A stretch of DNA of 56,511 nt from a virus (IMGVR_UViG_3300045284_000397:1-56511), one strand, 5' to 3'; shown: positions 1-56,511, counted from the first letter of the stretch. Notes: generated by a model from the sequence alone, not told the origin. Made by a program: numbers and translations.

Positions 1-51
1 GCTCTCTGCCGCGACCTGACCTTTCGCAAAAGCGTGGAGTCGGCGCTGTGA
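1..51 (+). CDS. CgeB-like glycosyltransferase, C-terminal piece (duplicate of gene at 55662-56435)
   Basis: The first 16 codons read in frame to a TGA at 49-51 and are the C-terminus of the gene at 55662-56435, present a second time only because the contig ends overlap. It should be merged with that gene and not counted as separate. The next gene starts inside its stop codon (GTGA overlap), so translation is coupled across the contig joint. Confidence 0.9.
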   Translation, partial: ALCRDLTFRKSVESAL

Positions 52-127
52 CGAAGGTGATCAGCTATACCGCCTTATTATATGGTTGCGATTATCTCGG
101 CTACGCCATTCGCAGCGTGATCGACGC
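1..127. repeat. Terminal overlap, left copy (circular closure)
   Basis: Bases 1-127 are identical to bases 56385-56511. The repeat cuts through coding sequence (the end of one glycosyltransferase and the start of the next), so it has no sign of being a packaging site. An overlap of exactly 127 bases equals a common maximum assembler k-mer, so it most likely reflects a circular or circularly permuted genome of 56,384 unique bases. Confidence 0.93.
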
Positions 128-800
128 TGTTGATGAACACTGGGTACTCTACACGCCCGTAGGATCGCATGGCTCACGCACGAGCGTCCCGTGCCCGGAC
201 ACACGCGACGAACTGTACGCGATTGCTTCGCAGGCGGCGGGCGCGAAGCTGCGCTGGGTCGAGCGTGACGACTGGTTTGGCGAGGGCGCTCAGCGCGACA
301 GCATTCACCAGTACGCGCCGGATGCAAGTCTGATTGTCACCGTAGACTACGATGAAATTATGCAGCCGGGACTTCTCGAATACGCGCTCCAGGTTGCAGT
401 CGATAGTGACGTGCGCCGCTGGCGTTTACCGTTCCGGCACTACTTCAGGAGTTTCTACAAGTGCATCCTTCACGATCCGGCGTTTCCGGTTCGCATCATC
501 AAGCCCAGCGCGGCGAACGTTGAATTGACAATGGACATGCACGGGATGGCGGTGAACCATCTAGGGTACGCAATTACGCCTGAAATGATGCGCTACAAGT
601 GGCAGCTTCACGGGCATAAGAACGAACTACGCCACGATGTGGACTACTTCACGGACATCTATGAGGCGAACCGTCAGTATGACACGCATCCCGTAGGTTC
701 GACTTATTGGAATCCTGAAACAGTAGACCCGTTCGCTGAGGGCTGGTTCCCCGAATGGATGAAATCACATCCGTTCGCAAAGATGCAAGTGATCGAATGA
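48..800 (+). CDS. Putative glycosyltransferase (GT-A like)
   Basis: A 250-aa protein starting at a GTG that overlaps the preceding stop (GTGA). The N-terminus (VISYTALLYGCDYLGYAIRS) resembles the nucleotide-sugar-binding start of GT2-like enzymes, and a D-Y-D triad at residues 100-102 is a good candidate for the metal-binding DxD motif. It is one of six glycosyltransferase genes in the late operon between the capsid gene and the head-tail connectors. It would transfer a sugar to an unknown acceptor, plausibly a virion protein or a glycan on it. The family is diverged, so the exact GT family is not certain. Confidence 0.65.
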   Translation: MTKVISYTALLYGCDYLGYAIRSVIDAVDEHWVLYTPVGSHGSRTSVPCPDTRDELYAIASQAAGAKLRWVERDDWFGEGAQRDSIHQYAPDASLIVTVDYDEIMQPGLLEYALQVAVDSDVRRWRLPFRHYFRSFYKCILHDPAFPVRIIKPSAANVELTMDMHGMAVNHLGYAITPEMMRYKWQLHGHKNELRHDVDYFTDIYEANRQYDTHPVGSTYWNPETVDPFAEGWFPEWMKSHPFAKMQVIE

Positions 801-805
801 TCAGG

Positions 806-811
806 TATAAT
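806..811 (+). promoter_or_regulatory. Candidate -10 box (TATAAT) for the HNH-like gene
   Basis: A perfect TATAAT in the context AGGTATAATA lies just after the stop codon of the preceding gene and 67 bases upstream of the HNH-like gene start. There is no clear -35 box. A similar GGTATAAT or GGTACAAT box precedes the other two HNH loci in this genome. Confidence 0.45.
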
Positions 812-878
812 ATGAGCAATGAAATCGCCGTTCGCGCTGTCTCACCAGCCAACGGCTCTAGCGCACAGGAGCGCCAGC

Positions 879-1322
879 ATGTCCCCTAGTATACCTCAAA
901 AGCGATGCCCCAAGTGTAAAGAATATAAGCCCGCTACGACCGAGTTCTTTCATGTTGACAAACGGTATCCATGTGGGTTTAGGAGTTGGTGTAAAGATTG
1001 CACGCACGCAGATAATAATGCGCGCGGGATAACGCCTAAGGGAAAAGAACAGAAAAAGAACTTTTTACGTAGCGAAGCTGGTAAACGGTCACGGGCGCGA
1101 ATTATGCGGAACTATGTAGAGAACAACCGTGACCAACGTTCGGCGCATTTTACTGTACAACAAGCAGTTCGTGCAGGAAGATTAGCGCCCGTTATATCAA
1201 GACTATGCGTCAAATGCGGAAAGCAAGCTGAGTGCTATCACCATTGGAGTTATGCGCCTGAGCATCGTCTCGACGTTATTCCGATGTGCCTTGTTTGTCA
1301 CGGTAAGGAGCATAATTCGTGA
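879..1322 (+). CDS. Zinc-ribbon HNH-type endonuclease (free-standing, homing-like)
   Basis: A 147-aa protein. The ATG at 879 is chosen over an upstream ATG at 819 because AGGAG ends 7 bases before it. The N-terminus has a CPKCKEYKP...CKDC zinc ribbon typical of phage HNH proteins, then a basic helical linker, and the C-terminus has CVKCGK...YHHW...CLVC, a degenerate HNH/zinc fold. Such genes are free-standing homing-type endonucleases that insert between structural genes. It interrupts the glycosylation cluster, carries its own candidate promoter, and its stop overlaps the next start (GTGA). Base composition is visibly more AT-rich than its neighbours, consistent with later arrival. Confidence 0.72.
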   Translation: MSPSIPQKRCPKCKEYKPATTEFFHVDKRYPCGFRSWCKDCTHADNNARGITPKGKEQKKNFLRSEAGKRSRARIMRNYVENNRDQRSAHFTVQQAVRAGRLAPVISRLCVKCGKQAECYHHWSYAPEHRLDVIPMCLVCHGKEHNS

Positions 1323-2200
1323 AAACATTTGAGGAGTTAAAAGCGCTTATTGAACAAAGAGGGACGCACCAAGTGTTCGGCTCGCCCGGCGAGGGGTTTG
1401 CAATCGAGCAGAACGCGGATGAACTGGCGCGCTTCCTGGTCGTGTGCCAGGAGCTTGGCGTGACCTCATGCCTCGAAATCGGAACAGGCTACCGGGCGGG
1501 GTTGGCGCGCTTCCTGCACGACGATATGAATTGGCAGGTCGTGAGCGTGGACATTCACGACTACGGACACGAGTTCGGCGGCATACGGTTTCTGACACTC
1601 GACAACCCCGACACGTGGGGGCAGTTTGACCTCATCATCATTGACGCTGACCACAGCTATGACGCGGTGAAAGCCGACGATGCGCGCTGGCGACCCCACG
1701 CCGAAAAACTCCTCATGTTCCACGACATCGCCGGGTTGCGCGAGTGCGAAGGCGTGCGCGATTACTGGAATGAGATTGCCTACGACGGGAGCGAACTCAA
1801 GCCCGGCTACCACGAGATTATCACCGACACGCCCGAACGCGGCGGGATTGGCTATATCGTGCTGGCGGAAGTCGCAGCAGAAGCGGGAAAATACAATCCC
1901 GGATATGGCGAAGCGCCAATCAAGCGGGCAATCGAGACACGTGACAAAGCCGCTTATGTCGCAGCGAAGACCTATGACGCGATTGAAGCCGATGCACGCG
2001 CCAAAGAGGATGCGGAGGTCGTAGCATACCAACCACTCGCCATTACGCCTTCAACGCAGGAAGTCATCGAGGCGACAGATGAGGACGGAAATGTCACCGC
2101 GAAAATTAATGACAATACGAAGGCAAAGCCTGCGCCTCGTAAACCGCGAACGGCAAACAAAGCAAAGACGACGACTAAACGGACGGCGAAGAAGAAATGA
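1319..2200 (+). CDS. Class I SAM-dependent methyltransferase with Lys-rich tail
   Basis: A 293-aa protein with a Rossmann methyltransferase core. EIGTG at residues 53-57 is the glycine-rich SAM-binding motif I, an acidic residue follows at the end of beta-2 (VSVDIHDYG), and LIIIDADHSYD at about 105-115 matches the CmcI/Methyltransf_24 type often found beside sugar-modifying enzymes. After about residue 175 there is a helical linker, then roughly 30 residues rich in Lys, Ala, Thr and Pro. The GTG start overlaps the HNH stop. It likely O-methylates sugars or a protein in the same cluster; the basic tail may tether it to an acidic surface or nucleic acid. The substrate is unknown. Confidence 0.75.
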   Translation: MKTFEELKALIEQRGTHQVFGSPGEGFAIEQNADELARFLVVCQELGVTSCLEIGTGYRAGLARFLHDDMNWQVVSVDIHDYGHEFGGIRFLTLDNPDTWGQFDLIIIDADHSYDAVKADDARWRPHAEKLLMFHDIAGLRECEGVRDYWNEIAYDGSELKPGYHEIITDTPERGGIGYIVLAEVAAEAGKYNPGYGEAPIKRAIETRDKAAYVAAKTYDAIEADARAKEDAEVVAYQPLAITPSTQEVIEATDEDGNVTAKINDNTKAKPAPRKPRTANKAKTTTKRTAKKK

Positions 2201-2406
2201 GCGAGCAGCCAACTCTTACGCAGCAGCAGATTGTCGAGGCATGCCAGAAGTTGGAAAGCGCGCGTATAGTGGCGTTGCAGAGACTGAACGACCTGTTCAA
2301 GGTTGAGCGGGAGGCGGTCTGGGAGCAGTATTACGCGGTGCTCGACTTCATGGGGTTGGACAAAGACGGCGCGTTGAAATCAACGAAGCCGAAGAGGACG
2401 CTGTGA
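2197..2406 (+). CDS. Small helical protein, unknown function
   Basis: A 69-aa protein starting at an ATG that overlaps the methyltransferase stop (ATGA). It appears mostly alpha-helical with a basic C-terminus (KSTKPKRTL). I do not recognise a family. Tight coupling to the methyltransferase and to the next membrane protein supports it as a real gene. Confidence 0.6.
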   Translation: MSEQPTLTQQQIVEACQKLESARIVALQRLNDLFKVEREAVWEQYYAVLDFMGLDKDGALKSTKPKRTL

Positions 2407-2555
2407 GCGAACGTAACGATACTTTCCTGCTCATCACTGCGATGCTTATTAGTTTCGTCTGTGCCGGACTGTGGTTAGCAGTTGGCAACGTGTTCTTTTT
2501 CCTGCCACTTGTGACCGGGATTATGTTTTATCGCGCGATTGTGAGTGAGCATTAA
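2403..2555 (+). CDS. Small membrane protein, 50 aa
   Basis: A GTG start overlaps the previous stop (GTGA), and the frame runs 50 codons to TAA at 2553-2555, three bases before the next start. It begins MSERNDTF, then has two closely spaced hydrophobic segments (LLITAMLISFVCAGLWLAV and FFFLPLVTGIMFY), so it is predicted to be a two-pass membrane hairpin. No family is recognised. A membrane protein inside a glycosyltransferase cluster could anchor or organise the enzymes, but that is speculation. Confidence 0.6.
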   Translation: MSERNDTFLLITAMLISFVCAGLWLAVGNVFFFLPLVTGIMFYRAIVSEH

Positions 2556-2557
2556 CC

Positions 2558-3211
2558 ATGCCCCAACCGCTCGTGTCCATTCTGCTACCCCATCTCCACG
2601 AGCCGGAAAACGACAAGGCGCTGCGCATCTGTCTCGACTGTATCATCGCCAACACGGGGCTGAACTTTGAGCTTATCATGGAGAGCGTTGCCGAGCGCCG
2701 CGACATCTACCGCGTGATTAATAGCATGGCGGCGCGAGCCAATGCCTACTGGCTCATTCCCATGAACAGCGACGTATTCGTGTCCCCCGGCTGGCTTGAG
2801 CCGATTTACGAAGCGCGCGACCTGAACGCGATTGTGTCCCCGTGCATGGTTGAGCCGGGCGCTATCGGCGTCAACGAGCGCAACATTCATAAGGACTTCG
2901 GGATGCGCCCGGAAACGTTTCGCCGGAGCGAATTCGAGGCGTGGGTCGCAGCGGGCGGCGACTGGTCGATCAACTGGCTCGAGGGGGAATGGGCATGGTT
3001 CTACCCAAGTCTGATCTCACAATCCAGTTTCCTAACGGTCATGGGGGGCTTTGACACGAAGAAAGGCTCTTTTCCAGACCCGATTGACATCGACTTCTGG
3101 AATCGCTGGGAAGTGAATGGAGGGAAGTTTAAGCGCGTGCGATCATGGGTATATCACTTGCAAAACTACTCAAACCCTGATGAGCAGAAGAAAGCCGTGC
3201 GCCACGCATGA
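2558..3211 (+). CDS. Family 2 glycosyltransferase
   Basis: A 217-aa GT-A fold protein. LVSILLPHL near the N-terminus is the typical first strand, NSMAARANAYWLIPMNSDV at about 55-73 holds the nucleotide-sugar and metal site (N-S-D in place of DxD), and SFLTVMGGFDTKKGSFPDP later is the acceptor-side GGFD motif found in rhamnosyl- and galactosyl-type GT2 enzymes. It overlaps the next gene by four bases (ATGA). Donor and acceptor cannot be read from the sequence. Confidence 0.78.
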   Translation: MPQPLVSILLPHLHEPENDKALRICLDCIIANTGLNFELIMESVAERRDIYRVINSMAARANAYWLIPMNSDVFVSPGWLEPIYEARDLNAIVSPCMVEPGAIGVNERNIHKDFGMRPETFRRSEFEAWVAAGGDWSINWLEGEWAWFYPSLISQSSFLTVMGGFDTKKGSFPDPIDIDFWNRWEVNGGKFKRVRSWVYHLQNYSNPDEQKKAVRHA

Positions 3212-4176
3212 GGATATTGTACTGTCCGATTTTCGTCAAAGGCACGTATTACGAGACGCAGCGGCGGACGAAGCATGGCTTACGCGACGCGCTCGCGCTG
3301 CAAGGAGAGTGCCGCGAACTGGATTATCTGAACGCGCTGAACGTGGGCGACGCACTCCGTGCCGAACTCGACAGCTTGCGCCCGGAACTGCTGTTCTTGC
3401 AGATGCAGGGCACAACGCCGATCACGCCGACGCTGCTGGCGGACTTGCGTGCCGAATACCCCGCGCTGACGGTCGTGAACTGGAACGGGGATTACTATCC
3501 CGAACACCTGATTTCGCCCGACATGCTCGACTTGCTGCGCCATGTCGATTTGCAACTGACGGTCAACGCTTCGGTGTTGTTCGCCTATGCCGAGGCGGGT
3601 ATCCACGCGAAATACTGTCCGTTCGGCTATGAAGCGCCGATCAGCCCGCTCCCAGAGACGAAGGCGCATGAGCTTGTCTTTCTCGGCAACAATTACAGCG
3701 AGAAGCGCAAGGCGCTCTACGACGTGCTGCGCTTCATCCGGCACGACGTGGGCATTTACGGTTCGGGGTGGGAGTGGTCGGATGGCGAGTGCAACTATGA
3801 CTTCGCCTACTCCCAAGCGCTCTATCAGCGCGCGCTGATCGCCATCAGCGACAACCAGTTCCCCGACGCGCTCGGCTATCTGAGCGACCGTCCGTTCCAG
3901 GTGCTTGCTGCTAATGGCGCGATCCTGTTTCAGCAGCGCGTGCTCGGACTGGAAGCGCTGACCGGGCTGAAGGCGGGTGTGCATTACGTCGAATTTGTCG
4001 AACTGGACGACCTGTACGGACTGGTCAAATATTGGGTCAAGCCCTCGCAGCGCCCGGAACGGGAACGCATGGCGGCGGCGGGGCGTAATCTGGTACAAGC
4101 GCGGCATTTATGGCGGCATCGGGTGGAGACGCTGGTGCAGAGTTGGCTGCCGGAAGTGGTGGGAGAGCGGGCGTGA
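3208..4176 (+). CDS. CgeB-like glycosyltransferase
   Basis: A 322-aa protein of the CgeB/GT-B-like family. It starts MRILYCPIFVKGTYYETQ, has VNWNGDYYPE and a central LVFLGNNYSEKRKALYDVL motif followed by VGIYGSGW, then the C-terminal nucleotide-sugar-binding half with AISDNQFPDALGYLSDRPFQ and LAANGAILFQQ. This order is the hallmark of the CgeB family, which adds sugars to spore coat or cell-surface proteins in bacteria. It is closely related to the second half of the fusion protein at 4582-6366, so the two are probably paralogues. Its start overlaps the upstream GT2 gene. Confidence 0.8.
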   Translation: MRILYCPIFVKGTYYETQRRTKHGLRDALALQGECRELDYLNALNVGDALRAELDSLRPELLFLQMQGTTPITPTLLADLRAEYPALTVVNWNGDYYPEHLISPDMLDLLRHVDLQLTVNASVLFAYAEAGIHAKYCPFGYEAPISPLPETKAHELVFLGNNYSEKRKALYDVLRFIRHDVGIYGSGWEWSDGECNYDFAYSQALYQRALIAISDNQFPDALGYLSDRPFQVLAANGAILFQQRVLGLEALTGLKAGVHYVEFVELDDLYGLVKYWVKPSQRPERERMAAAGRNLVQARHLWRHRVETLVQSWLPEVVGERA

Positions 4177-4592
4177 GTTTCAATGAAATCAACTATCGAA
4201 CACGTCAATCCATGATAGATGGTTTTTTGGCGAATTGGAGAGCACAACACTATTATGAAACCCAATCCCAATGGAGTGATGTTCTGCCGCACTCTACAAA
4301 GCATAGTGACAGGCAAGAGGTCTACGATGTGTTGAAATTACTGCCTATAATCAATGAAGTAGATATACAGCGTGTCTTTGATCGGATATTAAGCCGCCCT
4401 GGAACTCACTCAATAGGCAGGAAGCCAATTACCTTCCAGTGCGATCTTTGCCGAGAGGAAGTCGCTGGATTGTGCGAAATACAGCTTGACGGATTTGGTT
4501 TGTGCTTTTGCGCGCCATGTTTAGAGAAAATGGCAATATCAGTAAGAGTTCATGCATCTGGCGTTTCTGAGAGTATCCCAAATGTTCCTTAG
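4173..4592 (+). CDS. Putative zinc-binding protein, unknown function
   Basis: A 139-aa protein with a GTG start overlapping the previous stop. The C-terminal half contains CDLC...CEIQ...CFCAPC, a likely four-Cys zinc site. The N-terminal half looks helical with no recognised motif. The local sequence is AT-richer than the glycosyltransferases around it, suggesting separate acquisition. The gene ends 11 bases inside the next coding region. Confidence 0.6.
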   Translation: MSFNEINYRTRQSMIDGFLANWRAQHYYETQSQWSDVLPHSTKHSDRQEVYDVLKLLPIINEVDIQRVFDRILSRPGTHSIGRKPITFQCDLCREEVAGLCEIQLDGFGLCFCAPCLEKMAISVRVHASGVSESIPNVP

Positions 4593-6366
4593 CATCGTCA
4601 CGGGCAGCTTCCAGCGTCTCGATTACCTGCGTGCCATGTGCGAGAGCGTGCGCCGTCAACTCCCGCAGGGCATGGAATACGAATTCGTTGTTGTGGACGG
4701 CGGAAGCACGGACGGCACTCAGGCATGGTGCGCCGCGCAGCCCGACGTGACGCTGATTGAACAGGGCGCGCTCTACGGCGCGATCCGCGCTTTCAATGCG
4801 GGAGCGGCGGCGGCTCATGGCGAGTACGTGGCGCTGCTGAATGATGATGTGCTGGTGGTAGACGGCGCAATGATTAAAGCGCTCGTCTATCTCGATAGTC
4901 ACCCGGACTGCGGCGCGGTCGCCTTCATGGATGATCGTCCCGCGCCCGGTTACGAAGCGCCCGGCTATCATGTTCAGACCATCCGCGCTCTGAAAGCGGA
5001 CGGTAGTCCGCTTGATGTGGTCTACGCGCAGTGCGGCTTGTATTGCAAATGGCTCGGCGATCTCGTCGGTTGGTGGGACATCGGCGTGCCTGAGCAGCAC
5101 ACCTACGGCGGCGACGCGGCGTTGTCGGCGAAAATCTGGGAGCGCGGCTATCGTGTGGATGCAGTGGTCGGTGTGGCGGTCAATGACCGCGTGGCGCGAG
5201 ACGACTTGCGCGCGCGCAATCAGCAGACGGAGGAACGGATTGGCAGCGCCTTTTACCGAGCCTACCCCAACGGCGTTCGACTCAACAGTCAGCCCAAGCC
5301 CGCTAACCCTCAGCCGGAGCGTCTCCGAATTCTGTACGCGCCTCTCTTCAGCCCAGGCTACGGGCGTTATAAACGCGGGTTGTTTGATGCTCTCGCTCGC
5401 GTCGGTCTGGTCTATGAACTCGACTACGTGCGCCAGCGCGGAAAGTTCCTGCGCGCCGTCGCCGACTTTCAACCCCACCTGATCCTGACGCAGTTGCACG
5501 ACGCGCACAGCATTACGGCGCAGATGCTCGAAGCGGCGCGGCAGAGCGTGCCGGGCGCGGTGATCGTCAACTGGTGTGGCGATGTCTATGCCGACCAGTT
5601 GACCGCGCCGGATATGCTCGAACTGCTGAAACAGATCGATTTGCAACTGGTCGTCAACGCCGACGTGCTACCCGTGTACGCCGCGCACGGTATACATGCT
5701 GCTTACTGGCAGATTGGCTTTGAGCCTGTGCCGGATGAACTGCCGGACATGCCCGCGCATGAGATTGTCTTTCAGGGCAACGCTTACAGCCCGGCGCGCA
5801 AACTGCTGGCGGCGGCGCTCTACGAGATGAGTGGGGATGTAGGAATTTATGGACTGGGTTGGGATAGAAGCAGCGGCAATACCTTCTACGACTTTGCCCG
5901 AAGCGCCGCGTTGTATCGCAACTGCAAAATCGCAGTGGGTGACAACCAGTATTCCGATAAAGGTTTCGTGTCGAACCGTCTCTTCGAGGCGATCTCAAAT
6001 GGGACATTCCTACTTCACCAAACGATACCTGGTCTTGAGGAACTCACAGGGCTGATAGATGGCACGCATTACATCTCCTGGCTGGATTTAGCCGACTTAC
6101 GCGACAAAGCACGTTACTACCTCGCGCCGGAGCATGAGGACGAACGCCAGCAAATTGCAGCGGCAGGGGAGGCGTTTGTGCGGGCACATCACAGCTTCGA
6201 CGCGCGTGTCCGTGAATTGTTCCAGCAATTGCTACCGAGAGTGAATCAGAATGAACGCTCAACAACTCCTTCAGGCGATGCAATCGGGCGCGAAACTAAC
6301 GTCGCTCTGGAAGCTGAGAACCGAGATTATGCGCCCAAAAATGATCTATCGATTGGCATATCCTGA
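4582..6366 (+). CDS. Bifunctional GT2 + CgeB-like glycosyltransferase fusion
   Basis: A 594-aa protein starting at ATG 4582; an upstream ATG at 4552 adds ten residues but lies inside the previous gene. Residues 1 to about 230 form a GT2 domain (FLSIVTGSFQRLDYL, VVVDGGSTDGT at about 37-46, LLNDDV at 86-90 as the DxD region, and YGGDAALSAKIW). From about residue 248, LRILYAPLFSPGYGRYKRG begins a CgeB-like domain with VNWCGDVYAD, IVFQGNAYSPARKLL and AVGDNQYSDKGFVSNRLFEA. The fusion could add two sugars in sequence. The last 38 or so residues overlap the next gene in another frame and do not look like CgeB sequence, so the ancestral stop was probably near 6253 and a small indel has extended the frame. 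Confidence 0.8.
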   Translation: MFLSIVTGSFQRLDYLRAMCESVRRQLPQGMEYEFVVVDGGSTDGTQAWCAAQPDVTLIEQGALYGAIRAFNAGAAAAHGEYVALLNDDVLVVDGAMIKALVYLDSHPDCGAVAFMDDRPAPGYEAPGYHVQTIRALKADGSPLDVVYAQCGLYCKWLGDLVGWWDIGVPEQHTYGGDAALSAKIWERGYRVDAVVGVAVNDRVARDDLRARNQQTEERIGSAFYRAYPNGVRLNSQPKPANPQPERLRILYAPLFSPGYGRYKRGLFDALARVGLVYELDYVRQRGKFLRAVADFQPHLILTQLHDAHSITAQMLEAARQSVPGAVIVNWCGDVYADQLTAPDMLELLKQIDLQLVVNADVLPVYAAHGIHAAYWQIGFEPVPDELPDMPAHEIVFQGNAYSPARKLLAAALYEMSGDVGIYGLGWDRSSGNTFYDFARSAALYRNCKIAVGDNQYSDKGFVSNRLFEAISNGTFLLHQTIPGLEELTGLIDGTHYISWLDLADLRDKARYYLAPEHEDERQQIAAAGEAFVRAHHSFDARVRELFQQLLPRVNQNERSTTPSGDAIGRETNVALEAENRDYAPKNDLSIGIS

Positions 6367-6568
6367 CTTAAAGACTATATTGGTTCAGTACAGCGCGGTT
6401 GCGGCATGTCTGCATCGTGGAGAAATCCGGCGCATTGAACGCCTTTGGAGCACCGAGTATGAAGTCGTGGAGACGAGAGTGAGCGCCGATGGACGAGCCG
6501 ATGACCGCGCTGAGACAGTGGCGGGCGCTGAGAGCATGGAGGCGTGGGCAGATGGTATCCCGCGATGA
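6251..6568 (+). CDS. Small protein, unknown function, overlapping both neighbours
   Basis: A 105-aa frame starting at ATG 6251. The first 75 residues look like genuine protein (aliphatic, with a basic helix and a Trp/Tyr pair). The last 30, Ala/Asp/Arg rich, overlap the next gene in another frame and look unselected. It overlaps the preceding gene by 116 bases and the following one by 80, unusual for this genome where overlaps are 1-11 bases. Frame erosion at both ends is likely. No family recognised. Confidence 0.5.
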   Translation: MNAQQLLQAMQSGAKLTSLWKLRTEIMRPKMIYRLAYPDLKTILVQYSAVAACLHRGEIRRIERLWSTEYEVVETRVSADGRADDRAETVAGAESMEAWADGIPR

Positions 6569-6740
6569 AATGGAACGCGCCTACTTTGAGCAGTTTCAGG
6601 CGCTTGACGATGATCCTTACGCCTATCTTCAGTCCGTAGACCGTTTCCCGCTGCCCTGGGAGTGGTATCGCATCATTTCGCTTGAGGAGTGGGAAGTATT
6701 GTATACCCAATGGAAACGGTATCACCCTGACGCCCCTTGA
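6489..6740 (+). CDS. Small Trp/Tyr-rich protein, unknown function
   Basis: An 83-aa protein starting at ATG 6489. It is rich in Trp, Tyr and Glu, with WEWYRIISLEEWEVLYTQW near the C-terminus. I do not recognise it. It overlaps the DUF1360-like membrane protein that follows by 59 bases if that gene starts at TTG 6682. Confidence 0.55.
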   Translation: MDEPMTALRQWRALRAWRRGQMVSRDEMERAYFEQFQALDDDPYAYLQSVDRFPLPWEWYRIISLEEWEVLYTQWKRYHPDAP

Positions 6741-6999
6741 CCTGATCATCCTGTCGGCGGCATCCTGTTACTGGGCATTCGTGCTCGTCAAGAAGGATGG
6801 CGCATTCGGCGCGTTTCGACGACTGCGCGAGGTGACGACCTTCGGCGGGCTGCTACTATGTCCGCCATGTCTGGTCTTCTGGGTCGCTGTGGGCTTCTGG
6901 CTGCTGTGGCAGACGCCGCTCGCACCGATTGTGACAGTCAGCGCAGTCGCGGGCGCGGCAACGTTGGCGGGCTACTATACGGGGACGTGGCAGCAATGA
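6682..6999 (+). CDS. DUF1360-like membrane protein
   Basis: Up to 105 aa. LTPLDLIILSAASCYWAF, a GAFGAFRRLRE loop, then GGLLLCPPCLVFWVAVGFW and a third hydrophobic segment match the DUF1360 pattern of small three-helix membrane proteins with a CxxC before the second helix. Only a TTG at 6682 provides an in-frame start; family similarity begins about 15 residues later, so the true start is unsure. Its stop overlaps the next start (ATGA). Members are common in phages and bacteria, with no proven function. Confidence 0.65.
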   Translation: MRSGKYCIPNGNGITLTPLDLIILSAASCYWAFVLVKKDGAFGAFRRLREVTTFGGLLLCPPCLVFWVAVGFWLLWQTPLAPIVTVSAVAGAATLAGYYTGTWQQ

Positions 7000-7229
7000 C
7001 CCCTGAATTACGCTTGCGCATCCGTTACGCACGAACTCAGGGCTATCACATTTTCCAGCGCGACGGGACAGATCAGTTCATCGTCAAGCGGACTTGGGAT
7101 GATAGCGGGCAACATTGTAATGGCGCAGCATTATTGAGCATGTTACCCCGTTTGCCGATTAAACACTCTCCTTATTCGCCGGAGGAGTTTGCGCGGCGTG
7201 GGGTGATGGTAAGGGAGATGGATCACTAA
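6996..7229 (+). CDS. Small protein, unknown function
   Basis: A 77-aa protein starting at the ATG that overlaps the DUF1360-like stop. A mix of basic residues and an HIFQRDGTDQFIVKR stretch suggests a small alpha/beta fold. No family recognised. Coupled to the next gene by a TAATG junction. Confidence 0.55.
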   Translation: MTPELRLRIRYARTQGYHIFQRDGTDQFIVKRTWDDSGQHCNGAALLSMLPRLPIKHSPYSPEEFARRGVMVREMDH

Positions 7230-7471
7230 TGACTTATCCTGACAAAACAACAACGACTATTCCGCCTGCATTAGCCGAATTGGGTGTGGTTTCTGTTACC
7301 ATATTGAGAAACGGCTATGACGTGAAATACCGTTTTGATTTCGCGGACGGCGATCTTTTGATATTTCAAGAACAACCCTATCAGTGGGGTGATCGGGCAA
7401 AGTCTGAAGGCGATCTATTAGGGGATGCGCTGAATGCCATCCACGCATACCAAGTGCTTCCATTTGGTTAG
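7229..7471 (+). CDS. Small protein, unknown function, last gene before terminator
   Basis: An 80-aa protein whose ATG overlaps the previous stop (TAATG). It appears to be a small beta-rich protein with TTTTIPPALAELGVVSV near its start. Unrecognised. It is the last gene of the block that ends at the terminator at 7515-7542. Confidence 0.55.
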   Translation: MTYPDKTTTTIPPALAELGVVSVTILRNGYDVKYRFDFADGDLLIFQEQPYQWGDRAKSEGDLLGDALNAIHAYQVLPFG

Positions 7472-7474
7472 TTC

Positions 7475-7494
7475 GTGATAACCGTCATTATCAC
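7475..7494. promoter_or_regulatory. Perfect inverted repeat GTGATAA-N6-TTATCAC
   Basis: Arms 7475-7481 and 7488-7494 are perfectly complementary around CCGTCA. It lies four bases after a stop codon and 20 bases before a terminator, with no T-run of its own. It could be a protein-binding operator or an mRNA 3'-end hairpin. Confidence 0.45.
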
Positions 7495-7514
7495 AAGTAA
7501 TTTAACGGCTCAAC

Positions 7515-7542
7515 AAGGCTCACTACGGTGGGCTTTTTGTTT
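7515..7542 (+). terminator. Rho-independent terminator between glycosylation block and tail block
   Basis: Stem 7515-7523 / 7528-7536 (nine pairs, two of them G-T) with loop TACG, followed by TTTTTGTTT. It ends the block that begins upstream of the contig joint, or forms a partial stop within a long late transcript. The next gene starts 20 bases later with no obvious promoter between them. Confidence 0.8.
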
Positions 7543-7562
7543 GTCCATTTTCAGGAGCAACC

Positions 7563-8060
7563 ATGCCCGGCTTTGGCGCATACATCACCCCGCCGACCGA
7601 CGTGATCGAAGCCATGAACTCGCAGCTTGAAGCATCCCCGATGCTCATGCAGCGCTCCTATCGCCGCGCGATGGTTCGCGTTGGACAGAACGCCCTCAGC
7701 GAATTGTCCGTCGAACCCGGCACACCCCATTATCCACTGCTCTGGAAGTCGGCACGCCAGCGCCGTTTCGTCATGGCGCTGCTGCGGGAACAAGGCAATC
7801 TGCCCTATCAGCGCACGCATATGCTCTCGGAAAGCTGGCGCTACCTCATTGACGACTTAGAGAGCGGCGGCGAATTCAGCGTATTCAACACGGATCCGAC
7901 GGCGCGTTATGTCATTGGCGACGATGCGCAACCTTACCATCTGGAAACCGGATGGACGCAAGCCGCGCCTGTTCTGATGCGCTATATGGAACTGGCGGAA
8001 AGTGTCGCTGTGGATACGTGGTTCACTATTGTGGACGAGTTCGGAGGCATCCCCAGATGA
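7563..8060 (+). CDS. Putative neck / tail-completion protein (HK97 gp10-like)
   Basis: A 165-aa protein; the start follows AGGAG at 7553-7557. The motif PHYPLLWKSARQRRFVMALL followed by LPYQRTHMLSESWRY is the pattern of phage head-tail joining proteins of the gp10/neck group (basic K/R-Q-R-R-F then a hydroxyl-rich turn and S.W). Position before a connector, a tail terminator and the major tail protein supports this role. Start and stop are coupled to the next gene (ATGA). Confidence 0.6.
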   Translation: MPGFGAYITPPTDVIEAMNSQLEASPMLMQRSYRRAMVRVGQNALSELSVEPGTPHYPLLWKSARQRRFVMALLREQGNLPYQRTHMLSESWRYLIDDLESGGEFSVFNTDPTARYVIGDDAQPYHLETGWTQAAPVLMRYMELAESVAVDTWFTIVDEFGGIPR

Positions 8061-8944
8061 CCACGCTCTACGCGAGTCTTGACCAAACCAAAGACATTCT
8101 CACCGCGACGCAGCCCACGCAGGTGAGCCTAACCGTCAACGACCGTCTGCTGCTGCGTCTTTTGCGCGTGGTCAGCCAGCGCGTCGATAATCTGTTCCCG
8201 TCCGTGCCGCGCTGGTCGATGTTCGCGCCTCAAATCGGCACGCGCACGTTTTTGATGAGCGCGGCGGCGATCAACAGTTGGGCGAACACCTTCACATTCA
8301 GCGCCGACCTGCTCTCCGCCAGCGCCATCAGCGTCAACGGCACTCCGTTCACCGTTGGCTCGAACATCACGCTCTATCCTGACCCGTCGCAGCCGCCCTT
8401 TCACGCCATCCAGCTTGCCGATCCGCTCAATCAGTGGAGTTATTACCTGTGCGGCGATACGCGCACGCCGATGATCGCCATTACGGGCGTCTGGGGCTTC
8501 CACAGCGACTACGCCAACGCATGGCTGGCGGTCGATACACTGGCGGCGGCGATCACGACGACCACAGCGACCACGCTCACGACCGCCCATATCAGCAGCA
8601 CGCCGGATGTCTACGGGCAAGTGCCGCAGATCAGCGCGGGCAATCTGCTGCTGATCGACAGCGAATACCTGGAAGTCGTCCTAGCCCCACCGGGCAGCGC
8701 GGTTGTCACCGTCCGGCGCGGCGTCAACGGCTCAACGGCGGCGACGCACGCGCAGGATGCGCCGGTCAGCGTGTGGCAAGTCGAGCCGAGTGTCAATCAG
8801 GCGGTCGCGCGCCAGGCGGCGCTCAACTATTCGAGGCGTGGGGCATTCACAACCGTCGAAGTCAGCGGGATGAGTGAAGTGCGTTTCCCACAAGACATGC
8901 TCAATGAACTGTATGCCACGATGCAAGCCTATGTCTACGGCTAA
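8057..8944 (+). CDS. Head-tail connector / adaptor-like protein
   Basis: A 295-aa protein starting at ATG 8057 inside the previous stop. The N-terminal 60 residues (LTVNDRLLLRLLRVVSQRVD) and C-terminal 60 residues (NQAVARQAALNYSRRGAF) are helical, as in gp6-type head-closure/adaptor proteins. Between them is a beta-rich insertion of about 150 residues including LLLIDSEYLEVV and VTVRRGVNGSTAATH, a small domain common in phage virion proteins. It probably forms part of the neck ring. The assignment rests on order and shape, not a decisive motif. Confidence 0.55.
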   Translation: MTTLYASLDQTKDILTATQPTQVSLTVNDRLLLRLLRVVSQRVDNLFPSVPRWSMFAPQIGTRTFLMSAAAINSWANTFTFSADLLSASAISVNGTPFTVGSNITLYPDPSQPPFHAIQLADPLNQWSYYLCGDTRTPMIAITGVWGFHSDYANAWLAVDTLAAAITTTTATTLTTAHISSTPDVYGQVPQISAGNLLLIDSEYLEVVLAPPGSAVVTVRRGVNGSTAATHAQDAPVSVWQVEPSVNQAVARQAALNYSRRGAFTTVEVSGMSEVRFPQDMLNELYATMQAYVYG

Positions 8945-8953
8945 GGGGGCGCT

Positions 8954-9463
8954 ATGAGTGATACGTCCCCGATTGCCCTCAGGGAACTCAAAGACCGCAT
9001 CGGCGCGATCATGGTCGAGGCGCTGGCGAACCTGCCGACGCCCGTGCAAGCCGTCTCATTCCCGCGCTGGTACGTCAAGTCGTCCGAGTTCCCGTACCTC
9101 ATTCACCGCTCCGCGCCGATCACCTCCGTTTTCGGCGCGGACGATTACGGCGACGAAATCGCTACCTACGCCTACACCGTCACCAGCCGCCTGATTTACG
9201 CGCACATCACGGCGGGCTATGAAGGTGAGGTGGATGAAGCCATCGACGACGCCATTCCGCAGATCATCCAGTACCTCGACGCGCGCGAACTGCTGCAATG
9301 CGCGGACTTTCCCGACGCCATGCAGTACATCCGCGAGGCGAATTTTCAGGCGTGCAGCGGCTTTCAGGAGTTCCCGTTGAGTGTCGCGGGCACTATTCAG
9401 GCGGGCGCGGAGTTTCTTTGGCGCGTGGAGTTCGATGTCGATCAAGTTCAGGCTTTTACGTGA
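8954..9463 (+). CDS. Putative tail terminator / tail-completion protein
   Basis: A 169-aa alpha/beta protein. Length, helical N-terminus and position just ahead of the major tail protein fit a tail terminator (gpU/gp17-like), which caps the tail tube and joins it to the neck. No single diagnostic motif is seen. The gene end overlaps by 16 bases the antisense HNH gene inserted between it and the tail tube gene. Confidence 0.5.
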   Translation: MSDTSPIALRELKDRIGAIMVEALANLPTPVQAVSFPRWYVKSSEFPYLIHRSAPITSVFGADDYGDEIATYAYTVTSRLIYAHITAGYEGEVDEAIDDAIPQIIQYLDARELLQCADFPDAMQYIREANFQACSGFQEFPLSVAGTIQAGAEFLWRVEFDVDQVQAFT

Positions 9464-10092
9464 CGCCAGTGCTTATGGTTCACGATAAGACCAACTGTCC
9501 ATTGAGCTACACCATACAGTTCGCCAAGTGCGCGTTGAGAAATTCCGCCTAACGCATAACGCTGGCGGATTTCAAGCACCTGCTGCTCGGTGAGTTTGTG
9601 ACGACCATGTTTCTCGCCCGGTTGAGAGGTGCTTTTACGCCTACCCTTGCGCGCCATATCATCCATATTGTCTTGATGTGTACCGAGCCACAAATGCCGA
9701 GGGTTCACACAAGCGGGGTTATCACCTTCGGGGCAGTTATGGAGTACCTGTAATCCGTCTGGAATTTCTCCATAGGTGAGGAGGTAAGAAATACGATGGG
9801 CAGATTGCGCATGTCCATTCCATCCTATCTTCCCGTAACCGTCTTCATTGCGATATGCCGTCCACAGCCAGCACGAATTCTCACCACCCGATTTATCGAC
9901 CTTGCTCCAAAATCGTTCATTTAAGGGTGTTGCGGCGTTAGAGATGTGCCCATGCCCGTATAGATAACGATTGGGTTGTCCTTTTACAGCACCACTTCTT
10001 CTTTGTGTGTGAGTGGCGATATTCGTCTTTTGACCACAACCACAATGGCAGTATCCGTAGGGTATTGTGACGTTCGGGGTATATTTTGTCAT
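9448..10092 (-). CDS. HNH endonuclease (HNH_3 type) inserted antisense in the tail operon
   Basis: A 214-aa protein; ATG 10092 is preceded by GGAGG with a 9-base spacer. The N-terminus has CHCGCGQKT, a small zinc site. The core has AHRISYLLTYG, LHNCPEG at 117-123 and ACVNPRHLWLGTHQDNMDD at 127-145, the classic HNH_3 catalytic block (H-N...N..H). After it, HGRHKLTEQQVLEIRQRY and a helix-turn-helix (GGISQRALGELYGVAQWTV) provide DNA binding. This is a free-standing homing endonuclease. It is on the opposite strand to the late genes and separates the tail terminator from the major tail protein by about 750 bases. Confidence 0.88.
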   Translation of the reverse strand: MTKYTPNVTIPYGYCHCGCGQKTNIATHTQRRSGAVKGQPNRYLYGHGHISNAATPLNERFWSKVDKSGGENSCWLWTAYRNEDGYGKIGWNGHAQSAHRISYLLTYGEIPDGLQVLHNCPEGDNPACVNPRHLWLGTHQDNMDDMARKGRRKSTSQPGEKHGRHKLTEQQVLEIRQRYALGGISQRALGELYGVAQWTVGLIVNHKHWRHVKA

Positions 10093-10163
10093 AGTCAGTG
10101 TCCTCCAAAGACATTGGCTCATGCCCGGGCGTTGACGCGCGCGGGGCGCTTCTATCCCCCTCA

Positions 10164-10169
10164 ATTGTA
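10164..10169 (-). promoter_or_regulatory. Candidate -10 box (TACAAT) for the minus-strand HNH gene
   Basis: On the minus strand the context is GAGGTACAATTG, about 72 bases before the HNH start. It resembles the GGTATAAT boxes before the other HNH genes. No clear -35 element is seen. Confidence 0.4.
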
Positions 10170-10210
10170 CCTCAAACCAACACTAACTACTAGTAAGGAG
10201 TTCACATCTA

Positions 10211-11056
10211 ATGCCAGATCGTCAGATCGTCTCAGCGGGAAACAAATACGGTTTTCTCGGATTTTGTGACTTTGAGGGTTTCCTTGTCGGCTCAACGCCG
10301 ACAGCGCCGGGCGCTGCCAGTGCCACCAACGGCGGCATGGCGCGCATCCTGGGCGTCAAGCAGGTAGCGATCACCGTCCCCGAACCCGACAGCACGATTG
10401 TCACGTGGGATGATGACAGTTTTGCCGAGTTCATTTTCCAGAGTACGGCGACGCGGCGCTTCCTGATTGACGTGGCGATTCAGGATTTGACCTTCGCCAG
10501 CAAACTTCAGGACACGGCGATTGTCAGCAAGGGCAGCGTCAATATCGGCGCGCTCGATGCGACCGGACGCCCGCAGTACGACGTATGCGGCATTTTCCAG
10601 AGCCGCGCCAAACAGGAGTACGTCAGCGCGAAGGGCGTCAAAGCGTGGGGCGGCACGATCATGCCCTCCGGTCAAGCGGTCTGTCTCGGACGCCAGAATT
10701 ACAATGAGCGCGCCGGGGCGGTCTATCGCTTCGCCGTGACGCCCAATCAGGTCAACCATTACCCTTGGGGTGTGACCGTGATTGACGTGAACAATACCAT
10801 CATGAGCGCCAGCATGTTCCCGTTCGACAGCGACTACCCGATCACCCTGCACCGCAGCACGGGCGCGTTGGCAGCTATCCCCGTCGATTACACGCCTGTC
10901 GATGTGGCGCACAGCGCGTCTGATACTGAGCGCGTCGCCAACACGGTCAGCAGCGTGGTTGCGGCGACGAAAATCATCAATATCACGCCCACGCCGGGAA
11001 CGACAGGCGCGCGCACCGTGACCCTGTATTCCTTCAGCGGTGGTGATCCAACGTAG
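10211..11056 (+). CDS. Major tail (tube) protein
   Basis: A 281-aa beta-rich protein with a strong AAGGAG 10 bases before the ATG. Size, lack of Cys-rich or enzymatic motifs, and position immediately before the frameshifted tail chaperone pair and the tape measure identify it as the tail tube subunit. The C-terminal 60 residues (TPTPGTTGARTVTLYSFSGG) may be a small surface-exposed Ig-like extension. The assignment is by position and fold character. Confidence 0.7.
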   Translation: MPDRQIVSAGNKYGFLGFCDFEGFLVGSTPTAPGAASATNGGMARILGVKQVAITVPEPDSTIVTWDDDSFAEFIFQSTATRRFLIDVAIQDLTFASKLQDTAIVSKGSVNIGALDATGRPQYDVCGIFQSRAKQEYVSAKGVKAWGGTIMPSGQAVCLGRQNYNERAGAVYRFAVTPNQVNHYPWGVTVIDVNNTIMSASMFPFDSDYPITLHRSTGALAAIPVDYTPVDVAHSASDTERVANTVSSVVAATKIINITPTPGTTGARTVTLYSFSGGDPT

Positions 11057-11135
11057 TTTAGCCCGGATTGAAGAACCCGCCGAAGTATTTCCTTCCAGCG
11101 GGGCAATCCCTCACTTACGGGGAGAAAGCAAGTCA

Positions 11136-11438
11136 ATGTTTGAATACGAAGGCGCAAAGATAAGTGCCAGAACTCTCACTATCGGCGACGATGAAACAAT
11201 CGCCGTTCTGCAAGGCAGACTGACGATTGGCACGCGCCTCTACTCCGCCGTCCAGTATTTCGAGTTCGTCCTCGGCGCGCAGATCGACGGCGACAGTCCC
11301 GTGCCGCTCGTGACGGAAGCCAGCAGCGAAGCCGAAGTCATGGCGGGACTGGAAGCGTGGAAAGCCCTGCCGCGCCGCTTTTTGAACCAATGGCGGGCGG
11401 AAATTGCCCGAATGGAGAGCGCCGGAAAAAACGAGTAG
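11136..11438 (+). CDS. Tail assembly chaperone, short form (gpG-like)
   Basis: A 100-aa protein starting at ATG 11136. It sits between the major tail protein and the tape measure and overlaps a second frame at -1, the arrangement of lambda G/GT. The last codons are GGA AAA AAC GAG TAG, and A AAA AAC at 11426-11432 is an ideal slippery heptamer. The short form is made by ordinary termination and the long form by slippage. Both are needed to chaperone the tape measure in studied phages. Confidence 0.85.
   Translation: MFEYEGAKISARTLTIGDDETIAVLQGRLTIGTRLYSAVQYFEFVLGAQIDGDSPVPLVTEASSEAEVMAGLEAWKALPRRFLNQWRAEIARMESAGKNE
11426..11432 (+). promoter_or_regulatory. -1 ribosomal frameshift site A AAA AAC
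   Basis: In the zero frame of the chaperone gene the bases read ..A AAA AAC GAG TAG. Slippage by one base continues as CGA GTA GCG (R-V-A), entering the open frame that runs to 11800. The heptamer and phase are exactly those of classical -1 sites. Confidence 0.85.
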
Positions 11439-11800
11439 CGCTGTCGGAACTGCGCGACTGGATGGACGCCTACGCCGAGAGCGAGCGCGGGCATTCCGGC
11501 GACGAAGACGACGACAGCGCCGACTCGGATGAGATTGAACTGCCCTACAGCTACGCGCTCTCGGTGGACTTGTGGCTGGCGTGGAAGCAGCATCACATCA
11601 TGCCCAATCCGGGCGGCTACTTGCAGCAGCCGAGGAAATGGATGGCGCTCATCCATCGCCTCAACCGAGAGTACAACCGCGCGCTGAACGCGCTGTCGCC
11701 GGAGAACCCGCGCGTGCATGTGACCGAAGACCTCGAAGACCTCTACGCGCCGAGCGGGGGGAGCGGACGACTGGGGTGGGACGAATTGACACGGAGTTAA
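11432..11800 (+). CDS. Tail assembly chaperone, frameshift extension (gpT-like)
   Basis: This is the C-terminal part of the long chaperone: 99 codons from 11136 through the slip site plus 122 codons here give a 221-aa fusion. It contains an acidic stretch (SGDEDDDSADSDE), then LWLAWKQHHIMPNPGGYLQQ and helices predicted to bind the tape measure. The frame is open upstream to 11357 but has no Shine-Dalgarno site for independent initiation. It ends one base before the tape measure start. Confidence 0.82.
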   Translation, partial: RVALSELRDWMDAYAESERGHSGDEDDDSADSDEIELPYSYALSVDLWLAWKQHHIMPNPGGYLQQPRKWMALIHRLNREYNRALNALSPENPRVHVTEDLEDLYAPSGGSGRLGWDELTRS

Positions 11801-11801
11801 T

Positions 11802-13907
11802 GTGACCCAGAATAAACAGGTCAGAGCCACGTTCGGCTACACCGTCGATACGGCGAGTATTCAGCAGGCAATCCAGGCGAACCAGGCGCTTCAGGCGTCC
11901 TTTGGCGGCGTCAACGCGCAGTTGGTCGTTGAACGGGATGCCATTGAGAACCTGTCGCTGGCGTTCGCTGACATCGACCAGCGTAACGCGCTCAACAAAC
12001 TGGCTCAGGACGCGGCGGCGGGCACAATTTCCGTCACTGAACTGGCGACCAAACTGACGGATTTAGGCGCATCGGAAGCCGAAATCCGCAAAGTCGCCGA
12101 AGACATGGAGCGCATCCAGCGTGCCGGACAGGATACAGGCGGCGGCGCATCCGGCTTTGGCACGCTCACCAGCAAGCGGCGCGGGATTGGCGCGCTCGGT
12201 TCGCTCGTGGGCGCAGAAGCGGGCGGCGGCGCGATCAGTGATGTGGCGCGGATCATTAGCGTCGGCGCGGCTTTCGGTGTAGCAGGCGCGGCAATCGGTG
12301 TGCTGGCGATTGGGTTGAAAGCCGTCAGCGATGAGGCTGCCAAAACCAGCAAGGCGTTGGAAGATGAGGCGAATGCGGCGCGTCAAGCACGCGAAGCGAC
12401 GCTCACGGCGACGACTAAAGAACTGGAAGACCGTAAAGCCTATCTCGTCCAACTCGTCACCCTGCAACAGCAGGAGGTCGATCAAGCCAATGCTGCTGTT
12501 GCTGCACGCCGTCAAGCTGTCGGTTCGTATGCGGATATTCCGGGGTTGGGCGCTATTCTGGAACCGGAACTGCAAGGGTTACGCAGTTCCGCCACGACTG
12601 CCGCTGAAAATCTCACCAAAACTCAGGACGAACTTGCCGGGTTGGATATTGCGACGGCAGGGCTGACCAGCACTACGGCGGACGCGACCGCTGCTGAAAA
12701 GTTGCTGACCGCCGCCCGCGTCAAGAATGCGGGCATCGTCCTCGACATCGACAAGCTGGATGCCGACGCGCGCAAGCAGCGCGCCGAGGAGGATACGCGA
12801 GCGATTGAGGTGCTCCAGCGACAAATTAATCTCGAAAAAGAAGGCTCAGACGCGCAAACCCAACTGATCGACCTTCAGGCGACTTACTACAACGACCTGC
12901 TGCTCGTATCGACCGCGACCAGCACTGCCGCCGATAATGCCAACGCCGTCGCTGCTGCTTTTGAACGTATCAACAGCGCCAACACGGGTTATCTCGGCGC
13001 GCTGAAAGACCAGATCGACGCGCAGGACGCGATCACGAAAACGGAAGCCAAGATCGCCCAATTACGCGCCGACGCCGCCGACAAAGCCGCCGACGCGGAG
13101 CAAAAGCGCAGCGATGCCGATGCTCAGTCGCGCGCCGACGCCGACGATAAACGCGCGCAAATTGAAGCGGACGGCGCGGACAAGCTGGCGCAAATTGAGA
13201 GTGACGGCGCGGAGAAACGCCAGCAGATTGAAGCCGACGATGCCGACAAGCGCGCGAAAATCCTCAGGCAGTACAACGAGGATTACAATACCGCTGTCGC
13301 CAACCGCGACACGCTGGCGGCGCTCAAAGCCAAGCAGAAGCGCGACGATGACCTTGCCGACGCGGACAAAGCGCGTCAGAAAGCGACCGACGACCTCGCC
13401 AAATCGCTCAAGAAACAAGAAGATGCGCTCGCCAAATCGCAGGCAAAACAGCTTCAGCAGGTCGAAGACAGCCTGCGCAAGCAAGTCGAGGCGCACCAGC
13501 GCGCCTACGAACAGCAGTTAGCGACCATTCAGGACGGCTTGGCAAAGGCGCTGGTCGTTCAGAATCAGGCGCTGGCGCAGTACCGCGTCGATTTGACCAA
13601 TTTCACCAACGCCGTGATCGCAATGGGCGATTACATGAACAGCATCGCCAGCGGCTACGGCTTCACGACGCGCGCGCGCGATGCGGGTGCGATTGCCCAG
13701 CCGCCCGGCGACTTTGGTTCGCCCAGCAACCCCCTGCCGCCTGTCAGCGGGACGGGCGCGCAGCGCTCCCCCAACGTCGCCAATTATTCGGGCGGCGGCA
13801 TGACGCTCAACTACGCGCCGACCATCCACGCGACCAATACGCGGACGCTGGCGCGCCAGTTGGATTTGCGCTTCGCCGCCTATTTGCAAGCCGGAGGGTA
13901 TTTCTGA
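11802..13907 (+). CDS. Tail tape measure protein
   Basis: A 701-aa protein with a GTG start. Residues about 1-120 are helical. A glycine/alanine-rich hydrophobic segment follows at about 140-180 (AISDVARIISVGAAFGVAGA), then long coiled coils. A charged near-repeat region lies at about 415-500 (EADGADKLAQIESDGAEKRQ). The C-terminus is Gly/Pro/Ser-rich and ends with a short helix. Length sets tail length in studied phages; at about 0.15 nm per residue this suggests a tail near 100 nm. No lytic or peptidase domain is seen. Its stop overlaps the next start (TGATG). Confidence 0.88.
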   Translation: MTQNKQVRATFGYTVDTASIQQAIQANQALQASFGGVNAQLVVERDAIENLSLAFADIDQRNALNKLAQDAAAGTISVTELATKLTDLGASEAEIRKVAEDMERIQRAGQDTGGGASGFGTLTSKRRGIGALGSLVGAEAGGGAISDVARIISVGAAFGVAGAAIGVLAIGLKAVSDEAAKTSKALEDEANAARQAREATLTATTKELEDRKAYLVQLVTLQQQEVDQANAAVAARRQAVGSYADIPGLGAILEPELQGLRSSATTAAENLTKTQDELAGLDIATAGLTSTTADATAAEKLLTAARVKNAGIVLDIDKLDADARKQRAEEDTRAIEVLQRQINLEKEGSDAQTQLIDLQATYYNDLLLVSTATSTAADNANAVAAAFERINSANTGYLGALKDQIDAQDAITKTEAKIAQLRADAADKAADAEQKRSDADAQSRADADDKRAQIEADGADKLAQIESDGAEKRQQIEADDADKRAKILRQYNEDYNTAVANRDTLAALKAKQKRDDDLADADKARQKATDDLAKSLKKQEDALAKSQAKQLQQVEDSLRKQVEAHQRAYEQQLATIQDGLAKALVVQNQALAQYRVDLTNFTNAVIAMGDYMNSIASGYGFTTRARDAGAIAQPPGDFGSPSNPLPPVSGTGAQRSPNVANYSGGGMTLNYAPTIHATNTRTLARQLDLRFAAYLQAGGYF

Positions 13908-14377
13908 TGCCGACGGTCACAGGCGTCAACATGGCGTTGTACGCCTTCGGGTTGGGCTGGAACGTCGCGCTGGCGAGCCTCAACAACGTCGAAAACTATC
14001 TGTTTCCGTACAACCACAGCCTGATTGACAGCGTGCGTCACCGCGTGGTCATCAACAGCCCGCCGCTCGATTTGTTCCCGGTGCGCGACGACACGCTCGA
14101 CAACGCCGAACGCGGCGGCGGGACGGTCTACCATGAGTGGAACTTGGCGCTCTACACGCCCGCGCTGCTGCAATGGCGCAACGTCGTCTTCGCATCAGGC
14201 GCGACGGTCAGCACGGCAGTCACGATTTACACACGCGATGAGTTCGGCGTTTATGCCCGCTACAACTGCTGGGCGATTCAGCCAAGTCGCGCGCGCGGGG
14301 ATATCGCCATCACGCCGGGGCAGCGGGGGTTTACCCGATTGCGCCAGCGCTTTAGTGATTTGCTGGCGTCGTCTTAG
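13907..14377 (+). CDS. Putative distal tail / minor tail protein
   Basis: A 156-aa beta-rich protein immediately after the tape measure, the usual slot for the distal tail (Dit) or first tail-tip protein. No diagnostic motif. Its 3' end overlaps by 26 bases the antisense moron gene at 14352-14546. Confidence 0.5.
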   Translation: MPTVTGVNMALYAFGLGWNVALASLNNVENYLFPYNHSLIDSVRHRVVINSPPLDLFPVRDDTLDNAERGGGTVYHEWNLALYTPALLQWRNVVFASGATVSTAVTIYTRDEFGVYARYNCWAIQPSRARGDIAITPGQRGFTRLRQRFSDLLASS

Positions 14378-14546
14378 AATGTCGCCGGAGTTGTTGTTCC
14401 AGCGCGTATAGAATGACGGCGCTGGCGTTCATCTTGCCGCCGTATTCGCATGGCAATCCCTCTGCGCGCATCTGTTCATAAACGGATTGGAGCGCCTGTT
14501 GATGGCGCTCCGTGAGGTAGAGGTTCAGTTTGCGGTAGTTAGACAT
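14352..14546 (-). CDS. Small ribbon-helix-helix-like protein (moron)
   Basis: A 64-aa protein. MSNYRKLNLYLTERHQQAL resembles the N-terminal beta strand and first helix of CopG/Arc-type ribbon-helix-helix DNA-binding proteins, followed by a second helix (NASAVILYALEQQLRR). It is the second gene of a two-gene minus-strand unit and begins immediately after the upstream stop. It could repress its own promoter, which carries palindromes. Confidence 0.55.
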   Translation of the reverse strand: MSNYRKLNLYLTERHQQALQSVYEQMRAEGLPCEYGGKMNASAVILYALEQQLRRHSKTTPANH

Positions 14547-14762
14547 TTATGCCTCGTTAACATGCAGAATAATTTGAGCATTCCCGACCTTGTAAGTGCG
14601 ATATGCCCATTTCTGAAAGTAATTGGTGAGCCATTCGGCGCTGAAGGTCTCGCGGGTGATTTCATCGGTCTTGACGTACTTGCCATTCACCATCAGGTCA
14701 TATTCGTAACGGACGCTGTTGAGTTCGGTGCTGATGTTGGTGAGGTTCACATTAATGGTCAT
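14547..14762 (-). CDS. Small beta-rich protein, unknown function (moron)
   Basis: A 71-aa protein with GGAG 7 bases before the ATG and a near-consensus promoter upstream on the minus strand. It has an alternating hydrophobic pattern (MTINVNLTNIST, YEYDLMVNGKYVKTDEITRE). No family recognised. The unit is transcribed against the tail operon, which is typical of morons expressed independently of the late programme. Confidence 0.6.
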   Translation of the reverse strand: MTINVNLTNISTELNSVRYEYDLMVNGKYVKTDEITRETFSAEWLTNYFQKWAYRTYKVGNAQIILHVNEA

Positions 14763-14792
14763 TTTGTTTCTCCGTGTGTTTGTTATCTTACT

Positions 14793-14830
14793 ATGTATAC
14801 ATTATGCGCCTAATTGACGTAGCTGTCAAT
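14793..14830 (-). promoter_or_regulatory. Moron promoter with two palindromes
   Basis: On the minus strand TTGACA (14829-14824), a 17-base spacer and CATAAT (14806-14801) form a near-consensus sigma70 promoter. A palindrome ATGTATACAT (14793-14802) overlaps the downstream edge of the -10 box, and an inverted repeat ATTGAC-N6-GTCAAT (14813-14830) overlaps the -35. Both are good repressor sites, perhaps for the ribbon-helix-helix-like product. Confidence 0.72.
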
Positions 14831-14868
14831 AGGCAAATGTGAAGAATTCGTAAATTCATCGGAGTTCT

Positions 14869-17800
14869 ATGGCATCCCGCCTCAATTCCATTCTGCCCGA
14901 TCTGAAAGCGGACGGCTATAAGCGCCGCGTCTATCTGGGCGTGTTCACGCCTGCCGTTGTCCTTCAGGCAACCGTTTCGACGACGCCTGTCGATGGCGCG
15001 CTCAACCTCGCCATCAGCGTCGTCTCCGGCAGCGCGGCGGACGTTTTCAACGGCTTCATGGTGCGCGTCTTCACGGCGGGCGGGTCGCTCAAAGGAACGA
15101 CCAACGTCCGCGCCTATGGCACGATCAGCAGCGCCAATCTGCCCATTCACGAACTGGGCTACGCGGATATTCCCATTGTTGCTACCGATGTGGTCAAGGT
15201 CTACAACATCGGCTATCTGGGCGACAAGCTGCCCGCCGCTGACCAGACGTTCGCGCCGGATTACCTGCCCTATGTCAATCAGGGCAGTGTGATTATTCCG
15301 CGCGTGTGCTCCGGCGGACATTTCCTCGGCTTTGTCGATCACATCGGCACGACGACGCAGACCGCGTATGCGACGATCCCGATGCCCGGCGTGAGCAGCG
15401 CCGAAGACCCCGACAGCGGCGGAGGATTAACGCATCTGTGGGTCATCATGACGAGTGGCACGGTCACGTTCGCGCCCGGAAGCGCCAGCAGCGACGCCAA
15501 TCCAACATTCCGCTGTACGGCGGGCTACGGCTTTGTCCGCCACAACGTGACGGACAACGGCAACAGCGCCCTCTGGCAGCAGTTCGTCTCGATGCAGGTC
15601 TATGACCTCAGCGCCAATCTACCCTATCGCATCCTCGACGCCTCCCTGAATGGCACGGAAGCGGGCGGCTGGAACGCCGACAGCGTGGAAGTCTACAACA
15701 ATGCCACGCTCTCAGCGCTGCCCGACGGTTCTCTCTGCGGACTCTTTTCATGGGAAACCATCAACGGAGTGACGATCAGCTACGGCAACGTCTACAGCGG
15801 GCGTTCGCAAATCAAACTGATCGGCTACCTCTACCGCGACGAGCAGAACTTGCAGTCGAGCATCCGCCGCCTGCGTTTCAGCATTCGCGGCGTGCTGGCG
15901 CAACTGGCGAGTTTGCCGGGCTTCAGCAAAGTCTTCATACGCGGCGCATCGGACTGGACGGATTTGGACGGTCTCACCGTGCGCCTCGTCATGTGGCAAA
16001 TTCTGAGCCGCTACAGTTTCTTCACCGAACTGTTCGACTTCGTGATCGACGCGAGTATTCTCAACAAGCTCTATCCCGCCTATTATCTGCAAACCAAATC
16101 GGCGCTCGAACAGCTGCGCGAAGTCGCCGACGGCATTGACGCGCGCATCACCAACACGCGCACTGGCGAACTGCTCGTCCACACGCGCCCCGAACTCGTG
16201 CCGCTGGGCAGTCGCAGCGGGATCACGACGACGCTCACGCTGGCAACCTGGATGTGGCGCGCGGCGACGCTCAATCGGGATCACTGGAAAACCGTCGAAC
16301 TCTACGAGGCGCGCGGTTTCACCGCATCGGCGACGACGCCCGCGCCGATCCTCTCGCGCTTTCCCGGTTTGACGCCGGGACGCGGCGCGCAAATGCCGAT
16401 TGTCGAGCGGCAGATTTGCGATAGTCAGGCGGACTTAAACGCGCGCTGTGGGCGGCGCGCCGCCCGGATAGACGGTTCGTTCTTCGATGCAAACGGGGTT
16501 TATGCCCGCGCCGTCGAATGGAGCGGCGATCTCGTCAACGCGCTCGATGTGTTCGACTTCTACCCGGAATACTGTGCTACGTCGTTCGACGCGACGAGCA
16601 ATCTGCGCGCGATTGACCTGAGCGCTTATCTGTATTACCTGAGCAGCATCGACGTGACCTATCACGCGGGCGGGACTGCCGACGTTCACCCTTCCTTTCT
16701 CATGGCGACGAACGCGCCCTCCGGCGCGACCTACGTGCCGCCCACCGTCGAAAGCACACCACTGCCGCCCGTCGCCTTCCCCCCGCCGCCCAATACGCTG
16801 CCCGGCTGGAACGGGGCGCTCAAACAGGGCATCGGCAAGATTGCCGCCGTGACGAGCGGGAACTATCTGGTGCGCACGACCGACTTCAGCACGCCCTCGG
16901 CGGCGGGGGGTCCAACTTGGCAGTCTATCGACCTGACACAAGCGCCCTACAGCCTGGTAGGATCCACACTGGACTGGGTGCCAGACGCCTTCAGTCCGAA
17001 GTATCTCGGCACGGGTACGGCGGTCAACGGCTGGATACTGACGACCACGCGCATCTACCGGATCACCGACATCTTCGGTACGGTCGGTTTAACGTCGCAG
17101 CACTCATTTAGCGCCTGTGACGGGGGTGAAATCCAGACCGAGCGCGCGACACAGAACAACGTTATCGCTCATGTCCTGCGCAGCGGCGTTTCGACAGTCT
17201 ACTATACGACGAATGGCTCAACCTGGGCAAGCGCCAGCGGCGTCCCCGTCGCCAGCGGCAATACGCTCAGCGAGCCGGGCTTATTCATGTCGCCGCATGG
17301 CGGGCTGGCACGAACCCTCTTCTATGCCAGCGCCAACGTCTCGGCGGGTTATACCTCGACCGATGGTTCGGCATGGTCGAGCGCCGCGTCGCCGAATTTC
17401 GCGCTCGGCAACAATCTCGGCGTCTGGCTGACAGAAGCCTTCCAGATACAGGGGACATATTACGCCTACCAAGCCGCCAGCGGTGGATTGATCAGGATTA
17501 CGGGCGCGGCTCAGACGGATGTTTCGCCGACCTACAGCGCGACGCCCTATCCGGCGAACGGCGGCGGCATACGCGGGATGCGGATTGATGATAATCATGC
17601 CAATTTCGCGGCGTGTCTGGCGCGCACGCTGACGACCAACACCGACACGGGCTTGTGGCTGGCGTATAACGGGATCACGTCCCCGTCCTCGTGGACAAAC
17701 GTCATTGCGCCGAGCAATAGTAACTACGGAGTGCTCGCCAATCTGTCGATTGTTTATCCGGCGCTCTATGCCTACGGCAATGCCCATATCGAATATATGA

Positions 17801-17880
17801 CGCTGAACGGATTTACGCGCGATGACCGGAGTGGCAATCTGGGCGCGGTCGGTGGGTTGATTAATTTGTGCGGGAGTTGA
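14869..17880 (+). CDS. Large tail-tip protein (Tal/hub-like with C-terminal propeller-like region)
   Basis: A 1003-aa protein. The N-terminal two thirds (to about 640) is mixed alpha/beta. It includes a segment at about 370-470 (LREVADGIDARITNTRTGEL) that resembles tail-hub/Tal proteins, and a Pro-rich hinge around 640-660 (PLPPVAFPPPPNTLPGW). The C-terminal 340 residues carry repeated aromatic-turn motifs such as YYTTNGSTWASAS and TSTDGSAWSSAAS, the pattern of sialidase-type beta-propeller blades. It probably forms the tip that contacts the host, the C-terminus binding a surface polymer. The start is preceded by GGAG at a short spacing. Confidence 0.65.
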   Translation: MASRLNSILPDLKADGYKRRVYLGVFTPAVVLQATVSTTPVDGALNLAISVVSGSAADVFNGFMVRVFTAGGSLKGTTNVRAYGTISSANLPIHELGYADIPIVATDVVKVYNIGYLGDKLPAADQTFAPDYLPYVNQGSVIIPRVCSGGHFLGFVDHIGTTTQTAYATIPMPGVSSAEDPDSGGGLTHLWVIMTSGTVTFAPGSASSDANPTFRCTAGYGFVRHNVTDNGNSALWQQFVSMQVYDLSANLPYRILDASLNGTEAGGWNADSVEVYNNATLSALPDGSLCGLFSWETINGVTISYGNVYSGRSQIKLIGYLYRDEQNLQSSIRRLRFSIRGVLAQLASLPGFSKVFIRGASDWTDLDGLTVRLVMWQILSRYSFFTELFDFVIDASILNKLYPAYYLQTKSALEQLREVADGIDARITNTRTGELLVHTRPELVPLGSRSGITTTLTLATWMWRAATLNRDHWKTVELYEARGFTASATTPAPILSRFPGLTPGRGAQMPIVERQICDSQADLNARCGRRAARIDGSFFDANGVYARAVEWSGDLVNALDVFDFYPEYCATSFDATSNLRAIDLSAYLYYLSSIDVTYHAGGTADVHPSFLMATNAPSGATYVPPTVESTPLPPVAFPPPPNTLPGWNGALKQGIGKIAAVTSGNYLVRTTDFSTPSAAGGPTWQSIDLTQAPYSLVGSTLDWVPDAFSPKYLGTGTAVNGWILTTTRIYRITDIFGTVGLTSQHSFSACDGGEIQTERATQNNVIAHVLRSGVSTVYYTTNGSTWASASGVPVASGNTLSEPGLFMSPHGGLARTLFYASANVSAGYTSTDGSAWSSAASPNFALGNNLGVWLTEAFQIQGTYYAYQAASGGLIRITGAAQTDVSPTYSATPYPANGGGIRGMRIDDNHANFAACLARTLTTNTDTGLWLAYNGITSPSSWTNVIAPSNSNYGVLANLSIVYPALYAYGNAHIEYMTLNGFTRDDRSGNLGAVGGLINLCGS

Positions 17881-17882
17881 CG

Positions 17883-18956
17883 TTGACCCAGCATCCGCTC
17901 AACAAGACGGTCATCGAAGCGCTGCGCGCTAACCGCGCCGAGTACAAGAAGCGCGACACGGCGATCACCGGCTTCTTCAACGCCGACGGGACGATCAACT
18001 ATAACCCGATTGCAGGATTAGACCCGGGTTATATCTGGCTGCATTACGAGGATGCGCGCTCGGCATTTCGCGCCATCGTTGGCGACGGGATGCACGCCTA
18101 TACCGGAAGCGCGGGCGTGCGCGTGCGCACCGGTTTCAACGATGTGGGGGAAATTGTCGCACTGGGGGCGGTCGCCGACAGCGTGAACGCGCCCATCATC
18201 GACCAGTTGCAGCAAGCCGACAAAAGTAACATTTACCTGGAAAGCAGTCATTTCAAGCCCGGCTTGCTGCGCCCCTGGGTCGAAGGCGGCTACGGGCTGA
18301 TGGTCTACGTTGAACCCCTGACGCACGCGGGTGTTGTCATCGGCGACGTGGCGCTGGACGTGAGCGCTTACGTTCCCGCAACGAGCGGCTACAGCGGACT
18401 GGTGGTGGTTTATTACGACGTATCCGCGGCGGCGCTCGGCGCGGTCGCCGGGACGACCAGTGCGCTTCCGGCGAGCAGCTACAGCCTGACCGACGTGGTA
18501 GCGATTGCGCTGGGCGACACGGATCGCATCCGGCTCGGCGCGCTGCTGCTGACCAACGGGCAGACGACGATTGCCAGCTTCCTGACCAGCGACGGCAGTC
18601 CGGCGTTCTTCGAAGGGCGCGACTGGCTGACGCTGGAAGGGGGTGGCGGCGGCGGGGGCGGCATCAACGTCACCGTGCGCGTCGTCACGGCGGCGGGCGC
18701 GATTACCGTCACCAACGCCGATTACGTGGTGGTCGTGAATAAGACCGTCGGGGCGGCAACGACAGTCAATCTGCCCGGCAGTCCAACGATGGGGGACTGT
18801 TACGTGATAAAAGATTCTAAAGGCGACGCCGCGACCAATAACATCACGCTCACACCTGCCGCCGGGACGATAGATGGCGCAGGGACGTATGTGATGAGTG
18901 TCAACCGCGAGAGTATTTCAATTGTGTATACAGGCTCGGAATGGGCAATTGTCTAA
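17883..18956 (+). CDS. Tail fibre protein with C-terminal cap domain
   Basis: About 357 aa. TTG 17883, with GGGAG 7 bases upstream, is preferred; TTG 17877 and GTG 17868 in the same frame are alternatives. After a mixed N-terminal region of about 250 residues comes a poly-Gly hinge (GGGGGGGG), then a compact C-terminal domain of about 100 residues (VNKTVGAATTVNLPGSPTMG, YVIKDSKGDAATNNITLTPA) that recurs at the ends of many phage fibres and spikes. A partial second copy of this domain's last 23 residues follows directly after the stop. Confidence 0.72.
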   Translation: MTQHPLNKTVIEALRANRAEYKKRDTAITGFFNADGTINYNPIAGLDPGYIWLHYEDARSAFRAIVGDGMHAYTGSAGVRVRTGFNDVGEIVALGAVADSVNAPIIDQLQQADKSNIYLESSHFKPGLLRPWVEGGYGLMVYVEPLTHAGVVIGDVALDVSAYVPATSGYSGLVVVYYDVSAAALGAVAGTTSALPASSYSLTDVVAIALGDTDRIRLGALLLTNGQTTIASFLTSDGSPAFFEGRDWLTLEGGGGGGGGINVTVRVVTAAGAITVTNADYVVVVNKTVGAATTVNLPGSPTMGDCYVIKDSKGDAATNNITLTPAAGTIDGAGTYVMSVNRESISIVYTGSEWAIV

Positions 18957-18957
18957 T

Positions 18958-19029
18958 TTCGTTATGAACCACAATTACGAGAGCATCAGCCTCGTAGCGA
19001 TCAGTAGTTCGGCGTGGAACATCGTTTAA
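18958..19029 (+). pseudogene. Orphan remnant of a fibre C-terminal tip
   Basis: The frame from 18958 reads FVMNHNYESISLVAISSSAW then NIV and a stop. The preceding fibre ends with YVMSVNRESISIVYTGSEWA then IV. The match extends through 23 residues, so this is the last strand of a second, related fibre end left behind by recombination. An in-frame ATG at 18964 would give 21 aa, but there is no convincing ribosome site. Confidence 0.65.
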
Positions 19030-19038
19030 GGAGGGGCT

Positions 19039-19344
19039 ATGCCCGATCAGATCGTCAACGTTCCCAGTAGCGGAACAACACCCGTCGCGCCGATTGACGT
19101 GGCGCAGATTACGCGCGCGGATCAAACGCTCGCCGACCGTCAGCGCGTGGTGATCGCTGACCCGACGACCGCCGACGGTTCTGCCAAAGTAGACGGACAA
19201 CTCGGCTTACAAGTCGATTTGAACCGCGAAATTTACGCCCTGCTGCTCGAACAGACCAAGCTCCTGCGTGCCATGTGGCTGATGGCGACGATGTACACCG
19301 GAATCAAAGTCGATCCTGATACGTTTCCCACAGAAAGAGGTTAG
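19039..19344 (+). CDS. Small virion-associated protein, unknown function
   Basis: A 101-aa protein with an excellent AAGGAGG before the ATG. The N-terminal half is Thr/Pro/Val-rich; the C-terminal half has a helix (REIYALLLEQTKLLRAMWLM) that may mediate oligomerisation. It lies between fibre genes. No family is firmly recognised. Confidence 0.6.
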   Translation: MPDQIVNVPSSGTTPVAPIDVAQITRADQTLADRQRVVIADPTTADGSAKVDGQLGLQVDLNREIYALLLEQTKLLRAMWLMATMYTGIKVDPDTFPTERG

Positions 19345-19347
19345 ATC

Positions 19348-20103
19348 ATGCCCGTCGATTTTAACGTCAGCGCTCGTATTCGCCGGATGCTCCCCGCGCC
19401 TCAAGCGGAAAGCTCCTATGATGTCCTGCGCGCCGCCCGCTACAATGAACTCTTTGTCAACCCGCTCGTCGTCTCGCGCCATGTCCTCTCGGACGAAGGC
19501 TCGTATTTCGTAGCGACCAACCCGACGCCCGGCACAGCGCTGCTGCAAGTGCTGACGACGGGCTTTCTGGATACGACGCCCGCGCTCTACATGCACAACG
19601 GCGACAGCCCCTCGAACGCCGCCGCTAAGCGCGTCTATCTGGACTACATCAAGTTCATTGTCACGACTGTCCCGGCTTCGACCACGCAGAGCAATTATAC
19701 GCTGGTGCTCGATAACGTCGCGCGGACGCTCTCGACCGACAACACCTCCAAGTTGACGCCCAAGAATACCAATATGGATAGCTCGTCGGCGTCGGTTGTC
19801 GATGTGCTCGCCGCACAGAACAGCGCGACGGCTTCGGTGATCGCCGCGTCTTCGCAGAGCAAACGTATCGTCGCACGCGGCGCGCTCGGCGGTATCCCGA
19901 TCCTGGGCGATGAACTGGTCATCCAGTTCGGCAGTAACGACGTGGGCAGTTACGGCGCAACCGCCGTCGCCAGCCGCAAGGTCTCCGCCGCCGCGCCCGT
20001 GATTTTGGGCCCCAACCATTCGCTCGTGCTGCATCAGTGGTGGGTGGGTAATGCGGCGACGGCGGGACAGTATGAAATCGAGTTGGGATGGTGGGAACGG
20101 TAG
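19348..20103 (+). CDS. Tail structural protein, unknown
   Basis: A 251-aa beta-rich protein with AGAGG upstream. A segment near residue 85-150 (AAKRVYLDYIKFIVTTVPAS) and Gly/Ala-rich strands to the end resemble phage fibre or receptor-binding accessory proteins. It is embedded in the fibre cluster and ends four bases before the next start. Function unassigned. Confidence 0.6.
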   Translation: MPVDFNVSARIRRMLPAPQAESSYDVLRAARYNELFVNPLVVSRHVLSDEGSYFVATNPTPGTALLQVLTTGFLDTTPALYMHNGDSPSNAAAKRVYLDYIKFIVTTVPASTTQSNYTLVLDNVARTLSTDNTSKLTPKNTNMDSSSASVVDVLAAQNSATASVIAASSQSKRIVARGALGGIPILGDELVIQFGSNDVGSYGATAVASRKVSAAAPVILGPNHSLVLHQWWVGNAATAGQYEIELGWWER

Positions 20104-20106
20104 TTC

Positions 20107-20313
20107 GTGTCGCTCCTGCTGCTGTTCAATTGCCCGCTCCTCTCCCAGACACCCACGCTCGCGCTCAGTTTCTTCGCTTCCGCCGCGCCTGCTCCGGTGA
20201 TGTTCGTTATGGGAGCGCCGGACACGCCCGCTGTACGAGCGCCTTTGCCGCCTGAACCGCCAGATGTGATTCATATCGGCACGACCAGTTCAAAGCGAGT
20301 ACCCATTTTATGA
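20107..20313 (+). CDS. Small hydrophobic Pro-rich protein
   Basis: A 68-aa protein with a GTG start. It starts MSLLLLFNCPLL, then has Ala/Pro-rich sequence ending in PPEPPDVIHIGTT. Small proteins with this MSLLLLF-type start are frequent between phage tail genes, function unknown. Its stop overlaps the next fibre start (ATGA). No ribosome site is obvious. Confidence 0.45.
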   Translation: MSLLLLFNCPLLSQTPTLALSFFASAAPAPVMFVMGAPDTPAVRAPLPPEPPDVIHIGTTSSKRVPIL

Positions 20314-21368
20314 CTTATATTCCCGGCAGCGGCACAGCCTCACCGCTCACGACCAAAGGCGATTTGTACGGCTACAGCACGGTTGACGCGCGCATCCCGG
20401 TCGGGACGAATGGACAGTATCTCGGCGCGGACAGCACGAACGCGCTCGGCGTGAGTTACCAGACCATTCCGACCGTTGGCGGCGTGGCAACGGTGCTCAA
20501 TGTCAACACGACGCAGGTCGGCAACGTCGGCGGCGGCACGGACGATCTGATTACCTTCAGCGTTCCCGGCGGCACGCTGGCGAATAACGGTGAATATCTG
20601 CACGGCGTCATGGCGGGCAGCTTTGCCGGAAACATCAACAGCAAAACGCTGACCGCCGTCTTCGGCTCAACCACCTTCTTCACCAGCGGCGCGCTCTCGG
20701 TCGTCTCGGCGGCGGACTGGTCGCTCGAATTCTGGATTTACCGCATCACGGCGACGACGCAACTGATCATCGCTATGTACACCAGTAGCTTTGGCACGCT
20801 CTCAGGCGATGCGATTGTCACCGCAGCATCCGAGACGCTTTCAGGCGCGCTGACGCTCAAATGCACAGGGGCGGGCACGAGCAACAATGACATTGTGCAG
20901 AAGGTGTTGAGCGTTGAGAAGTGGGTATTCGCTTCAAGCGCCAATAACAGTCTGCCCAAGATTGCGGTGCTGCAATCGGCGACCATGACCATCACGGCGG
21001 GCGGCGGCACGAAGCAGATTTCCGGCGTCACTAATCAATATATCGGCATTACCCGCCCATCGACACACGCGAACGGCGACGCTTTCAGCCTGGCGTTCTT
21101 CATCCGGGACGGAACGTACACCTTTCACGCGCTCTACTACAAATCAAGCGATGCGCCCAAGGTGGATATTTCAGTCGATGGCGTGTCGATTGTCACGGGC
21201 TTAGACCTTTACAATGGGGTGAACCTCCTCAATGTCGAGAGCACCGCTGGCAGTATCGTCATTAGTCCGACGAGCGACGGGATGCATACACTGCTCGTCA
21301 CAACCAACGGCAAGAATGCCAGCAGCAGCGACTACTATACCAACTTCACGATGTTTTGGTTTGATTAA
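20310..21368 (+). CDS. Tail fibre protein, long cap domain A
   Basis: A 352-aa protein. It starts with the common phage fibre module SPLTTKGDLYGYSTVDARIP, VGTNGQYLGADSTNALGVSY. It then has a beta-jelly-roll-like middle and a C-terminal domain of about 125 residues ([43 protein letters not shown] end). The C-terminal domain is clearly paralogous to the end of the fibre at 21850-23484, at roughly 60% identity by eye. It is likely the host-binding or trimerisation tip. Confidence 0.75.
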   Translation: MTYIPGSGTASPLTTKGDLYGYSTVDARIPVGTNGQYLGADSTNALGVSYQTIPTVGGVATVLNVNTTQVGNVGGGTDDLITFSVPGGTLANNGEYLHGVMAGSFAGNINSKTLTAVFGSTTFFTSGALSVVSAADWSLEFWIYRITATTQLIIAMYTSSFGTLSGDAIVTAASETLSGALTLKCTGAGTSNNDIVQKVLSVEKWVFASSANNSLPKIAVLQSATMTITAGGGTKQISGVTNQYIGITRPSTHANGDAFSLAFFIRDGTYTFHALYYKSSDAPKVDISVDGVSIVTGLDLYNGVNLLNVESTAGSIVISPTSDGMHTLLVTTNGKNASSSDYYTNFTMFWFD

Positions 21369-21494
21369 GGAAAACCATGAGGTCTCCCATGCATCGCATT
21401 CTGCTCGTCTGCTTCGTCTGCCTGCTGCTCGCCCTGCTGACCGAAGGCGTCGCCGCCTGCCGTCAGCCCTTAGCGGCGGCGCAGGGCGCTCAGT
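21369..21494 (+). repeat. 126-bp direct repeat, copy 1 (leader module)
   Basis: Bases 21369-21494 match 23927-24052 with only two mismatches seen (CTC versus TTT in one codon pair). The repeat includes the ribosome site, the start codon and the first 39 or so codons of a membrane/secretion leader ([15 protein letters not shown]). Confidence 0.9.
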
Positions 21495-21853
21495 ACCGCG
21501 CAACCTTCTACCAGTGGGCAAACCCGACGGCTTCGCCGAATTTTCACAACGGCTTTGATTTCGGCGTGCCCCTGAATGAGGCGCAGATCGCCGTCGTGCG
21601 CGCGTGGCGGGATCGCGTGTGGGCGTGGGCGTTGGACGCCGTACGCACCTATGACATCGTGATTGAGACGGGGCAGGGACGGCGCTACTACCTGATCGCC
21701 GTCAGCCCCACTCAGCCGATTTACGCCTACGTCTTCGCCTTCACGCCGGAGAGCCTTGTGCCGGGCGGCGTACCCTATGGCGCGCATCCCAACGCCGTTT
21801 ATCGCGTGCCGCTGGATGATGTGCGGGCGCTGGCGAATGGGAGCAGCCATTGA
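21377..21853 (+). CDS. Secreted or membrane-anchored protein with signal-like leader
   Basis: A 158-aa protein with AAGGA before the ATG. The N-terminus [20 protein letters not shown] followed by [11 protein letters not shown] looks like a signal peptide or signal anchor, with a possible cleavage or lipobox-like AAC. The mature part is aromatic-rich ([33 protein letters not shown]). A secreted protein in a fibre cluster might act in the host envelope, for example in superinfection exclusion or lysis timing; that is inference. Its first 39 codons are duplicated at 23935. Confidence 0.65.
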
Positions 21854-23484
21854 ACTCACTCATCTCAGTCGCACGGGCGCGCGGCGGGGGCGGCGGCGTG
21901 ACAACCGTCACGGCTTCCGCGCCGCTGGCGTCGAGCGGCGGCGCGACGCCCAACATCAGCATCAATCTCTCGACGGGCAGCGGTAGTGTTGTTCTCGCCA
22001 CGTCGCCGACGATTGTCACGCCGACGATTGCCAGTTTCGTCAACGCGACGCACAGCCATGCCAACGCAGCGGGCGGCGGGACGCTCAACGCCTCGGCAAT
22101 CGCGGCGGGGACACTGGCATTGGCGCGCGGCGGCACGAATGCCGACCTGAGCGGGACGGGCGCGGCGAGTTCCTTTCTGAAACAGTCCTCACTCGGTGCG
22201 GCGATCAGCGTGGGCACGATTGCCAGCGCCGACATTACGACGGCTCTACTGACGCCCCCCCCGATTGGCGCGTCCTCGCAGAATACAGGCGCGTTTACGA
22301 CCCTCGCCGCGACCAGCATCTCTCTCTTTGGTTCAGGCGGCGCGGGTCAGTTCGTCAAGCAATCATCGCTGAGTGGCAATTTCAGCACAGCCGTAATTGT
22401 CGCCAGTGATTTATCCGCCGCCGCCGCCGATGGTTTTCTGGTTGATACGTTCATCTTCAAACACAACCCATCGTTGGTTTTCCAGACACCGGGGGCAGAT
22501 ACCGACTTCTGGATCGGCGTCCAGGACGATAGCGGCGGCACAGACAATGACGCCTTCCAGATCGGTAAGACACTCACACCCGGAACAACGCCTTTCCTGA
22601 CGATCACTTATCAGGGGAAAATCGGCACAGGCACAACCCCGGACGCAGGCAGCCGCTTGACGGTCAAGGACGCGGGGTTATCGGGGACAACGGGCGGCGA
22701 ACAGTACATCGCTGCGGTTCACGCTGACGACGACGGGCCCTATCTTGCGGGGTTCTTCAACGATACCGTCAGCTCGACTATCCCGGTCTTTCAGTATTTT
22801 GGCTGGTCAAGCAGCGGCGGCGGTTTCGTCTCTGGCGATTTCGAGATGGGCAATCCGGCGGCAAAGAAAGTCGCCATTTACACGAATGGCGTCAGCAATC
22901 CACGCCTGATTATTGACGGCAGTGGTAACATCACATTTCAAACAGGGACTTTCTTTCCGGCTCAGTATACAACGGGCGGACGCCCGGTTTATGTCAAGGG
23001 TGCAGTGGCTTACGATACAACCCTCGGCAAGCTGATTGTCGGTGGGCTGACTGACTGGGAAGCGGGCGCCATCTATCCCACTACCGCCTTCGTCCCGGCG
23101 TCATTTATGAAAATCACGGCGGGCGGCGGGACACGCACGATTTCTGGCGTCTCCGGTCAGTACCTGGGCGTTGTCCGCCCCTCAACCCACGCCAACGGGG
23201 ACGCTTTTAGCCTCGACTTCTTCATCAAAGCCGGGACGTACACCTTTCACCGCCTGCTCTTCAAAGCCAGCGACAGCGGCAAGGTGGACTGGACGCTGGA
23301 CGGCGCGTCGATTGTCACCGGGGAAGACCATTATAACGGCGTCAACACGTTCGGGGTGGAAAACACGACTGGCAGCATCGTCATTACCGGGGACGGAATG
23401 CATACCTTAGTTGCCACCGTCAATGGGAAAAATGGTAGCAGCAGCAGCTACTACACAAACTATGCTGCTGTATGGTTCGATTAG
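21850..23484 (+). CDS. Long tail fibre protein, cap domain B
   Basis: A 544-aa protein, probably starting at TTG 21850 (GGGAG six bases upstream, overlapping the previous stop). A poly-Gly stretch is followed by repeated Ala/Ser/Thr/Gly fibre modules ([30 protein letters not shown]) typical of elongated fibres. A jelly-roll-like middle (about 190-400) is followed by a C-terminal domain from about residue 417 paralogous to the end of the 20310-21368 fibre. It probably forms the distal host-binding fibre. Confidence 0.75.
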
Positions 23485-23495
23485 GGAGCGAGAGA

Positions 23496-23924
23496 ATGCA
23501 GCTAACAGGCTTTGACGCCAACGGCACAGACGGCTCGAACCTGCTGTTGATGGATATTCTGGTCGAAGTGGGCGGGCAATCCAACCGACTTCATATTGCT
23601 GACTTGGATGCGCCGACACGCAGCGCCTTGCAAACGGCGGTCAATACGCAGACGGGCGCGGCGCTCAAAAGTGCTGTCGAGAGCCTGCTTGCGCCGCTCT
23701 TTCCCGCCGAAACCGACTTAAGTGCCGCCAGCGCTTCTCGTGTGGCGGCGGCGCTGACTGCCGCCGACGGGCGTATCGCCACGATTGCTGCTGACCGCGC
23801 GGCGCTGACTGCGGCAACCACGCTGGCTCAGGTCAAGCCGATTGTCGATAGGCAGTTGCAAGCCGAGAGCGTCCTGCTGACCGATCTCGAAATTCTGATT
23901 AAAGCCCTGCGCTGGCTCGTCTAA
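23496..23924 (+). CDS. Tail accessory protein, unknown
   Basis: A 142-aa protein starting at ATG 23496 behind GGGAG. An N-terminal beta region (MQLTGFDANGTDGSNLLLMD) is followed by Ala/Leu-rich helices likely to form a coiled coil. It could be a small fibre-associated or fibre-assembly protein. No family recognised. Confidence 0.55.
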   Translation: MQLTGFDANGTDGSNLLLMDILVEVGGQSNRLHIADLDAPTRSALQTAVNTQTGAALKSAVESLLAPLFPAETDLSAASASRVAAALTAADGRIATIAADRAALTAATTLAQVKPIVDRQLQAESVLLTDLEILIKALRWLV

Positions 23925-23926
23925 GA

Positions 23927-24052
23927 GGAAAACCATGAGGTCTCCCATGCATCGCATTCTGCTCGTCTGCTTCGTCTGCCTGCTGTTTGCCCTGCTGACC
24001 GAAGGCGTCGCCGCCTGCCGTCAGCCCTTAGCGGCGGCGCAGGGCGCTCAGT
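23927..24052 (+). repeat. 126-bp direct repeat, copy 2 (leader module)
   Basis: Second copy of 21369-21494. After base 24052 the two sequences diverge completely, so the duplication brought a ribosome site and leader in front of unrelated sequence. Confidence 0.9.
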
Positions 24053-24159
24053 TCGCGCATCACGCGGGTGCTGGGCGTGCTCTATCCGATTATCCTTCCG
24101 GCGTTCCTGCTGCTCTTGCAGCGCGTAATGAGAACCCATCCGGCTTGACTCTCGCCTAG
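23935..24159 (+). CDS. Chimeric leader peptide fused out of frame to a membrane-protein tail
   Basis: The open frame gives 74 aa: 39 residues identical or nearly so to the leader of 21377-21853, then 35 residues without protein character. In the +1 frame, 24053-24148 encodes RITRVLGVLYPIILPAFLLL then LQRVMRTHPA and a stop, which looks like the C-terminal membrane helix of a real protein. The leader duplication therefore appears to have replaced the front of an older membrane protein gene and lost its frame. Expression may still yield a secreted or membrane peptide. Confidence 0.5.
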   Translation: MRSPMHRILLVCFVCLLFALLTEGVAACRQPLAAAQGAQFAHHAGAGRALSDYPSGVPAALAARNENPSGLTLA

Positions 24160-24190
24160 TTCGTCAACGCAACTTAAAGGAGCTTTTGCC

Positions 24191-24472
24191 ATGAACGAAC
24201 CATCCAACGGGCACATGGTTGCTGACACACAGACGCAGGACGCGCCCAACCGTCACGAGCGGCGGCGAGCGGCAAAGAAAGTGCCGCTCGCCGTGAACGC
24301 CGGAATAAGCGCCGAACCTGCCCAATTCAGTGCTGAGTGGTGGAAGTTGGTCATCGCCAACAATGAGCAATTAGCCGCCGAGAAACTTTCAGAATATAAT
24401 CAATTGCTCGGCGCGGTATCCTTTGCCAGGCAAGCGCTTGAACTGGCGCAGAAACAAGCCGCGCAGGAGTAA
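24191..24472 (+). CDS. Small helical protein, unknown function
   Basis: A 93-aa protein with AAGGAG before the ATG. A polar, basic N-terminus (NRHERRRAAKKVPLAV) is followed by a long C-terminal helix (YNQLLGAVSFARQALELAQK). It could be an assembly or regulatory factor. Unrecognised. Confidence 0.6.
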   Translation: MNEPSNGHMVADTQTQDAPNRHERRRAAKKVPLAVNAGISAEPAQFSAEWWKLVIANNEQLAAEKLSEYNQLLGAVSFARQALELAQKQAAQE

Positions 24473-24475
24473 GCT

Positions 24476-25201
24476 ATGACCACCGGACTTCTGAAAATTG
24501 GCGAGAGCGTAACCCTTACTTTCGTTTGGTTTAATGCTATCGCCGCGCCCGCTGATGCGCCTCTCACCACGCTCTCGCCCGCGCCGACGCTCGCCATGAC
24601 CGACCCGTCGGGGACGGTGACTGCGCCCGCGCTGGTGCATCGCGGCACGACGGAATATTACGACTATTCGTTCGTCCCGACTGCCGTTGGCGCGTGGGGC
24701 TTTCAGGCGCGCTGCACCGACGCATTAGTTGCGGAAGAGTATGCCGATCCGCTCACCGTCTGGGTGACGGCGAACTCGCTGGCGGACATTCTCGCCAAGA
24801 CCAACCTGATCCAGGTCGGCGGGATCACCGTTGCCAGTCCGGTTTCCCCGGCGACGGGGAATTTGACGCTCTATCAAGGCGTATCCTATATTCCCAGCAG
24901 CGGCGAAATCCTGCCCGAATGGAGCAGCACCGATTGGACGCCCTTCAGCCTGACGACGGCGGCAAGCGTGACGTGGTACGTCAAAAACCCCTCCTCCGTC
25001 GTCTCATCCGGCGCGGTTGCCGTTCTGAGCGACACCGACGTGCAGATACAAACGTTCACCAGCGCCGTCACCGATACACTGAACGTCGGCAGGAACATCT
25101 ACAGGTTGCAGGTGTGGGCGATACTCGACGTGGCGCACGGAAACGCGGAAGTCATTATCGTCGATGTGCAACTCACCGTGAGTGATGACATTCGCCAGTA
25201 G
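24476..25201 (+). CDS. Virion protein with Ig-like N-terminal domain
   Basis: A 241-aa protein. Residues 1-100 have the layout of a BppU/Ig-like fibre base domain (TDPSGTVTAPAL..., TTEYYDYSFVPTAVGAWGFQ). After a short helix comes a second beta domain (NLTLYQGVSYIPSSGE...). Such pairs occur in accessory baseplate or upper fibre proteins. It precedes the lysis cassette. Confidence 0.55.
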   Translation: MTTGLLKIGESVTLTFVWFNAIAAPADAPLTTLSPAPTLAMTDPSGTVTAPALVHRGTTEYYDYSFVPTAVGAWGFQARCTDALVAEEYADPLTVWVTANSLADILAKTNLIQVGGITVASPVSPATGNLTLYQGVSYIPSSGEILPEWSSTDWTPFSLTTAASVTWYVKNPSSVVSSGAVAVLSDTDVQIQTFTSAVTDTLNVGRNIYRLQVWAILDVAHGNAEVIIVDVQLTVSDDIRQ

Positions 25202-25230
25202 AGTGAGATGAGAAGGAACAGGACAACGCT

Positions 25231-25860
25231 TTGACTCCTGAAACTCTAGGGCTACTCATCCAGATTGTTTCCTCGCTGGCAATCCTGGCGGGGCTTTACT
25301 TTACGCTCCGGGAACTGCCCAGCAAGATTAAGGAAAACATGGCGTCGGCGGCGGTCAGCGTTTCGACTGCCAATAAAGCCGACGCGGAGACGGTAGCGGC
25401 TTACGTGTCCAATCAAAAAGCGCTTCTGGACGCCTATTCTGCGCAGGGAATGCTTTATATCGCGGCGCAGGAAGCGCTCGTGAAACTAGGAAATCGACTA
25501 GGACTGATTGAACTCGAAAACGCATCTCTAAAACTCGATGTCAAAGCCGCTTTAGCGACGATTGCCGACCGCGATGAGACGATTAGGGCAACGGATGCTC
25601 GCACAAGGGATTACCCCGCGAGACTGAAGCTGCTCGAAGACGAACTTCTTGCCGAAAGAACTGCGCGCAAAGCGGATCAGGAAACGGCGGCGCTCAATGC
25701 CAGGACTGCCGCGACGCTGGCGAAAAATGCTGAGGCGCATATTGCCGTCGCCGCTGCGCAGATACCGCCCAACGCCCCGGCAGACGACGCGACGCTGACC
25801 GTCTCCGCGCCCGCCCACATCGAAGTCGTTGAGAAGACCGCGCCGGATCAAGCGAAATAA
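25231..25860 (+). CDS. Membrane-anchored coiled-coil protein (spanin- or holin-associated candidate)
   Basis: A 209-aa protein with a TTG start. One N-terminal membrane helix (LGLLIQIVSSLAILAGLYFTL) is followed by a long charged coiled coil and an Ala/Pro-rich C-terminus. The layout is like inner-membrane spanins or tail-linked lysis accessory proteins. It sits directly before a small two-helix membrane protein and the lysin. No overlapping o-spanin gene is seen, so the spanin reading is tentative. Confidence 0.5.
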   Translation: MTPETLGLLIQIVSSLAILAGLYFTLRELPSKIKENMASAAVSVSTANKADAETVAAYVSNQKALLDAYSAQGMLYIAAQEALVKLGNRLGLIELENASLKLDVKAALATIADRDETIRATDARTRDYPARLKLLEDELLAERTARKADQETAALNARTAATLAKNAEAHIAVAAAQIPPNAPADDATLTVSAPAHIEVVEKTAPDQAK

Positions 25861-25872
25861 GGAGAAAAGGCT

Positions 25873-26082
25873 ATGCTCACTCTCGCTACAACATTCATGG
25901 CACTAAACTTGTCCGTCGAGAACTGGATCGTGGCGCTGATCGTCCTCGTGATCATCATCGTCCTCTTCGTAGCAATCTGGCCCCTTGTCAGTCCCTTCTT
26001 CGGAAAATTTGCGAATGTCGTGTTAGCTTTCATCGCCATCATCGTCCTGCTTTTTATTGCCCACGTCCTGGGATTCATCTGA
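25873..26082 (+). CDS. Putative holin, two membrane helices
   Basis: A 69-aa protein with AAGGAG nine bases before the ATG. It is almost entirely two hydrophobic helices (WIVALIVLVIIIVLFVAIWP and VVLAFIAIIVLLFIAHVLGF) joined by a short polar loop. Its size, topology and position immediately upstream of the lysin fit a class II holin. A second holin-like protein lies at 29396-29695. Confidence 0.6.
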   Translation: MLTLATTFMALNLSVENWIVALIVLVIIIVLFVAIWPLVSPFFGKFANVVLAFIAIIVLLFIAHVLGFI

Positions 26083-26098
26083 TCGCTATCGAGCGCTA

Positions 26099-27667
26099 AT
26101 GTCTAACGGACTGCTCGGCTTAAACGTCCGCACGCTCGGCGTCTCCCGCGACGCTATTCTGTCTGCCGCATGGCAAATCGGCGGCGCGTGGCTTCTGATT
26201 CAGGACGACCCCGAACTCGTCGCGCAAGCGAAAGCGGCGGGACTGCGCACGATCTACCGGCAGTCCGGCGATGAGACGCTGGCGACTGACCCCGCCGTGT
26301 TCGTGCAAACGCGCGCGGAGAAGGGCGCGGACTACGTATATCTGACGAACGAACTTGACCCGACGCCTGAAGTTCTTGCCTACACAATGGAGTGCATGAA
26401 GTATGCCGACAAAATCGGCGCGAAATGTGTCATCGAAAACCTCTCGACGGATCGAACCGAAGACACCTGGCGTAGTTCGATGGACGTACTCACCTATGCC
26501 ATACAGCGTGATCACGCTGTTGGATGCCATGTCTACCTTCGGTCTGGAAAATTCGTCGGGGACAATCTCAGCTTTCTACCCATCAAACATCAACTCGGCG
26601 GGCTTTGGCTCGTCACCGAATACGCCTTCTACGTCGATGCGTACAACGGCTGGCGCGGGCGCTTAAGCCCCGCACAGTACGGCGCATTCCTCGACAGCAC
26701 ACTCCCCCTCTTTCAGCGCGAACAGATGCCCGTCCTGCTCTTCAGCGGCGAGAACTGGAAGCCGAATGAGCAGGGTAAAGCGTCCGGCTTTGGCGTGCTC
26801 GACAATGCCGAGATGCTCAACGAACTGGTGCGCGTCAACCAAACATTCACTTGGAGTATGCCCATGACTCAACCCGCTATTCCTTCACGCGCCGACCTCG
26901 GCACGCCGACAATCGTGACCGTTCTCTCCGTCGCCAAGTCCTTCGTCAACATCCGCGCCGAGCCGAACGCCAGCAGCGCGCGCGTCGGCACATTCGCGGC
27001 GGGCGCGGTGATCACGCTGCGCCCGCAGAAAACCCCTGTGCTCAATGGGCACGCCTGGTTCGCAGTCGAAACCCCAGCAGTCGGCTGGGCGGCGGCGGAT
27101 GTGTTCACCTATCAGGTGGGTGTGGTGACGCCGGAAGCGTGGACAGTCAATTTGCTTGTGCCCTACGTCAATCAGAATGACACGAACGCCGATGTGTCAT
27201 TCAACGACTGCGGCATAGCTTCCCTGCTCATGCAAATCCGCTACTGGTGCATCCAGCACGGGTTGAAAACGCCGTCTTTGCCGACGGTGGACGACCTCGA
27301 AAAGTACACCCCATTGGCGCTCCCGAACCCGCCGCACGGTTTGACGTTCGCGGACATTGCGACGCTGGCAGGCAAACTCGGCTTCGCAACCCAATACATC
27401 CAGCCGATCAGCATGGCAGACATCACGCGCTATCTGGACGCGGATAAGCCCGTCATGTGCCTGCTCGACTACAGTGTCTATAGCCCCGGCGCGGCGAAGA
27501 TAGCTCATCTCTTGATCGTCAAGGGTTACTCAGATACCGACTTCAACACCGCCGACCCGTATCTGCGCGGCGATAACGTCCGCATCAGCAAGGCGCAGTT
27601 GAGCGCGGCGATGGCAAGTTCGCCGGGAAACGCGCTCGGATTTCAAGCACTCATCCTGACATCGTAA
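26099..27667 (+). CDS. Modular lysin: glycosidase-like domain, SH3, C39-like peptidase
   Basis: A 522-aa protein; ATG 26099 begins real protein. Residues 1-255 are a TIM-barrel-like domain (LGLNVRTLGVSRDAILSAAW, YVYLTNELDPTPE with a Glu/Asp pair, GLWLVTEYAFYVDAY) resembling glycoside hydrolase lysins. Residues about 280-350 form a bacterial SH3 domain (VNIRAEPNASSARVGTFAAG). Residues 360-522 form a papain-fold C39_2-like peptidase with NDCGIAS (catalytic Cys near 370), AHLLIVKGY (His near 468) and TADPY (Asp). It would cut peptidoglycan or act as an envelope-degrading enzyme for lysis. Two catalytic domains around an SH3 is an unusual order. Confidence 0.78.
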   Translation: MSNGLLGLNVRTLGVSRDAILSAAWQIGGAWLLIQDDPELVAQAKAAGLRTIYRQSGDETLATDPAVFVQTRAEKGADYVYLTNELDPTPEVLAYTMECMKYADKIGAKCVIENLSTDRTEDTWRSSMDVLTYAIQRDHAVGCHVYLRSGKFVGDNLSFLPIKHQLGGLWLVTEYAFYVDAYNGWRGRLSPAQYGAFLDSTLPLFQREQMPVLLFSGENWKPNEQGKASGFGVLDNAEMLNELVRVNQTFTWSMPMTQPAIPSRADLGTPTIVTVLSVAKSFVNIRAEPNASSARVGTFAAGAVITLRPQKTPVLNGHAWFAVETPAVGWAAADVFTYQVGVVTPEAWTVNLLVPYVNQNDTNADVSFNDCGIASLLMQIRYWCIQHGLKTPSLPTVDDLEKYTPLALPNPPHGLTFADIATLAGKLGFATQYIQPISMADITRYLDADKPVMCLLDYSVYSPGAAKIAHLLIVKGYSDTDFNTADPYLRGDNVRISKAQLSAAMASSPGNALGFQALILTS

Positions 27668-27678
27668 AGGAGTAGGAC

Positions 27679-28104
27679 ATGGCGAAAACGTATCCGGGTG
27701 AATATATCGTTGATCATACGCTTCTATCCGACCGTCAATTTCTAATCGATCTGAAGGCGGAATGGGGTCATAACGAAGACGCTTTTTGCCTTACTCGCGT
27801 AACGCTGGCTCATTGGCTGTACGGCGAAGAAGCCGATGAGATGACAATCGAATCCCGTCTTCAAATCAACGATGGGTATCATGGCGTGGAATTCTCCAAT
27901 TTTGGTGACGCGCAGACAGAAGACGAGCACCTTGCTTCGATCACAAAACTAATGGAAATGGTAATTGCGTATCGCCAAGCCTATGCCGAGGCGCTGGCGA
28001 TTAAGCGCGGGCAAAAAGGCAAGTCCGTCGGCGCGAGTGGGACAATCAGCGTGACGCTGGACGCGGGGAGTTGGAACGGTGGAGAGGCGATCAACAATCC
28101 ATGA
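27679..28104 (+). CDS. Unknown protein, 141 aa
   Basis: AAGGAG precedes the ATG. An alpha-helical protein with HNEDAFCLTRVTLAHWLYGE and a C-terminal extension of Gly/Ser/Thr. Not recognised. It is coupled to the following gene by ATGA. Confidence 0.55.
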   Translation: MAKTYPGEYIVDHTLLSDRQFLIDLKAEWGHNEDAFCLTRVTLAHWLYGEEADEMTIESRLQINDGYHGVEFSNFGDAQTEDEHLASITKLMEMVIAYRQAYAEALAIKRGQKGKSVGASGTISVTLDAGSWNGGEAINNP

Positions 28105-28910
28105 CTGTTACCAACGTCACTCTACTGGCGGCGATCAATGGCAACAAGGCGCTCCTCGAAGCCCTTGCCAAACAGATCGCCGCTGCCAGCAACCCACCCG
28201 CCGCTGAACAGTGGGACATGATCTATCACGGCGACAGCGGGCTACTCAACATCCCGCTCAACGCCGAACTGCCGGACGCGGACTTGGCGTTTCGCCCCTT
28301 TCGCGCCGGTGTCAACCACCCCAACGCTTCGCTGCAATTCGTGCAGACGGCAAGCGGCAAGCGCGGCTCACGACACACGCTGACCAACACCGTTGGCGCG
28401 GACATGGGCGCGCGGGCGTTTTGGACGATAGACGACGGGCGCTGGCTCTACTGGCAGCCCTACCTCAACCGGACGCTGCGTTTCCGCGCGAAAGCGACCT
28501 ATGCCGCGCCTTTCAGCTTGCCGGGCGGGGCGAATACGTTCGCGCAGGACTTCATCGAAGTCAAGACGCTCGACACGCCGCAGACCGCCGTGCAAATTCT
28601 GCTCAAACAGGAAGCCGACGGTAGCATCTCGCATTACGGCTACGTCGGCGGAAGCTATGTCTACCCGGCAGTCATCGAGCCGCTGGTCTTCGGCGTGCCA
28701 ATGGACTATGAGTGCATCCTGACGCTCTCGCGCGATCCGGCAGTCGGGCACGTCCAGTTCACACACGGGCGCACGACCTTCGGCGCTTACGGGCGCACGC
28801 TCAATTTGAGCAACGACGCGCTCGGCATTGCGCTGCTCTTCTACAGCAACGAAATTGCTGGAACAGTCAGTGTCACCTATACCGATTTGACGATAGAAGT
28901 GAAACGCTAA
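28101..28910 (+). CDS. Jelly-roll-like virion or lysis-cluster protein, unknown
   Basis: A 269-aa protein starting at ATG 28101 in the previous stop. After an N-terminal helix the rest is beta-rich with aromatic strands (RAFWTIDDGRWLYWQPYLNR, FEVK-like strands, VSVTYTDLTIEVKR at the end), as in carbohydrate-binding or fibre jelly-roll domains. It may be an additional fibre subunit. Function unproven. Confidence 0.55.
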   Translation: MTVTNVTLLAAINGNKALLEALAKQIAAASNPPAAEQWDMIYHGDSGLLNIPLNAELPDADLAFRPFRAGVNHPNASLQFVQTASGKRGSRHTLTNTVGADMGARAFWTIDDGRWLYWQPYLNRTLRFRAKATYAAPFSLPGGANTFAQDFIEVKTLDTPQTAVQILLKQEADGSISHYGYVGGSYVYPAVIEPLVFGVPMDYECILTLSRDPAVGHVQFTHGRTTFGAYGRTLNLSNDALGIALLFYSNEIAGTVSVTYTDLTIEVKR

Positions 28911-28923
28911 AGGAGAGAAGTAT

Positions 28924-29385
28924 ATGCCTGTTACCGATGACCCGAACGATCCACGATTGGGGCATGGGGTAGACGCAGTGCCCGTGCCACAGCAAGAAGT
29001 TTACTTGGTCTTGTCGAAAGCAGAACGCAAGAAGGGTTTTGTGCGACCCTACCGGGATCGTTACATCCATGTTGGCGCACCGCCGCCGAGCTATCCACTG
29101 CATGATCTGACCGACGAACAAAAGATGCGCTACGGCGATTTGTACGCCAAGTACGAGGAATATCCCGACAGCGAAGCGCCAGCGCTTGGGAAATTCTGGA
29201 CGCAGGCGCAGCTTGACAATGTAGGAAAGGGTTGCGGCACGGAAACGATCATGGGGCGGGCGTTGAGCGAAACTTACGCCGTGAATCCCTCGTTTTACGG
29301 CATGACCTACTGCACGGGATGCATGAAACACCTGCCTGTTGAGGAATTTGTCTGGAGCGTTGATAATCAGCGACTCGGAAGCTAG
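28924..29385 (+). CDS. Conserved phage protein, putative zinc-binding
   Basis: A 153-aa protein of a family I recognise as widespread but uncharacterised in phages. It has AERKKGFVRPYRDRYIHVG, a Pro/Tyr linker (YPLHDLTDEQKMRYG), EEYPDSEAPALGKFWTQAQL, GCGTETIMGRALSETYA and a terminal CTGCMKHLPVEEFVW zinc motif. GAGAAG precedes the start. No function is known for the family. Confidence 0.7.
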   Translation: MPVTDDPNDPRLGHGVDAVPVPQQEVYLVLSKAERKKGFVRPYRDRYIHVGAPPPSYPLHDLTDEQKMRYGDLYAKYEEYPDSEAPALGKFWTQAQLDNVGKGCGTETIMGRALSETYAVNPSFYGMTYCTGCMKHLPVEEFVWSVDNQRLGS

Positions 29386-29395
29386 AGGAGTAACC

Positions 29396-29695
29396 ATGCC
29401 AACCCCAACTGTCGTCGTCTCACCTCTGCTCGACTTGTTACGCGATAAAAGTTTCCTGACCGCGCTGGTTGGTGGACTTCTATCCGCTATTGTCATCGCT
29501 TATCCGCCCGCCGCACAGTATCGAGACGCGCTGCTGCCGGTGATCGTCGCGCTCGTCCTGGGGCTGCTGGGGGCGCAGACCGTGCAGCGCGTATCGGCGG
29601 ATCACGCCGAAGCGATCAAGGCACAGGCGAACGCTCAGGTCTTGGTCGCGCAGGCGCAGCTTGCCGCGCAGACAGCACGGACGCACAGCGGCTAA
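29396..29695 (+). CDS. Holin-like small membrane protein
   Basis: A 99-aa protein with GAGGAG before ATG 29396. Two membrane segments (SFLTALVGGLLSAIVIAYPP and ALLPVIVALVLGLLGAQTV) are followed by a polar coiled-coil tail (AEAIKAQANAQVLVAQAQLA). This matches phage_holin-type proteins. It is the last gene of the late region, before a strong terminator. Confidence 0.6.
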   Translation: MPTPTVVVSPLLDLLRDKSFLTALVGGLLSAIVIAYPPAAQYRDALLPVIVALVLGLLGAQTVQRVSADHAEAIKAQANAQVLVAQAQLAAQTARTHSG

Positions 29696-29751
29696 CGCGG
29701 GTAGCGCGAATGAGCAGGGCAGGGGTATACTGTAGAAGGCTTGCAGGGGTA

Positions 29752-29788
29752 AACGGGGCGATACTCTCAGAAGGTCGCTCCGTTTTTT
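29752..29788 (+). terminator. Rho-independent terminator at the end of the late region
   Basis: Stem AACGGGGCGA (29752-29761) with TCGCTCCGTT (29775-29784), ten pairs including one G-T, 13-base loop, then TTTTTT. It separates the plus-strand late genes from the convergent minus-strand early operon. A TATACT box in the context GGGGTATACTG lies at 29726-29731, just upstream, and could give a transcript of about 50 bases. Confidence 0.85.
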
Positions 29789-29799
29789 ATTTCCGCCGC

Positions 29800-29997
29800 C
29801 TACGACCCGATTTCAATACCCTCTTTTTTCCGCGCCTCGTCCTCAAGATAGTCCAGCGAGGCTACGGCTAACCCCACAACAAACGCGCCAATGAGTGCCA
29901 AACCTGTTATAACACCATGCGAGGCAGTAATGACGAGTAGCGCACTCAACGAAACAAATAGTATTGCGCGCCGGATCGCGCGGTATTTTCTTGCCAT
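29800..29997 (-). CDS. Small two-pass membrane protein
   Basis: A 65-aa protein. ATG 29997 has GGAGG ten bases upstream; a GTG at 30006 overlapping the previous stop would add three residues but sits on top of the ribosome site. A basic N-terminus (MARKYRAIRRA) is followed by two hydrophobic helices and a charged tail (DYLEDEARKKEGIEIG). It is the last gene of the early minus operon. Possibly a membrane-acting early protein such as an exclusion factor, by analogy only. Confidence 0.55.
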   Translation of the reverse strand: MARKYRAIRRAILFVSLSALLVITASHGVITGLALIGAFVVGLAVASLDYLEDEARKKEGIEIGS

Positions 29998-30002
29998 TTT
30001 AC

Positions 30003-30719
30003 TCACTCCTCCCCGATTCCGCTGCTGTCGGCGCGTATCCGCCGCTCAAGCTCTCGTCCGCCGAAGTAGTCTTTTACTGCCCCGATAATTCCAAACGAAC
30101 CCTCATCAGGAGGCATCCGTGCCGAAATGCGCCAAATCTTCATAAGCGTCGCTTCCGCCTGTTCCTGCCTTGCCAGGAGTGTACGGATGGCATCTGATTG
30201 ACCGCCGAGCCGTTTCACCCGTTCCCATTCCGACAGCAATCCGTCGATGGTCGCCAAGAGCGCGTCAACATCCTCGACTTCCGACATTTCCAATGGAACG
30301 GGATGCGGGAAGTTGTAGGGCGCGTTCCGGCTCTTCAGTTCGCCGCGCAGCGCGTCCCATTTCCTCGCAATCCTTGCCAGTTCCGCCGCGCTCAAGGGCG
30401 CGTTGGGTTGCTGTTCTTCGGTCATAGGCGCGTGCTCCTCTAACAAATGTTCATCGATCTCAAATTCAACGGTCTTAATCTGCCAACTCGCCAAGCCTCT
30501 CTTCGGCGCATCTGTATAAGCCGTCCACTCACGTCCGGTTTTGCCGATGGTGTGATCCGTCCAGTAAAGCGGCACCTTGCCGAGACTGCTCACTGACCGC
30601 GTTTCTGCGTAGGCTTTAGCAACGGGAATGGACGGGAACACACCAATCGTATTCCAATATGAGCCGCCATTTCCAACAAGCGACACAATCTGGATCAATT
30701 CAATGAGTTGGTATTTCAT
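30003..30719 (-). CDS. Unknown protein, 238 aa
   Basis: The N-terminal 85 residues look alpha/beta (VSLVGNGGSYWNTIGVFPSI), and the C-terminal half is helical with a likely coiled coil (LLATIDGLLSEWERVKRLGG). It is coupled to the previous gene by four bases. Not recognised. Confidence 0.6.
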   Translation of the reverse strand: MKYQLIELIQIVSLVGNGGSYWNTIGVFPSIPVAKAYAETRSVSSLGKVPLYWTDHTIGKTGREWTAYTDAPKRGLASWQIKTVEFEIDEHLLEEHAPMTEEQQPNAPLSAAELARIARKWDALRGELKSRNAPYNFPHPVPLEMSEVEDVDALLATIDGLLSEWERVKRLGGQSDAIRTLLARQEQAEATLMKIWRISARMPPDEGSFGIIGAVKDYFGGRELERRIRADSSGIGEE

Positions 30720-31177
30720 TCCCCCTCCTGCTCGATTTGCCGAAGCGACTCAATGGCGCGTTTGACTATTTCCGACAACTGCTCTAATGCCATTGATCCG
30801 GGAAGTCCCTTGTAGGGTTGCCAATCCATTGCATCCAGAATACTCAGAGCGCTTTCAAGATCAGCGAGTGGTTCGCTCAAGTCAATTTCAAGGTGGATGA
30901 TAATCTTCTTCGTGGTGTCCGCGCGCTCCTGACGGGCAGCGGGCGCGGCGGCGGCGGGTTCGAGGTCGCTTTCTATGAAGTAGAGCCATTCTCCGCCCGC
31001 TTCCACACGCCAGTTGGGTGGGTTACTCTTCTCACGACACTTAGTAATCGTCCCGATCCACCCCGCCTGTGCAAAGGCGCGATATTCTTTTCCACGCAAC
31101 TTATTATTTATGAGCCACTCAGGAGCTTTCACGTGTACTTCGTCGCCTACTTTTGGCGTCCATGTCGCCTCGCTCAT
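30716..31177 (-). CDS. Unknown protein with SH3/KOW-like N-terminus
   Basis: A 153-aa protein starting at ATG 31177 (overlapping the preceding stop, ATGA). WTPKVGDEVHVKAPEW and AGWIGTITKCREKSNPPNW resemble a small SH3-like barrel (GDxVxV...GxIxxI...W.V), followed by an Ala-rich linker and a helical C-terminus. Function unknown. Confidence 0.55.
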   Translation of the reverse strand: MSEATWTPKVGDEVHVKAPEWLINNKLRGKEYRAFAQAGWIGTITKCREKSNPPNWRVEAGGEWLYFIESDLEPAAAAPAARQERADTTKKIIIHLEIDLSEPLADLESALSILDAMDWQPYKGLPGSMALEQLSEIVKRAIESLRQIEQEGE

Positions 31178-31497
31178 GTTTCGTCCCCCACTGCCGCATC
31201 GCGCTGGGCGGCTTGCACGCACGCAACCATCTGCTCATGTCCAATCATTGCCTCTTCGAGCGTTGTGTAGCGTTCCATTTCACCGTCCGACGCGCCGCCA
31301 AAGCATAGCGTCTCGAACCACTTGGCGCTGCCGTTGCCAATGGCGTGATTAGCGCCAATAAATACCGTACTGACTTCCGTATCGCCGACCGTCGTTTTTG
31401 CGACCGTGCGATCCGCTGTCCCAAACCAACGCGCCCACGTCATCAGGTCTACGGGCAAGACAACCCCGTCCATCAGTATTGCGAACTCGCTCATCAT
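31174..31497 (-). CDS. Conserved small phage protein, unknown function
   Basis: A 107-aa protein. The pattern PVDLMTWARWFGTADRTVAK, VSTVFIGANHAIGNG, WFETLCFGG, YTTLEEAMIGHEQMV belongs to a family found in many phages, in which these residues are conserved. No function is known. It overlaps the next gene by four bases. Confidence 0.65.
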   Translation of the reverse strand: MMSEFAILMDGVVLPVDLMTWARWFGTADRTVAKTTVGDTEVSTVFIGANHAIGNGSAKWFETLCFGGASDGEMERYTTLEEAMIGHEQMVACVQAAQRDAAVGDET

Positions 31498-31547
31498 TCC
31501 CTCCCCATTCTCAGCCTATACGTTCATCTGACGGTTTGTGCAGGACA

Positions 31548-32660
31548 TTACGTCTCGGCTGTCGGTTCGTAGTCGCGCCAGTTCGTGAAGTAGGGATGAT
31601 AGGGCGCAGACTCGTCGGTGCGAATGTTTGACCAGGAAGCCGCAACTGCGGCTTGCGCGTAGCGACCTGCATCCCCAGCATAGAGCGTTGGATCGACTTC
31701 GAGCCAGTAGGTCACGAACTCGCCATTGCTTTCCGCTGTGCGGTTGGTGACGAGGATGGCTGCCAAATCCGTGCCGTCGTCCCAGAAATCATCAGCGCGA
31801 TACAGCTTGCCGAAGCGCGCATCGTCATCTATCAGACTTGCATTGACGGCTTCAAGGTAACGTCCGATGCCGAAGCGTTCGAGCAGCACCCGGCGGACTT
31901 CGGCGTTGGCTTCCTGAGTGATTTGCTCGGCGGTGATGGTTTCGGGATGCATAATGATCTGCTCGGTGACGCACACGCCGTGCCAATAATACTCGCGCAC
32001 GTCCAACCAGGCAATGGCAGGAGCATCCACTGCGTGCAGGCGGTGATCATTGTCAGTGACGAGAATATCGGGAATGGTTACGACAATTAGTTCATCTTTG
32101 TGGATGATGAAGAACCATGCGCCCGATTCCAGTGCTTCCAATAAAGGCATCCACACTGAATAGGTCTTTTCGTCGTTCAGAGAAACGGCACCAATGGCAG
32201 TAATGCTGATCCAAGACAAATCCCATGCGACCCGTGCGTCCCATGCGACCCGTGCGTCCCGTGCGACCCATGCGACCCGTGCGTCCCGTGCGACCCGTGC
32301 GACCCATGCGTCCCGTGCGTCCCGTGCGTCCCGTGCGACCCGTGCGACCCGTGCGTCCCGTGCGACCCGTGCGACCCGTGCGACCCGTGCGACCCGTGCG
32401 TCCCGTGCGACCCGTGCGACCCGTGCGACCCGTGCGACCCGTGCGTCCCGTGCGTCCCGTGCGTCCCGAATAAGTTCCTTTTCGCTTTCAACGAAGCGAA
32501 TCTTTACAGGAATTTCAGTAATATTTGTTGCCCACGCCATCAGGCACTCCGTGATACGAGCGCGATCCACAGTCTGCTTGAAATCGCAGGCGATTTTGTA
32601 GCGTTCTTGCAGACTTTCAACGGTTGGTAATGTCATTGTTGGCGGGGTGACTCGCGCCAC
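31548..32660 (-). CDS. DUF6745-like protein with 27-copy tripeptide repeat
   Basis: A 370-aa protein with a GTG start close behind an AAAGGAAG ribosome site; ATG 32636 is an alternative. Residues about 65-145 are 27 tandem [R/W][D/V]A triplets encoded by a 9-base minisatellite. The C-terminal part has [49 protein letters not shown] and [20 protein letters not shown], matching DUF6745 proteins of actinobacteria and phages as I remember them. Relatives often have an Ala-rich repeated region here. The adjacent gene at 32674-32997 is a usual neighbour. Function is unknown. Confidence 0.72.
32224..32466 (-). repeat. 9-bp minisatellite, 27 units
   Basis: Exactly 243 bases of 9-base units of the form CRTGCGWCC (plus strand), varying only at position 2 (G/A) and position 7 (T/A). 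On the coding strand the units give RDA, RVA, WDA or WVA. The array is free of stops in several frames on both strands. Confidence 0.95.
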
Positions 32661-32673
32661 CCCTTCCTTTCGA

Positions 32674-32997
32674 CTAGTCCGCGACCATGTGGACGATTTT
32701 GGCGTGGCTTTCGTACTGACGCAGCACCAGCGTCACCCCGGCGGGCAAGTCAATCGCCCCGTGCTCCTGGTGGATGACCCGCGACGGCGCTTCCGCTTCG
32801 AGGTAGCGCATGTCCCCGAACCACTTCAGCTTTGGCAGCGGCGCATCCTGGACGGCGACGAGCCGGTGACTATGCCCCGTCACTTCCCCGTATGCCAGAA
32901 TGTACGCGCCGTTGATAGGCGCTTCTTCGCGGAACTCACTCGTGGGTAGCTCCACTCCGGTTACGAAAAGCAAATCCCCTTGCCTCTTTATTTTCAT
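32674..32997 (-). CDS. Conserved partner of the DUF6745-like protein
   Basis: A 107-aa beta-rich protein. MKIKRQGDLLFVTG, INGAYILAYGEVTGHSHRLV, VIHQEHGAIDLPAGVTLVLR and the terminal IVHMVAD match a small family that I recall adjacent to DUF6745 genes in bacteria. The fold looks like a double-stranded beta-helix. The His-rich GHSH and HQEHG segments could bind a metal. Function unknown; conserved pairing suggests the two proteins work together. Confidence 0.65.
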   Translation of the reverse strand: MKIKRQGDLLFVTGVELPTSEFREEAPINGAYILAYGEVTGHSHRLVAVQDAPLPKLKWFGDMRYLEAEAPSRVIHQEHGAIDLPAGVTLVLRQYESHAKIVHMVAD

Positions 32998-33051
32998 TGC
33001 CTGACTCCTCTACTTAAGCGGCGAAATGCCGCATCGTCCACTATTCCAATT

Positions 33052-33339
33052 TTACACCGTTCGGGCGCTGGACGCGGCGCAAACTGTCACCAACGCCGCC
33101 TCTCGGCATAGCTTCAGCGTGATTTGTTCCCGCCCCGCCCTGACGGGCAGCTTCTCAGTCAGCAGCCAGAGCCAGTAGACTTCCGCCGTGTAGCAGTCTG
33201 CCGCGTCCACCCGCCGCACGCGCGCTTCGTAGTCGTTGCCATAGTCGCCGTGAAAGGTGACGAGCGCGCCGCTGGTGATGGCGATGTCCGCTGGCGCGTC
33301 GGGGGCGAGACGATGAGCGGCGGCGGCGTAGGTGATCAT
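33052..33339 (-). CDS. Unknown protein, 95 aa
   Basis: A small alpha/beta protein (LVTFHGDYGNDYEARVRRVD, YWLWLLTEKLPVRAGREQI). Unrecognised. It starts 21 bases after the short gene at 33361-33468. Confidence 0.55.
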   Translation of the reverse strand: MITYAAAAHRLAPDAPADIAITSGALVTFHGDYGNDYEARVRRVDAADCYTAEVYWLWLLTEKLPVRAGREQITLKLCREAALVTVCAASSARTV

Positions 33340-33360
33340 GAGCGCGCCTTAGTGACCAGT

Positions 33361-33468
33361 TCAACAGACTTCGGCGACAACCCCTGCGTCGATTAGCTCT
33401 ATCGAAGTGATGTGGATGATTTGGTTCATGTAAAGAACGGTATCACCGCTGCTGATTATTCCTGCCAT
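33361..33468 (-). CDS. Very small protein, 35 aa
   Basis: ATG at 33468 overlaps the preceding stop as TAATG, and the frame runs 35 codons to TGA at 33361. It reads as a small beta-sheet protein (MAGIISSGDTVLYMNQIIHI then TSIELIDAGVVAEVC). The coupling and protein-like sequence support a real gene filling what would otherwise be a gap. Function unknown. Confidence 0.55.
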   Translation of the reverse strand: MAGIISSGDTVLYMNQIIHITSIELIDAGVVAEVC

Positions 33469-33698
33469 TATGACCCACCACCTTCGGCTAATGCCGCGCG
33501 CCCCGCATCAGACAACGCGTCTTTGAAGTAGCCGCAATAGGGATCCAGAGGATGTACAGGGACACTGATGAGCATCCCCATCGTGATCAGCTTCTGCCGC
33601 CGGGCGTCACGAGCCACACCCACAGGCAGAAATATCCATTTCCCCGCATCGATTTGCTTGAGCAACTTAATTTGTGCCTTGCTGAGTTTCTTGGACAT
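33468..33698 (-). CDS. Small basic protein, first gene of the minus early operon
   Basis: A 76-aa protein; GAGGAG lies seven bases before ATG 33698. KKLSKAQIKLLKQIDAGKW and RRQKLITMGMLISVPVHPLD suggest a winged-helix-like DNA-binding protein (helix, helix, recognition, wing). It is the first gene after the leftward early promoter, so a regulatory role is plausible. Confidence 0.55.
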   Translation of the reverse strand: MSKKLSKAQIKLLKQIDAGKWIFLPVGVARDARRQKLITMGMLISVPVHPLDPYCGYFKDALSDAGRAALAEGGGS

Positions 33699-33727
33699 TT
33701 GCTTGCTCCTCATTCCTCATTGATACC

Positions 33728-33756
33728 AGTCTAACATGGTTCATTGAATATGTCAA
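33728..33756 (-). promoter_or_regulatory. Leftward early promoter
   Basis: On the minus strand TTGACA (33756-33751), 17-base spacer, TAGACT (33733-33728). Perfect -35 and good -10, placed 30 bases before the first gene of the minus operon. Confidence 0.8.
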
Positions 33757-33757
33757 G

Positions 33758-33804
33758 TAGTTTACGCAAATCTATTGACAATCAGCTTAAGGCGTAGTAA
33801 ACTA
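33758..33804. promoter_or_regulatory. Inverted repeat TAGTTTAC ... GTAAACTA between divergent promoters
   Basis: Arms 33758-33765 and 33797-33804 are perfectly complementary. One abuts the leftward -35 and the other covers the rightward -10. This spacing suits an operator pair through which a repressor could block both promoters. Confidence 0.55.
33775..33803 (+). promoter_or_regulatory. Rightward early promoter
   Basis: TTGACA (33775-33780), 17-base spacer, TAAACT (33798-33803). Perfect -35 and good -10, about 27 bases before the HTH gene. The two divergent -35 boxes are 18 bases apart. Confidence 0.82.
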
Positions 33805-33829
33805 GGTTACATAGTGAAAGGTTAGGCAT

Positions 33830-34042
33830 ATGGGTCGAAAGTCGAGCGGGTGGATTGAGCAATTGGAGCAAAAGTACAAATTGGATGCGCGCGTTCTCAT
33901 TCCGGCGCTTCTGACGCAGCACGGGGCAGAGTGGTTGTCTCAAGAGACAGGTGTCACTCTGGCAACGATTTCGCGCTGGTGTAGTTCGCATGGAGTAGAG
34001 CGTCGGATTGTCTACGGATTGAAACAGGGAGAACCGACATGA
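33830..34042 (+). CDS. Helix-turn-helix regulator, first rightward early gene
   Basis: A 70-aa protein. IPALLTQHGAEWLSQETGVT followed by LATISRWCSSHGVERRIV forms a typical helix-turn-helix (A..LSQETGVTLATISRW). As the first gene after the rightward promoter it is the best candidate for binding the inverted-repeat operators. It could be a Cro-like early repressor; no separate CI-like repressor or integrase is seen. Its stop overlaps the next start (ATGA). Confidence 0.68.
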   Translation: MGRKSSGWIEQLEQKYKLDARVLIPALLTQHGAEWLSQETGVTLATISRWCSSHGVERRIVYGLKQGEPT

Positions 34043-34269
34043 CCGCCTTCACGACCAACGCCGCCTCTCCGCCCGCGCCGGAAATACTGTGTGTGGCGTG
34101 CCTGAAGCCGCTCGATATGGCATGGCAGCCGCCGCTCATCGCGGGGCGCACGGGCTACTACTTAGCGACATGCCGCAACAGCGCGTGTGAGCAGCGGAAT
34201 TTCACATACACAGAGCCGCAGTATCCGAGTGATGAGTTACTGGCGCGCTATTCGGCGGCGCGGAAATGA
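34039..34269 (+). CDS. Small zinc-ribbon protein
   Basis: A 76-aa protein with CVACLKP and CRNSACEQRNFTY, a four-Cys zinc ribbon. Such small zinc proteins are common in phage early regions; function unknown. Coupled on both sides by four-base overlaps. Confidence 0.55.
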   Translation: MTAFTTNAASPPAPEILCVACLKPLDMAWQPPLIAGRTGYYLATCRNSACEQRNFTYTEPQYPSDELLARYSAARK

Positions 34270-34457
34270 CACCCGTCCGCTTCCCTTACCGGATGTTCTG
34301 GACGAACGCGGAGCAGCCGCACACCCGCGCGCGCGCATGGCTGGATGGTATCCGGCAAACGAGCACACCACCAGCGCCCGCGACGGCGGGGGAACTGCCC
34401 GCCTTCTTAGCCCGGCGTCGAGAGGCGCGGAAAGGTAGTCATTTTGTTCGACTTTAA
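34266..34457 (+). CDS. Small basic protein, unknown
   Basis: A 63-aa protein; the frame overlaps its neighbours by four and fourteen bases. Rich in Arg, Pro and Ala with no recognised motif. Modest support, mainly from tight packing. Confidence 0.45.
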   Translation: MTPVRFPYRMFWTNAEQPHTRARAWLDGIRQTSTPPAPATAGELPAFLARRREARKGSHFVRL

Positions 34458-34659
34458 CCAGCAGCCCGACGAAAAGGACACGTTGCCGACCGACGAGCAG
34501 TTTGAGCGCGTGTGGCGGCAGATCGACCTCGAACTGGTCGAGTGGAAGGACTGGCAGGCGCGCCGGAAGCGTGACCTGCGGCGCTGGCGGTGGAAGCGGC
34601 TGGGGCGGCGCGTGTGGGGCTGGTTGAAGGCAATCGTGAATTCTGCGCGAGAGCGCTAG
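34444..34659 (+). CDS. Small Trp/Arg-rich protein, unknown
   Basis: A 71-aa protein with a TTG start. An acidic N-terminal half is followed by a strongly basic amphipathic helix (RRKRDLRRWRWKRLGRRVWG), likely to bind nucleic acid or membrane. Not recognised. Confidence 0.45.
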   Translation: MFDFNQQPDEKDTLPTDEQFERVWRQIDLELVEWKDWQARRKRDLRRWRWKRLGRRVWGWLKAIVNSARER

Positions 34660-34673
34660 TGGGGAGAAAAAAC

Positions 34674-34889
34674 GTGACACTACACGGAGAAGAAATTCAT
34701 TTTCTTATCGGTGAATTCATGAACTTAGTGGATGCCTGTCGCCAAAAGAATGTCGAATTTACGCCCACCGATGGATGTGACTTGAACTGTTACGCTGAAA
34801 CCATCAACGATGCTTTGCAGCGACTTGGTTACGACGATGAGCAAATTGATGCGTTTTGGACAGGCGAGGCTCAACTGACTAGTTCATAG
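34674..34889 (+). CDS. Small acidic protein, unknown
   Basis: A 71-aa protein with a GTG start and a clear GGGGAG 8 bases upstream. An acidic helical protein (FLIGEFMNLVDACRQKNVEF, YAETINDALQRLGYDDEQID) with two Cys near its middle. AT-richer than its neighbours. Unrecognised. Confidence 0.55.
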   Translation: MTLHGEEIHFLIGEFMNLVDACRQKNVEFTPTDGCDLNCYAETINDALQRLGYDDEQIDAFWTGEAQLTSS

Positions 34890-34894
34890 TAAAC

Positions 34895-34912
34895 CCCGCT
34901 CATTTCAGCGGG
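34895..34912 (+). promoter_or_regulatory. Hairpin CCCGCT-N6-AGCGGG between early genes
   Basis: A perfect six-base-pair stem directly after a stop codon, followed by CTTCG rather than a T-run. It resembles a weakened terminator or processing site in the 86-base gap before the next gene. Confidence 0.45.
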
Positions 34913-34975
34913 CTTCGTACTCGGAGAGCCTGACCGCGCAAGGGGAACTCTCAATAGACAGAAGGATACACGGTT

Positions 34976-35680
34976 ATGACGTTTAAACCAGAAGACCATA
35001 TGACCGATCTCAACAAGAACGCCCGAAATCCGCGCTGGTATCTCGAAACAAAGTGGCGTTTGGTTTGGTTCAAAGATGAGCACCCGACAGGGAAAATCAA
35101 CACAGAAGTGTTAAACGTCTCGCCCGTACTCGTCAAGGCAACCATTCTGGACGGCGACGGCGTGGCGATAGCGACGGGACATGGAACGGCAATCGCCAAA
35201 GCGAATGCGGTTTGGGCGGGGCGTGAAATCGAGAAGGCTGAAACGGCTGCCATTGGCAGGGCTTTAGCACATGCAGGCTATGGCACGCAGTTCACAGGCG
35301 AGGATGATACAGATAGTTTGGCGGATAGCCCGGTTAGCAGGCAACCCGCAAACCCTACCCCGCCAGCGACCGCCTCGCCCGCGTCAATGCCGGATATGCC
35401 AATGGGCGGCGGCGTATTCGCTAACGGCGCGCCGCTCGCCCCTACAAGCCCCGCCACTGCATCCAGTGTCGATGTCGCGCCCGATGGCAAGCATCCGCAA
35501 ATTGGAATGCTGGATATGCCGAGGCTCTGGCGCAAGTCCAGCGTGGACGGACGGACGCATTTCGACAATCTGATCCGCAAGCTGCTGACAGAACTGCATA
35601 CCATCAGCGTCAGCAGCAGCGAAGACGAAGTATTGACGGCGATCAGGATGTACTACGCCAGCGCGGAGGGCGTGCGATGA
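34976..35680 (+). CDS. Putative single-strand annealing / Rad52-like recombination protein
   Basis: A 234-aa protein. The N-terminal 100 residues read YLETKWRLVWFKDEHPTGKI, LVKATILDGDGVAIATGHGT and EKAETAAIGRALAHAGYGTQ. This pattern of strand-strand, acidic loop and a conserved K.E..AIGRAL..AGYGT helix is seen in Rad52/Erf/Sak-type phage annealing proteins. A Pro/Ala-rich linker and a helical C-terminus follow. It would promote recombination or replication restart. The exact family is uncertain. Confidence 0.55.
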   Translation: MTFKPEDHMTDLNKNARNPRWYLETKWRLVWFKDEHPTGKINTEVLNVSPVLVKATILDGDGVAIATGHGTAIAKANAVWAGREIEKAETAAIGRALAHAGYGTQFTGEDDTDSLADSPVSRQPANPTPPATASPASMPDMPMGGGVFANGAPLAPTSPATASSVDVAPDGKHPQIGMLDMPRLWRKSSVDGRTHFDNLIRKLLTELHTISVSSSEDEVLTAIRMYYASAEGVR

Positions 35681-35898
35681 GCAACCACGCCACGCCACTA
35701 CACCGTTTCGACGAGCAGTCGCGCCAAGCCGACGCGCGCGAGGGCGTCGTGCCCATGCCGTCGCACCCGTCGGACGAGTGGTGGGCGTACTGGGACGGCT
35801 TGATGGCGGCTGATCCGCGCGACCTGGAGAATGTGCGCCGCTGGCTGGCGCGACTGCGGGAGCAGAATGAAAAAGAGACGGAAGGCGGTGCGCCGTGA
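35677..35898 (+). CDS. Small acidic Trp-rich protein, unknown
   Basis: A 73-aa protein with WWAYWDGLMAADPRDLENV, mostly helical. Overlaps both neighbours by four bases. Unrecognised. Confidence 0.5.
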   Translation: MSNHATPLHRFDEQSRQADAREGVVPMPSHPSDEWWAYWDGLMAADPRDLENVRRWLARLREQNEKETEGGAP

Positions 35899-36140
35899 AT
35901 GAGACCATCATCGTCCAGGTTCGGAACGGCACCGGGAAATGGGTGGAGCGTCAGCGCATCGAGGACAGGTACATCCGCGAGTTCGGGATCACGCCGCAGC
36001 AGGTCATCGAGTACGTTCAGGCGCATCCGTCCCCGTTGGCGCGCCTGTTTCGACCCACACCAGAGGAATACCGCGTCCTATACCGCGTTTGCGAGCAGGA
36101 AGAAGTGGCGCGCTTCAGGGCGGAAGCGGAGGGGCAATGA
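35895..36140 (+). CDS. Small protein, unknown
   Basis: An 81-aa protein that starts with a beta hairpin (MNETIIVQVRNGTGKWVERQ), then has a helical part with FGITPQQVIEYVQAHPSP. Coupled to the methyltransferase that follows by four bases. Unrecognised. Confidence 0.5.
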   Translation: MNETIIVQVRNGTGKWVERQRIEDRYIREFGITPQQVIEYVQAHPSPLARLFRPTPEEYRVLYRVCEQEEVARFRAEAEGQ

Positions 36141-36754
36141 AAATCCTCGTGGCATGTGAGCGGAGCGGGCGCGTTAGGGAGGCATTTGCGGCACGCGGAC
36201 ATGATGCTTGGAGCTGCGATTTATGGGAAACGCAGCAGCCCGGACAGCATATTGTTTGCGACGTGCGCGCCGTTCTGGGGGACGGATGGGATTTGATGAT
36301 CGCCCATCCGCCCTGCCGCTATCTCAGTTATGCCGGAATTCGCCACTGGAACGTGCCGGGTCGCGCGGAAAAACGAGCGGAAGCCTTCGCCTTCTTCATG
36401 GAGATGGTTAACGCCCCGATCCCGCGAATATGTGTCGAAAACCCACGCGGTTATCCAGGACAAGCCTATCGCAAAGCCAACCAAGAAATACATCCTTACT
36501 TTTTCGGCGAACCCGAACTCAAACGTACATGTCTTTGGTTGAAAAATCTACCGGAATTGTGGTGGTGGGACAAGCCCAACTCACTATTTGCTATTACTTC
36601 CGTGCCGATCCCTGAGCCTGTGGGGTACTACGGTGCTGACAGCAGGCAGCCGGGAAAGAAACGCTGGTTCGTTGACAGCGGCACAAAAGACCCGGATGAG
36701 CGCAGTCTTACTTTTCAGTCGATTGCGGCGGCTATGGCGGCACAGTGGGGTTGA
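36137..36754 (+). CDS. C5-cytosine methyltransferase-like protein
   Basis: A 205-aa protein starting at ATG 36137. KILVACERSGRVREAFAARG is a SAM-binding motif I variant, HPPCRYLSYAG at about 56-66 carries the PC catalytic motif IV, and CVENPRGYPG near 99 is motif VI (ENP). This short form, with no long target-recognition domain, is widespread in phages and annotated as DNA cytosine methyltransferase-related. It could methylate phage DNA against restriction. Activity in the short form is not assured. Confidence 0.68.
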   Translation: MKILVACERSGRVREAFAARGHDAWSCDLWETQQPGQHIVCDVRAVLGDGWDLMIAHPPCRYLSYAGIRHWNVPGRAEKRAEAFAFFMEMVNAPIPRICVENPRGYPGQAYRKANQEIHPYFFGEPELKRTCLWLKNLPELWWWDKPNSLFAITSVPIPEPVGYYGADSRQPGKKRWFVDSGTKDPDERSLTFQSIAAAMAAQWG

Positions 36755-36869
36755 ATCACACCAAACAGGCTCTAGCGCGCGTTTTGCGCCCTTTTGACCT
36801 GATTGACGTGTGCAGCCCCGCACGCGCCTTCCAGCCCCACCAGCGGCGGCGGACGGGGCAAATTTGACA

Positions 36870-36896
36870 GACGTTAGCTTTGGAGTAGACAGCATG
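36870..36896 (+). repeat. Repeated translation leader, copy 1
   Basis: GACGTTAGCTTTGGAGTAGA followed by CAGCATG: a ribosome site and start codon that recur almost identically at 37272-37297, suggesting local duplication of a gene start or coordinated initiation. Confidence 0.7.
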
Positions 36897-37268
36897 AAAT
36901 GTATCATTTGTGGAAAAGACCTGACGGGCGCGCTGGATACCTTTGGCGATCCCGGTCATGAAATGTGCTTTGACCATTACTTTAACTCGCCCAGTGACGA
37001 TCCGCTGATCGAAGCCGAACAGCAGGACTACATTGACGGACTAGAAGACATGATCGCCGGTCTGCAAGACGAACTGGATGAGATTGACGATGGAGTTCTG
37101 AGTGAGGACGCCGCCGGGTTGCTCGAAATGAAACTAACGAGCGACCTTCAGGAAAAGATTGCGCTGCTCAAGGAAGCCCATCGCAGCAGGCGCGAGGCTA
37201 AACGGCGTGTTGCACAGGCAAAGCAGGCGCGAATTGACGCCTGGAAACGGCAGGTGGGGCACATTTAA
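36894..37268 (+). CDS. Small zinc-finger protein with acidic coiled coil
   Basis: A 124-aa protein starting at ATG 36894 behind GGAG. CIICGKD near the N-terminus and MCFDHYF supply a possible zinc site; an acidic then basic long helix follows (GLQDELDEIDDGVLSE, HRSRREAKRRVAQAKQARID). Unknown function. The 139 bases before it hold no gene I can support. Confidence 0.5.
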   Translation: MKCIICGKDLTGALDTFGDPGHEMCFDHYFNSPSDDPLIEAEQQDYIDGLEDMIAGLQDELDEIDDGVLSEDAAGLLEMKLTSDLQEKIALLKEAHRSRREAKRRVAQAKQARIDAWKRQVGHI

Positions 37269-37271
37269 CGG

Positions 37272-37297
37272 GACGTTAGTTTGGAGTAGACAGCATG
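37272..37297 (+). repeat. Repeated translation leader, copy 2
   Basis: GACGTTAGTTTGGAGTAGAC followed by AGCATG: one base shorter than copy 1 (36870-36896). It starts the next small gene. Confidence 0.7.
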
Positions 37298-37486
37298 GCA
37301 GCGAAGCTCAATAAAAGGCGGCGAGAGAGGGACATTGCCTTTCAGATTGCCAACTTCGGTTATCCGATCCGCGCGCTGGCTCAGAACCGTCGGCTGCAAG
37401 TCAAACAGCGCTTCGCGCCGCAGCCGGATTTCATGCGGCTGGTGCGACGCTGGTATCAGCGCAACGCGCCCATGCGCCAGCAGTGA
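37295..37486 (+). CDS. Small basic protein, unknown
   Basis: A 63-aa protein with the duplicated GGAG leader. Very basic (KLNKRRRERDIAFQIANFGY, RRWYQRNAPMRQQ), so probably nucleic acid-binding. Unrecognised. Confidence 0.5.
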   Translation: MAAKLNKRRRERDIAFQIANFGYPIRALAQNRRLQVKQRFAPQPDFMRLVRRWYQRNAPMRQQ

Positions 37487-37546
37487 CGAGAGTGAACACG
37501 TTGGAACTTCAACACGGCGACTGTTTGAGGGAAACAAAGTTTGCAA

Positions 37547-37651
37547 ATGAGCGAAGCACGAGGGATAATGATGGGACAATTTAGCGACGAACGGGCAAGT
37601 GTACCACCACCTGCCCGCCGCCTATACCCACTCAACGGAGGCAACCCGTGA
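37547..37651 (+). CDS. Possible small leader gene before the primase-helicase
   Basis: A 34-codon frame ending in a GTGA overlap with the primase-helicase start. The overlap is the genome's usual coupling, but no strong ribosome site precedes it and the product is low-complexity (ERASVPPPARRLYPL). Weak support. Confidence 0.3.
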   Translation: MSEARGIMMGQFSDERASVPPPARRLYPLNGGNP

Positions 37652-40053
37652 TGAGTAATTTATCCCATTCTACCACAGCGCCCATCCCCGACAAAATCAC
37701 CCTATCTATCAGTCGCCACTTTTTCAATAAAGAGAACTGCGCCCCATTACGCGAGAACAAAGAGGGCAAACCGTCCAATCTTTGGGCATACGGCGCTTAC
37801 GAAACCGTGCATTGGACGCCAGAGCAAATCACGCAGCATGTTACCTCTGGCAAGGCGATCTCGATTGCCGCCTATAAAAACGACTGGCGCAAAGAAGAGA
37901 ATTTCCTCACGGCGCAAATCATGGGGATCGACTTTGACGAAGGGCAGGACGTTCAAGCACTCGCCATTGACCCCTTCATCGAAGAACATGCCTACCTGAT
38001 TTATCCAACCCCGTCCAGTACAACGGAAGCGCCGCGCAGCCGCATCTTATTCATCCTCGATCAACTAATGACTGACGTGTCACTCTACCGACGGATGCTG
38101 CTGCGCCTGCTGACAAAGTTTGCCGTCAAAGACGCCGACAAGAAGTGTAAGGATGCGGCGCGCCAGTTCTACGGCTCAACTCAGCTGGGCTGGAGCGCCG
38201 TCGCCAGCGCACGACTGCCACTGGCGACACTGGAAGCGCTTCCAGCGCATCCTGACGAAACGCGCGCCATTCAGCCTGTCGAAGTCCCGTTTGTGATCTC
38301 CCCGCTTGACAGTGAGCGTTATCGCAATTATGTAGAAAAGGCGCTCGATGAGGAATTCCGCGAACTGATGCAAACCGGAAGCGGGCGCAATCAGGCACTT
38401 TACGTCACCGCGCGCAGCGTAGGCGAACTGGTGGGCGCGCCCTGGACAGGCTTGAGCCGGGCGAACATCGAGCAGAACCTATTCGCCGCCGCCCACAACA
38501 ACGGTTATGTGGCTAAAGACGGCGAAACCGCCGCCCGTGCCACGATCCGTAGCGGCATGGAGGCGGGCATGTCCGAACCGCGCCCGCAACCCGCGAATTT
38601 TGAGCGCCAGCCTACCAACGTCGTCACGATTACACCGCCTCCTGAAGCACTCGTGCCCACCCCGAACGGGAAACATCCGCCGGACAAGCCTCAAATTCGT
38701 CCCTCGCTGCCAGATTACGCACAATTGTCGCCTGAAAAACAACGCATGGCGGCACAGGGGCGCGCCTGGTTGGACGATTATCTGGCATGGGCAGTCGAAT
38801 CCAGTCCCTTGACACCGCGTCTGTTTCACGAGGCAATGGGGTTGTGGTTGCTGGCGACCGCTTCGACGCGGCGCGTCTGCGTTCGCATCGGTGGTGAAAC
38901 GATTTTCCCGAACCTGTTTGTGCTGATCGTTGGCAGAACCACCATCTACCGTAAATCGACAGCGATGAACCTTGCCAAATCCATCCTGCAAAAGGCGAAC
39001 CTCGCCCCGATCCTTCTGCCCGCCGACATGACACCTGAAGCCCTGTTTGATGAACTCGCCGGAGTCAAGCCTAACAACTATGAAAATCTTTCGCCCGACG
39101 TTCAAGAACGCTGGCGCTTAAGTCGGAAGATCGCAGCACAGCGCAGTTTCTTCAAAGACGAGGTGAGTTCTTTCTTTGCGAATATGCGTAAAGACTATAT
39201 GCAGGGGTTTGAGGAATTCTGGACACAGGGATACGACGCATCACCGGGGGTCTGGGAGCGCCGCCTGAAATCTACAGGGCTGATCAGCATCAAGGACCCG
39301 TGCCTCTCATTCCTGGGCGCGACGACGCCGGGTATGTATGGAAAATATGTCGGTACAGAATTCTACGAAAGCGGTTTACTGCCACGCTTCGCAATTCTGA
39401 CCCCGGAAGGGCGAGAGCCTTATCGGTATCCATCGGACGACATTCCTAATCCTGATTCAATCATCGAACGGTTGGTGCGTTTCTTTCGTTATACGTTGCC
39501 CTGGGAATCACATGCCACTGATGAGGTGAAAACGCCGCCGCACGTTTATCTATCCATTGCCCCTGATGCAGAAGAACAGCTTCGCGCTTACCGCAAAGCA
39601 GTCGGTGATGACTTCGCAGCGGATGGACTGATCTCAGACATTCAATCCGCCTTCTATTCACGGTTGGCAACCATGTCCTACAAAGTTGCCATACTTTTAG
39701 GGGGCATTGAGGCAACGGATACCCCTTATCGCATTGAAGCCCGTCACGCTTATGCCGCCCAAATGATTTGCGAGAGTTGGCGCGAGAGCCTGCATCGGCT
39801 GGAGCAGGATGTCAGTCGCTCCAGGACGGGTGACAGCGATGACAACAAGGTGCTGGCGCTCATTCGTCAGTCTGGAGTGAAAGGCATTACCCTGCGTCAG
39901 ATCATGCAGGACTGCAACCTGCGACCGCGCGCCAAAGCCGTTGAAGCGATCACGGTTTTAGCAGATGACGGCTTGATTGAGAAGTATGACTTCAAGCCTG
40001 AAGGTCGTGGCAGACCGACGACCTTCTATCGCATGGCGGGTGTCGGATCATGA
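37648..40053 (+). CDS. Primase-helicase (DUF3987-type)
   Basis: An 801-aa protein with GGAGG before a GTG (the next codon, ATG 37651, is also possible). Residues 1-230 look like a primase-polymerase-type domain (FFNKENCAPLRENKEGKPSN, IMGIDFDEGQDVQ with acidic residues, SRILFILDQ). From about 365, a DUF3987 helicase-like ATPase domain has FPNLFVLIVGRTTIYRKST at about 420-437 as an atypical Walker A and FFKDEVSSFF near 500 as Walker B, then LSFLGATTPGMY and LLPRFAIL. A C-terminal winged-helix domain ends it (GITLRQIMQDCNLRPRAKAV). It likely primes and unwinds at the candidate origin immediately downstream, with the host polymerase doing synthesis since no polymerase gene is recognised. Confidence 0.78.
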   Translation: MMSNLSHSTTAPIPDKITLSISRHFFNKENCAPLRENKEGKPSNLWAYGAYETVHWTPEQITQHVTSGKAISIAAYKNDWRKEENFLTAQIMGIDFDEGQDVQALAIDPFIEEHAYLIYPTPSSTTEAPRSRILFILDQLMTDVSLYRRMLLRLLTKFAVKDADKKCKDAARQFYGSTQLGWSAVASARLPLATLEALPAHPDETRAIQPVEVPFVISPLDSERYRNYVEKALDEEFRELMQTGSGRNQALYVTARSVGELVGAPWTGLSRANIEQNLFAAAHNNGYVAKDGETAARATIRSGMEAGMSEPRPQPANFERQPTNVVTITPPPEALVPTPNGKHPPDKPQIRPSLPDYAQLSPEKQRMAAQGRAWLDDYLAWAVESSPLTPRLFHEAMGLWLLATASTRRVCVRIGGETIFPNLFVLIVGRTTIYRKSTAMNLAKSILQKANLAPILLPADMTPEALFDELAGVKPNNYENLSPDVQERWRLSRKIAAQRSFFKDEVSSFFANMRKDYMQGFEEFWTQGYDASPGVWERRLKSTGLISIKDPCLSFLGATTPGMYGKYVGTEFYESGLLPRFAILTPEGREPYRYPSDDIPNPDSIIERLVRFFRYTLPWESHATDEVKTPPHVYLSIAPDAEEQLRAYRKAVGDDFAADGLISDIQSAFYSRLATMSYKVAILLGGIEATDTPYRIEARHAYAAQMICESWRESLHRLEQDVSRSRTGDSDDNKVLALIRQSGVKGITLRQIMQDCNLRPRAKAVEAITVLADDGLIEKYDFKPEGRGRPTTFYRMAGVGS

Positions 40054-40231
40054 ATTGTGTGTTTGTGTGTATTGTGTATTGTGTGTTTTTTCAATCATTT
40101 TTACTACGTAATTAAGAGGGTGTGGAATATGGGAAGCCAGTTACACACAAACACAGAATTCAATGTGTGAGAGGGGTCTGAGGGAGAATTATTATGTGCG
40201 AGGGGCTACACACAAAGTTAACACACAATTC
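40052..40231. other. Repeat-rich region downstream of the primase: candidate replication origin
   Basis: TGTGTTTGTGTGTA (40058-40071) is the perfect reverse complement of TACACACAAACACA (40142-40155). GAATTGTGTGTT (40052-40063) pairs with AACACACAATTC (40220-40231). A further TACACACAAA is at 40208-40217. Between them is an AT-rich tract with TTTTTTCAATCATTTTTACT. The repeats bracket the gap and the start of the next gene. Placement next to the primase-helicase suits an origin with short iterons. Confidence 0.5.
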
Positions 40232-40487
40232 GCAGGACTATTCCGGCTACATCCTGGCGCTGCGCGACCTCTGCACCGACTTGCGCCTGTTTGAAGCCGA
40301 GCCATTCGACGCCGATCACCCGGTTTTCATGGCGCTCTGGCGCACGTCACTAGACATGAGCAAGGATGACTGTCATTTTGTCGAGAACGTGATCGGTTTT
40401 TACCGCGAGACGCTGGACGTGACCGCCCTCGGCGTTGAGCCGCCAACGGGTGGCGGGGAAGGGGAGGGGTTGCAGCATGGCAGATGA
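40194..40487 (+). CDS. Unknown protein, 97 aa, start inside the repeats
   Basis: ATG 40194 follows GGGAG. The first dozen residues (MCEGLHTKLTHNSQ) are encoded by the ACACAC repeat region; the remainder is helical (YSGYILALRDLCTDLRLFEA, SKDDCHFVENVIGFYRETLD). Unrecognised. The location suggests expression could respond to origin binding. Confidence 0.5.
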   Translation: MCEGLHTKLTHNSQDYSGYILALRDLCTDLRLFEAEPFDADHPVFMALWRTSLDMSKDDCHFVENVIGFYRETLDVTALGVEPPTGGGEGEGLQHGR

Positions 40488-40779
40488 ATTCATTCGATAC
40501 CTAGTGGCGCTCGAATACAACATCCTGAAATTTGCTGAGGAAGATCGAAAAGGGCGAGTGGTTGGTGGTGAGTATTTTGGCACACATACCCGTAATGAGC
40601 GATTGCTCGCTATGGACGGTTATGACAACTCCGGCGTGCTGGAAGACCTCGATGAGCGCGGAATCGTCAAACCCTTGGGGCATCCATTCCGCTTTTACGT
40701 CACGGAAAAGGGACGCCTGCTGATGCGGATTTACGAACTGAGACTTGAACTTATAGCGGAGCAGGGGAGGAGCGAATGA
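40477..40779 (+). CDS. Winged-helix-like small protein
   Basis: A 100-aa protein starting at ATG 40477. A helical N-terminus (IRYLVALEYNILKFAEED) precedes a winged-helix-like region, LEDLDERGIVKPLGHPFRFY with VTEKGRLLM, typical of MarR/PadR-like wings. Possible DNA-binding regulator. Overlaps both neighbours. Confidence 0.5.
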   Translation: MADEFIRYLVALEYNILKFAEEDRKGRVVGGEYFGTHTRNERLLAMDGYDNSGVLEDLDERGIVKPLGHPFRFYVTEKGRLLMRIYELRLELIAEQGRSE

Positions 40780-41141
40780 GCGAGAGAGGGAATAGCAGGA
40801 AACGCCGTTCTGCACGGCAGGGTAGGGGTAGGGCATATCCCAAATTAAAGACGGTTCGACTGGAACTGCGCGACTGTGACTGTGGCTGTGGAATGGCGCA
40901 ACTGATGGACGCACAGCATGGTCAGCGCTATATCGAAGGGCATGGCGGAAAGGCGTTGTGGAAACGGCGTGTCGAGTGTCTGGTTTGCGCCATTGCCCAC
41001 GTCTTCGAGACGCACGGCATATCGCCAAGCCGGGCATTGGCAGGGGCGCGCTGGTGCGTGGAACAGAGCTTGCGGCGCGCGCAGCAGTTGATGCGCGTGT
41101 TCGGCTATTCATATCTCGACATGAAGTGGAGGTTGGCATGA
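40776..41141 (+). CDS. Small Cys-containing basic protein, unknown
   Basis: A 121-aa protein. A basic N-terminus and CDCGCGMAQLMDAQHGQRYI with ECLVC suggest a zinc ribbon like the CGCG...H sites of some HNH proteins. No nuclease core is seen. Coupled to neighbours by four-base overlaps. Confidence 0.5.
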   Translation: MSERGNSRKRRSARQGRGRAYPKLKTVRLELRDCDCGCGMAQLMDAQHGQRYIEGHGGKALWKRRVECLVCAIAHVFETHGISPSRALAGARWCVEQSLRRAQQLMRVFGYSYLDMKWRLA

Positions 41142-41506
41142 TGAACGAGTTTGAGAACTGTCTGCGCTGCGGGCTGCCCGAAAGTCATCCGCGCCATGAT
41201 CGGCAACACCCGCCGCCGGAAGGCTGGCATTCATTTCGGGGACAGGACTACCTCGACGGACTTGAGGACGCCCTCTTATTCGCGCGCGAGAAGAACCAAC
41301 CGCATCAATGGGTTGAAACGGGTTGGACGATTGCCACGTACTTGCCTTTCTCAGAAAAATACTGCGCGGTCTGTGGCGCGATCAACTGGGGCGGAGGTGA
41401 GGAGGGCGTGTGCTTCGGCAATTCCTTCGCTGAAAACGGGATTGTCGCGGCGCATAATCGGCGCGCGTTTGCGAATTGGAGCATGCGCCAAAGCATAATG
41501 GGGTAG
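41138..41506 (+). CDS. Zinc-binding protein, unknown
   Basis: A 122-aa protein with an ATG-ATG start overlapping the previous stop. CLRCGLPESHPRH and YCAVCGAINWGGGEEGVCF suggest two zinc sites. Function unknown. Confidence 0.5.
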   Translation: MMNEFENCLRCGLPESHPRHDRQHPPPEGWHSFRGQDYLDGLEDALLFAREKNQPHQWVETGWTIATYLPFSEKYCAVCGAINWGGGEEGVCFGNSFAENGIVAAHNRRAFANWSMRQSIMG

Positions 41507-41513
41507 GAGAGAC

Positions 41514-41735
41514 ATGATGAACGAGCAGCGGGATACACGGATTGCCGCGGACGAACGATGCTGTGTCTGCGGTTCAGCCGACCTGACATTCGTCGGTGTG
41601 GATGAAGGCGGGTATTGGGGCGGGATGCGCTGTAACGAACTGCGCTGCAATGGCTGCGATGCGCATTTCGCCGTCGGTTGCGACGAGATCATGCCGGACG
41701 GGTCGCTACTGCATGACCCGCCGCGCCTCGACTGA
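41514..41735 (+). CDS. Zinc-ribbon protein, unknown
   Basis: A 73-aa protein with GGAGAG upstream. CCVCGSADL and CNELRCNGCDAHFAVGCD give a four-Cys ribbon with an aromatic face, resembling small Lar/ZnR phage proteins. It might bind DNA or block restriction, as Lar-like proteins do, but similarity is slight. Confidence 0.5.
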   Translation: MMNEQRDTRIAADERCCVCGSADLTFVGVDEGGYWGGMRCNELRCNGCDAHFAVGCDEIMPDGSLLHDPPRLD

Positions 41736-41800
41736 TTTGCAATGCGGGAAAATGTGCGTTAGTCTTGAAGGGGTATGCCACTTATCCCGCATGAGGCAGC

Positions 41801-42151
41801 ATGGCGCGCGGCAATGCAATCCACGTGGACGGCAAATCATCCGTTGATCAGGGCGATTATTTTCCGGCGCAGAGCATCGGCTCGAAAACAGTTCGCTGCG
41901 ATCTGGACAGTCTGTTCAATTGGTGGGATACGATACGCCCAGCCGACCCGACGCCTGAGCCGATCCCAGTGGATGAGAATGGCGTATCGTATCGACTGTG
42001 CAGCGGATACGAGAGTGGTTCACACTATGCGCCGCGTCGCGCCTTCAACAAGCACAAGGGGCGCAAGGACGGGTTGAATGACGAATGTCGTCAGTGTCAG
42101 CACGAACGCAATTTACGCCTGAAGATCATGCACTTTGCGCGGAGGTATTGA
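41801..42151 (+). CDS. Small protein with HNH-type N-terminal zinc motif
   Basis: A 116-aa protein. Near the C-terminus, RLCSGYESGSHYAPRRAFNK, HKGRKDGLNDECRQC resembles the paired-Cys zinc ribbon at the front of phage HNH proteins, but no HNH catalytic core follows. It may be a truncated HNH relative or a stand-alone zinc protein. It ends just before the late leader promoter. Confidence 0.5.
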   Translation: MARGNAIHVDGKSSVDQGDYFPAQSIGSKTVRCDLDSLFNWWDTIRPADPTPEPIPVDENGVSYRLCSGYESGSHYAPRRAFNKHKGRKDGLNDECRQCQHERNLRLKIMHFARRY

Positions 42152-42158
42152 CAAATAA

Positions 42159-42186
42159 TTGACATTGAGGGAAACAGGTTTAAGAT
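42159..42186 (+). promoter_or_regulatory. Candidate late-leader promoter
   Basis: TTGACA (42159-42164), 16-base spacer, TAAGAT (42181-42186). A second TTGACA lies 11 bases upstream at 42148-42153. This is the only good promoter before the packaging/head operon. Confidence 0.6.
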
Positions 42187-42225
42187 AGTTAGGACACATT
42201 GTACGAAAAACAAGTTGTCACACAC

Positions 42226-42261
42226 GCCGCCCAGTTTCGCAAGCGAACGAGGCGGCTTTTG
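42226..42261 (+). terminator. Leader terminator before the packaging operon
   Basis: GCCGCC (42226-42231) pairs with GGCGGC (42251-42256), with an inner TTCGC-AA-GCGAA hairpin, then TTTTG. A transcript from the promoter above would be about 70 bases, reminiscent of late-leader arrangements controlled by antitermination. Confidence 0.7.
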
Positions 42262-42283
42262 ATTCCTATGCGGACGGTACGGG

Positions 42284-43651
42284 ATGGCGGTCAGGAAACA
42301 GGCTGAGCCGAGCGTTGAGCGCCGGAAGATTAGCGACCTCACGCCCGACCCGTCAAACGCGAATGTCGGCACGGAGCGCGGCTTATCCATGCTCGACGAC
42401 AGCCTGAGCGTATCCGGGCTGGGACGCAGCATTGTCACCGACAAGCACGGCGTGATCATCGCGGGCAATAAGACGACGGAGCGTGCTATAGATCGTGGCT
42501 TCGAGAACGCGGTCATCGTCCATACGCGCGGCGATGAACTGGTCGTCGTGCAGCGCGACGACCTCGATCTCGCGGACAATGACCCGAATAACCCGGCGCG
42601 GCGCATGGCGTACTATGACAACCGTGTTGCGCAAATGGATTTGCAGTGGTCGCCGGAGCAGTTACTCGCCGATGTGAACGCGGGCTTCGACTTCGAGCAC
42701 CTGTTCAGCGCGGGCGAACTCGATGCGCTACTGGCGGGGCTGAATGGCGAACCCGGCGCAGGCGGCGATGCGAATGCGCTGATGAACCATGCTGAGGAAT
42801 TGCGCGATAAGTATCAGGTTGAACGTGGACAGCTTTGGAATATCGGGCAGCATCGTCTGCTTTGTGGCGACAGCTACAGCATGGACGACGTTGACCGATT
42901 GACCGAGGGCTACGTGGTGGATATGCTGCACACCGATCCACCGTATGGGATAAACATTGTGCAACCGCACAAGGGTGATCGATCCGCCGCTATCGGTGGA
43001 TCGAAGCCATTCGGGTCAACCGCATCAACCGGACGCAAAGGGAAGTCCGCTGTCGCGGAACGCGACAGCGGCAAGGTAGGCGGCGGGACTGGCGCGCCAG
43101 TGCGCCAGTCCCGCCATGATGTTGGCAGGGGCAACCCTGCCAACATCATTCAGAGCAACGTATATCCTGTCATCGAAGGCGACGACCATCCATTTGACCC
43201 GACTGTGTTCCTCAACCTCGCGCCGATTGTCATCCTGTGGGGCGCGAACTATTACGCCGACCAACTGCCGATTTCCTCATGTTGGATATGTTGGGACAAA
43301 CGCGAGGACATTACGCGCAATAACTTCGCGGATTGTGAACTGGCATGGACGAACCTCGACAAGCCCGCGCGCCTGTTTCATCACCTCTGGAACGGTCTGC
43401 ACAAAGGCAGTCAATGGGGGCAAGCGCGCATTCATCCGACCGAAAAGCCTGTCGCGCTGTTCGCCGAAATCGGCAATATGTACTGTAGAGACGGTATTTG
43501 GCTTGACCTGTTCGCCGGAAGTGGTGCGCAGATTGAAGCGGCTGAGCAGAACGGCGCGACCTGTCTGGCGCTCGAATATGAACCGCTCTACGTCGCTTGC
43601 GTCTTGGAGCGCATGTCCGGCATGGGCTTGACGCCCGAACTGCAAGCGTAA
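42284..43651 (+). CDS. ParB-like nuclease domain fused to DNA N4/N6-amino methyltransferase
   Basis: A 455-aa protein. Residues about 10-130 are ParB/Srx-like (RKISDLTPDPSNANV, IIAGNKTTERAIDRG). From about 185, QLWNIGQHRLLCGDSYSMDD starts a beta-class methyltransferase with DPPYGINI at 217-224 (motif IV) and LDLFAGSGAQIEA at about 406-418 (motif I, FxGxG), motif IV before I. Between them, about residues 232-290 are encoded by a string of perfect hairpins that appears to be an in-frame insertion. Such fusions are common in phages near terminase and modify DNA, often for protection from restriction. Confidence 0.82.
   Translation: MAVRKQAEPSVERRKISDLTPDPSNANVGTERGLSMLDDSLSVSGLGRSIVTDKHGVIIAGNKTTERAIDRGFENAVIVHTRGDELVVVQRDDLDLADNDPNNPARRMAYYDNRVAQMDLQWSPEQLLADVNAGFDFEHLFSAGELDALLAGLNGEPGAGGDANALMNHAEELRDKYQVERGQLWNIGQHRLLCGDSYSMDDVDRLTEGYVVDMLHTDPPYGINIVQPHKGDRSAAIGGSKPFGSTASTGRKGKSAVAERDSGKVGGGTGAPVRQSRHDVGRGNPANIIQSNVYPVIEGDDHPFDPTVFLNLAPIVILWGANYYADQLPISSCWICWDKREDITRNNFADCELAWTNLDKPARLFHHLWNGLHKGSQWGQARIHPTEKPVALFAEIGNMYCRDGIWLDLFAGSGAQIEAAEQNGATCLALEYEPLYVACVLERMSGMGLTPELQA
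42979..43149 (+). repeat. Four tandem hairpins inside the methyltransferase coding sequence
   Basis: Hairpin 1: TCGATCCGCCG-CTAT-CGGTGGATCGA (42979-43004, one G-T). Hairpin 2: CCGCTGTCGCG-GAA-CGCGACAGCGG (arms 43047-43057, 43061-43071), perfect. Hairpin 3: GGCGGGACTGGCGC (43082-43095) with GCGCCAGTCCCGCC (43102-43115), perfect. Hairpin 4: ATGATGTTGGCAGGG (43116-43130) with CCCTGCCAACATCAT (43135-43149), perfect. All lie within about 170 bases and keep the reading frame open. Confidence 0.93.
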
Positions 43652-43669
43652 ATATGGCAGAGTTGAGAT

Positions 43670-44125
43670 ATGACAGCCCACCTGATTAAAGAAGATGTGA
43701 TTGCGGCGCTCCATGCCAACAAGGGGATGGTGACGCTAACAGCCGATATGCTCCAGTGTAACCCGCAGACAATCTACAACTGGATTAAGAAGTCACCCGA
43801 TGTGCGCGCGGTGATTGACGCCGAACGCGAGAAGGTGATTGACGTTGCCGAGATCGCGCTGATGGGCGCGATCCAGCGGAAAGAGGGCTGGGCAATCGCC
43901 TTTGCGCTCAAGACGATTGGCAAGCGGCGCGGCTACGTTGAGCGCACCGAGCAGGTCAACTTCAACGTGGACGCCGACTTACTCAAACGGGCGATTGACG
44001 CAATCGAAGCACAAGGGTTAAACGCATCTGATGTCTTTGAGCAGATTATCCAGCAAGCCTCAACCGCTGACCGCGCGCGCATTGGTGCAGACGGCATTGG
44101 CGAAAGCAGCAGCGCCGGGAAGTAA
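43670..44125 (+). CDS. terS: Putative terminase small subunit
   Basis: A 151-aa protein directly before the large terminase. NKGMVTLTADMLQCNPQTIY with NWIKKSPDVRAVIDAEREKV forms an N-terminal helix-turn-helix, followed by IDVAEIALMGAIQRKEGWAI and FALKTIGKRRGY, the pattern of phage small terminases that bind DNA and form a ring. The gene symbol is assigned from family and position. Its 3' end overlaps the next frame by up to 95 bases. Confidence 0.72.
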   Translation: MTAHLIKEDVIAALHANKGMVTLTADMLQCNPQTIYNWIKKSPDVRAVIDAEREKVIDVAEIALMGAIQRKEGWAIAFALKTIGKRRGYVERTEQVNFNVDADLLKRAIDAIEAQGLNASDVFEQIIQQASTADRARIGADGIGESSSAGK

Positions 44126-45500
44126 GATTGCTTATCTCCCCGACGATCCGGTTGCTTGGGCGGAGCGTGAGTTCTACATCCCCGAAACGAATGGCGCGAT
44201 CCAGTTAGAGTCGTATCAGGCAGCAGTGCTGCGCAAAGCCTTCGAGCGCGACCCGGACGGCAATCTGCGTTACAGCCTCATGTTGTGGAGTGACCTGAAA
44301 AAGTCAGCCAAGTCCACGATTGCCGGGATTGCCGTACTTTGGATGGCGTGGCATCACGAATGGGAAACCTGCCGCGTCGTCGGCAATGACCTCAAGCAAG
44401 CCAACAGTCGTACTTTCTACTATATCACGCGAGCGATTGAACTCAATCCCCGCTTGCGTGCCGTCTGTAAAGTCAAGAACTACCGTATCGAACTGCCGAA
44501 CCATACGACGATTGAAGCGATAGCTGTTGATCCGAAGGGTGAGGCGGGCGGCGGCGATCTGGTTGTCTGCTTTACGGAACTGTGGGCAGCAAAGAACGAG
44601 GCAGCTAAACAACTCTGGACAGAAACGACCTTATCTCCGCTCAAATACGGAAAATCTCTGAGGTTTTGCGAATCATATGCTGGTTATGATGGTGGTTCAC
44701 CGATCCTTGAACAACTCTATGACAGTGGCGTTAAACACGGTGTTTTAGTTGACGTAGGCATTGAGGGGCTAGAACTTTACGAGAATCAATCAGCCCGGTT
44801 CATTTGCTTATGGAACACAATCCCGCGTTGCTCGTGGCAAGTTCCAGCGTACTACAGGCAAGAGGCAGCAACCCTCAGTGCTGATGAGTTCCGGCGCATT
44901 CATAAAAACGAGTGGGTTAGTTCGACTAACGCCTTTATCCCGATTGAGTGGTGGGACGCCTGCCTAGGTGAATTCCCCGAACTCGACAAGGATGTCTCGC
45001 TGGTCGTCGGCATCGACGCGGCGGTCACGCATGACTGTTTCGCCGTCGTCGCCGTGAGCCGCGTGGGAGAGAAGTGTTACGTTCGCTACGTGAATGTCTG
45101 GACGCCGCCGCCGCACGGCAAGATCGACTTCTCCGAACCGGAAGCGGAAATCCGGCGACTGGCGCGCGAGTACAATGTGATCGTGGCGACCTACGACCCG
45201 ATGCAAATGGAGGATATGGCGCAGCGGCTTTTGCGCGAGGGCGTCTGCTACTGCAAGCCGTTCTCGCAGGGCGCGCCGCGTTTGGAAGCGGATACCGGAC
45301 TGTATCAGCACATTATGCAGCGCGACATCGTTCAGAACGGCAATCCGGTCATGCGCGAGCACTTGCAGAATGCCGACGCGGACATCGATCAGGAAGGGCA
45401 TAAGATGCGCATCGTCCATCGCACGCCCACGCTGCCGATGGACGCGGCGGTCGCGCTCTCACAGGCAGTTCACGAAGCCTATTACCTAAATCTCGACTAA
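44031..45500 (+). CDS. terL: Terminase large subunit
   Basis: Up to 489 aa; ATG 44031 lies 95 bases inside the small-subunit gene, and GTG 44085 is an alternative. LMLWSDLKKSAKSTIAGIAV at about 83-102 is the Walker A-type site (KKS.KS variant), GGGDLVVCFTELWAAK near 174-189 is the Walker B region, and the C-terminal RNase H-like nuclease has VVGIDAAVTHDCFAVVAV, ATYDPMQMEDMAQ and DAAVALSQAVHEA. It pumps DNA into proheads and cuts it. The segment around 44600-44945 is distinctly AT-richer than the rest, pointing to mosaic exchange. Confidence 0.85.
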   Translation: MSLSRLSSKPQPLTARALVQTALAKAAAPGSKIAYLPDDPVAWAEREFYIPETNGAIQLESYQAAVLRKAFERDPDGNLRYSLMLWSDLKKSAKSTIAGIAVLWMAWHHEWETCRVVGNDLKQANSRTFYYITRAIELNPRLRAVCKVKNYRIELPNHTTIEAIAVDPKGEAGGGDLVVCFTELWAAKNEAAKQLWTETTLSPLKYGKSLRFCESYAGYDGGSPILEQLYDSGVKHGVLVDVGIEGLELYENQSARFICLWNTIPRCSWQVPAYYRQEAATLSADEFRRIHKNEWVSSTNAFIPIEWWDACLGEFPELDKDVSLVVGIDAAVTHDCFAVVAVSRVGEKCYVRYVNVWTPPPHGKIDFSEPEAEIRRLAREYNVIVATYDPMQMEDMAQRLLREGVCYCKPFSQGAPRLEADTGLYQHIMQRDIVQNGNPVMREHLQNADADIDQEGHKMRIVHRTPTLPMDAAVALSQAVHEAYYLNLD

Positions 45501-45516
45501 TCCCTCAAGGCGGCTC

Positions 45517-47478
45517 ATGCTCAACGGTTCAAAAGCAATGACCGACGCCCAACTGAACGCGGTTATTCAGCAGTCGGCGCAGGACATTCCCGACATCAGC
45601 AAGGACGGGATATCGGCGATGTGGCTCTACGAGTATCGCCAGGGACCCATCCTGCCGCCCTGGGGCACGCGCCGACGCGAGCAGGTGCTGCGCATCTACG
45701 ACCGTCAGGAGTACGGCACACTCTGGCAGGGCGCGAAGGCGGGGCTGGTCAAGAAATGGACTTCGACGCCTTGGGAGATCAGCGGCGGGCGCAATCTGTC
45801 CAACTACTTTCAGCGCGTCTGGCGCGCCAGCCAGTTCACGGGGGGTTGGGATAGCTTTCTGACGCGCGTCTGTTCGGATTTTCTGCGCTTCGACGGCGGG
45901 GCGTGGATTGAGGTGATCGCGCCCGGCGATGAGATGCGCGAGCCGACCGGGATGGTGACGGGACTGGCGCACCTGGACAGCTTCTGGTGCTACCCGACGG
46001 GCGACCCGGAGCATCCCGTCCTCTACTGGTCACGTTACGGCAAGCTGCACAAACTGCATCGCAGCCGTGTCATTCATCTGGTCGATATGGAAGACGGCGA
46101 TCAGAACAACCCCGGCTATGGGTTGTGCGCGCTCTCACGGGCGATTGCGGTGGTGGAACGGCAGATGTACCTCAACCGCTACATCGTCAGCAACCTCGAC
46201 GACAAGCCCTCGCCCGGCGTCGTCATTGCCAACAACATCGACAGCAAAGTCCGCGACAACATGATCGCGCGCTACACCGCCGAACAGAACAATGACGCGC
46301 CGCCGCCCTGGGGCAATGTCATGTGGATTTACAACCTTGACCCGGCGAAGAAAGCCGAACTGGAAAACTTTACCTTCTCGCGCCCCCCGGAGAAGTTCGA
46401 TTATCCGGTCTATATGCAGGTCGACGTGGACGACATGGCGCTGGCGATTGGCGTCGATCCGCAGGACTTGCGCCCCCTCAGCAGTAAGGCGCTCGGCAGT
46501 GGGATGCAGAGCGAAGTCCTCGACGAGAAGGGGAAAGGCAATACCTACGCGGCGTTTCTGCGTCTCTTTGAGCGCAAGATGAACGACGTTCTGCCCGAAA
46601 GTCTGGAGTTCGCGTTCAAGACGAGCGACAGCACCAAAGCGCAGAAGGATGCGACCACCGCACAGGTCTGGGTGACGGTTGCGACCGCGCTCGCGCCGAT
46701 GGTGGGCGCTCAGGTCGCGGCGCAGCTGCTGGCGGATCAAGTCCCGGCGCTCGAAAAGGTGCTGATCGACGACGCGGGCAATCTGGTGCAGTTGGGTGAC
46801 GTGGACGTGCAGCCCGCCGCCGAGGAGAACGCCAAGCCCGTCGGCAAAGAGCCGCCCGCCGCTGCTGCTGGCACAGGCAAGCCAACGACACAGGAGACGA
46901 CGGCGACGGACAGCACGCCGAATGCGCGAAAAGATTTTGCCGATACCGAAGCCAGTTTTGAGACAGACTTGGTTGACCTCATTCATGCCGGATTAGACGG
47001 GGACGTAAATCGTCGGCGGGCTGGCGTGGTGATGAGAGGCATTCTGAATTCGTACGGCAAGCGTGCGCGCTTAGACGGTCTTGTCGAAAATGGCGTTACA
47101 ACCGGATTGTCTGATGCGGACTTATCGGCACATACAATCTGGCTTGCCGAGCAGTCGAAATTCGTCTCAGAGTTTCTCACATCTTCGTACAAATCAGGAT
47201 TAACCGACGCACAAATCGAACAGCATGTGAAAATGTGGGGGAATGTCAGCCTCACCAAAGCGTATTACGAAGGCGCTGAAAGCGCCAACGCCAACGCCGT
47301 TTATCAATTCGTAGGAGATGACGGCGCTGAATCTTGTGAAACGTGCCAGTCACTCAAAAACAAGACCATGAGAATGTCCGAGTGGGCGGCTCAAAAACTC
47401 CGTCCCGGTGTAGACCTGGAAAGCTATGCCTGTAAGGGATTTTCATGTGCTCACCGCCTTGAGCGTGTGAATGCTTAG
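45517..47478 (+). CDS. Portal protein fused to MuF-like head morphogenesis domain
   Basis: A 653-aa protein. Residues about 40-440 resemble phage portals (ILPPWGTRRREQVLRIYD, VIHLVDMEDGDQNNPGYGLC, QVDVDDMALAIGVDPQDL, SGMQSEVLDEKGKGNTY). After an Ala/Pro/Thr linker (about 440-470), the C-terminal 180 residues contain YYEGAESANANAVYQFVGDD, CETCQSLKN and CKGFSCAHRLERV, a MuF-type domain with its Cys pair. MuF domains usually form a separate gene after the portal; here they are one polypeptide. The MuF part is lower in GC than the portal part. Confidence 0.78.
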   Translation: MLNGSKAMTDAQLNAVIQQSAQDIPDISKDGISAMWLYEYRQGPILPPWGTRRREQVLRIYDRQEYGTLWQGAKAGLVKKWTSTPWEISGGRNLSNYFQRVWRASQFTGGWDSFLTRVCSDFLRFDGGAWIEVIAPGDEMREPTGMVTGLAHLDSFWCYPTGDPEHPVLYWSRYGKLHKLHRSRVIHLVDMEDGDQNNPGYGLCALSRAIAVVERQMYLNRYIVSNLDDKPSPGVVIANNIDSKVRDNMIARYTAEQNNDAPPPWGNVMWIYNLDPAKKAELENFTFSRPPEKFDYPVYMQVDVDDMALAIGVDPQDLRPLSSKALGSGMQSEVLDEKGKGNTYAAFLRLFERKMNDVLPESLEFAFKTSDSTKAQKDATTAQVWVTVATALAPMVGAQVAAQLLADQVPALEKVLIDDAGNLVQLGDVDVQPAAEENAKPVGKEPPAAAAGTGKPTTQETTATDSTPNARKDFADTEASFETDLVDLIHAGLDGDVNRRRAGVVMRGILNSYGKRARLDGLVENGVTTGLSDADLSAHTIWLAEQSKFVSEFLTSSYKSGLTDAQIEQHVKMWGNVSLTKAYYEGAESANANAVYQFVGDDGAESCETCQSLKNKTMRMSEWAAQKLRPGVDLESYACKGFSCAHRLERVNA

Positions 47479-47533
47479 AGCAGCGGTTGAGAACAGGCAA
47501 TACCCCCACAATTGAGAGAAGAAGTCACATCCG

Positions 47534-47558
47534 AACCCGCCTCCCAAGCGGGTTTTTG
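47534..47558 (+). terminator. Terminator between portal and protease
   Basis: AACCCGC (47534-47540), loop CTCCCAA, GCGGGTT (47548-47554), then TTTG. A good rho-independent hairpin inside the head operon, which suggests partial termination, antitermination or a separate promoter for the capsid genes. Confidence 0.75.
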
Positions 47559-47578
47559 TTTGCCCAGAGGAGGCGCGT

Positions 47579-49039
47579 ATGCCGTATCGGATTGAAAAGC
47601 AGGGGAGCAAATATTGTGTCGTGAAGCAGGACGGCGGCGCAAGCATGGGCTGCTCCGATAGCGAAGATGAGGCGAAGAAACACATGAGCGCGCTTTATGC
47701 CAATGAAAACAAAGCCATGACGATCAACGAACGCCTCGAAGCGAAGGCGCTATCGCAGCCCGTCGCCAATATGCAACCTGATCCGCCCGTGCCTGGCTGC
47801 GTGGGTGAAACGTCCGCGCGCTACGAAGCCGCCGGAATGCCGCCCGCGCTCGCCCTCTCCCGCGCCGAACAGGATTGTGTCGAGGCGGCGGAGACGGGTA
47901 TCGAAGCCGACGCGCCGGAAGTGAAGGCGCTGGTCAACGGCTGCTACGAGAAGGCGCTGGTCAAATATCGGCAGACGGGGATCAGCGAAGCCGACGCCGA
48001 GAGCAAGGCGAAAGCCGAGTGCAGCGACAGCACGCCGCCTGTGGGGTATGACAAAGCGCATTCGCCGGACGTGGCTGGGAAGGCGCTGTTTGACCGCATC
48101 TGGGAGCGTATTCAGGCGCGTCTCGGCACGAAAGACGATTTGCAGACCAGTTTCAAAGTTACTTCCGACGGACATTTCCTTGCCGTTTGGAGTAATGACT
48201 TCGCCGATAGAGACAAAGAGATTTTCACCCGCAAGGCGATTGACGATTACGTCGCGCGTGTCGATATGGGCGTCGTGCCCAAGCCGGAACTGTGGGTCTG
48301 GCACGTGCCGGGCACGCGCATCGGACAGGCGGATTTCGTGGCGCGGCAGGGGCATTTCCTGATCGCGGGTGGCACATTCGACGACACGGAAGCGGCACAG
48401 CAGGCGAAGGCGTTCTACGCGAAGAACGCGGATAAGACGGCGGACTCGCACGGCTTTGCCTATGAAGCCAGCACGTTCGATGGCAAGCATTACCATCGGT
48501 TCAATTCGTTCGAAATTAGTCTCTTGCCGCGAGGCGTTGAGGCGAATTTGTTCACCTCGTTAGAGGGAGTAAAAGCAATGGCAGTCGATGAACGCAAGAA
48601 GAAGTACCTCGACAAGGTGTTCGGCGCGGACGTGGCAGATCACATCCTCGCCAACCTCGACGAGCGCGGCAAAGCCCTCGAAGAACTCGACGTGGAGTTC
48701 AAGGACTTTGTAGAGACGAGTGAAAGCACCGACGAGAAAGCGGCAGACGAAGCGCAGACGACCGCCTTCAAGGACTTGCTGCCGGATGTGATTGAGGGCA
48801 GCGCGGAAGCGGTCAAAGCCGCGCTGGAAGCGGTCAAAGCCGTCAATGGGCTGAAAGCCGACGTTGCCGAGATGCGCCAGAAACTGGCGATGCGTCCGCG
48901 CGGAAGCCAGTCAGACCGAACGCTCGTCACCGAACAGGAGGCGAAAGACCTGGGCGTCAATACCGAGGAAACCTACTTTGACCCGGTGCTCAAACTGCAA
49001 TTAAAGCGCAACATTTTCGCTCAGGAAGGAGGGTCTTAA
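47579..49039 (+). CDS. Prohead protease fused to scaffold, with N-terminal extension
   Basis: A 486-aa protein behind GAGGAGG. Residues 1-45 are a small domain known from other phage proteins (YRIEKQGSKYCVVKQDGGAS, SEDEAKKHMSALYANE). Residues 65-160 are an Ala/Glu-rich helical region with paired Cys. Residues about 190-330 form the HK97-type serine protease, with His near 240 (VWHVPGTRIGQADF) and Ser near 313 (FEISLLPRGVEANLF). The Glu/Ala/Lys-rich coiled coil at about 335-450 is the scaffold, ending in a delta-domain-like capsid-targeting tail. It guides and matures the capsid. Confidence 0.75.
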   Translation: MPYRIEKQGSKYCVVKQDGGASMGCSDSEDEAKKHMSALYANENKAMTINERLEAKALSQPVANMQPDPPVPGCVGETSARYEAAGMPPALALSRAEQDCVEAAETGIEADAPEVKALVNGCYEKALVKYRQTGISEADAESKAKAECSDSTPPVGYDKAHSPDVAGKALFDRIWERIQARLGTKDDLQTSFKVTSDGHFLAVWSNDFADRDKEIFTRKAIDDYVARVDMGVVPKPELWVWHVPGTRIGQADFVARQGHFLIAGGTFDDTEAAQQAKAFYAKNADKTADSHGFAYEASTFDGKHYHRFNSFEISLLPRGVEANLFTSLEGVKAMAVDERKKKYLDKVFGADVADHILANLDERGKALEELDVEFKDFVETSESTDEKAADEAQTTAFKDLLPDVIEGSAEAVKAALEAVKAVNGLKADVAEMRQKLAMRPRGSQSDRTLVTEQEAKDLGVNTEETYFDPVLKLQLKRNIFAQEGGS

Positions 49040-49041
49040 CC

Positions 49042-50520
49042 ATGCCGAACAACACCATTCAACTCGGCACTAAAACGTACACGATGGACGAACTGAAGGT
49101 GCTGGAAAAGGCGGGTATGATCAGCCTCGGCGCGAAGAACAACCCGGCGTCGACGACGCTCGACGCGCCCGCGCTTCAGGGGCCGTTTCAGGGCAACAGC
49201 TCGCAGTTCGGGCTTTTCTCCGCCCCCGGCGTGCGTCCGCAGCGTTTCTCGGCGCTGGAACGCCCCTTCTCGTTTATGAACCTGCTCTCCATGACCAAGA
49301 GCGCCTACGCCAATGACATCCTCGAAATCATGACCGGGCAGACCGCCTCGTCAGGCACGAACGCGACGGGTTTCTGCGGCGATCCGCCCACCGTCGGACA
49401 GCTCAAGACGTGCGCTCAGGTCTTCGGCTGGGGCAGCTACTACATCAAAACCAACCTCGAAGCGGCTGGACTGATCGGGCAGTTGCGCAATCGCGCCGAC
49501 GTGCCCGCGCAAATCCTCAACGCTGGCCCCAACTACAACCCGCTCATCCCGGAACTGATGTATCAACTCGCCGACACCCGCGACCCGATGCAGACGGAGT
49601 TTTTCCGCATCGGCGTGGACTTAGAGCGCACGATGGAACTGAACGGCGTGCTGGGTCAGGCGGGCGTGGCAGCCAGCACGATCAACGGTCTGCCCAACAC
49701 GGGCTGGATCACCCAGTTCTCAGGCATTGACCAGCAGGTGAAAACAGGCTACCGGGATCAGCTTGCCGCCGGGACGCCGCTCTGCGCCGCCGCCGACAGC
49801 GCGGTCGTCTCGTTCAACGCCCTGATCACCGGCAACGGCGCGCAGGGCGTGGATGTCGTCAAGGCGCTCACGTCGCTCTATCGCGGCTTGAAGCTGCGCG
49901 CCTCGCGCGTCGGCATGGCGAACGTCCGGCTCGTGATCGTCATGCGCCAGGAACTGTTCCAGCCGCTGACGGAAGTCTGGGCGTGCAACTACTCGACGTA
50001 TGCCTGCGCGGGCAGCACCAGCGCGCCGAACATGCGCGACGGGATGCGCATCCAGGAACTGCGCACGGAGATGTACGCCAACCAGTACCTCTTAATCGAC
50101 GGTGTGCAAGTGCCGGTTGCCTTCAGCGACGGCATCGCGCTCGACGCGACCGCCAACCAGACCTATAACAGCGACGTGTACATTCTGCCCGTCGAATGGG
50201 AAGGGATGCCGCTGCTGCGCATGGAATACTACGACATGGCGAACGGCTATACCGAACGCTGGTCGAACGCCATCATGCAGCAGACGCGCGTCATCAACAA
50301 CGGCATGTACCTGATGGGCGTGAGAAGCACGGGACTATGCTTCGAGTATCATCTCCAAGCCCGCTTCCGATTGATCCTCGAAACGCCTTTTCTGAGTGGT
50401 CGCTTGAATGACCTTCAGGCTCAGTACATCGACCCGGCGCTGATGCCTTATCCATCGACCAGCCTCTATGTTAATGGGGGTATTACTTATCGCGGAGCTT
50501 TGACGGCAGCGAACATCTAG
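49042..50520 (+). CDS. Major capsid protein
   Basis: A 492-aa protein, AGGAGG before the ATG, immediately after the protease-scaffold. The first 75 residues are helical (YTMDELKVLEKAGMIS) and may be trimmed. The remainder is a mix of beta strands and helices (RFSALERPFSFMNLLSMTKS, EIMTGQTASSGTNATGFCGD) consistent with an HK97 fold. Long C-terminal region with VYILPVEWEGMPLLRMEYYD. Position and size leave little doubt. Confidence 0.82.
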   Translation: MPNNTIQLGTKTYTMDELKVLEKAGMISLGAKNNPASTTLDAPALQGPFQGNSSQFGLFSAPGVRPQRFSALERPFSFMNLLSMTKSAYANDILEIMTGQTASSGTNATGFCGDPPTVGQLKTCAQVFGWGSYYIKTNLEAAGLIGQLRNRADVPAQILNAGPNYNPLIPELMYQLADTRDPMQTEFFRIGVDLERTMELNGVLGQAGVAASTINGLPNTGWITQFSGIDQQVKTGYRDQLAAGTPLCAAADSAVVSFNALITGNGAQGVDVVKALTSLYRGLKLRASRVGMANVRLVIVMRQELFQPLTEVWACNYSTYACAGSTSAPNMRDGMRIQELRTEMYANQYLLIDGVQVPVAFSDGIALDATANQTYNSDVYILPVEWEGMPLLRMEYYDMANGYTERWSNAIMQQTRVINNGMYLMGVRSTGLCFEYHLQARFRLILETPFLSGRLNDLQAQYIDPALMPYPSTSLYVNGGITYRGALTAANI

Positions 50521-50533
50521 TCTCGTTCTGTGG

Positions 50534-50539
50534 TATAAT
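50534..50539 (+). promoter_or_regulatory. Extended -10 promoter (TGGTATAAT) before the split HNH gene
   Basis: TATAAT preceded by TGG forms an extended -10, 13 bases after the capsid stop. No strong -35 is seen, as expected for extended -10 promoters. Confidence 0.6.
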
Positions 50540-50542
50540 AAC

Positions 50543-50576
50543 GGTAGCCACGAGTGCAGAAACACTCGTGGCTACC
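50543..50576 (+). promoter_or_regulatory. Perfect 14-bp hairpin in the HNH leader
   Basis: GGTAGCCACGAGTG (50543-50556), loop CAGAAA, CACTCGTGGCTACC (50563-50576). It begins four bases after the -10 box, so it would form the extreme 5' end of a promoter transcript, or a hairpin after the capsid gene in read-through RNA. There is no T-run, so it is not a standard terminator. Confidence 0.85.
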
Positions 50577-50604
50577 TCATCAGCACTTTCGTGGAGTGCC
50601 AACT

Positions 50605-50865
50605 ATGTCTAATGATACCATCTCTCAGAAGATATGCACCGTCTGCCGTGCTTCCTATCCAGCGACACTCGAATATTTCCCGCCGCGCAAGAAACGCAAA
50701 AGCGGACTAGATGCTCGTTGTCGAGAGTGTAAAAAGCAGCGTCGCCGCGAACTCAATGGATGGGTTCATACGCGCAAAGTACGTCCATCAGAACCGGATG
50801 GAATGCGCTGGTGTTCACGATGTGAGCAATTCTTTGGGGATTATATCGTTGGTACAACCATGTAG
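50605..50865 (+). pseudogene. HNH endonuclease, N-terminal half (gene interrupted)
   Basis: 86 codons from ATG 50605 (GGAG eight bases upstream) to TAG at 50863. It contains ICTVCRASYPATLEYFPPRK, CRECKKQRRREL and RWCSRCEQFF, i.e. the first zinc ribbon and the first half of the second. Protein similarity stops near 50835 and the frame runs on for a few codons of foreign sequence. The missing part (second CxxC, basic linker, HNH core) is at 53485-53967, 2.6 kb downstream on the same strand. Confidence 0.8.
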
Positions 50866-50978
50866 GGATTATGATAGTGCCATGCTAACTAGTTGTAAAA
50901 TTGACACAACTGTGCAAAAATAGGGATTCGCTGTATTTTTCGGCAAAAAGACGAGACGTATATGCCGGGAGTATATGC

Positions 50979-51140
50979 ATGAGTGAGAAACGCACAAACG
51001 AAAAGAAACCTAGAGAGAAGCCAATTTCTCTCTATCCGCTGTCGTTGGATGAGGCGCTGACCGAGTTATTGAAATCGCCGCCGATGCCCAAAGACGACAA
51101 GAAACAGCCGACGAAGAAAGAGCGAACTTCACACGATTGA
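50979..51140 (+). CDS. Small Lys/Pro-rich protein, unknown
   Basis: A 53-aa protein starting at ATG 50979 behind GGGAG. A basic N-terminus is followed by PISLYPLSLDEALTELLKSP and a Lys-rich end. I associate similar small proteins with IS1595-type elements, but only from memory. It lies within the inserted segment. Confidence 0.45.
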   Translation: MSEKRTNEKKPREKPISLYPLSLDEALTELLKSPPMPKDDKKQPTKKERTSHD

Positions 51141-51176
51141 TGAGGGCTATGTTGTTGGCGCAAGCAGCCTAACTCA
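51139..51176 (+). repeat. Imperfect inverted repeat flanking the GIY-YIG gene, left copy
   Basis: GATGAGGGCTATGTTGTTGG followed by CGCAAGCAG. It pairs with the reverse complement of 51593-51633; about 23 of the first 27 bases match. The two copies bracket the GIY-YIG gene at about equal distances. Confidence 0.65.
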
Positions 51177-51205
51177 CAACGTCTACGTTGTGACCGACAT
51201 AGAGC

Positions 51206-51556
51206 CTAACGCACCGACTTCAGAAGGTCGTTGCACGGCGGCTTGTAGTTCATGCAGAGATCGGCTTCAATGCTCAGGCGCATAAGCTCGCTGTCCACGC
51301 GAAGGACACATACGCGATTCGCACCTTGCGCTTTGATGCACTCCCATTTGTGGTGGTTGGACAGGCGAGTTCCAAGCTCTCCTGTTTGCCCAATATAGAC
51401 CGCGCTGTGTACGGGTTGTCCCCAAAAATCTGAGGTAGTTCGGATAAACCCGTACACAGCGCCCACGTTGTTAAATGCGGTATACAGAGGATACACCACG
51501 AAGGTGTATCTCTTGCCGGATGTGCCAGCGAACACCAGACTTGCGGTTTGTACCAT
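51206..51556 (-). CDS. GIY-YIG nuclease domain protein
   Basis: A 116-aa protein, AAGGA eight bases before ATG 51556. GAVYGFIRT (32-40) and SAVYIGQTGELGTRLSNHHK (51-70) make the GIY-YIG core with Arg near 64. SIEADL (Glu97) and KPPCND (Asn109) complete the usual catalytic residues. The domain stands alone with no extra DNA-binding region. It belongs to the mobile endonuclease class and sits between inverted repeats inside the split HNH gene. Confidence 0.75.
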   Translation of the reverse strand: MVQTASLVFAGTSGKRYTFVVYPLYTAFNNVGAVYGFIRTTSDFWGQPVHSAVYIGQTGELGTRLSNHHKWECIKAQGANRVCVLRVDSELMRLSIEADLCMNYKPPCNDLLKSVR

Positions 51557-51592
51557 GTCGTTGTCCTTATGGTTTCGGCTTGAGCGATGATC

Positions 51593-51633
51593 TGAGTAAT
51601 GCTACTGCTCACGCCAACAACAAAGACCTCATC
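51593..51633 (-). repeat. Imperfect inverted repeat flanking the GIY-YIG gene, right copy
   Basis: Read on the minus strand, GATGAGGTCTTTGTTGTTGG followed by CGTGAGCAG matches 51139-51167 on the plus strand. Confidence 0.65.
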
Positions 51634-51797
51634 AGATGCCTATTCAGTTGTTAAGGTGCATTTAGTTACTTCTAGTTCGTGTGGACAGTCGTCGTGACAT
51701 TCATCAGGCAACCGTTCTGACTCTACTACAGGTTTCTTATAAATGCCATCACTATTTCACGCTCAGAATTGCCTTTTGCGTTGCCGTAATAAGGTGC

Positions 51798-51803
51798 TAT
51801 AAT
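51798..51803 (+). promoter_or_regulatory. Extended -10 promoter (TGCTATAAT) for fic
   Basis: TATAAT with an upstream TGC, 45 bases before the fic start, plus a partial -35 (TTGCGT, 16-base spacer). The 240 bases before it, back to the GIY-YIG gene, hold no gene I can support. Confidence 0.65.
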
Positions 51804-51847
51804 GTGTGATCCGATAGCACGTTATTTAGCGGACACACTGGAGGACA

Positions 51848-53068
51848 ATGAGCGTGGATACTAAACGGGAATATATGGATCGGCATTCTCATATTAATTT
51901 TCAGTTTGACATCAATTGTTTACCCGCTCGTGTATGGCAGTTGCTAGGTCAGATTGAGGCAAAATGCGATCAGATTTCTGGAATTCCTCTTTCTCCAAAG
52001 ATAGCTGACCGAATGTATTTGGTGTACCTGGCGAAAGGCGCACAGGCAACCGTAGCAATTGAGGGCAATACACTGACTGAAGCAGAAGTGCAACAACTTG
52101 TTCCTGAAGGGGGGACACTCGATTTACCACCTTCATTGGAATACCTTGAAAAAGAGGCGAAGAACATTATCAATGCTTGCAACATTGTCAAAGATTATGT
52201 TCTCGAAAAAAAGGACAACAATTCAGTCGCGCTCACGGTTGAAGAAATACAAAAACTCCATGAGATGGTTCTTTCAGATTTACCTCTAAGACAAGACGTT
52301 GAACGTGGAGAATTTCGCACGTACCCCGCTGGTGTGGGGTCATATGCTGGCGCTCCTGCTCAAGACATACCATATTTGACAAATCTTCTCTGCAAGTGGA
52401 TGAATAGAAACCTCCAAGTACCGGAAAACAGTCGAATTCCTATTGGGATTGTAAAAGCAATTCTGGCTCATCTTTACATCGAATGGATACACCCATTTGG
52501 TGATGGAAATGGGCGAACTGGGCGAATGCTTGAGTTTAGACTTCTCCTAGCAGCGGGACTGCCGACTGTTGCCGCCCACCTGCTTACGAACCATTATAAT
52601 ATGACCCGAAGCGAGTATTATCGACATCTGGATATGAGTTCAAAATTGCAAGATGATGCAGGTGTATACCTATTCCTTGAGTATGCGCTTCAGGGTTTTA
52701 GGGATCAACTGAACCGTCAAATCGCTTATGTAGAAGAACAACAGTTGAAAATGAGTTGGCAAAGCTATGTCAATGAAGTTTTTGGCGAATATCCAACAGA
52801 GCGAGAGATTCGGCAAAAGCAATTACTATTCGATTTGTCGGAGCATGACAAGCCCGTTCCGTTAAACAACCTACGGCATGTGTCACCCCGTGTTGCTGAA
52901 GCGTATGCAACACTAGCGGACAAGACTTTCCGCCGCGATGTGAGGGACTTAGGTCATATGGATTTGCTCAAGCTAAAGGATGACGGCATTGTGGCGAACC
53001 GTGATTTGATGAGAGCATTTTTACCCCAACGACGTGAAGTGAATCAATTGACTGACATAACTGAGTAA
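51848..53068 (+). CDS. Fic family protein (AMP-transferase type)
   Basis: A 406-aa protein; ATG 51848, with GTG 51854 as an alternative better spaced from GGAGG. The Fic core motif HPFGDGNGRTGR is at 215-226 with the catalytic His. An N-terminal TVAIEGN (68-74) is the inhibitory [ST]xxxE[GN] helix of class II Fic proteins, so the enzyme should be autoinhibited until the helix is displaced. The C-terminal 90 residues resemble a winged helix. It would transfer AMP to a hydroxyl of a target protein. It is AT-richer than surrounding phage genes, has its own promoter and terminator, and lies within the segment that splits the HNH gene. Confidence 0.88.
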   Translation: MSVDTKREYMDRHSHINFQFDINCLPARVWQLLGQIEAKCDQISGIPLSPKIADRMYLVYLAKGAQATVAIEGNTLTEAEVQQLVPEGGTLDLPPSLEYLEKEAKNIINACNIVKDYVLEKKDNNSVALTVEEIQKLHEMVLSDLPLRQDVERGEFRTYPAGVGSYAGAPAQDIPYLTNLLCKWMNRNLQVPENSRIPIGIVKAILAHLYIEWIHPFGDGNGRTGRMLEFRLLLAAGLPTVAAHLLTNHYNMTRSEYYRHLDMSSKLQDDAGVYLFLEYALQGFRDQLNRQIAYVEEQQLKMSWQSYVNEVFGEYPTEREIRQKQLLFDLSEHDKPVPLNNLRHVSPRVAEAYATLADKTFRRDVRDLGHMDLLKLKDDGIVANRDLMRAFLPQRREVNQLTDITE

Positions 53069-53083
53069 AACCCCACCAATAAG

Positions 53084-53107
53084 AAAGCCCGCAACTGCGG
53101 GCTTTTT
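53084..53107. terminator. Terminator after fic
   Basis: AAAGCCCGC (53084-53092), loop AACT, GCGGGCTTT (53097-53105), then TT. Symmetric A and T tracts make it potentially bidirectional, serving both fic and the convergent transposase remnant. Confidence 0.88.
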
Positions 53108-53125
53108 CATAGGCAACGTCCCTAC

Positions 53126-53484
53126 TTATTTAGCGATCAGCGTCTTGTACATCAATCGTTTCCCGCCGACAACCCTAATCGCCGCAACCGTGCGCTCGTA
53201 GTCAGTCGTCTTACGATGTGACCACCTGAATGCGAATTCTTGGGCGTAACGGTCTAGGTGTTTCGCGCTTACGTGGTGGAACGTCCCGATCACCCCGCGC
53301 TTGAGCAGCGAGAACCAACTTTCAGCCGTGTTGATATGCGTCAGACCACGAGCGTATTCCTTCGCCCTGTGGTCTACTGTCTCATGACCTGCGTATTGAC
53401 CGTCCAAATTGCGGTATACGGTGCTACTATCCGTGTTGACGATTGAACTGTCATTCACATTCTGGTAAATGAATTCCTTCATCC
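53126..53484 (-). pseudogene. IS1595-family transposase, C-terminal fragment
   Basis: About 120 codons ending at 53126. SSIVNTDSSTVYRNLDGQYA carries the second catalytic Asp, and THINTAESWFSLLKRGVIGT the Glu, of the DDE triad, followed by FHHVSAKHLDRYAQEFAFRW and SHRKTTDYERT, all characteristic of ISXO2/IS1595 transposases. The N-terminal half with the first Asp and zinc domain is missing, and the open frame runs antisense into the HNH C-half near 53485. It is a dead remnant. Confidence 0.8.
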
Positions 53485-53967
53485 CTAAAGGGCGGGTTGA
53501 GTTCAGCTTGTAAGCCTTGTGCGACCCAATACACACGCGAACATGAACACAAAGACCCGGAGCGAACCGCACGCGAGAAACGTGAATGGCGCAAAGCCAA
53601 TCCCGATAAGGTTAAAAAGCATAAAGCCAATTCTCAGAAGCGACATCCTGAATCCAGTTCGCGTCGAGCGAAACGCTACAGCCAACGGCATCCTGATCGC
53701 ATCTTAGCCAATGTTCATCGGCGGCGGGCGCACAGGCTTGGCAATGGTGGGCGATATACGCAAGCGGACATTGATCTCCAATTACGTTCACAAAAGGGTT
53801 TATGTTGGTGGTGTGGGCACACGCTCGATAAATATCATATCGATCATCGCATCCCCCTGTCTCGCGGGGGTAGCAATGCGCCTGAGAATATCGTGATCAG
53901 TTGCCCAATGTGTAACATGTCAAGAAACAACAAATTGCCCTCCGAATGGTCTAATCGCCTGTTATGA
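53485..53967 (+). pseudogene. HNH endonuclease, C-terminal half (gene interrupted)
   Basis: In frame from about 53485: LKGGLSSACKPCATQYTREH completes the second zinc ribbon begun at 50828. A basic linker follows (KANPDKVKKHKANSQKRHPE). The catalytic core has GLCWWCGHTLDKYHIDHRIP, SRGGSNAPENIV and CPMCNMSRNNKLP, a complete HNH with C-C/H-H-N pattern. A TTG at 53497 or an internal start might still express the core, but there is no good ribosome site. It overlaps the next gene by four bases. Confidence 0.8.
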
Positions 53968-54968
53968 AACGACCTGCGACGTTCATCGTAGCCTGTGCGC
54001 CCTATCACGATAAGATTGTTGAGCGCGCCGTTGAGAGTGTGCGTTGCCAGACCATCCCTTCCGAGTGTATCGTCGTGTACGACCGAGACAAGCGTGGCGC
54101 GGGCTGGGCGCGCAACCGAGCGATTGAGCAGGTCAAGACGGATTTCATCATTCCGCTCGATGCCGATGACTTCGTTGAGCCGGATTACGTTGAGGCGACG
54201 CTGGGGGTATACGATGGTCGCAAATACGTGTATACCGACTGGATTGAGGCGGGCGTAGTCGAAGCGCCGGAGTGTGCCTGGATTAACCAGACGTGGCACG
54301 TGATTACCTCACTTCTGCCGACGAGTTGGATTAGGTTCGCGGGTGGATTTGACGAGAGCCTGAGTGGTTCAGAGGACACGGAGCTATTCGTCAAGCTGAC
54401 CCGCTCCGGCTTGTGTGGCAAGCGGTTGGCGCGCGCGCTCTTTCACTACACGGCGGACGGGCAGCGCGGGCGGCAGTTCGTCTACGGCGATACGGACGTG
54501 TTTGGCGGCGGCGTCAGTTACCGCTCGACAATGGACTTGATTACACAGCGTTATGGAGGCTTGGCGATGGGCTGCTGTCAGGATACCGTTTCACAGGACA
54601 ATTTCGGCGTGGGGCAGGCGCAGCCCGGCGACGTGCTGGCGACCATTCTGCGCGAAGGCTCACGCCAGTTTGTCGGCTCAGCGACCGGGCGCGTCTACAA
54701 GCGCAACGGGAACGCGCATCAGTTGTTCATGCATCCGGCGGACATCGACCAGCACCCGGAACTGTTCAGCCGCGTCGTCGAAATGCCGCCGCCCGTCGAT
54801 GAAGCGAAGATGGCGGAATTCCGCGCGCTGGCGGATAAGGTCATGGGCACGAAGCCTGCAATGCAAACCGCGCCCGTGATGGACGTGGCGCTCAGTGACG
54901 GCAACGCGGAGATTGTGCCCGATGTGGCGACCATATTGCGCTTATACGAAAATCGTGCTAGTCTATAG
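53964..54968 (+). CDS. Family 2 glycosyltransferase with C-terminal virion-type domain
   Basis: A 334-aa protein. The GT2 domain (1 to about 215) has FIVACAPYHDKIVERAVESV, VVYDRDKRGAGWARNRAIEQ, IIPLDADDF (DxD at 66-69) and FAGGFDESLSGSEDTELFVK (ED near 137, a catalytic acid). From about 225, PGDVLATILREGSRQFVGSA, TGRVYKRNG and LFMHPADIDQHPELFSR form a small beta domain of a type I associate with phage head or tail decoration. The fusion hints that the enzyme docks on the virion. It opens the glycosylation island and overlaps the HNH C-half stop. Confidence 0.75.
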   Translation: MKRPATFIVACAPYHDKIVERAVESVRCQTIPSECIVVYDRDKRGAGWARNRAIEQVKTDFIIPLDADDFVEPDYVEATLGVYDGRKYVYTDWIEAGVVEAPECAWINQTWHVITSLLPTSWIRFAGGFDESLSGSEDTELFVKLTRSGLCGKRLARALFHYTADGQRGRQFVYGDTDVFGGGVSYRSTMDLITQRYGGLAMGCCQDTVSQDNFGVGQAQPGDVLATILREGSRQFVGSATGRVYKRNGNAHQLFMHPADIDQHPELFSRVVEMPPPVDEAKMAEFRALADKVMGTKPAMQTAPVMDVALSDGNAEIVPDVATILRLYENRASL

Positions 54969-55043
54969 AAGCAAGAAGGCGCTCCGCAGGTGCAACTCTG
55001 CCGAACGCCCCTCTGTCAATCAGCCGAGGAGGACTGAAAGCAT

Positions 55044-55238
55044 ATGAAACAGTTTACCGTAATCTTTCGCCCACGTCACGTACCCATTTTCGAGCAAGCC
55101 CTCTTTATCCTGGACGCCGCGTTGGTCTGGGCATTTCTCATTGTCCCATGCCTGCAATTCAAGAATGATGCTGTCTTGTACCTGTGCAGCGTCGGCGCGG
55201 GCTGGCTGGCGGCGTGGTGGATCGGCGGCGCATCATGA
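55044..55238 (+). CDS. Small two-pass membrane protein
   Basis: A 64-aa protein with GAGGAGG before the ATG. FEQALFILDAALVWAFLIVP and VLYLCSVGAGWLAAWWIGG are predicted membrane helices. Unknown function. A second membrane peptide in the glycosylation island, at 2403-2555, has similar design. Confidence 0.6.
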   Translation: MKQFTVIFRPRHVPIFEQALFILDAALVWAFLIVPCLQFKNDAVLYLCSVGAGWLAAWWIGGAS

Positions 55239-55474
55239 GCGACTATCCACTCCTGACACAACTCATCCGCGACAACACACTCCTGAGTCACGAAGTCGCC
55301 GAGACGCGCTCCGCCTACTTCCTCAGCGGGCGGATGCTCACGCCCGACAACAGTGACGATGTAAACCTGCTGCGCGAACTGTCGCGGGCGGACGACGCCG
55401 GGCTGCTGATCTGGGACGAAGTGGATCGCGTGGGCGCAAACTACAAGGCGCTGCTGTTGGGGATGCGGGAATGA
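55235..55474 (+). CDS. Small helical protein, unknown
   Basis: A 79-aa protein starting at ATG 55235, overlapping the previous stop. Predicted helical, acidic (NSDDVNLLRELSRADDAGLL). Unrecognised. Coupled to neighbours by four-base overlaps. Confidence 0.55.
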   Translation: MSDYPLLTQLIRDNTLLSHEVAETRSAYFLSGRMLTPDNSDDVNLLRELSRADDAGLLIWDEVDRVGANYKALLLGMRE

Positions 55475-55665
55475 AAGTCGAAATTATCCTCGATGCCGGA
55501 TCATCTCCCATCACTTACAGCATCGGTATCGCCAATCGTGAAGAAGGCGATCTCATAATTAACAGACTGGAAAGTGCGGAAGGGAAAACAATACGTATAG
55601 CGGGTGATAAAGGCGACATGTTGATCAATACCTCACGCCTTATTACGGCGACGGTGAGATTATGA
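55471..55665 (+). CDS. Small beta-rich protein, unknown
   Basis: A 64-aa protein of alternating beta strands and turns (MKVEIILDAGSSPITYSIGI, KTIRIAGDKGDMLINTSRLI). Unrecognised. Overlaps the next gene by four bases. Confidence 0.55.
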   Translation: MKVEIILDAGSSPITYSIGIANREEGDLIINRLESAEGKTIRIAGDKGDMLINTSRLITATVRL

Positions 55666-56435
55666 CCGACATCTTCTTTGCAGAGCCGCGTCATCACTAC
55701 CAAAGTTATGAAGACCTGCGTGCTTTAATTCGTCTTTCGGAGTTTGAAACCTGCTTCATTGACGAGATTGACCCCGATAGCGATAACGCCTATGTGATCA
55801 CCATCCTGAACGGCGAAGTTCCGACAGAGGGCTATCCCAACGCCCGCGCCAAGATAGTGCTTTGGGATTTGGAATACCACCTCGACGGCGTTCACGTCCC
55901 CGGCGTGAAAGTCTGGGCAGCCGACAAATGGTACAGTGAGCAGATCGGCGGGAAATACGTCCCGATGGGTTCGCATCCTGGCTTGTGCCCCGAAGTCACC
56001 CCGAAACAGGATTTGTATGATGTCGCCTTTATCGGGTATTTCGACGGCGTGCCCCGCCGCCAACTCATTCGCCATCAGTTGATGGAGCGCGGCGTGAAAG
56101 TGTCGCCGCCGGGCGCGTGGGGGGCGGAACGGCATACTCTGCTGCGGAACAGTGCGGCGTATCTGTGTGTGCATCAGCACGAACACATCCCAACGATTGC
56201 GCCGCTGCGCATGGTCGTCGCGGCGGCTTACGGATTGGCAGTTATCAGCGAAACGGTTGCCGATGCGGGGATATTCAATGGTCTCGTGCGAGAGTGCGGA
56301 TATGATGAGATTGCCAATGTCACGAAAAGCCTAACCGCTCACTTTGAGTATATGTCGATGAACTATGGCGAAGGGTTGCATCAGGCTCTCTGCCGCGACC
56401 TGACCTTTCGCAAAAGCGTGGAGTCGGCGCTGTGA
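55662..56435 (+). CDS. CgeB-like glycosyltransferase (short)
   Basis: A 257-aa protein. IVLWDLEYHLDGVHVPGVKV, YVPMGSHPGLCPE, DLYDVAFIGYFDGVPRRQLI and NSAAYLCVHQHEHIPTIAPL with RMVVAAAYGLAVISETVADA follow the CgeB/GT-B order (central FIGY motif, then the sugar-nucleotide half). It lacks the N-terminal 50 or so residues of longer members. Its last codons and the next gene's start lie in the 127-base contig overlap. Confidence 0.75.
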   Translation: MTDIFFAEPRHHYQSYEDLRALIRLSEFETCFIDEIDPDSDNAYVITILNGEVPTEGYPNARAKIVLWDLEYHLDGVHVPGVKVWAADKWYSEQIGGKYVPMGSHPGLCPEVTPKQDLYDVAFIGYFDGVPRRQLIRHQLMERGVKVSPPGAWGAERHTLLRNSAAYLCVHQHEHIPTIAPLRMVVAAAYGLAVISETVADAGIFNGLVRECGYDEIANVTKSLTAHFEYMSMNYGEGLHQALCRDLTFRKSVESAL

Positions 56436-56511
56436 CGAAGGTGATCAGCTATACCGCCTTATTATATGGTTGCGATTATCTCGGCTACGCCATTCGCAGC
56501 GTGATCGACGC
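56385..56511. repeat. Terminal overlap, right copy
   Basis: Identical to 1-127. Includes the end of the CgeB-like gene and the first 80 bases of the next glycosyltransferase. Confidence 0.93.

What the first reader, a model, noticed from the sequence alone, without database searches (positions are those of the whole stretch)
53964..56511. Glycosylation island in the late operon, right part of the circle
Joined to 1-6366, this makes about 9 kb between capsid and connector genes with six glycosyltransferase genes (three GT2/GT-A types, two CgeB-like, one GT2-CgeB fusion), a SAM methyltransferase and two small membrane peptides. Known phages carry one or two glycosyltransferases, usually for DNA modification and in early regions. 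Here the set is in the late operon, on the strand and in the order of virion genes, and one enzyme ends in a virion-type domain. This suggests glycosylation, and perhaps O-methylation, of capsid or tail proteins during assembly, possibly to hide the particle or alter adsorption.
Basis: partly seen in the sequence, partly recalled or inferred. Interest (0 to 1): 0.85.

Follow-up and report, generated by a model that had tools for sequence, protein, structure and literature searches.

The report
Phage capsid-linked sugar-coating gene island
This uncultivated phage carries six sugar-transfer genes and a methyl-transfer gene next to its shell-protein gene, and its relatives all keep such genes in the same place, sometimes with the genes to make the sugars, which suggests that the phage sugar-coats its own particle.

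Summary
The window closes into a 56,384-bp circle through a 127-bp terminal repeat. Between the major capsid protein (HK97 fold by structure search) and the tail genes lie six glycosyltransferase (GT) genes, one SAM methyltransferase and small membrane proteins, mostly joined by 4-bp overlaps.

Two divergent phages (MCP 37-39% identical) keep the island in the same order. The window shares the head module and island with them, but no tail gene. Among 30 further terminase/MCP relatives, all 21 records of at least 30 kb with an MCP carry GTs within 10 kb downstream on the same strand (random rotation: mean 2, maximum 9). In 11 of 18 sampled, this slot also holds nucleotide-sugar genes, including heptose-kinase-, phosphatase- and nucleotidyltransferase-like enzymes. 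Many of the GTs end in a shared domain of about 60 residues with no known family.

No thymidylate-synthase-type base-modifying gene or lipid-sugar flippase was found. Glycosylation of the phage's own virion, most likely its capsid, is the best explanation (about 0.7). It is inferred; no glycan has been seen.

Phage virion glycosylation is known (Che8, Corndog, Myrna), so this is a new, larger, clade-wide variant.

The parts
49042..50520 (+). Major capsid protein (HK97 fold), the anchor of the island
   Evidence: Position after terminase, portal and protease-like genes; 37-39% identity to G001/G002; AlphaFold model of a 16-row alignment (pLDDT 64) matches phage capsid proteins in the PDB (best E 1.3e-9)
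53964..54968 (+). GT2 glycosyltransferase with C-terminal extension (GT2a)
   Evidence: PF00535 E 4.7e-10; Foldseek to GT2 enzymes E 2.6e-9; orthologues directly after the MCP in G001/G002; C-terminal domain marginal E 0.011
55044..55238 (+). 64-aa protein with one membrane helix
   Evidence: hydropathy; no homologue found
55235..55474 (+). small ORF, unknown
   Evidence: no homologue
55471..55665 (+). small ORF, unknown
   Evidence: 4-bp overlaps on both sides
55662..56435 (+). CgeB-like glycosyltransferase (PF13524-type), short form; ends at position 51 of the circle
   Evidence: 40-45% identity to orthologues in G001/G002; 2 of 6 family members hit PF13524, best 1.8e-8
48..800 (+). probable GT-A-type glycosyltransferase (VDYDE motif)
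   Evidence: 51-54% identity to orthologues in G001/G002, homologues also in G011, G024, G035 directly after the MCP; no Pfam family
819..1322 (+). ORF related to HNH-type mobile endonuclease genes (probable insertion, not part of the pathway)
   Evidence: similar to HNH-region proteins of G001/G002; no Pfam hit itself
1319..2200 (+). SAM-dependent methyltransferase with Lys-rich tail
   Evidence: PF13578 E 5.2e-4; 54% identity to G002 orthologue, which hits PF13578 at 5.9e-7
2197..2406 (+). small ORF, unknown
   Evidence: no homologue
2403..2555 (+). 50-aa membrane peptide
   Evidence: two predicted helices
2558..3211 (+). GT2 glycosyltransferase (GT2b)
   Evidence: PF00535; 46% identity to G002 orthologue
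3208..4176 (+). CgeB-like glycosyltransferase, paralogue of the fusion's second half
   Evidence: PF13524 E 7.1e-13; 35-37% identity to the C-terminal half of the G001/G002 fusions
4110..4592 (+). ORF of unknown function (start uncertain, perhaps 4173)
   Evidence: no convincing homologue
4552..6366 (+). GT2 + CgeB-like fusion glycosyltransferase
   Evidence: PF00535 4.9e-18 and PF13524 8.2e-21; 38-41% identity to the G001/G002 fusions; homologous ~600-aa fusions in G011, G024, G035
6251..6568 (+). 105-aa protein found inside the islands of relatives
   Evidence: homologues in G001 (between the GT-A and FkbM genes), G014 and G003
6682..6999 (+). small membrane protein found inside the islands of relatives
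   Evidence: two predicted helices; homologues in G002 (E 4.3e-15) and G001 lie between GT2a and the CgeB-like gene

Best explanation
The island is a virion-glycosylation module carried with the capsid gene. Late in infection the operon makes capsid protein and, from the same transcript, soluble glycosyltransferases of two fold classes. One or more of them (GT-A/GT2 type) put a first sugar on a virion protein, most likely the capsid protein or a head decoration, and the others extend it to a short oligosaccharide. The methyltransferase then caps or methylates a sugar. In window-type phages the sugar donors come from the host; in related phages the same slot also carries enzymes that make special nucleotide sugars. 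Shown here: gene content, order, clade-wide position, head-module linkage and folds. Inferred: late expression, the virion as acceptor, the order of transfer, and what the glycan is for (shielding the particle or tuning adsorption).
For: (1) Gene order MCP - GT2 - CgeB-like - GT-A - methyltransferase(s) - (GT2) - GT2/CgeB fusion is the same in the window, G001 and G002 although the proteins are 35-54% identical. (2) The window shares small terminase (with G001), terminase, portal, protease, MCP and island with them plus a primase with G002, but none of its tail genes, while G001 and G002 share tail genes with each other: the island goes with the head module. (3) In 21 of 21 relatives of at least 30 kb with an MCP the first GT lies within 10 kb downstream of the MCP on its strand; random rotation gives 2.1 on average, never more than 9 in 20,000. 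Where a connector homologue is found, the cassette lies between MCP and connector. (4) Eleven of 18 sampled relatives carry nucleotide-sugar genes in that slot: PseB-like dehydratases, NDP-sugar epimerases, HddA-like kinase, GmhB-like phosphatase, HldE-like nucleotidyltransferase, DegT aminotransferase, RmlD. (5) The MCP has the HK97 fold. (6) No thymidylate-synthase-family hydroxymethylase in 24 phages, with a working control; no multi-helix flippase in the islands; window GTs have no membrane helix. (7) Precedent: Che8, Corndog and Myrna glycosylate virion proteins (PMC12363180, citing Freeman 2023); Che8_108 joins a GT2 to what reads as a methyltransferase and weakly matches the GT2a profile.
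Against: No glycan, mass shift or expression has been measured; acceptor and sugars are unknown. The window itself has no nucleotide-sugar genes. 48-800 is only inferred to be a GT. Genes inserted behind a capsid gene can be cargo expressed late without acting on the capsid (Fic, HNH genes sit there too). Window tail genes have almost no relatives anywhere in the collections, so the head-versus-tail argument rests on three phages. The relatives share ancestry, so the 21 are not independent events.
Confidence: 0.7

Rival explanations
1. The enzymes change a host surface polymer (superinfection exclusion or serotype conversion) and only share the late operon.
For: Phage GTs commonly do this; weak PHROG match of the fusion to GtrB-like O-antigen conversion (E 0.0036); nucleotide-sugar genes in relatives are those of bacterial surface glycans.
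Against: No membrane helices in the window GTs and no multi-helix flippase or GtrA/GtrC-like protein in any sampled island; GtrB has two C-terminal helices (own knowledge), these have none; strict position in the capsid-connector slot in the whole clade.
Confidence: 0.15
2. The GTs glycosylate modified bases of phage DNA to block host nucleases.
For: Best-known role of phage GTs; DNA-modifying GTs are diverse (Pyle et al. 2024, cited in PMC12619734); the window has a ParB-DNA methyltransferase fusion (42284-43651).
Against: No thymidylate-synthase/hydroxymethylase family member in 24 phages, control positive; no TET/JBP match, but without a positive control; island far from replication genes and next to the capsid gene in every relative.
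Confidence: 0.06
3. The virion is glycosylated, but the target is a tail or fibre protein, or another late protein, not the capsid (a sub-case of the best explanation).
For: Mycobacteriophage tail tubes are glycosylated too (PMC12619734, PMC12363180); the island lies between head and tail genes.
Against: The island is shared with phages whose tail genes are unrelated to the window's.
Confidence: 0.2
4. The slot is a hot spot for mobile cargo genes and the GTs have no single common role.
For: HNH and GIY-YIG genes and a Fic gene are found in the same slot; GT sets differ between relatives.
Against: Most other recognisable cargo genes are GTs, methyltransferases or nucleotide-sugar enzymes; GT2a, CgeB-like, GT-A and fusion orthologues persist at 35-54% identity in order.
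Confidence: 0.08

Closest known systems
Virion glycosylation of mycobacteriophages Che8, Corndog and Myrna (Freeman et al. 2023; through PMC12363180, PMC11256854, PMC12619734)
   Same: Tailed phages that encode several GTs, one of them (Che8_108) apparently joined to a methyltransferase, and glycosylate capsid and tail tube proteins; Che8_108 weakly matches the GT2a profile (21.6 bits)
   Different: Che8 GTs lie at the right end, 50 kb from the MCP on the linear map, and its MCP is followed directly by the head-tail adaptor; no close sequence match for CgeB-like, GT-A, fusion or C-terminal domain; no nucleotide-sugar pathway seen in the Che8 stretches read
Chlorovirus PBCV-1 and other giant viruses with autonomous capsid glycosylation (PMC4691112)
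   Same: Virus-encoded GTs, a methyltransferase-linked GT and nucleotide-sugar enzymes build glycans on the major capsid protein
   Different: Eukaryotic algal viruses with unrelated capsid and genome; no homology tested
CgeB-like glycosyltransferases (PF13524)
   Same: Two window domains meet the Pfam cut-off; a third belongs through its homologues
   Different: Here fused to GT2 or shortened, and in a phage late operon
Gtr serotype-conversion cassettes
   Same: Phage-borne GT2 enzymes
   Different: No membrane-bound GT or flippase

Membership tests
GT2 family (PF00535) | GT-A domain scoring above the family cut-off | tested here: met
   53964 (40.1 bits), 4552 (66.1), 2558 (23.2 alone, 23.7 with its neighbours; cut-off 23.3); fold match for 53964
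CgeB-like GT (PF13524) | Glyco_trans_1_2 domain above cut-off | tested here: met
   3208 (49.2 bits) and 4552 (74.9); for 55662 only through homologues
GT-A glycosyltransferase (48-800) | Recognisable GT-A profile or fold | tested here: inconclusive
   No Pfam, PHROG or PDB hit; hhalign to GT2a not significant; DxD-type motif invariant in six homologues
HK97-fold major capsid protein (49042-50520) | HK97 fold | tested here: met
   252 PDB matches with E <= 0.001; the 50 listed are capsid or related shell proteins, best E 1.3e-9; model confidence moderate, pLDDT 64
Phage virion glycosylation system (mycobacteriophage type) | Phage-encoded GTs | tested here: met
Phage virion glycosylation system (mycobacteriophage type) | Covalent glycans on capsid or tail proteins that depend on the GTs | not testable with these tools
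   needs virions
Phage virion glycosylation system (mycobacteriophage type) | Homology of the GTs to Che8/Corndog enzymes | tested here: inconclusive
   Only a generic GT2 similarity; Corndog record not held
Phage DNA glucosylation | A base hydroxymethylase or hydroxylase beside the GT | tested here: not met
   PF00303 absent in 24 phages with working control; PF12851 absent but without control
Gtr serotype conversion | Membrane-bound GT(s) and GtrA-type flippase | tested here: not met
   No helices in window GTs; no multi-helix flippase-like protein in islands (simple hydropathy)

The most novel reading that the evidence does not exclude
An uncultivated clade of tailed phages carries an autonomous virion-glycan pathway, from nucleotide sugar to methylated oligosaccharide, as a fixed part of its head module between capsid and connector genes. 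Its glycosyltransferases share a C-terminal domain of about 60 residues with no known family that docks them on the assembling capsid.
Probability: 0.4. Interest if true: 0.8.

Novelty: new variant of a known kind. Interest (0 to 1): 0.64.

Why it matters
If true, capsid glycosylation is not an oddity of a few mycobacteriophages but a standing trait of a widespread group of environmental phages with no cultured member found here, some of which make their own special sugars. The fixed gene position lets such phages be found by synteny, and the recurring C-terminal domain offers a testable way for GTs to find the particle. It also warns against calling these genes host-metabolism (auxiliary) genes.

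Tried and rejected
Cultured phages: no match for the fusion, the MCP or the GT-A protein; DNA search of 53964-56435 gave nothing. GT-A protein against species genomes: none. Terminase hits in Zixibacteria, Hydrogenedentes and Proteobacteria MAG contigs were not used as host evidence: bins may hold stray phage contigs, and no MCP was found in the Hydrogenedentes one. Searching tail genes for head/tail exchange partners failed (one weak hit). Profile comparison of the two GT classes gave no significant link. The C-terminal half of the 53964 model has low confidence, so the domain's fold is not claimed; the domain has no meaningful PHROG or PDB match. The C-terminal domain has no match in the window's fusion enzyme, although it is clear in G001 and G002. 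Paper searches on nucleotide-sugar genes in phage late operons gave nothing closer; most subscription papers are not held.

Full report
Setting. The window is a single IMG/VR virus record of 56,511 bases. Its first and last 127 bases are identical, as expected for a circular assembly of a circularly permuted or terminally redundant phage, so the finding at 53964-56511 and the stretch 1-6366 are one continuous region. No tRNA was found.

What is in the region. Going downstream from the capsid gene: small ORFs, a GIY-YIG-like ORF on the minus strand (from reading its sequence; no Pfam hit), a Fic protein (51848-53068), an HNH endonuclease (53497-53967), then GT2 (53964-54968), three small ORFs, a CgeB-like GT (55662-56435, ending at circle position 51), a probable GT-A enzyme (48-800), an HNH-related ORF, a SAM methyltransferase (1319-2200), two small ORFs, GT2 (2558-3211), CgeB-like GT (3208-4176), an unknown ORF and a GT2 + CgeB-like fusion (4552-6366). 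Many neighbours overlap by 4 bp (53964/53967, 55471/55474, 55662/55665, 48/51, 1319/1322, 2197/2200, 2403/2406, 3208/3211), the mark of one translationally coupled operon. PF00535 has only three matches in the whole record, all in the island. The least certain GT is 48-800: no family, PDB or profile match, only a conserved VDxDE motif and position.

The anchor. The gene taken as capsid has no Pfam or PHROG match and no PDB match by sequence. A model from 16 homologues (pLDDT 64) finds phage capsid proteins as its best PDB matches (SU10, PhiTE, P23-45, HK97; best E 1.3e-9). The terminase is identified by PHROG; the portal and protease-like genes are named from order.

Relatives. Searching with the fusion and the GT-A protein found two more phages, G001 (49,215 bp) and G002 (53,154 bp). 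Their islands start directly after the MCP and keep the order GT2, CgeB-like, GT-A, methyltransferase(s), (GT2 in G002), GT2/CgeB fusion. A sensitive all-against-all comparison shows that the window shares with them small terminase (G001), terminase, portal, protease-like protein, MCP, the island and (G002) a primase, but not one tail-region protein, while G001 and G002 share many tail proteins. The island therefore goes with the head module. Window genes 6251-6568 and 6682-6999 also have homologues inside those islands, so the island reaches to about 7,000.

The wider clade. A terminase profile brought 80 viral loci and three MAG contigs. In the records examined with GT models and an MCP profile, 81 of 82 GT domains lie on the MCP strand, 67 within 12 kb and 76 within 20 kb downstream (wrap-around counted for a permuted contig). 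Records without a GT have less than 5 kb of sequence after the MCP, or no recognisable MCP. For the 21 records of at least 30 kb with both, the first GT is within 10 kb in all; random rotation and strand gives 2.1 on average and at most 9 in 20,000 trials. The phages are related, so this is a statement about the clade, not 21 independent gains. Where a connector homologue is recognised, the cassette lies between MCP and connector. Common designs are a ~600-aa GT2/CgeB fusion and an 850-1,200-aa protein with GT1/CgeB-type and two GT2 domains.

Sugar supply. In 11 of 18 sampled relatives the same slot carries nucleotide-sugar genes: PseB-like 4,6-dehydratase, NAD-dependent epimerases, GHMP kinase closest to D-glycero-D-manno-heptose 7-phosphate kinase, a phosphatase closest to GmhB, a nucleotidyltransferase closest to the HldE/RfaE second domain, DegT aminotransferases and RmlD. 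Scores are below most equivalog cut-offs, so exact substrates are not claimed. Methyltransferases (Methyltransf_24, FkbM, Methyltransf_23) recur. None of these sugar genes was found in the window, so it would depend on host sugars.

A shared C-terminal domain. GTs of about 16 phages end in, or near the end carry, a domain of about 60 residues (pattern [VI]xxxYxG...F....YRxxN....V..DA..L), including members not used to build the first profile (G025 1e-6, G006 7e-6, G007 1e-4, G011 5e-4). A stand-alone copy is in G022. It has no meaningful PHROG or PDB match. In the window it is marginal in GT2a (E 0.011 against five sequences) and not detected in the fusion. A role in tethering GTs to the particle is a guess.

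Mechanism and rivals. Virion glycosylation fits the position, the head linkage, soluble GTs, sugar supply and methyltransferases. Host-polymer modification is weakened by the lack of membrane GTs and flippases. DNA glycosylation is weakened by the lack of thymidylate-synthase-family enzymes in 24 phages and of TET/JBP (no positive control). Tail targets are not excluded. No experiment has shown any glycan here.

Known background. Phage virion glycosylation is established in mycobacteriophages (Freeman et al. 2023, not held; cited in PMC12363180, PMC11256854, PMC12619734). In Che8 the three GT genes lie at 56-59 kb, and the MCP at 5 kb is followed directly by the head-tail adaptor. Che8_108 matches the GT2a profile only weakly (21.6 bits) and, by its sequence, continues into what looks like a methyltransferase (not tested with a profile). 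Giant viruses of algae are the other parallel (PMC4691112). The kind is therefore known; the clade-wide head-module position, the number and fusion types of GTs, the sugar-supply genes and the shared domain make it a new variant.

Noticed in passing
51848-53068: Fic protein with complete HPFGDGNGRTGR motif and an upstream TVAIEGN motif like the Fic inhibitory helix, between the capsid gene and the GT island; no homologue in relatives.
   Followed up: partly
21377-21853 and 23935-24159: Two ORFs start with nearly the same signal-peptide-like sequence ([29 protein letters not shown]), a duplication in the tail-fibre region.
   Followed up: no
31548-32660 (-): DUF6745 protein with a long run of [11 protein letters not shown]-type repeats near the N-terminus.
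   Followed up: no
42284-43651: ParB-like domain joined to a DNA methyltransferase just upstream of the terminases; homologues upstream of terminase in several relatives.
   Followed up: no
L116 (G007) 3070-7448: Heptose-type kinase, phosphatase and nucleotidyltransferase plus DegT aminotransferase and epimerase genes just downstream of the capsid gene of a phage contig.
   Followed up: partly
G001, G002, G014, G022 islands and window 819-1322, 53497-53967: HNH and GIY-YIG genes are often inserted in the same capsid-connector slot.
   Followed up: no
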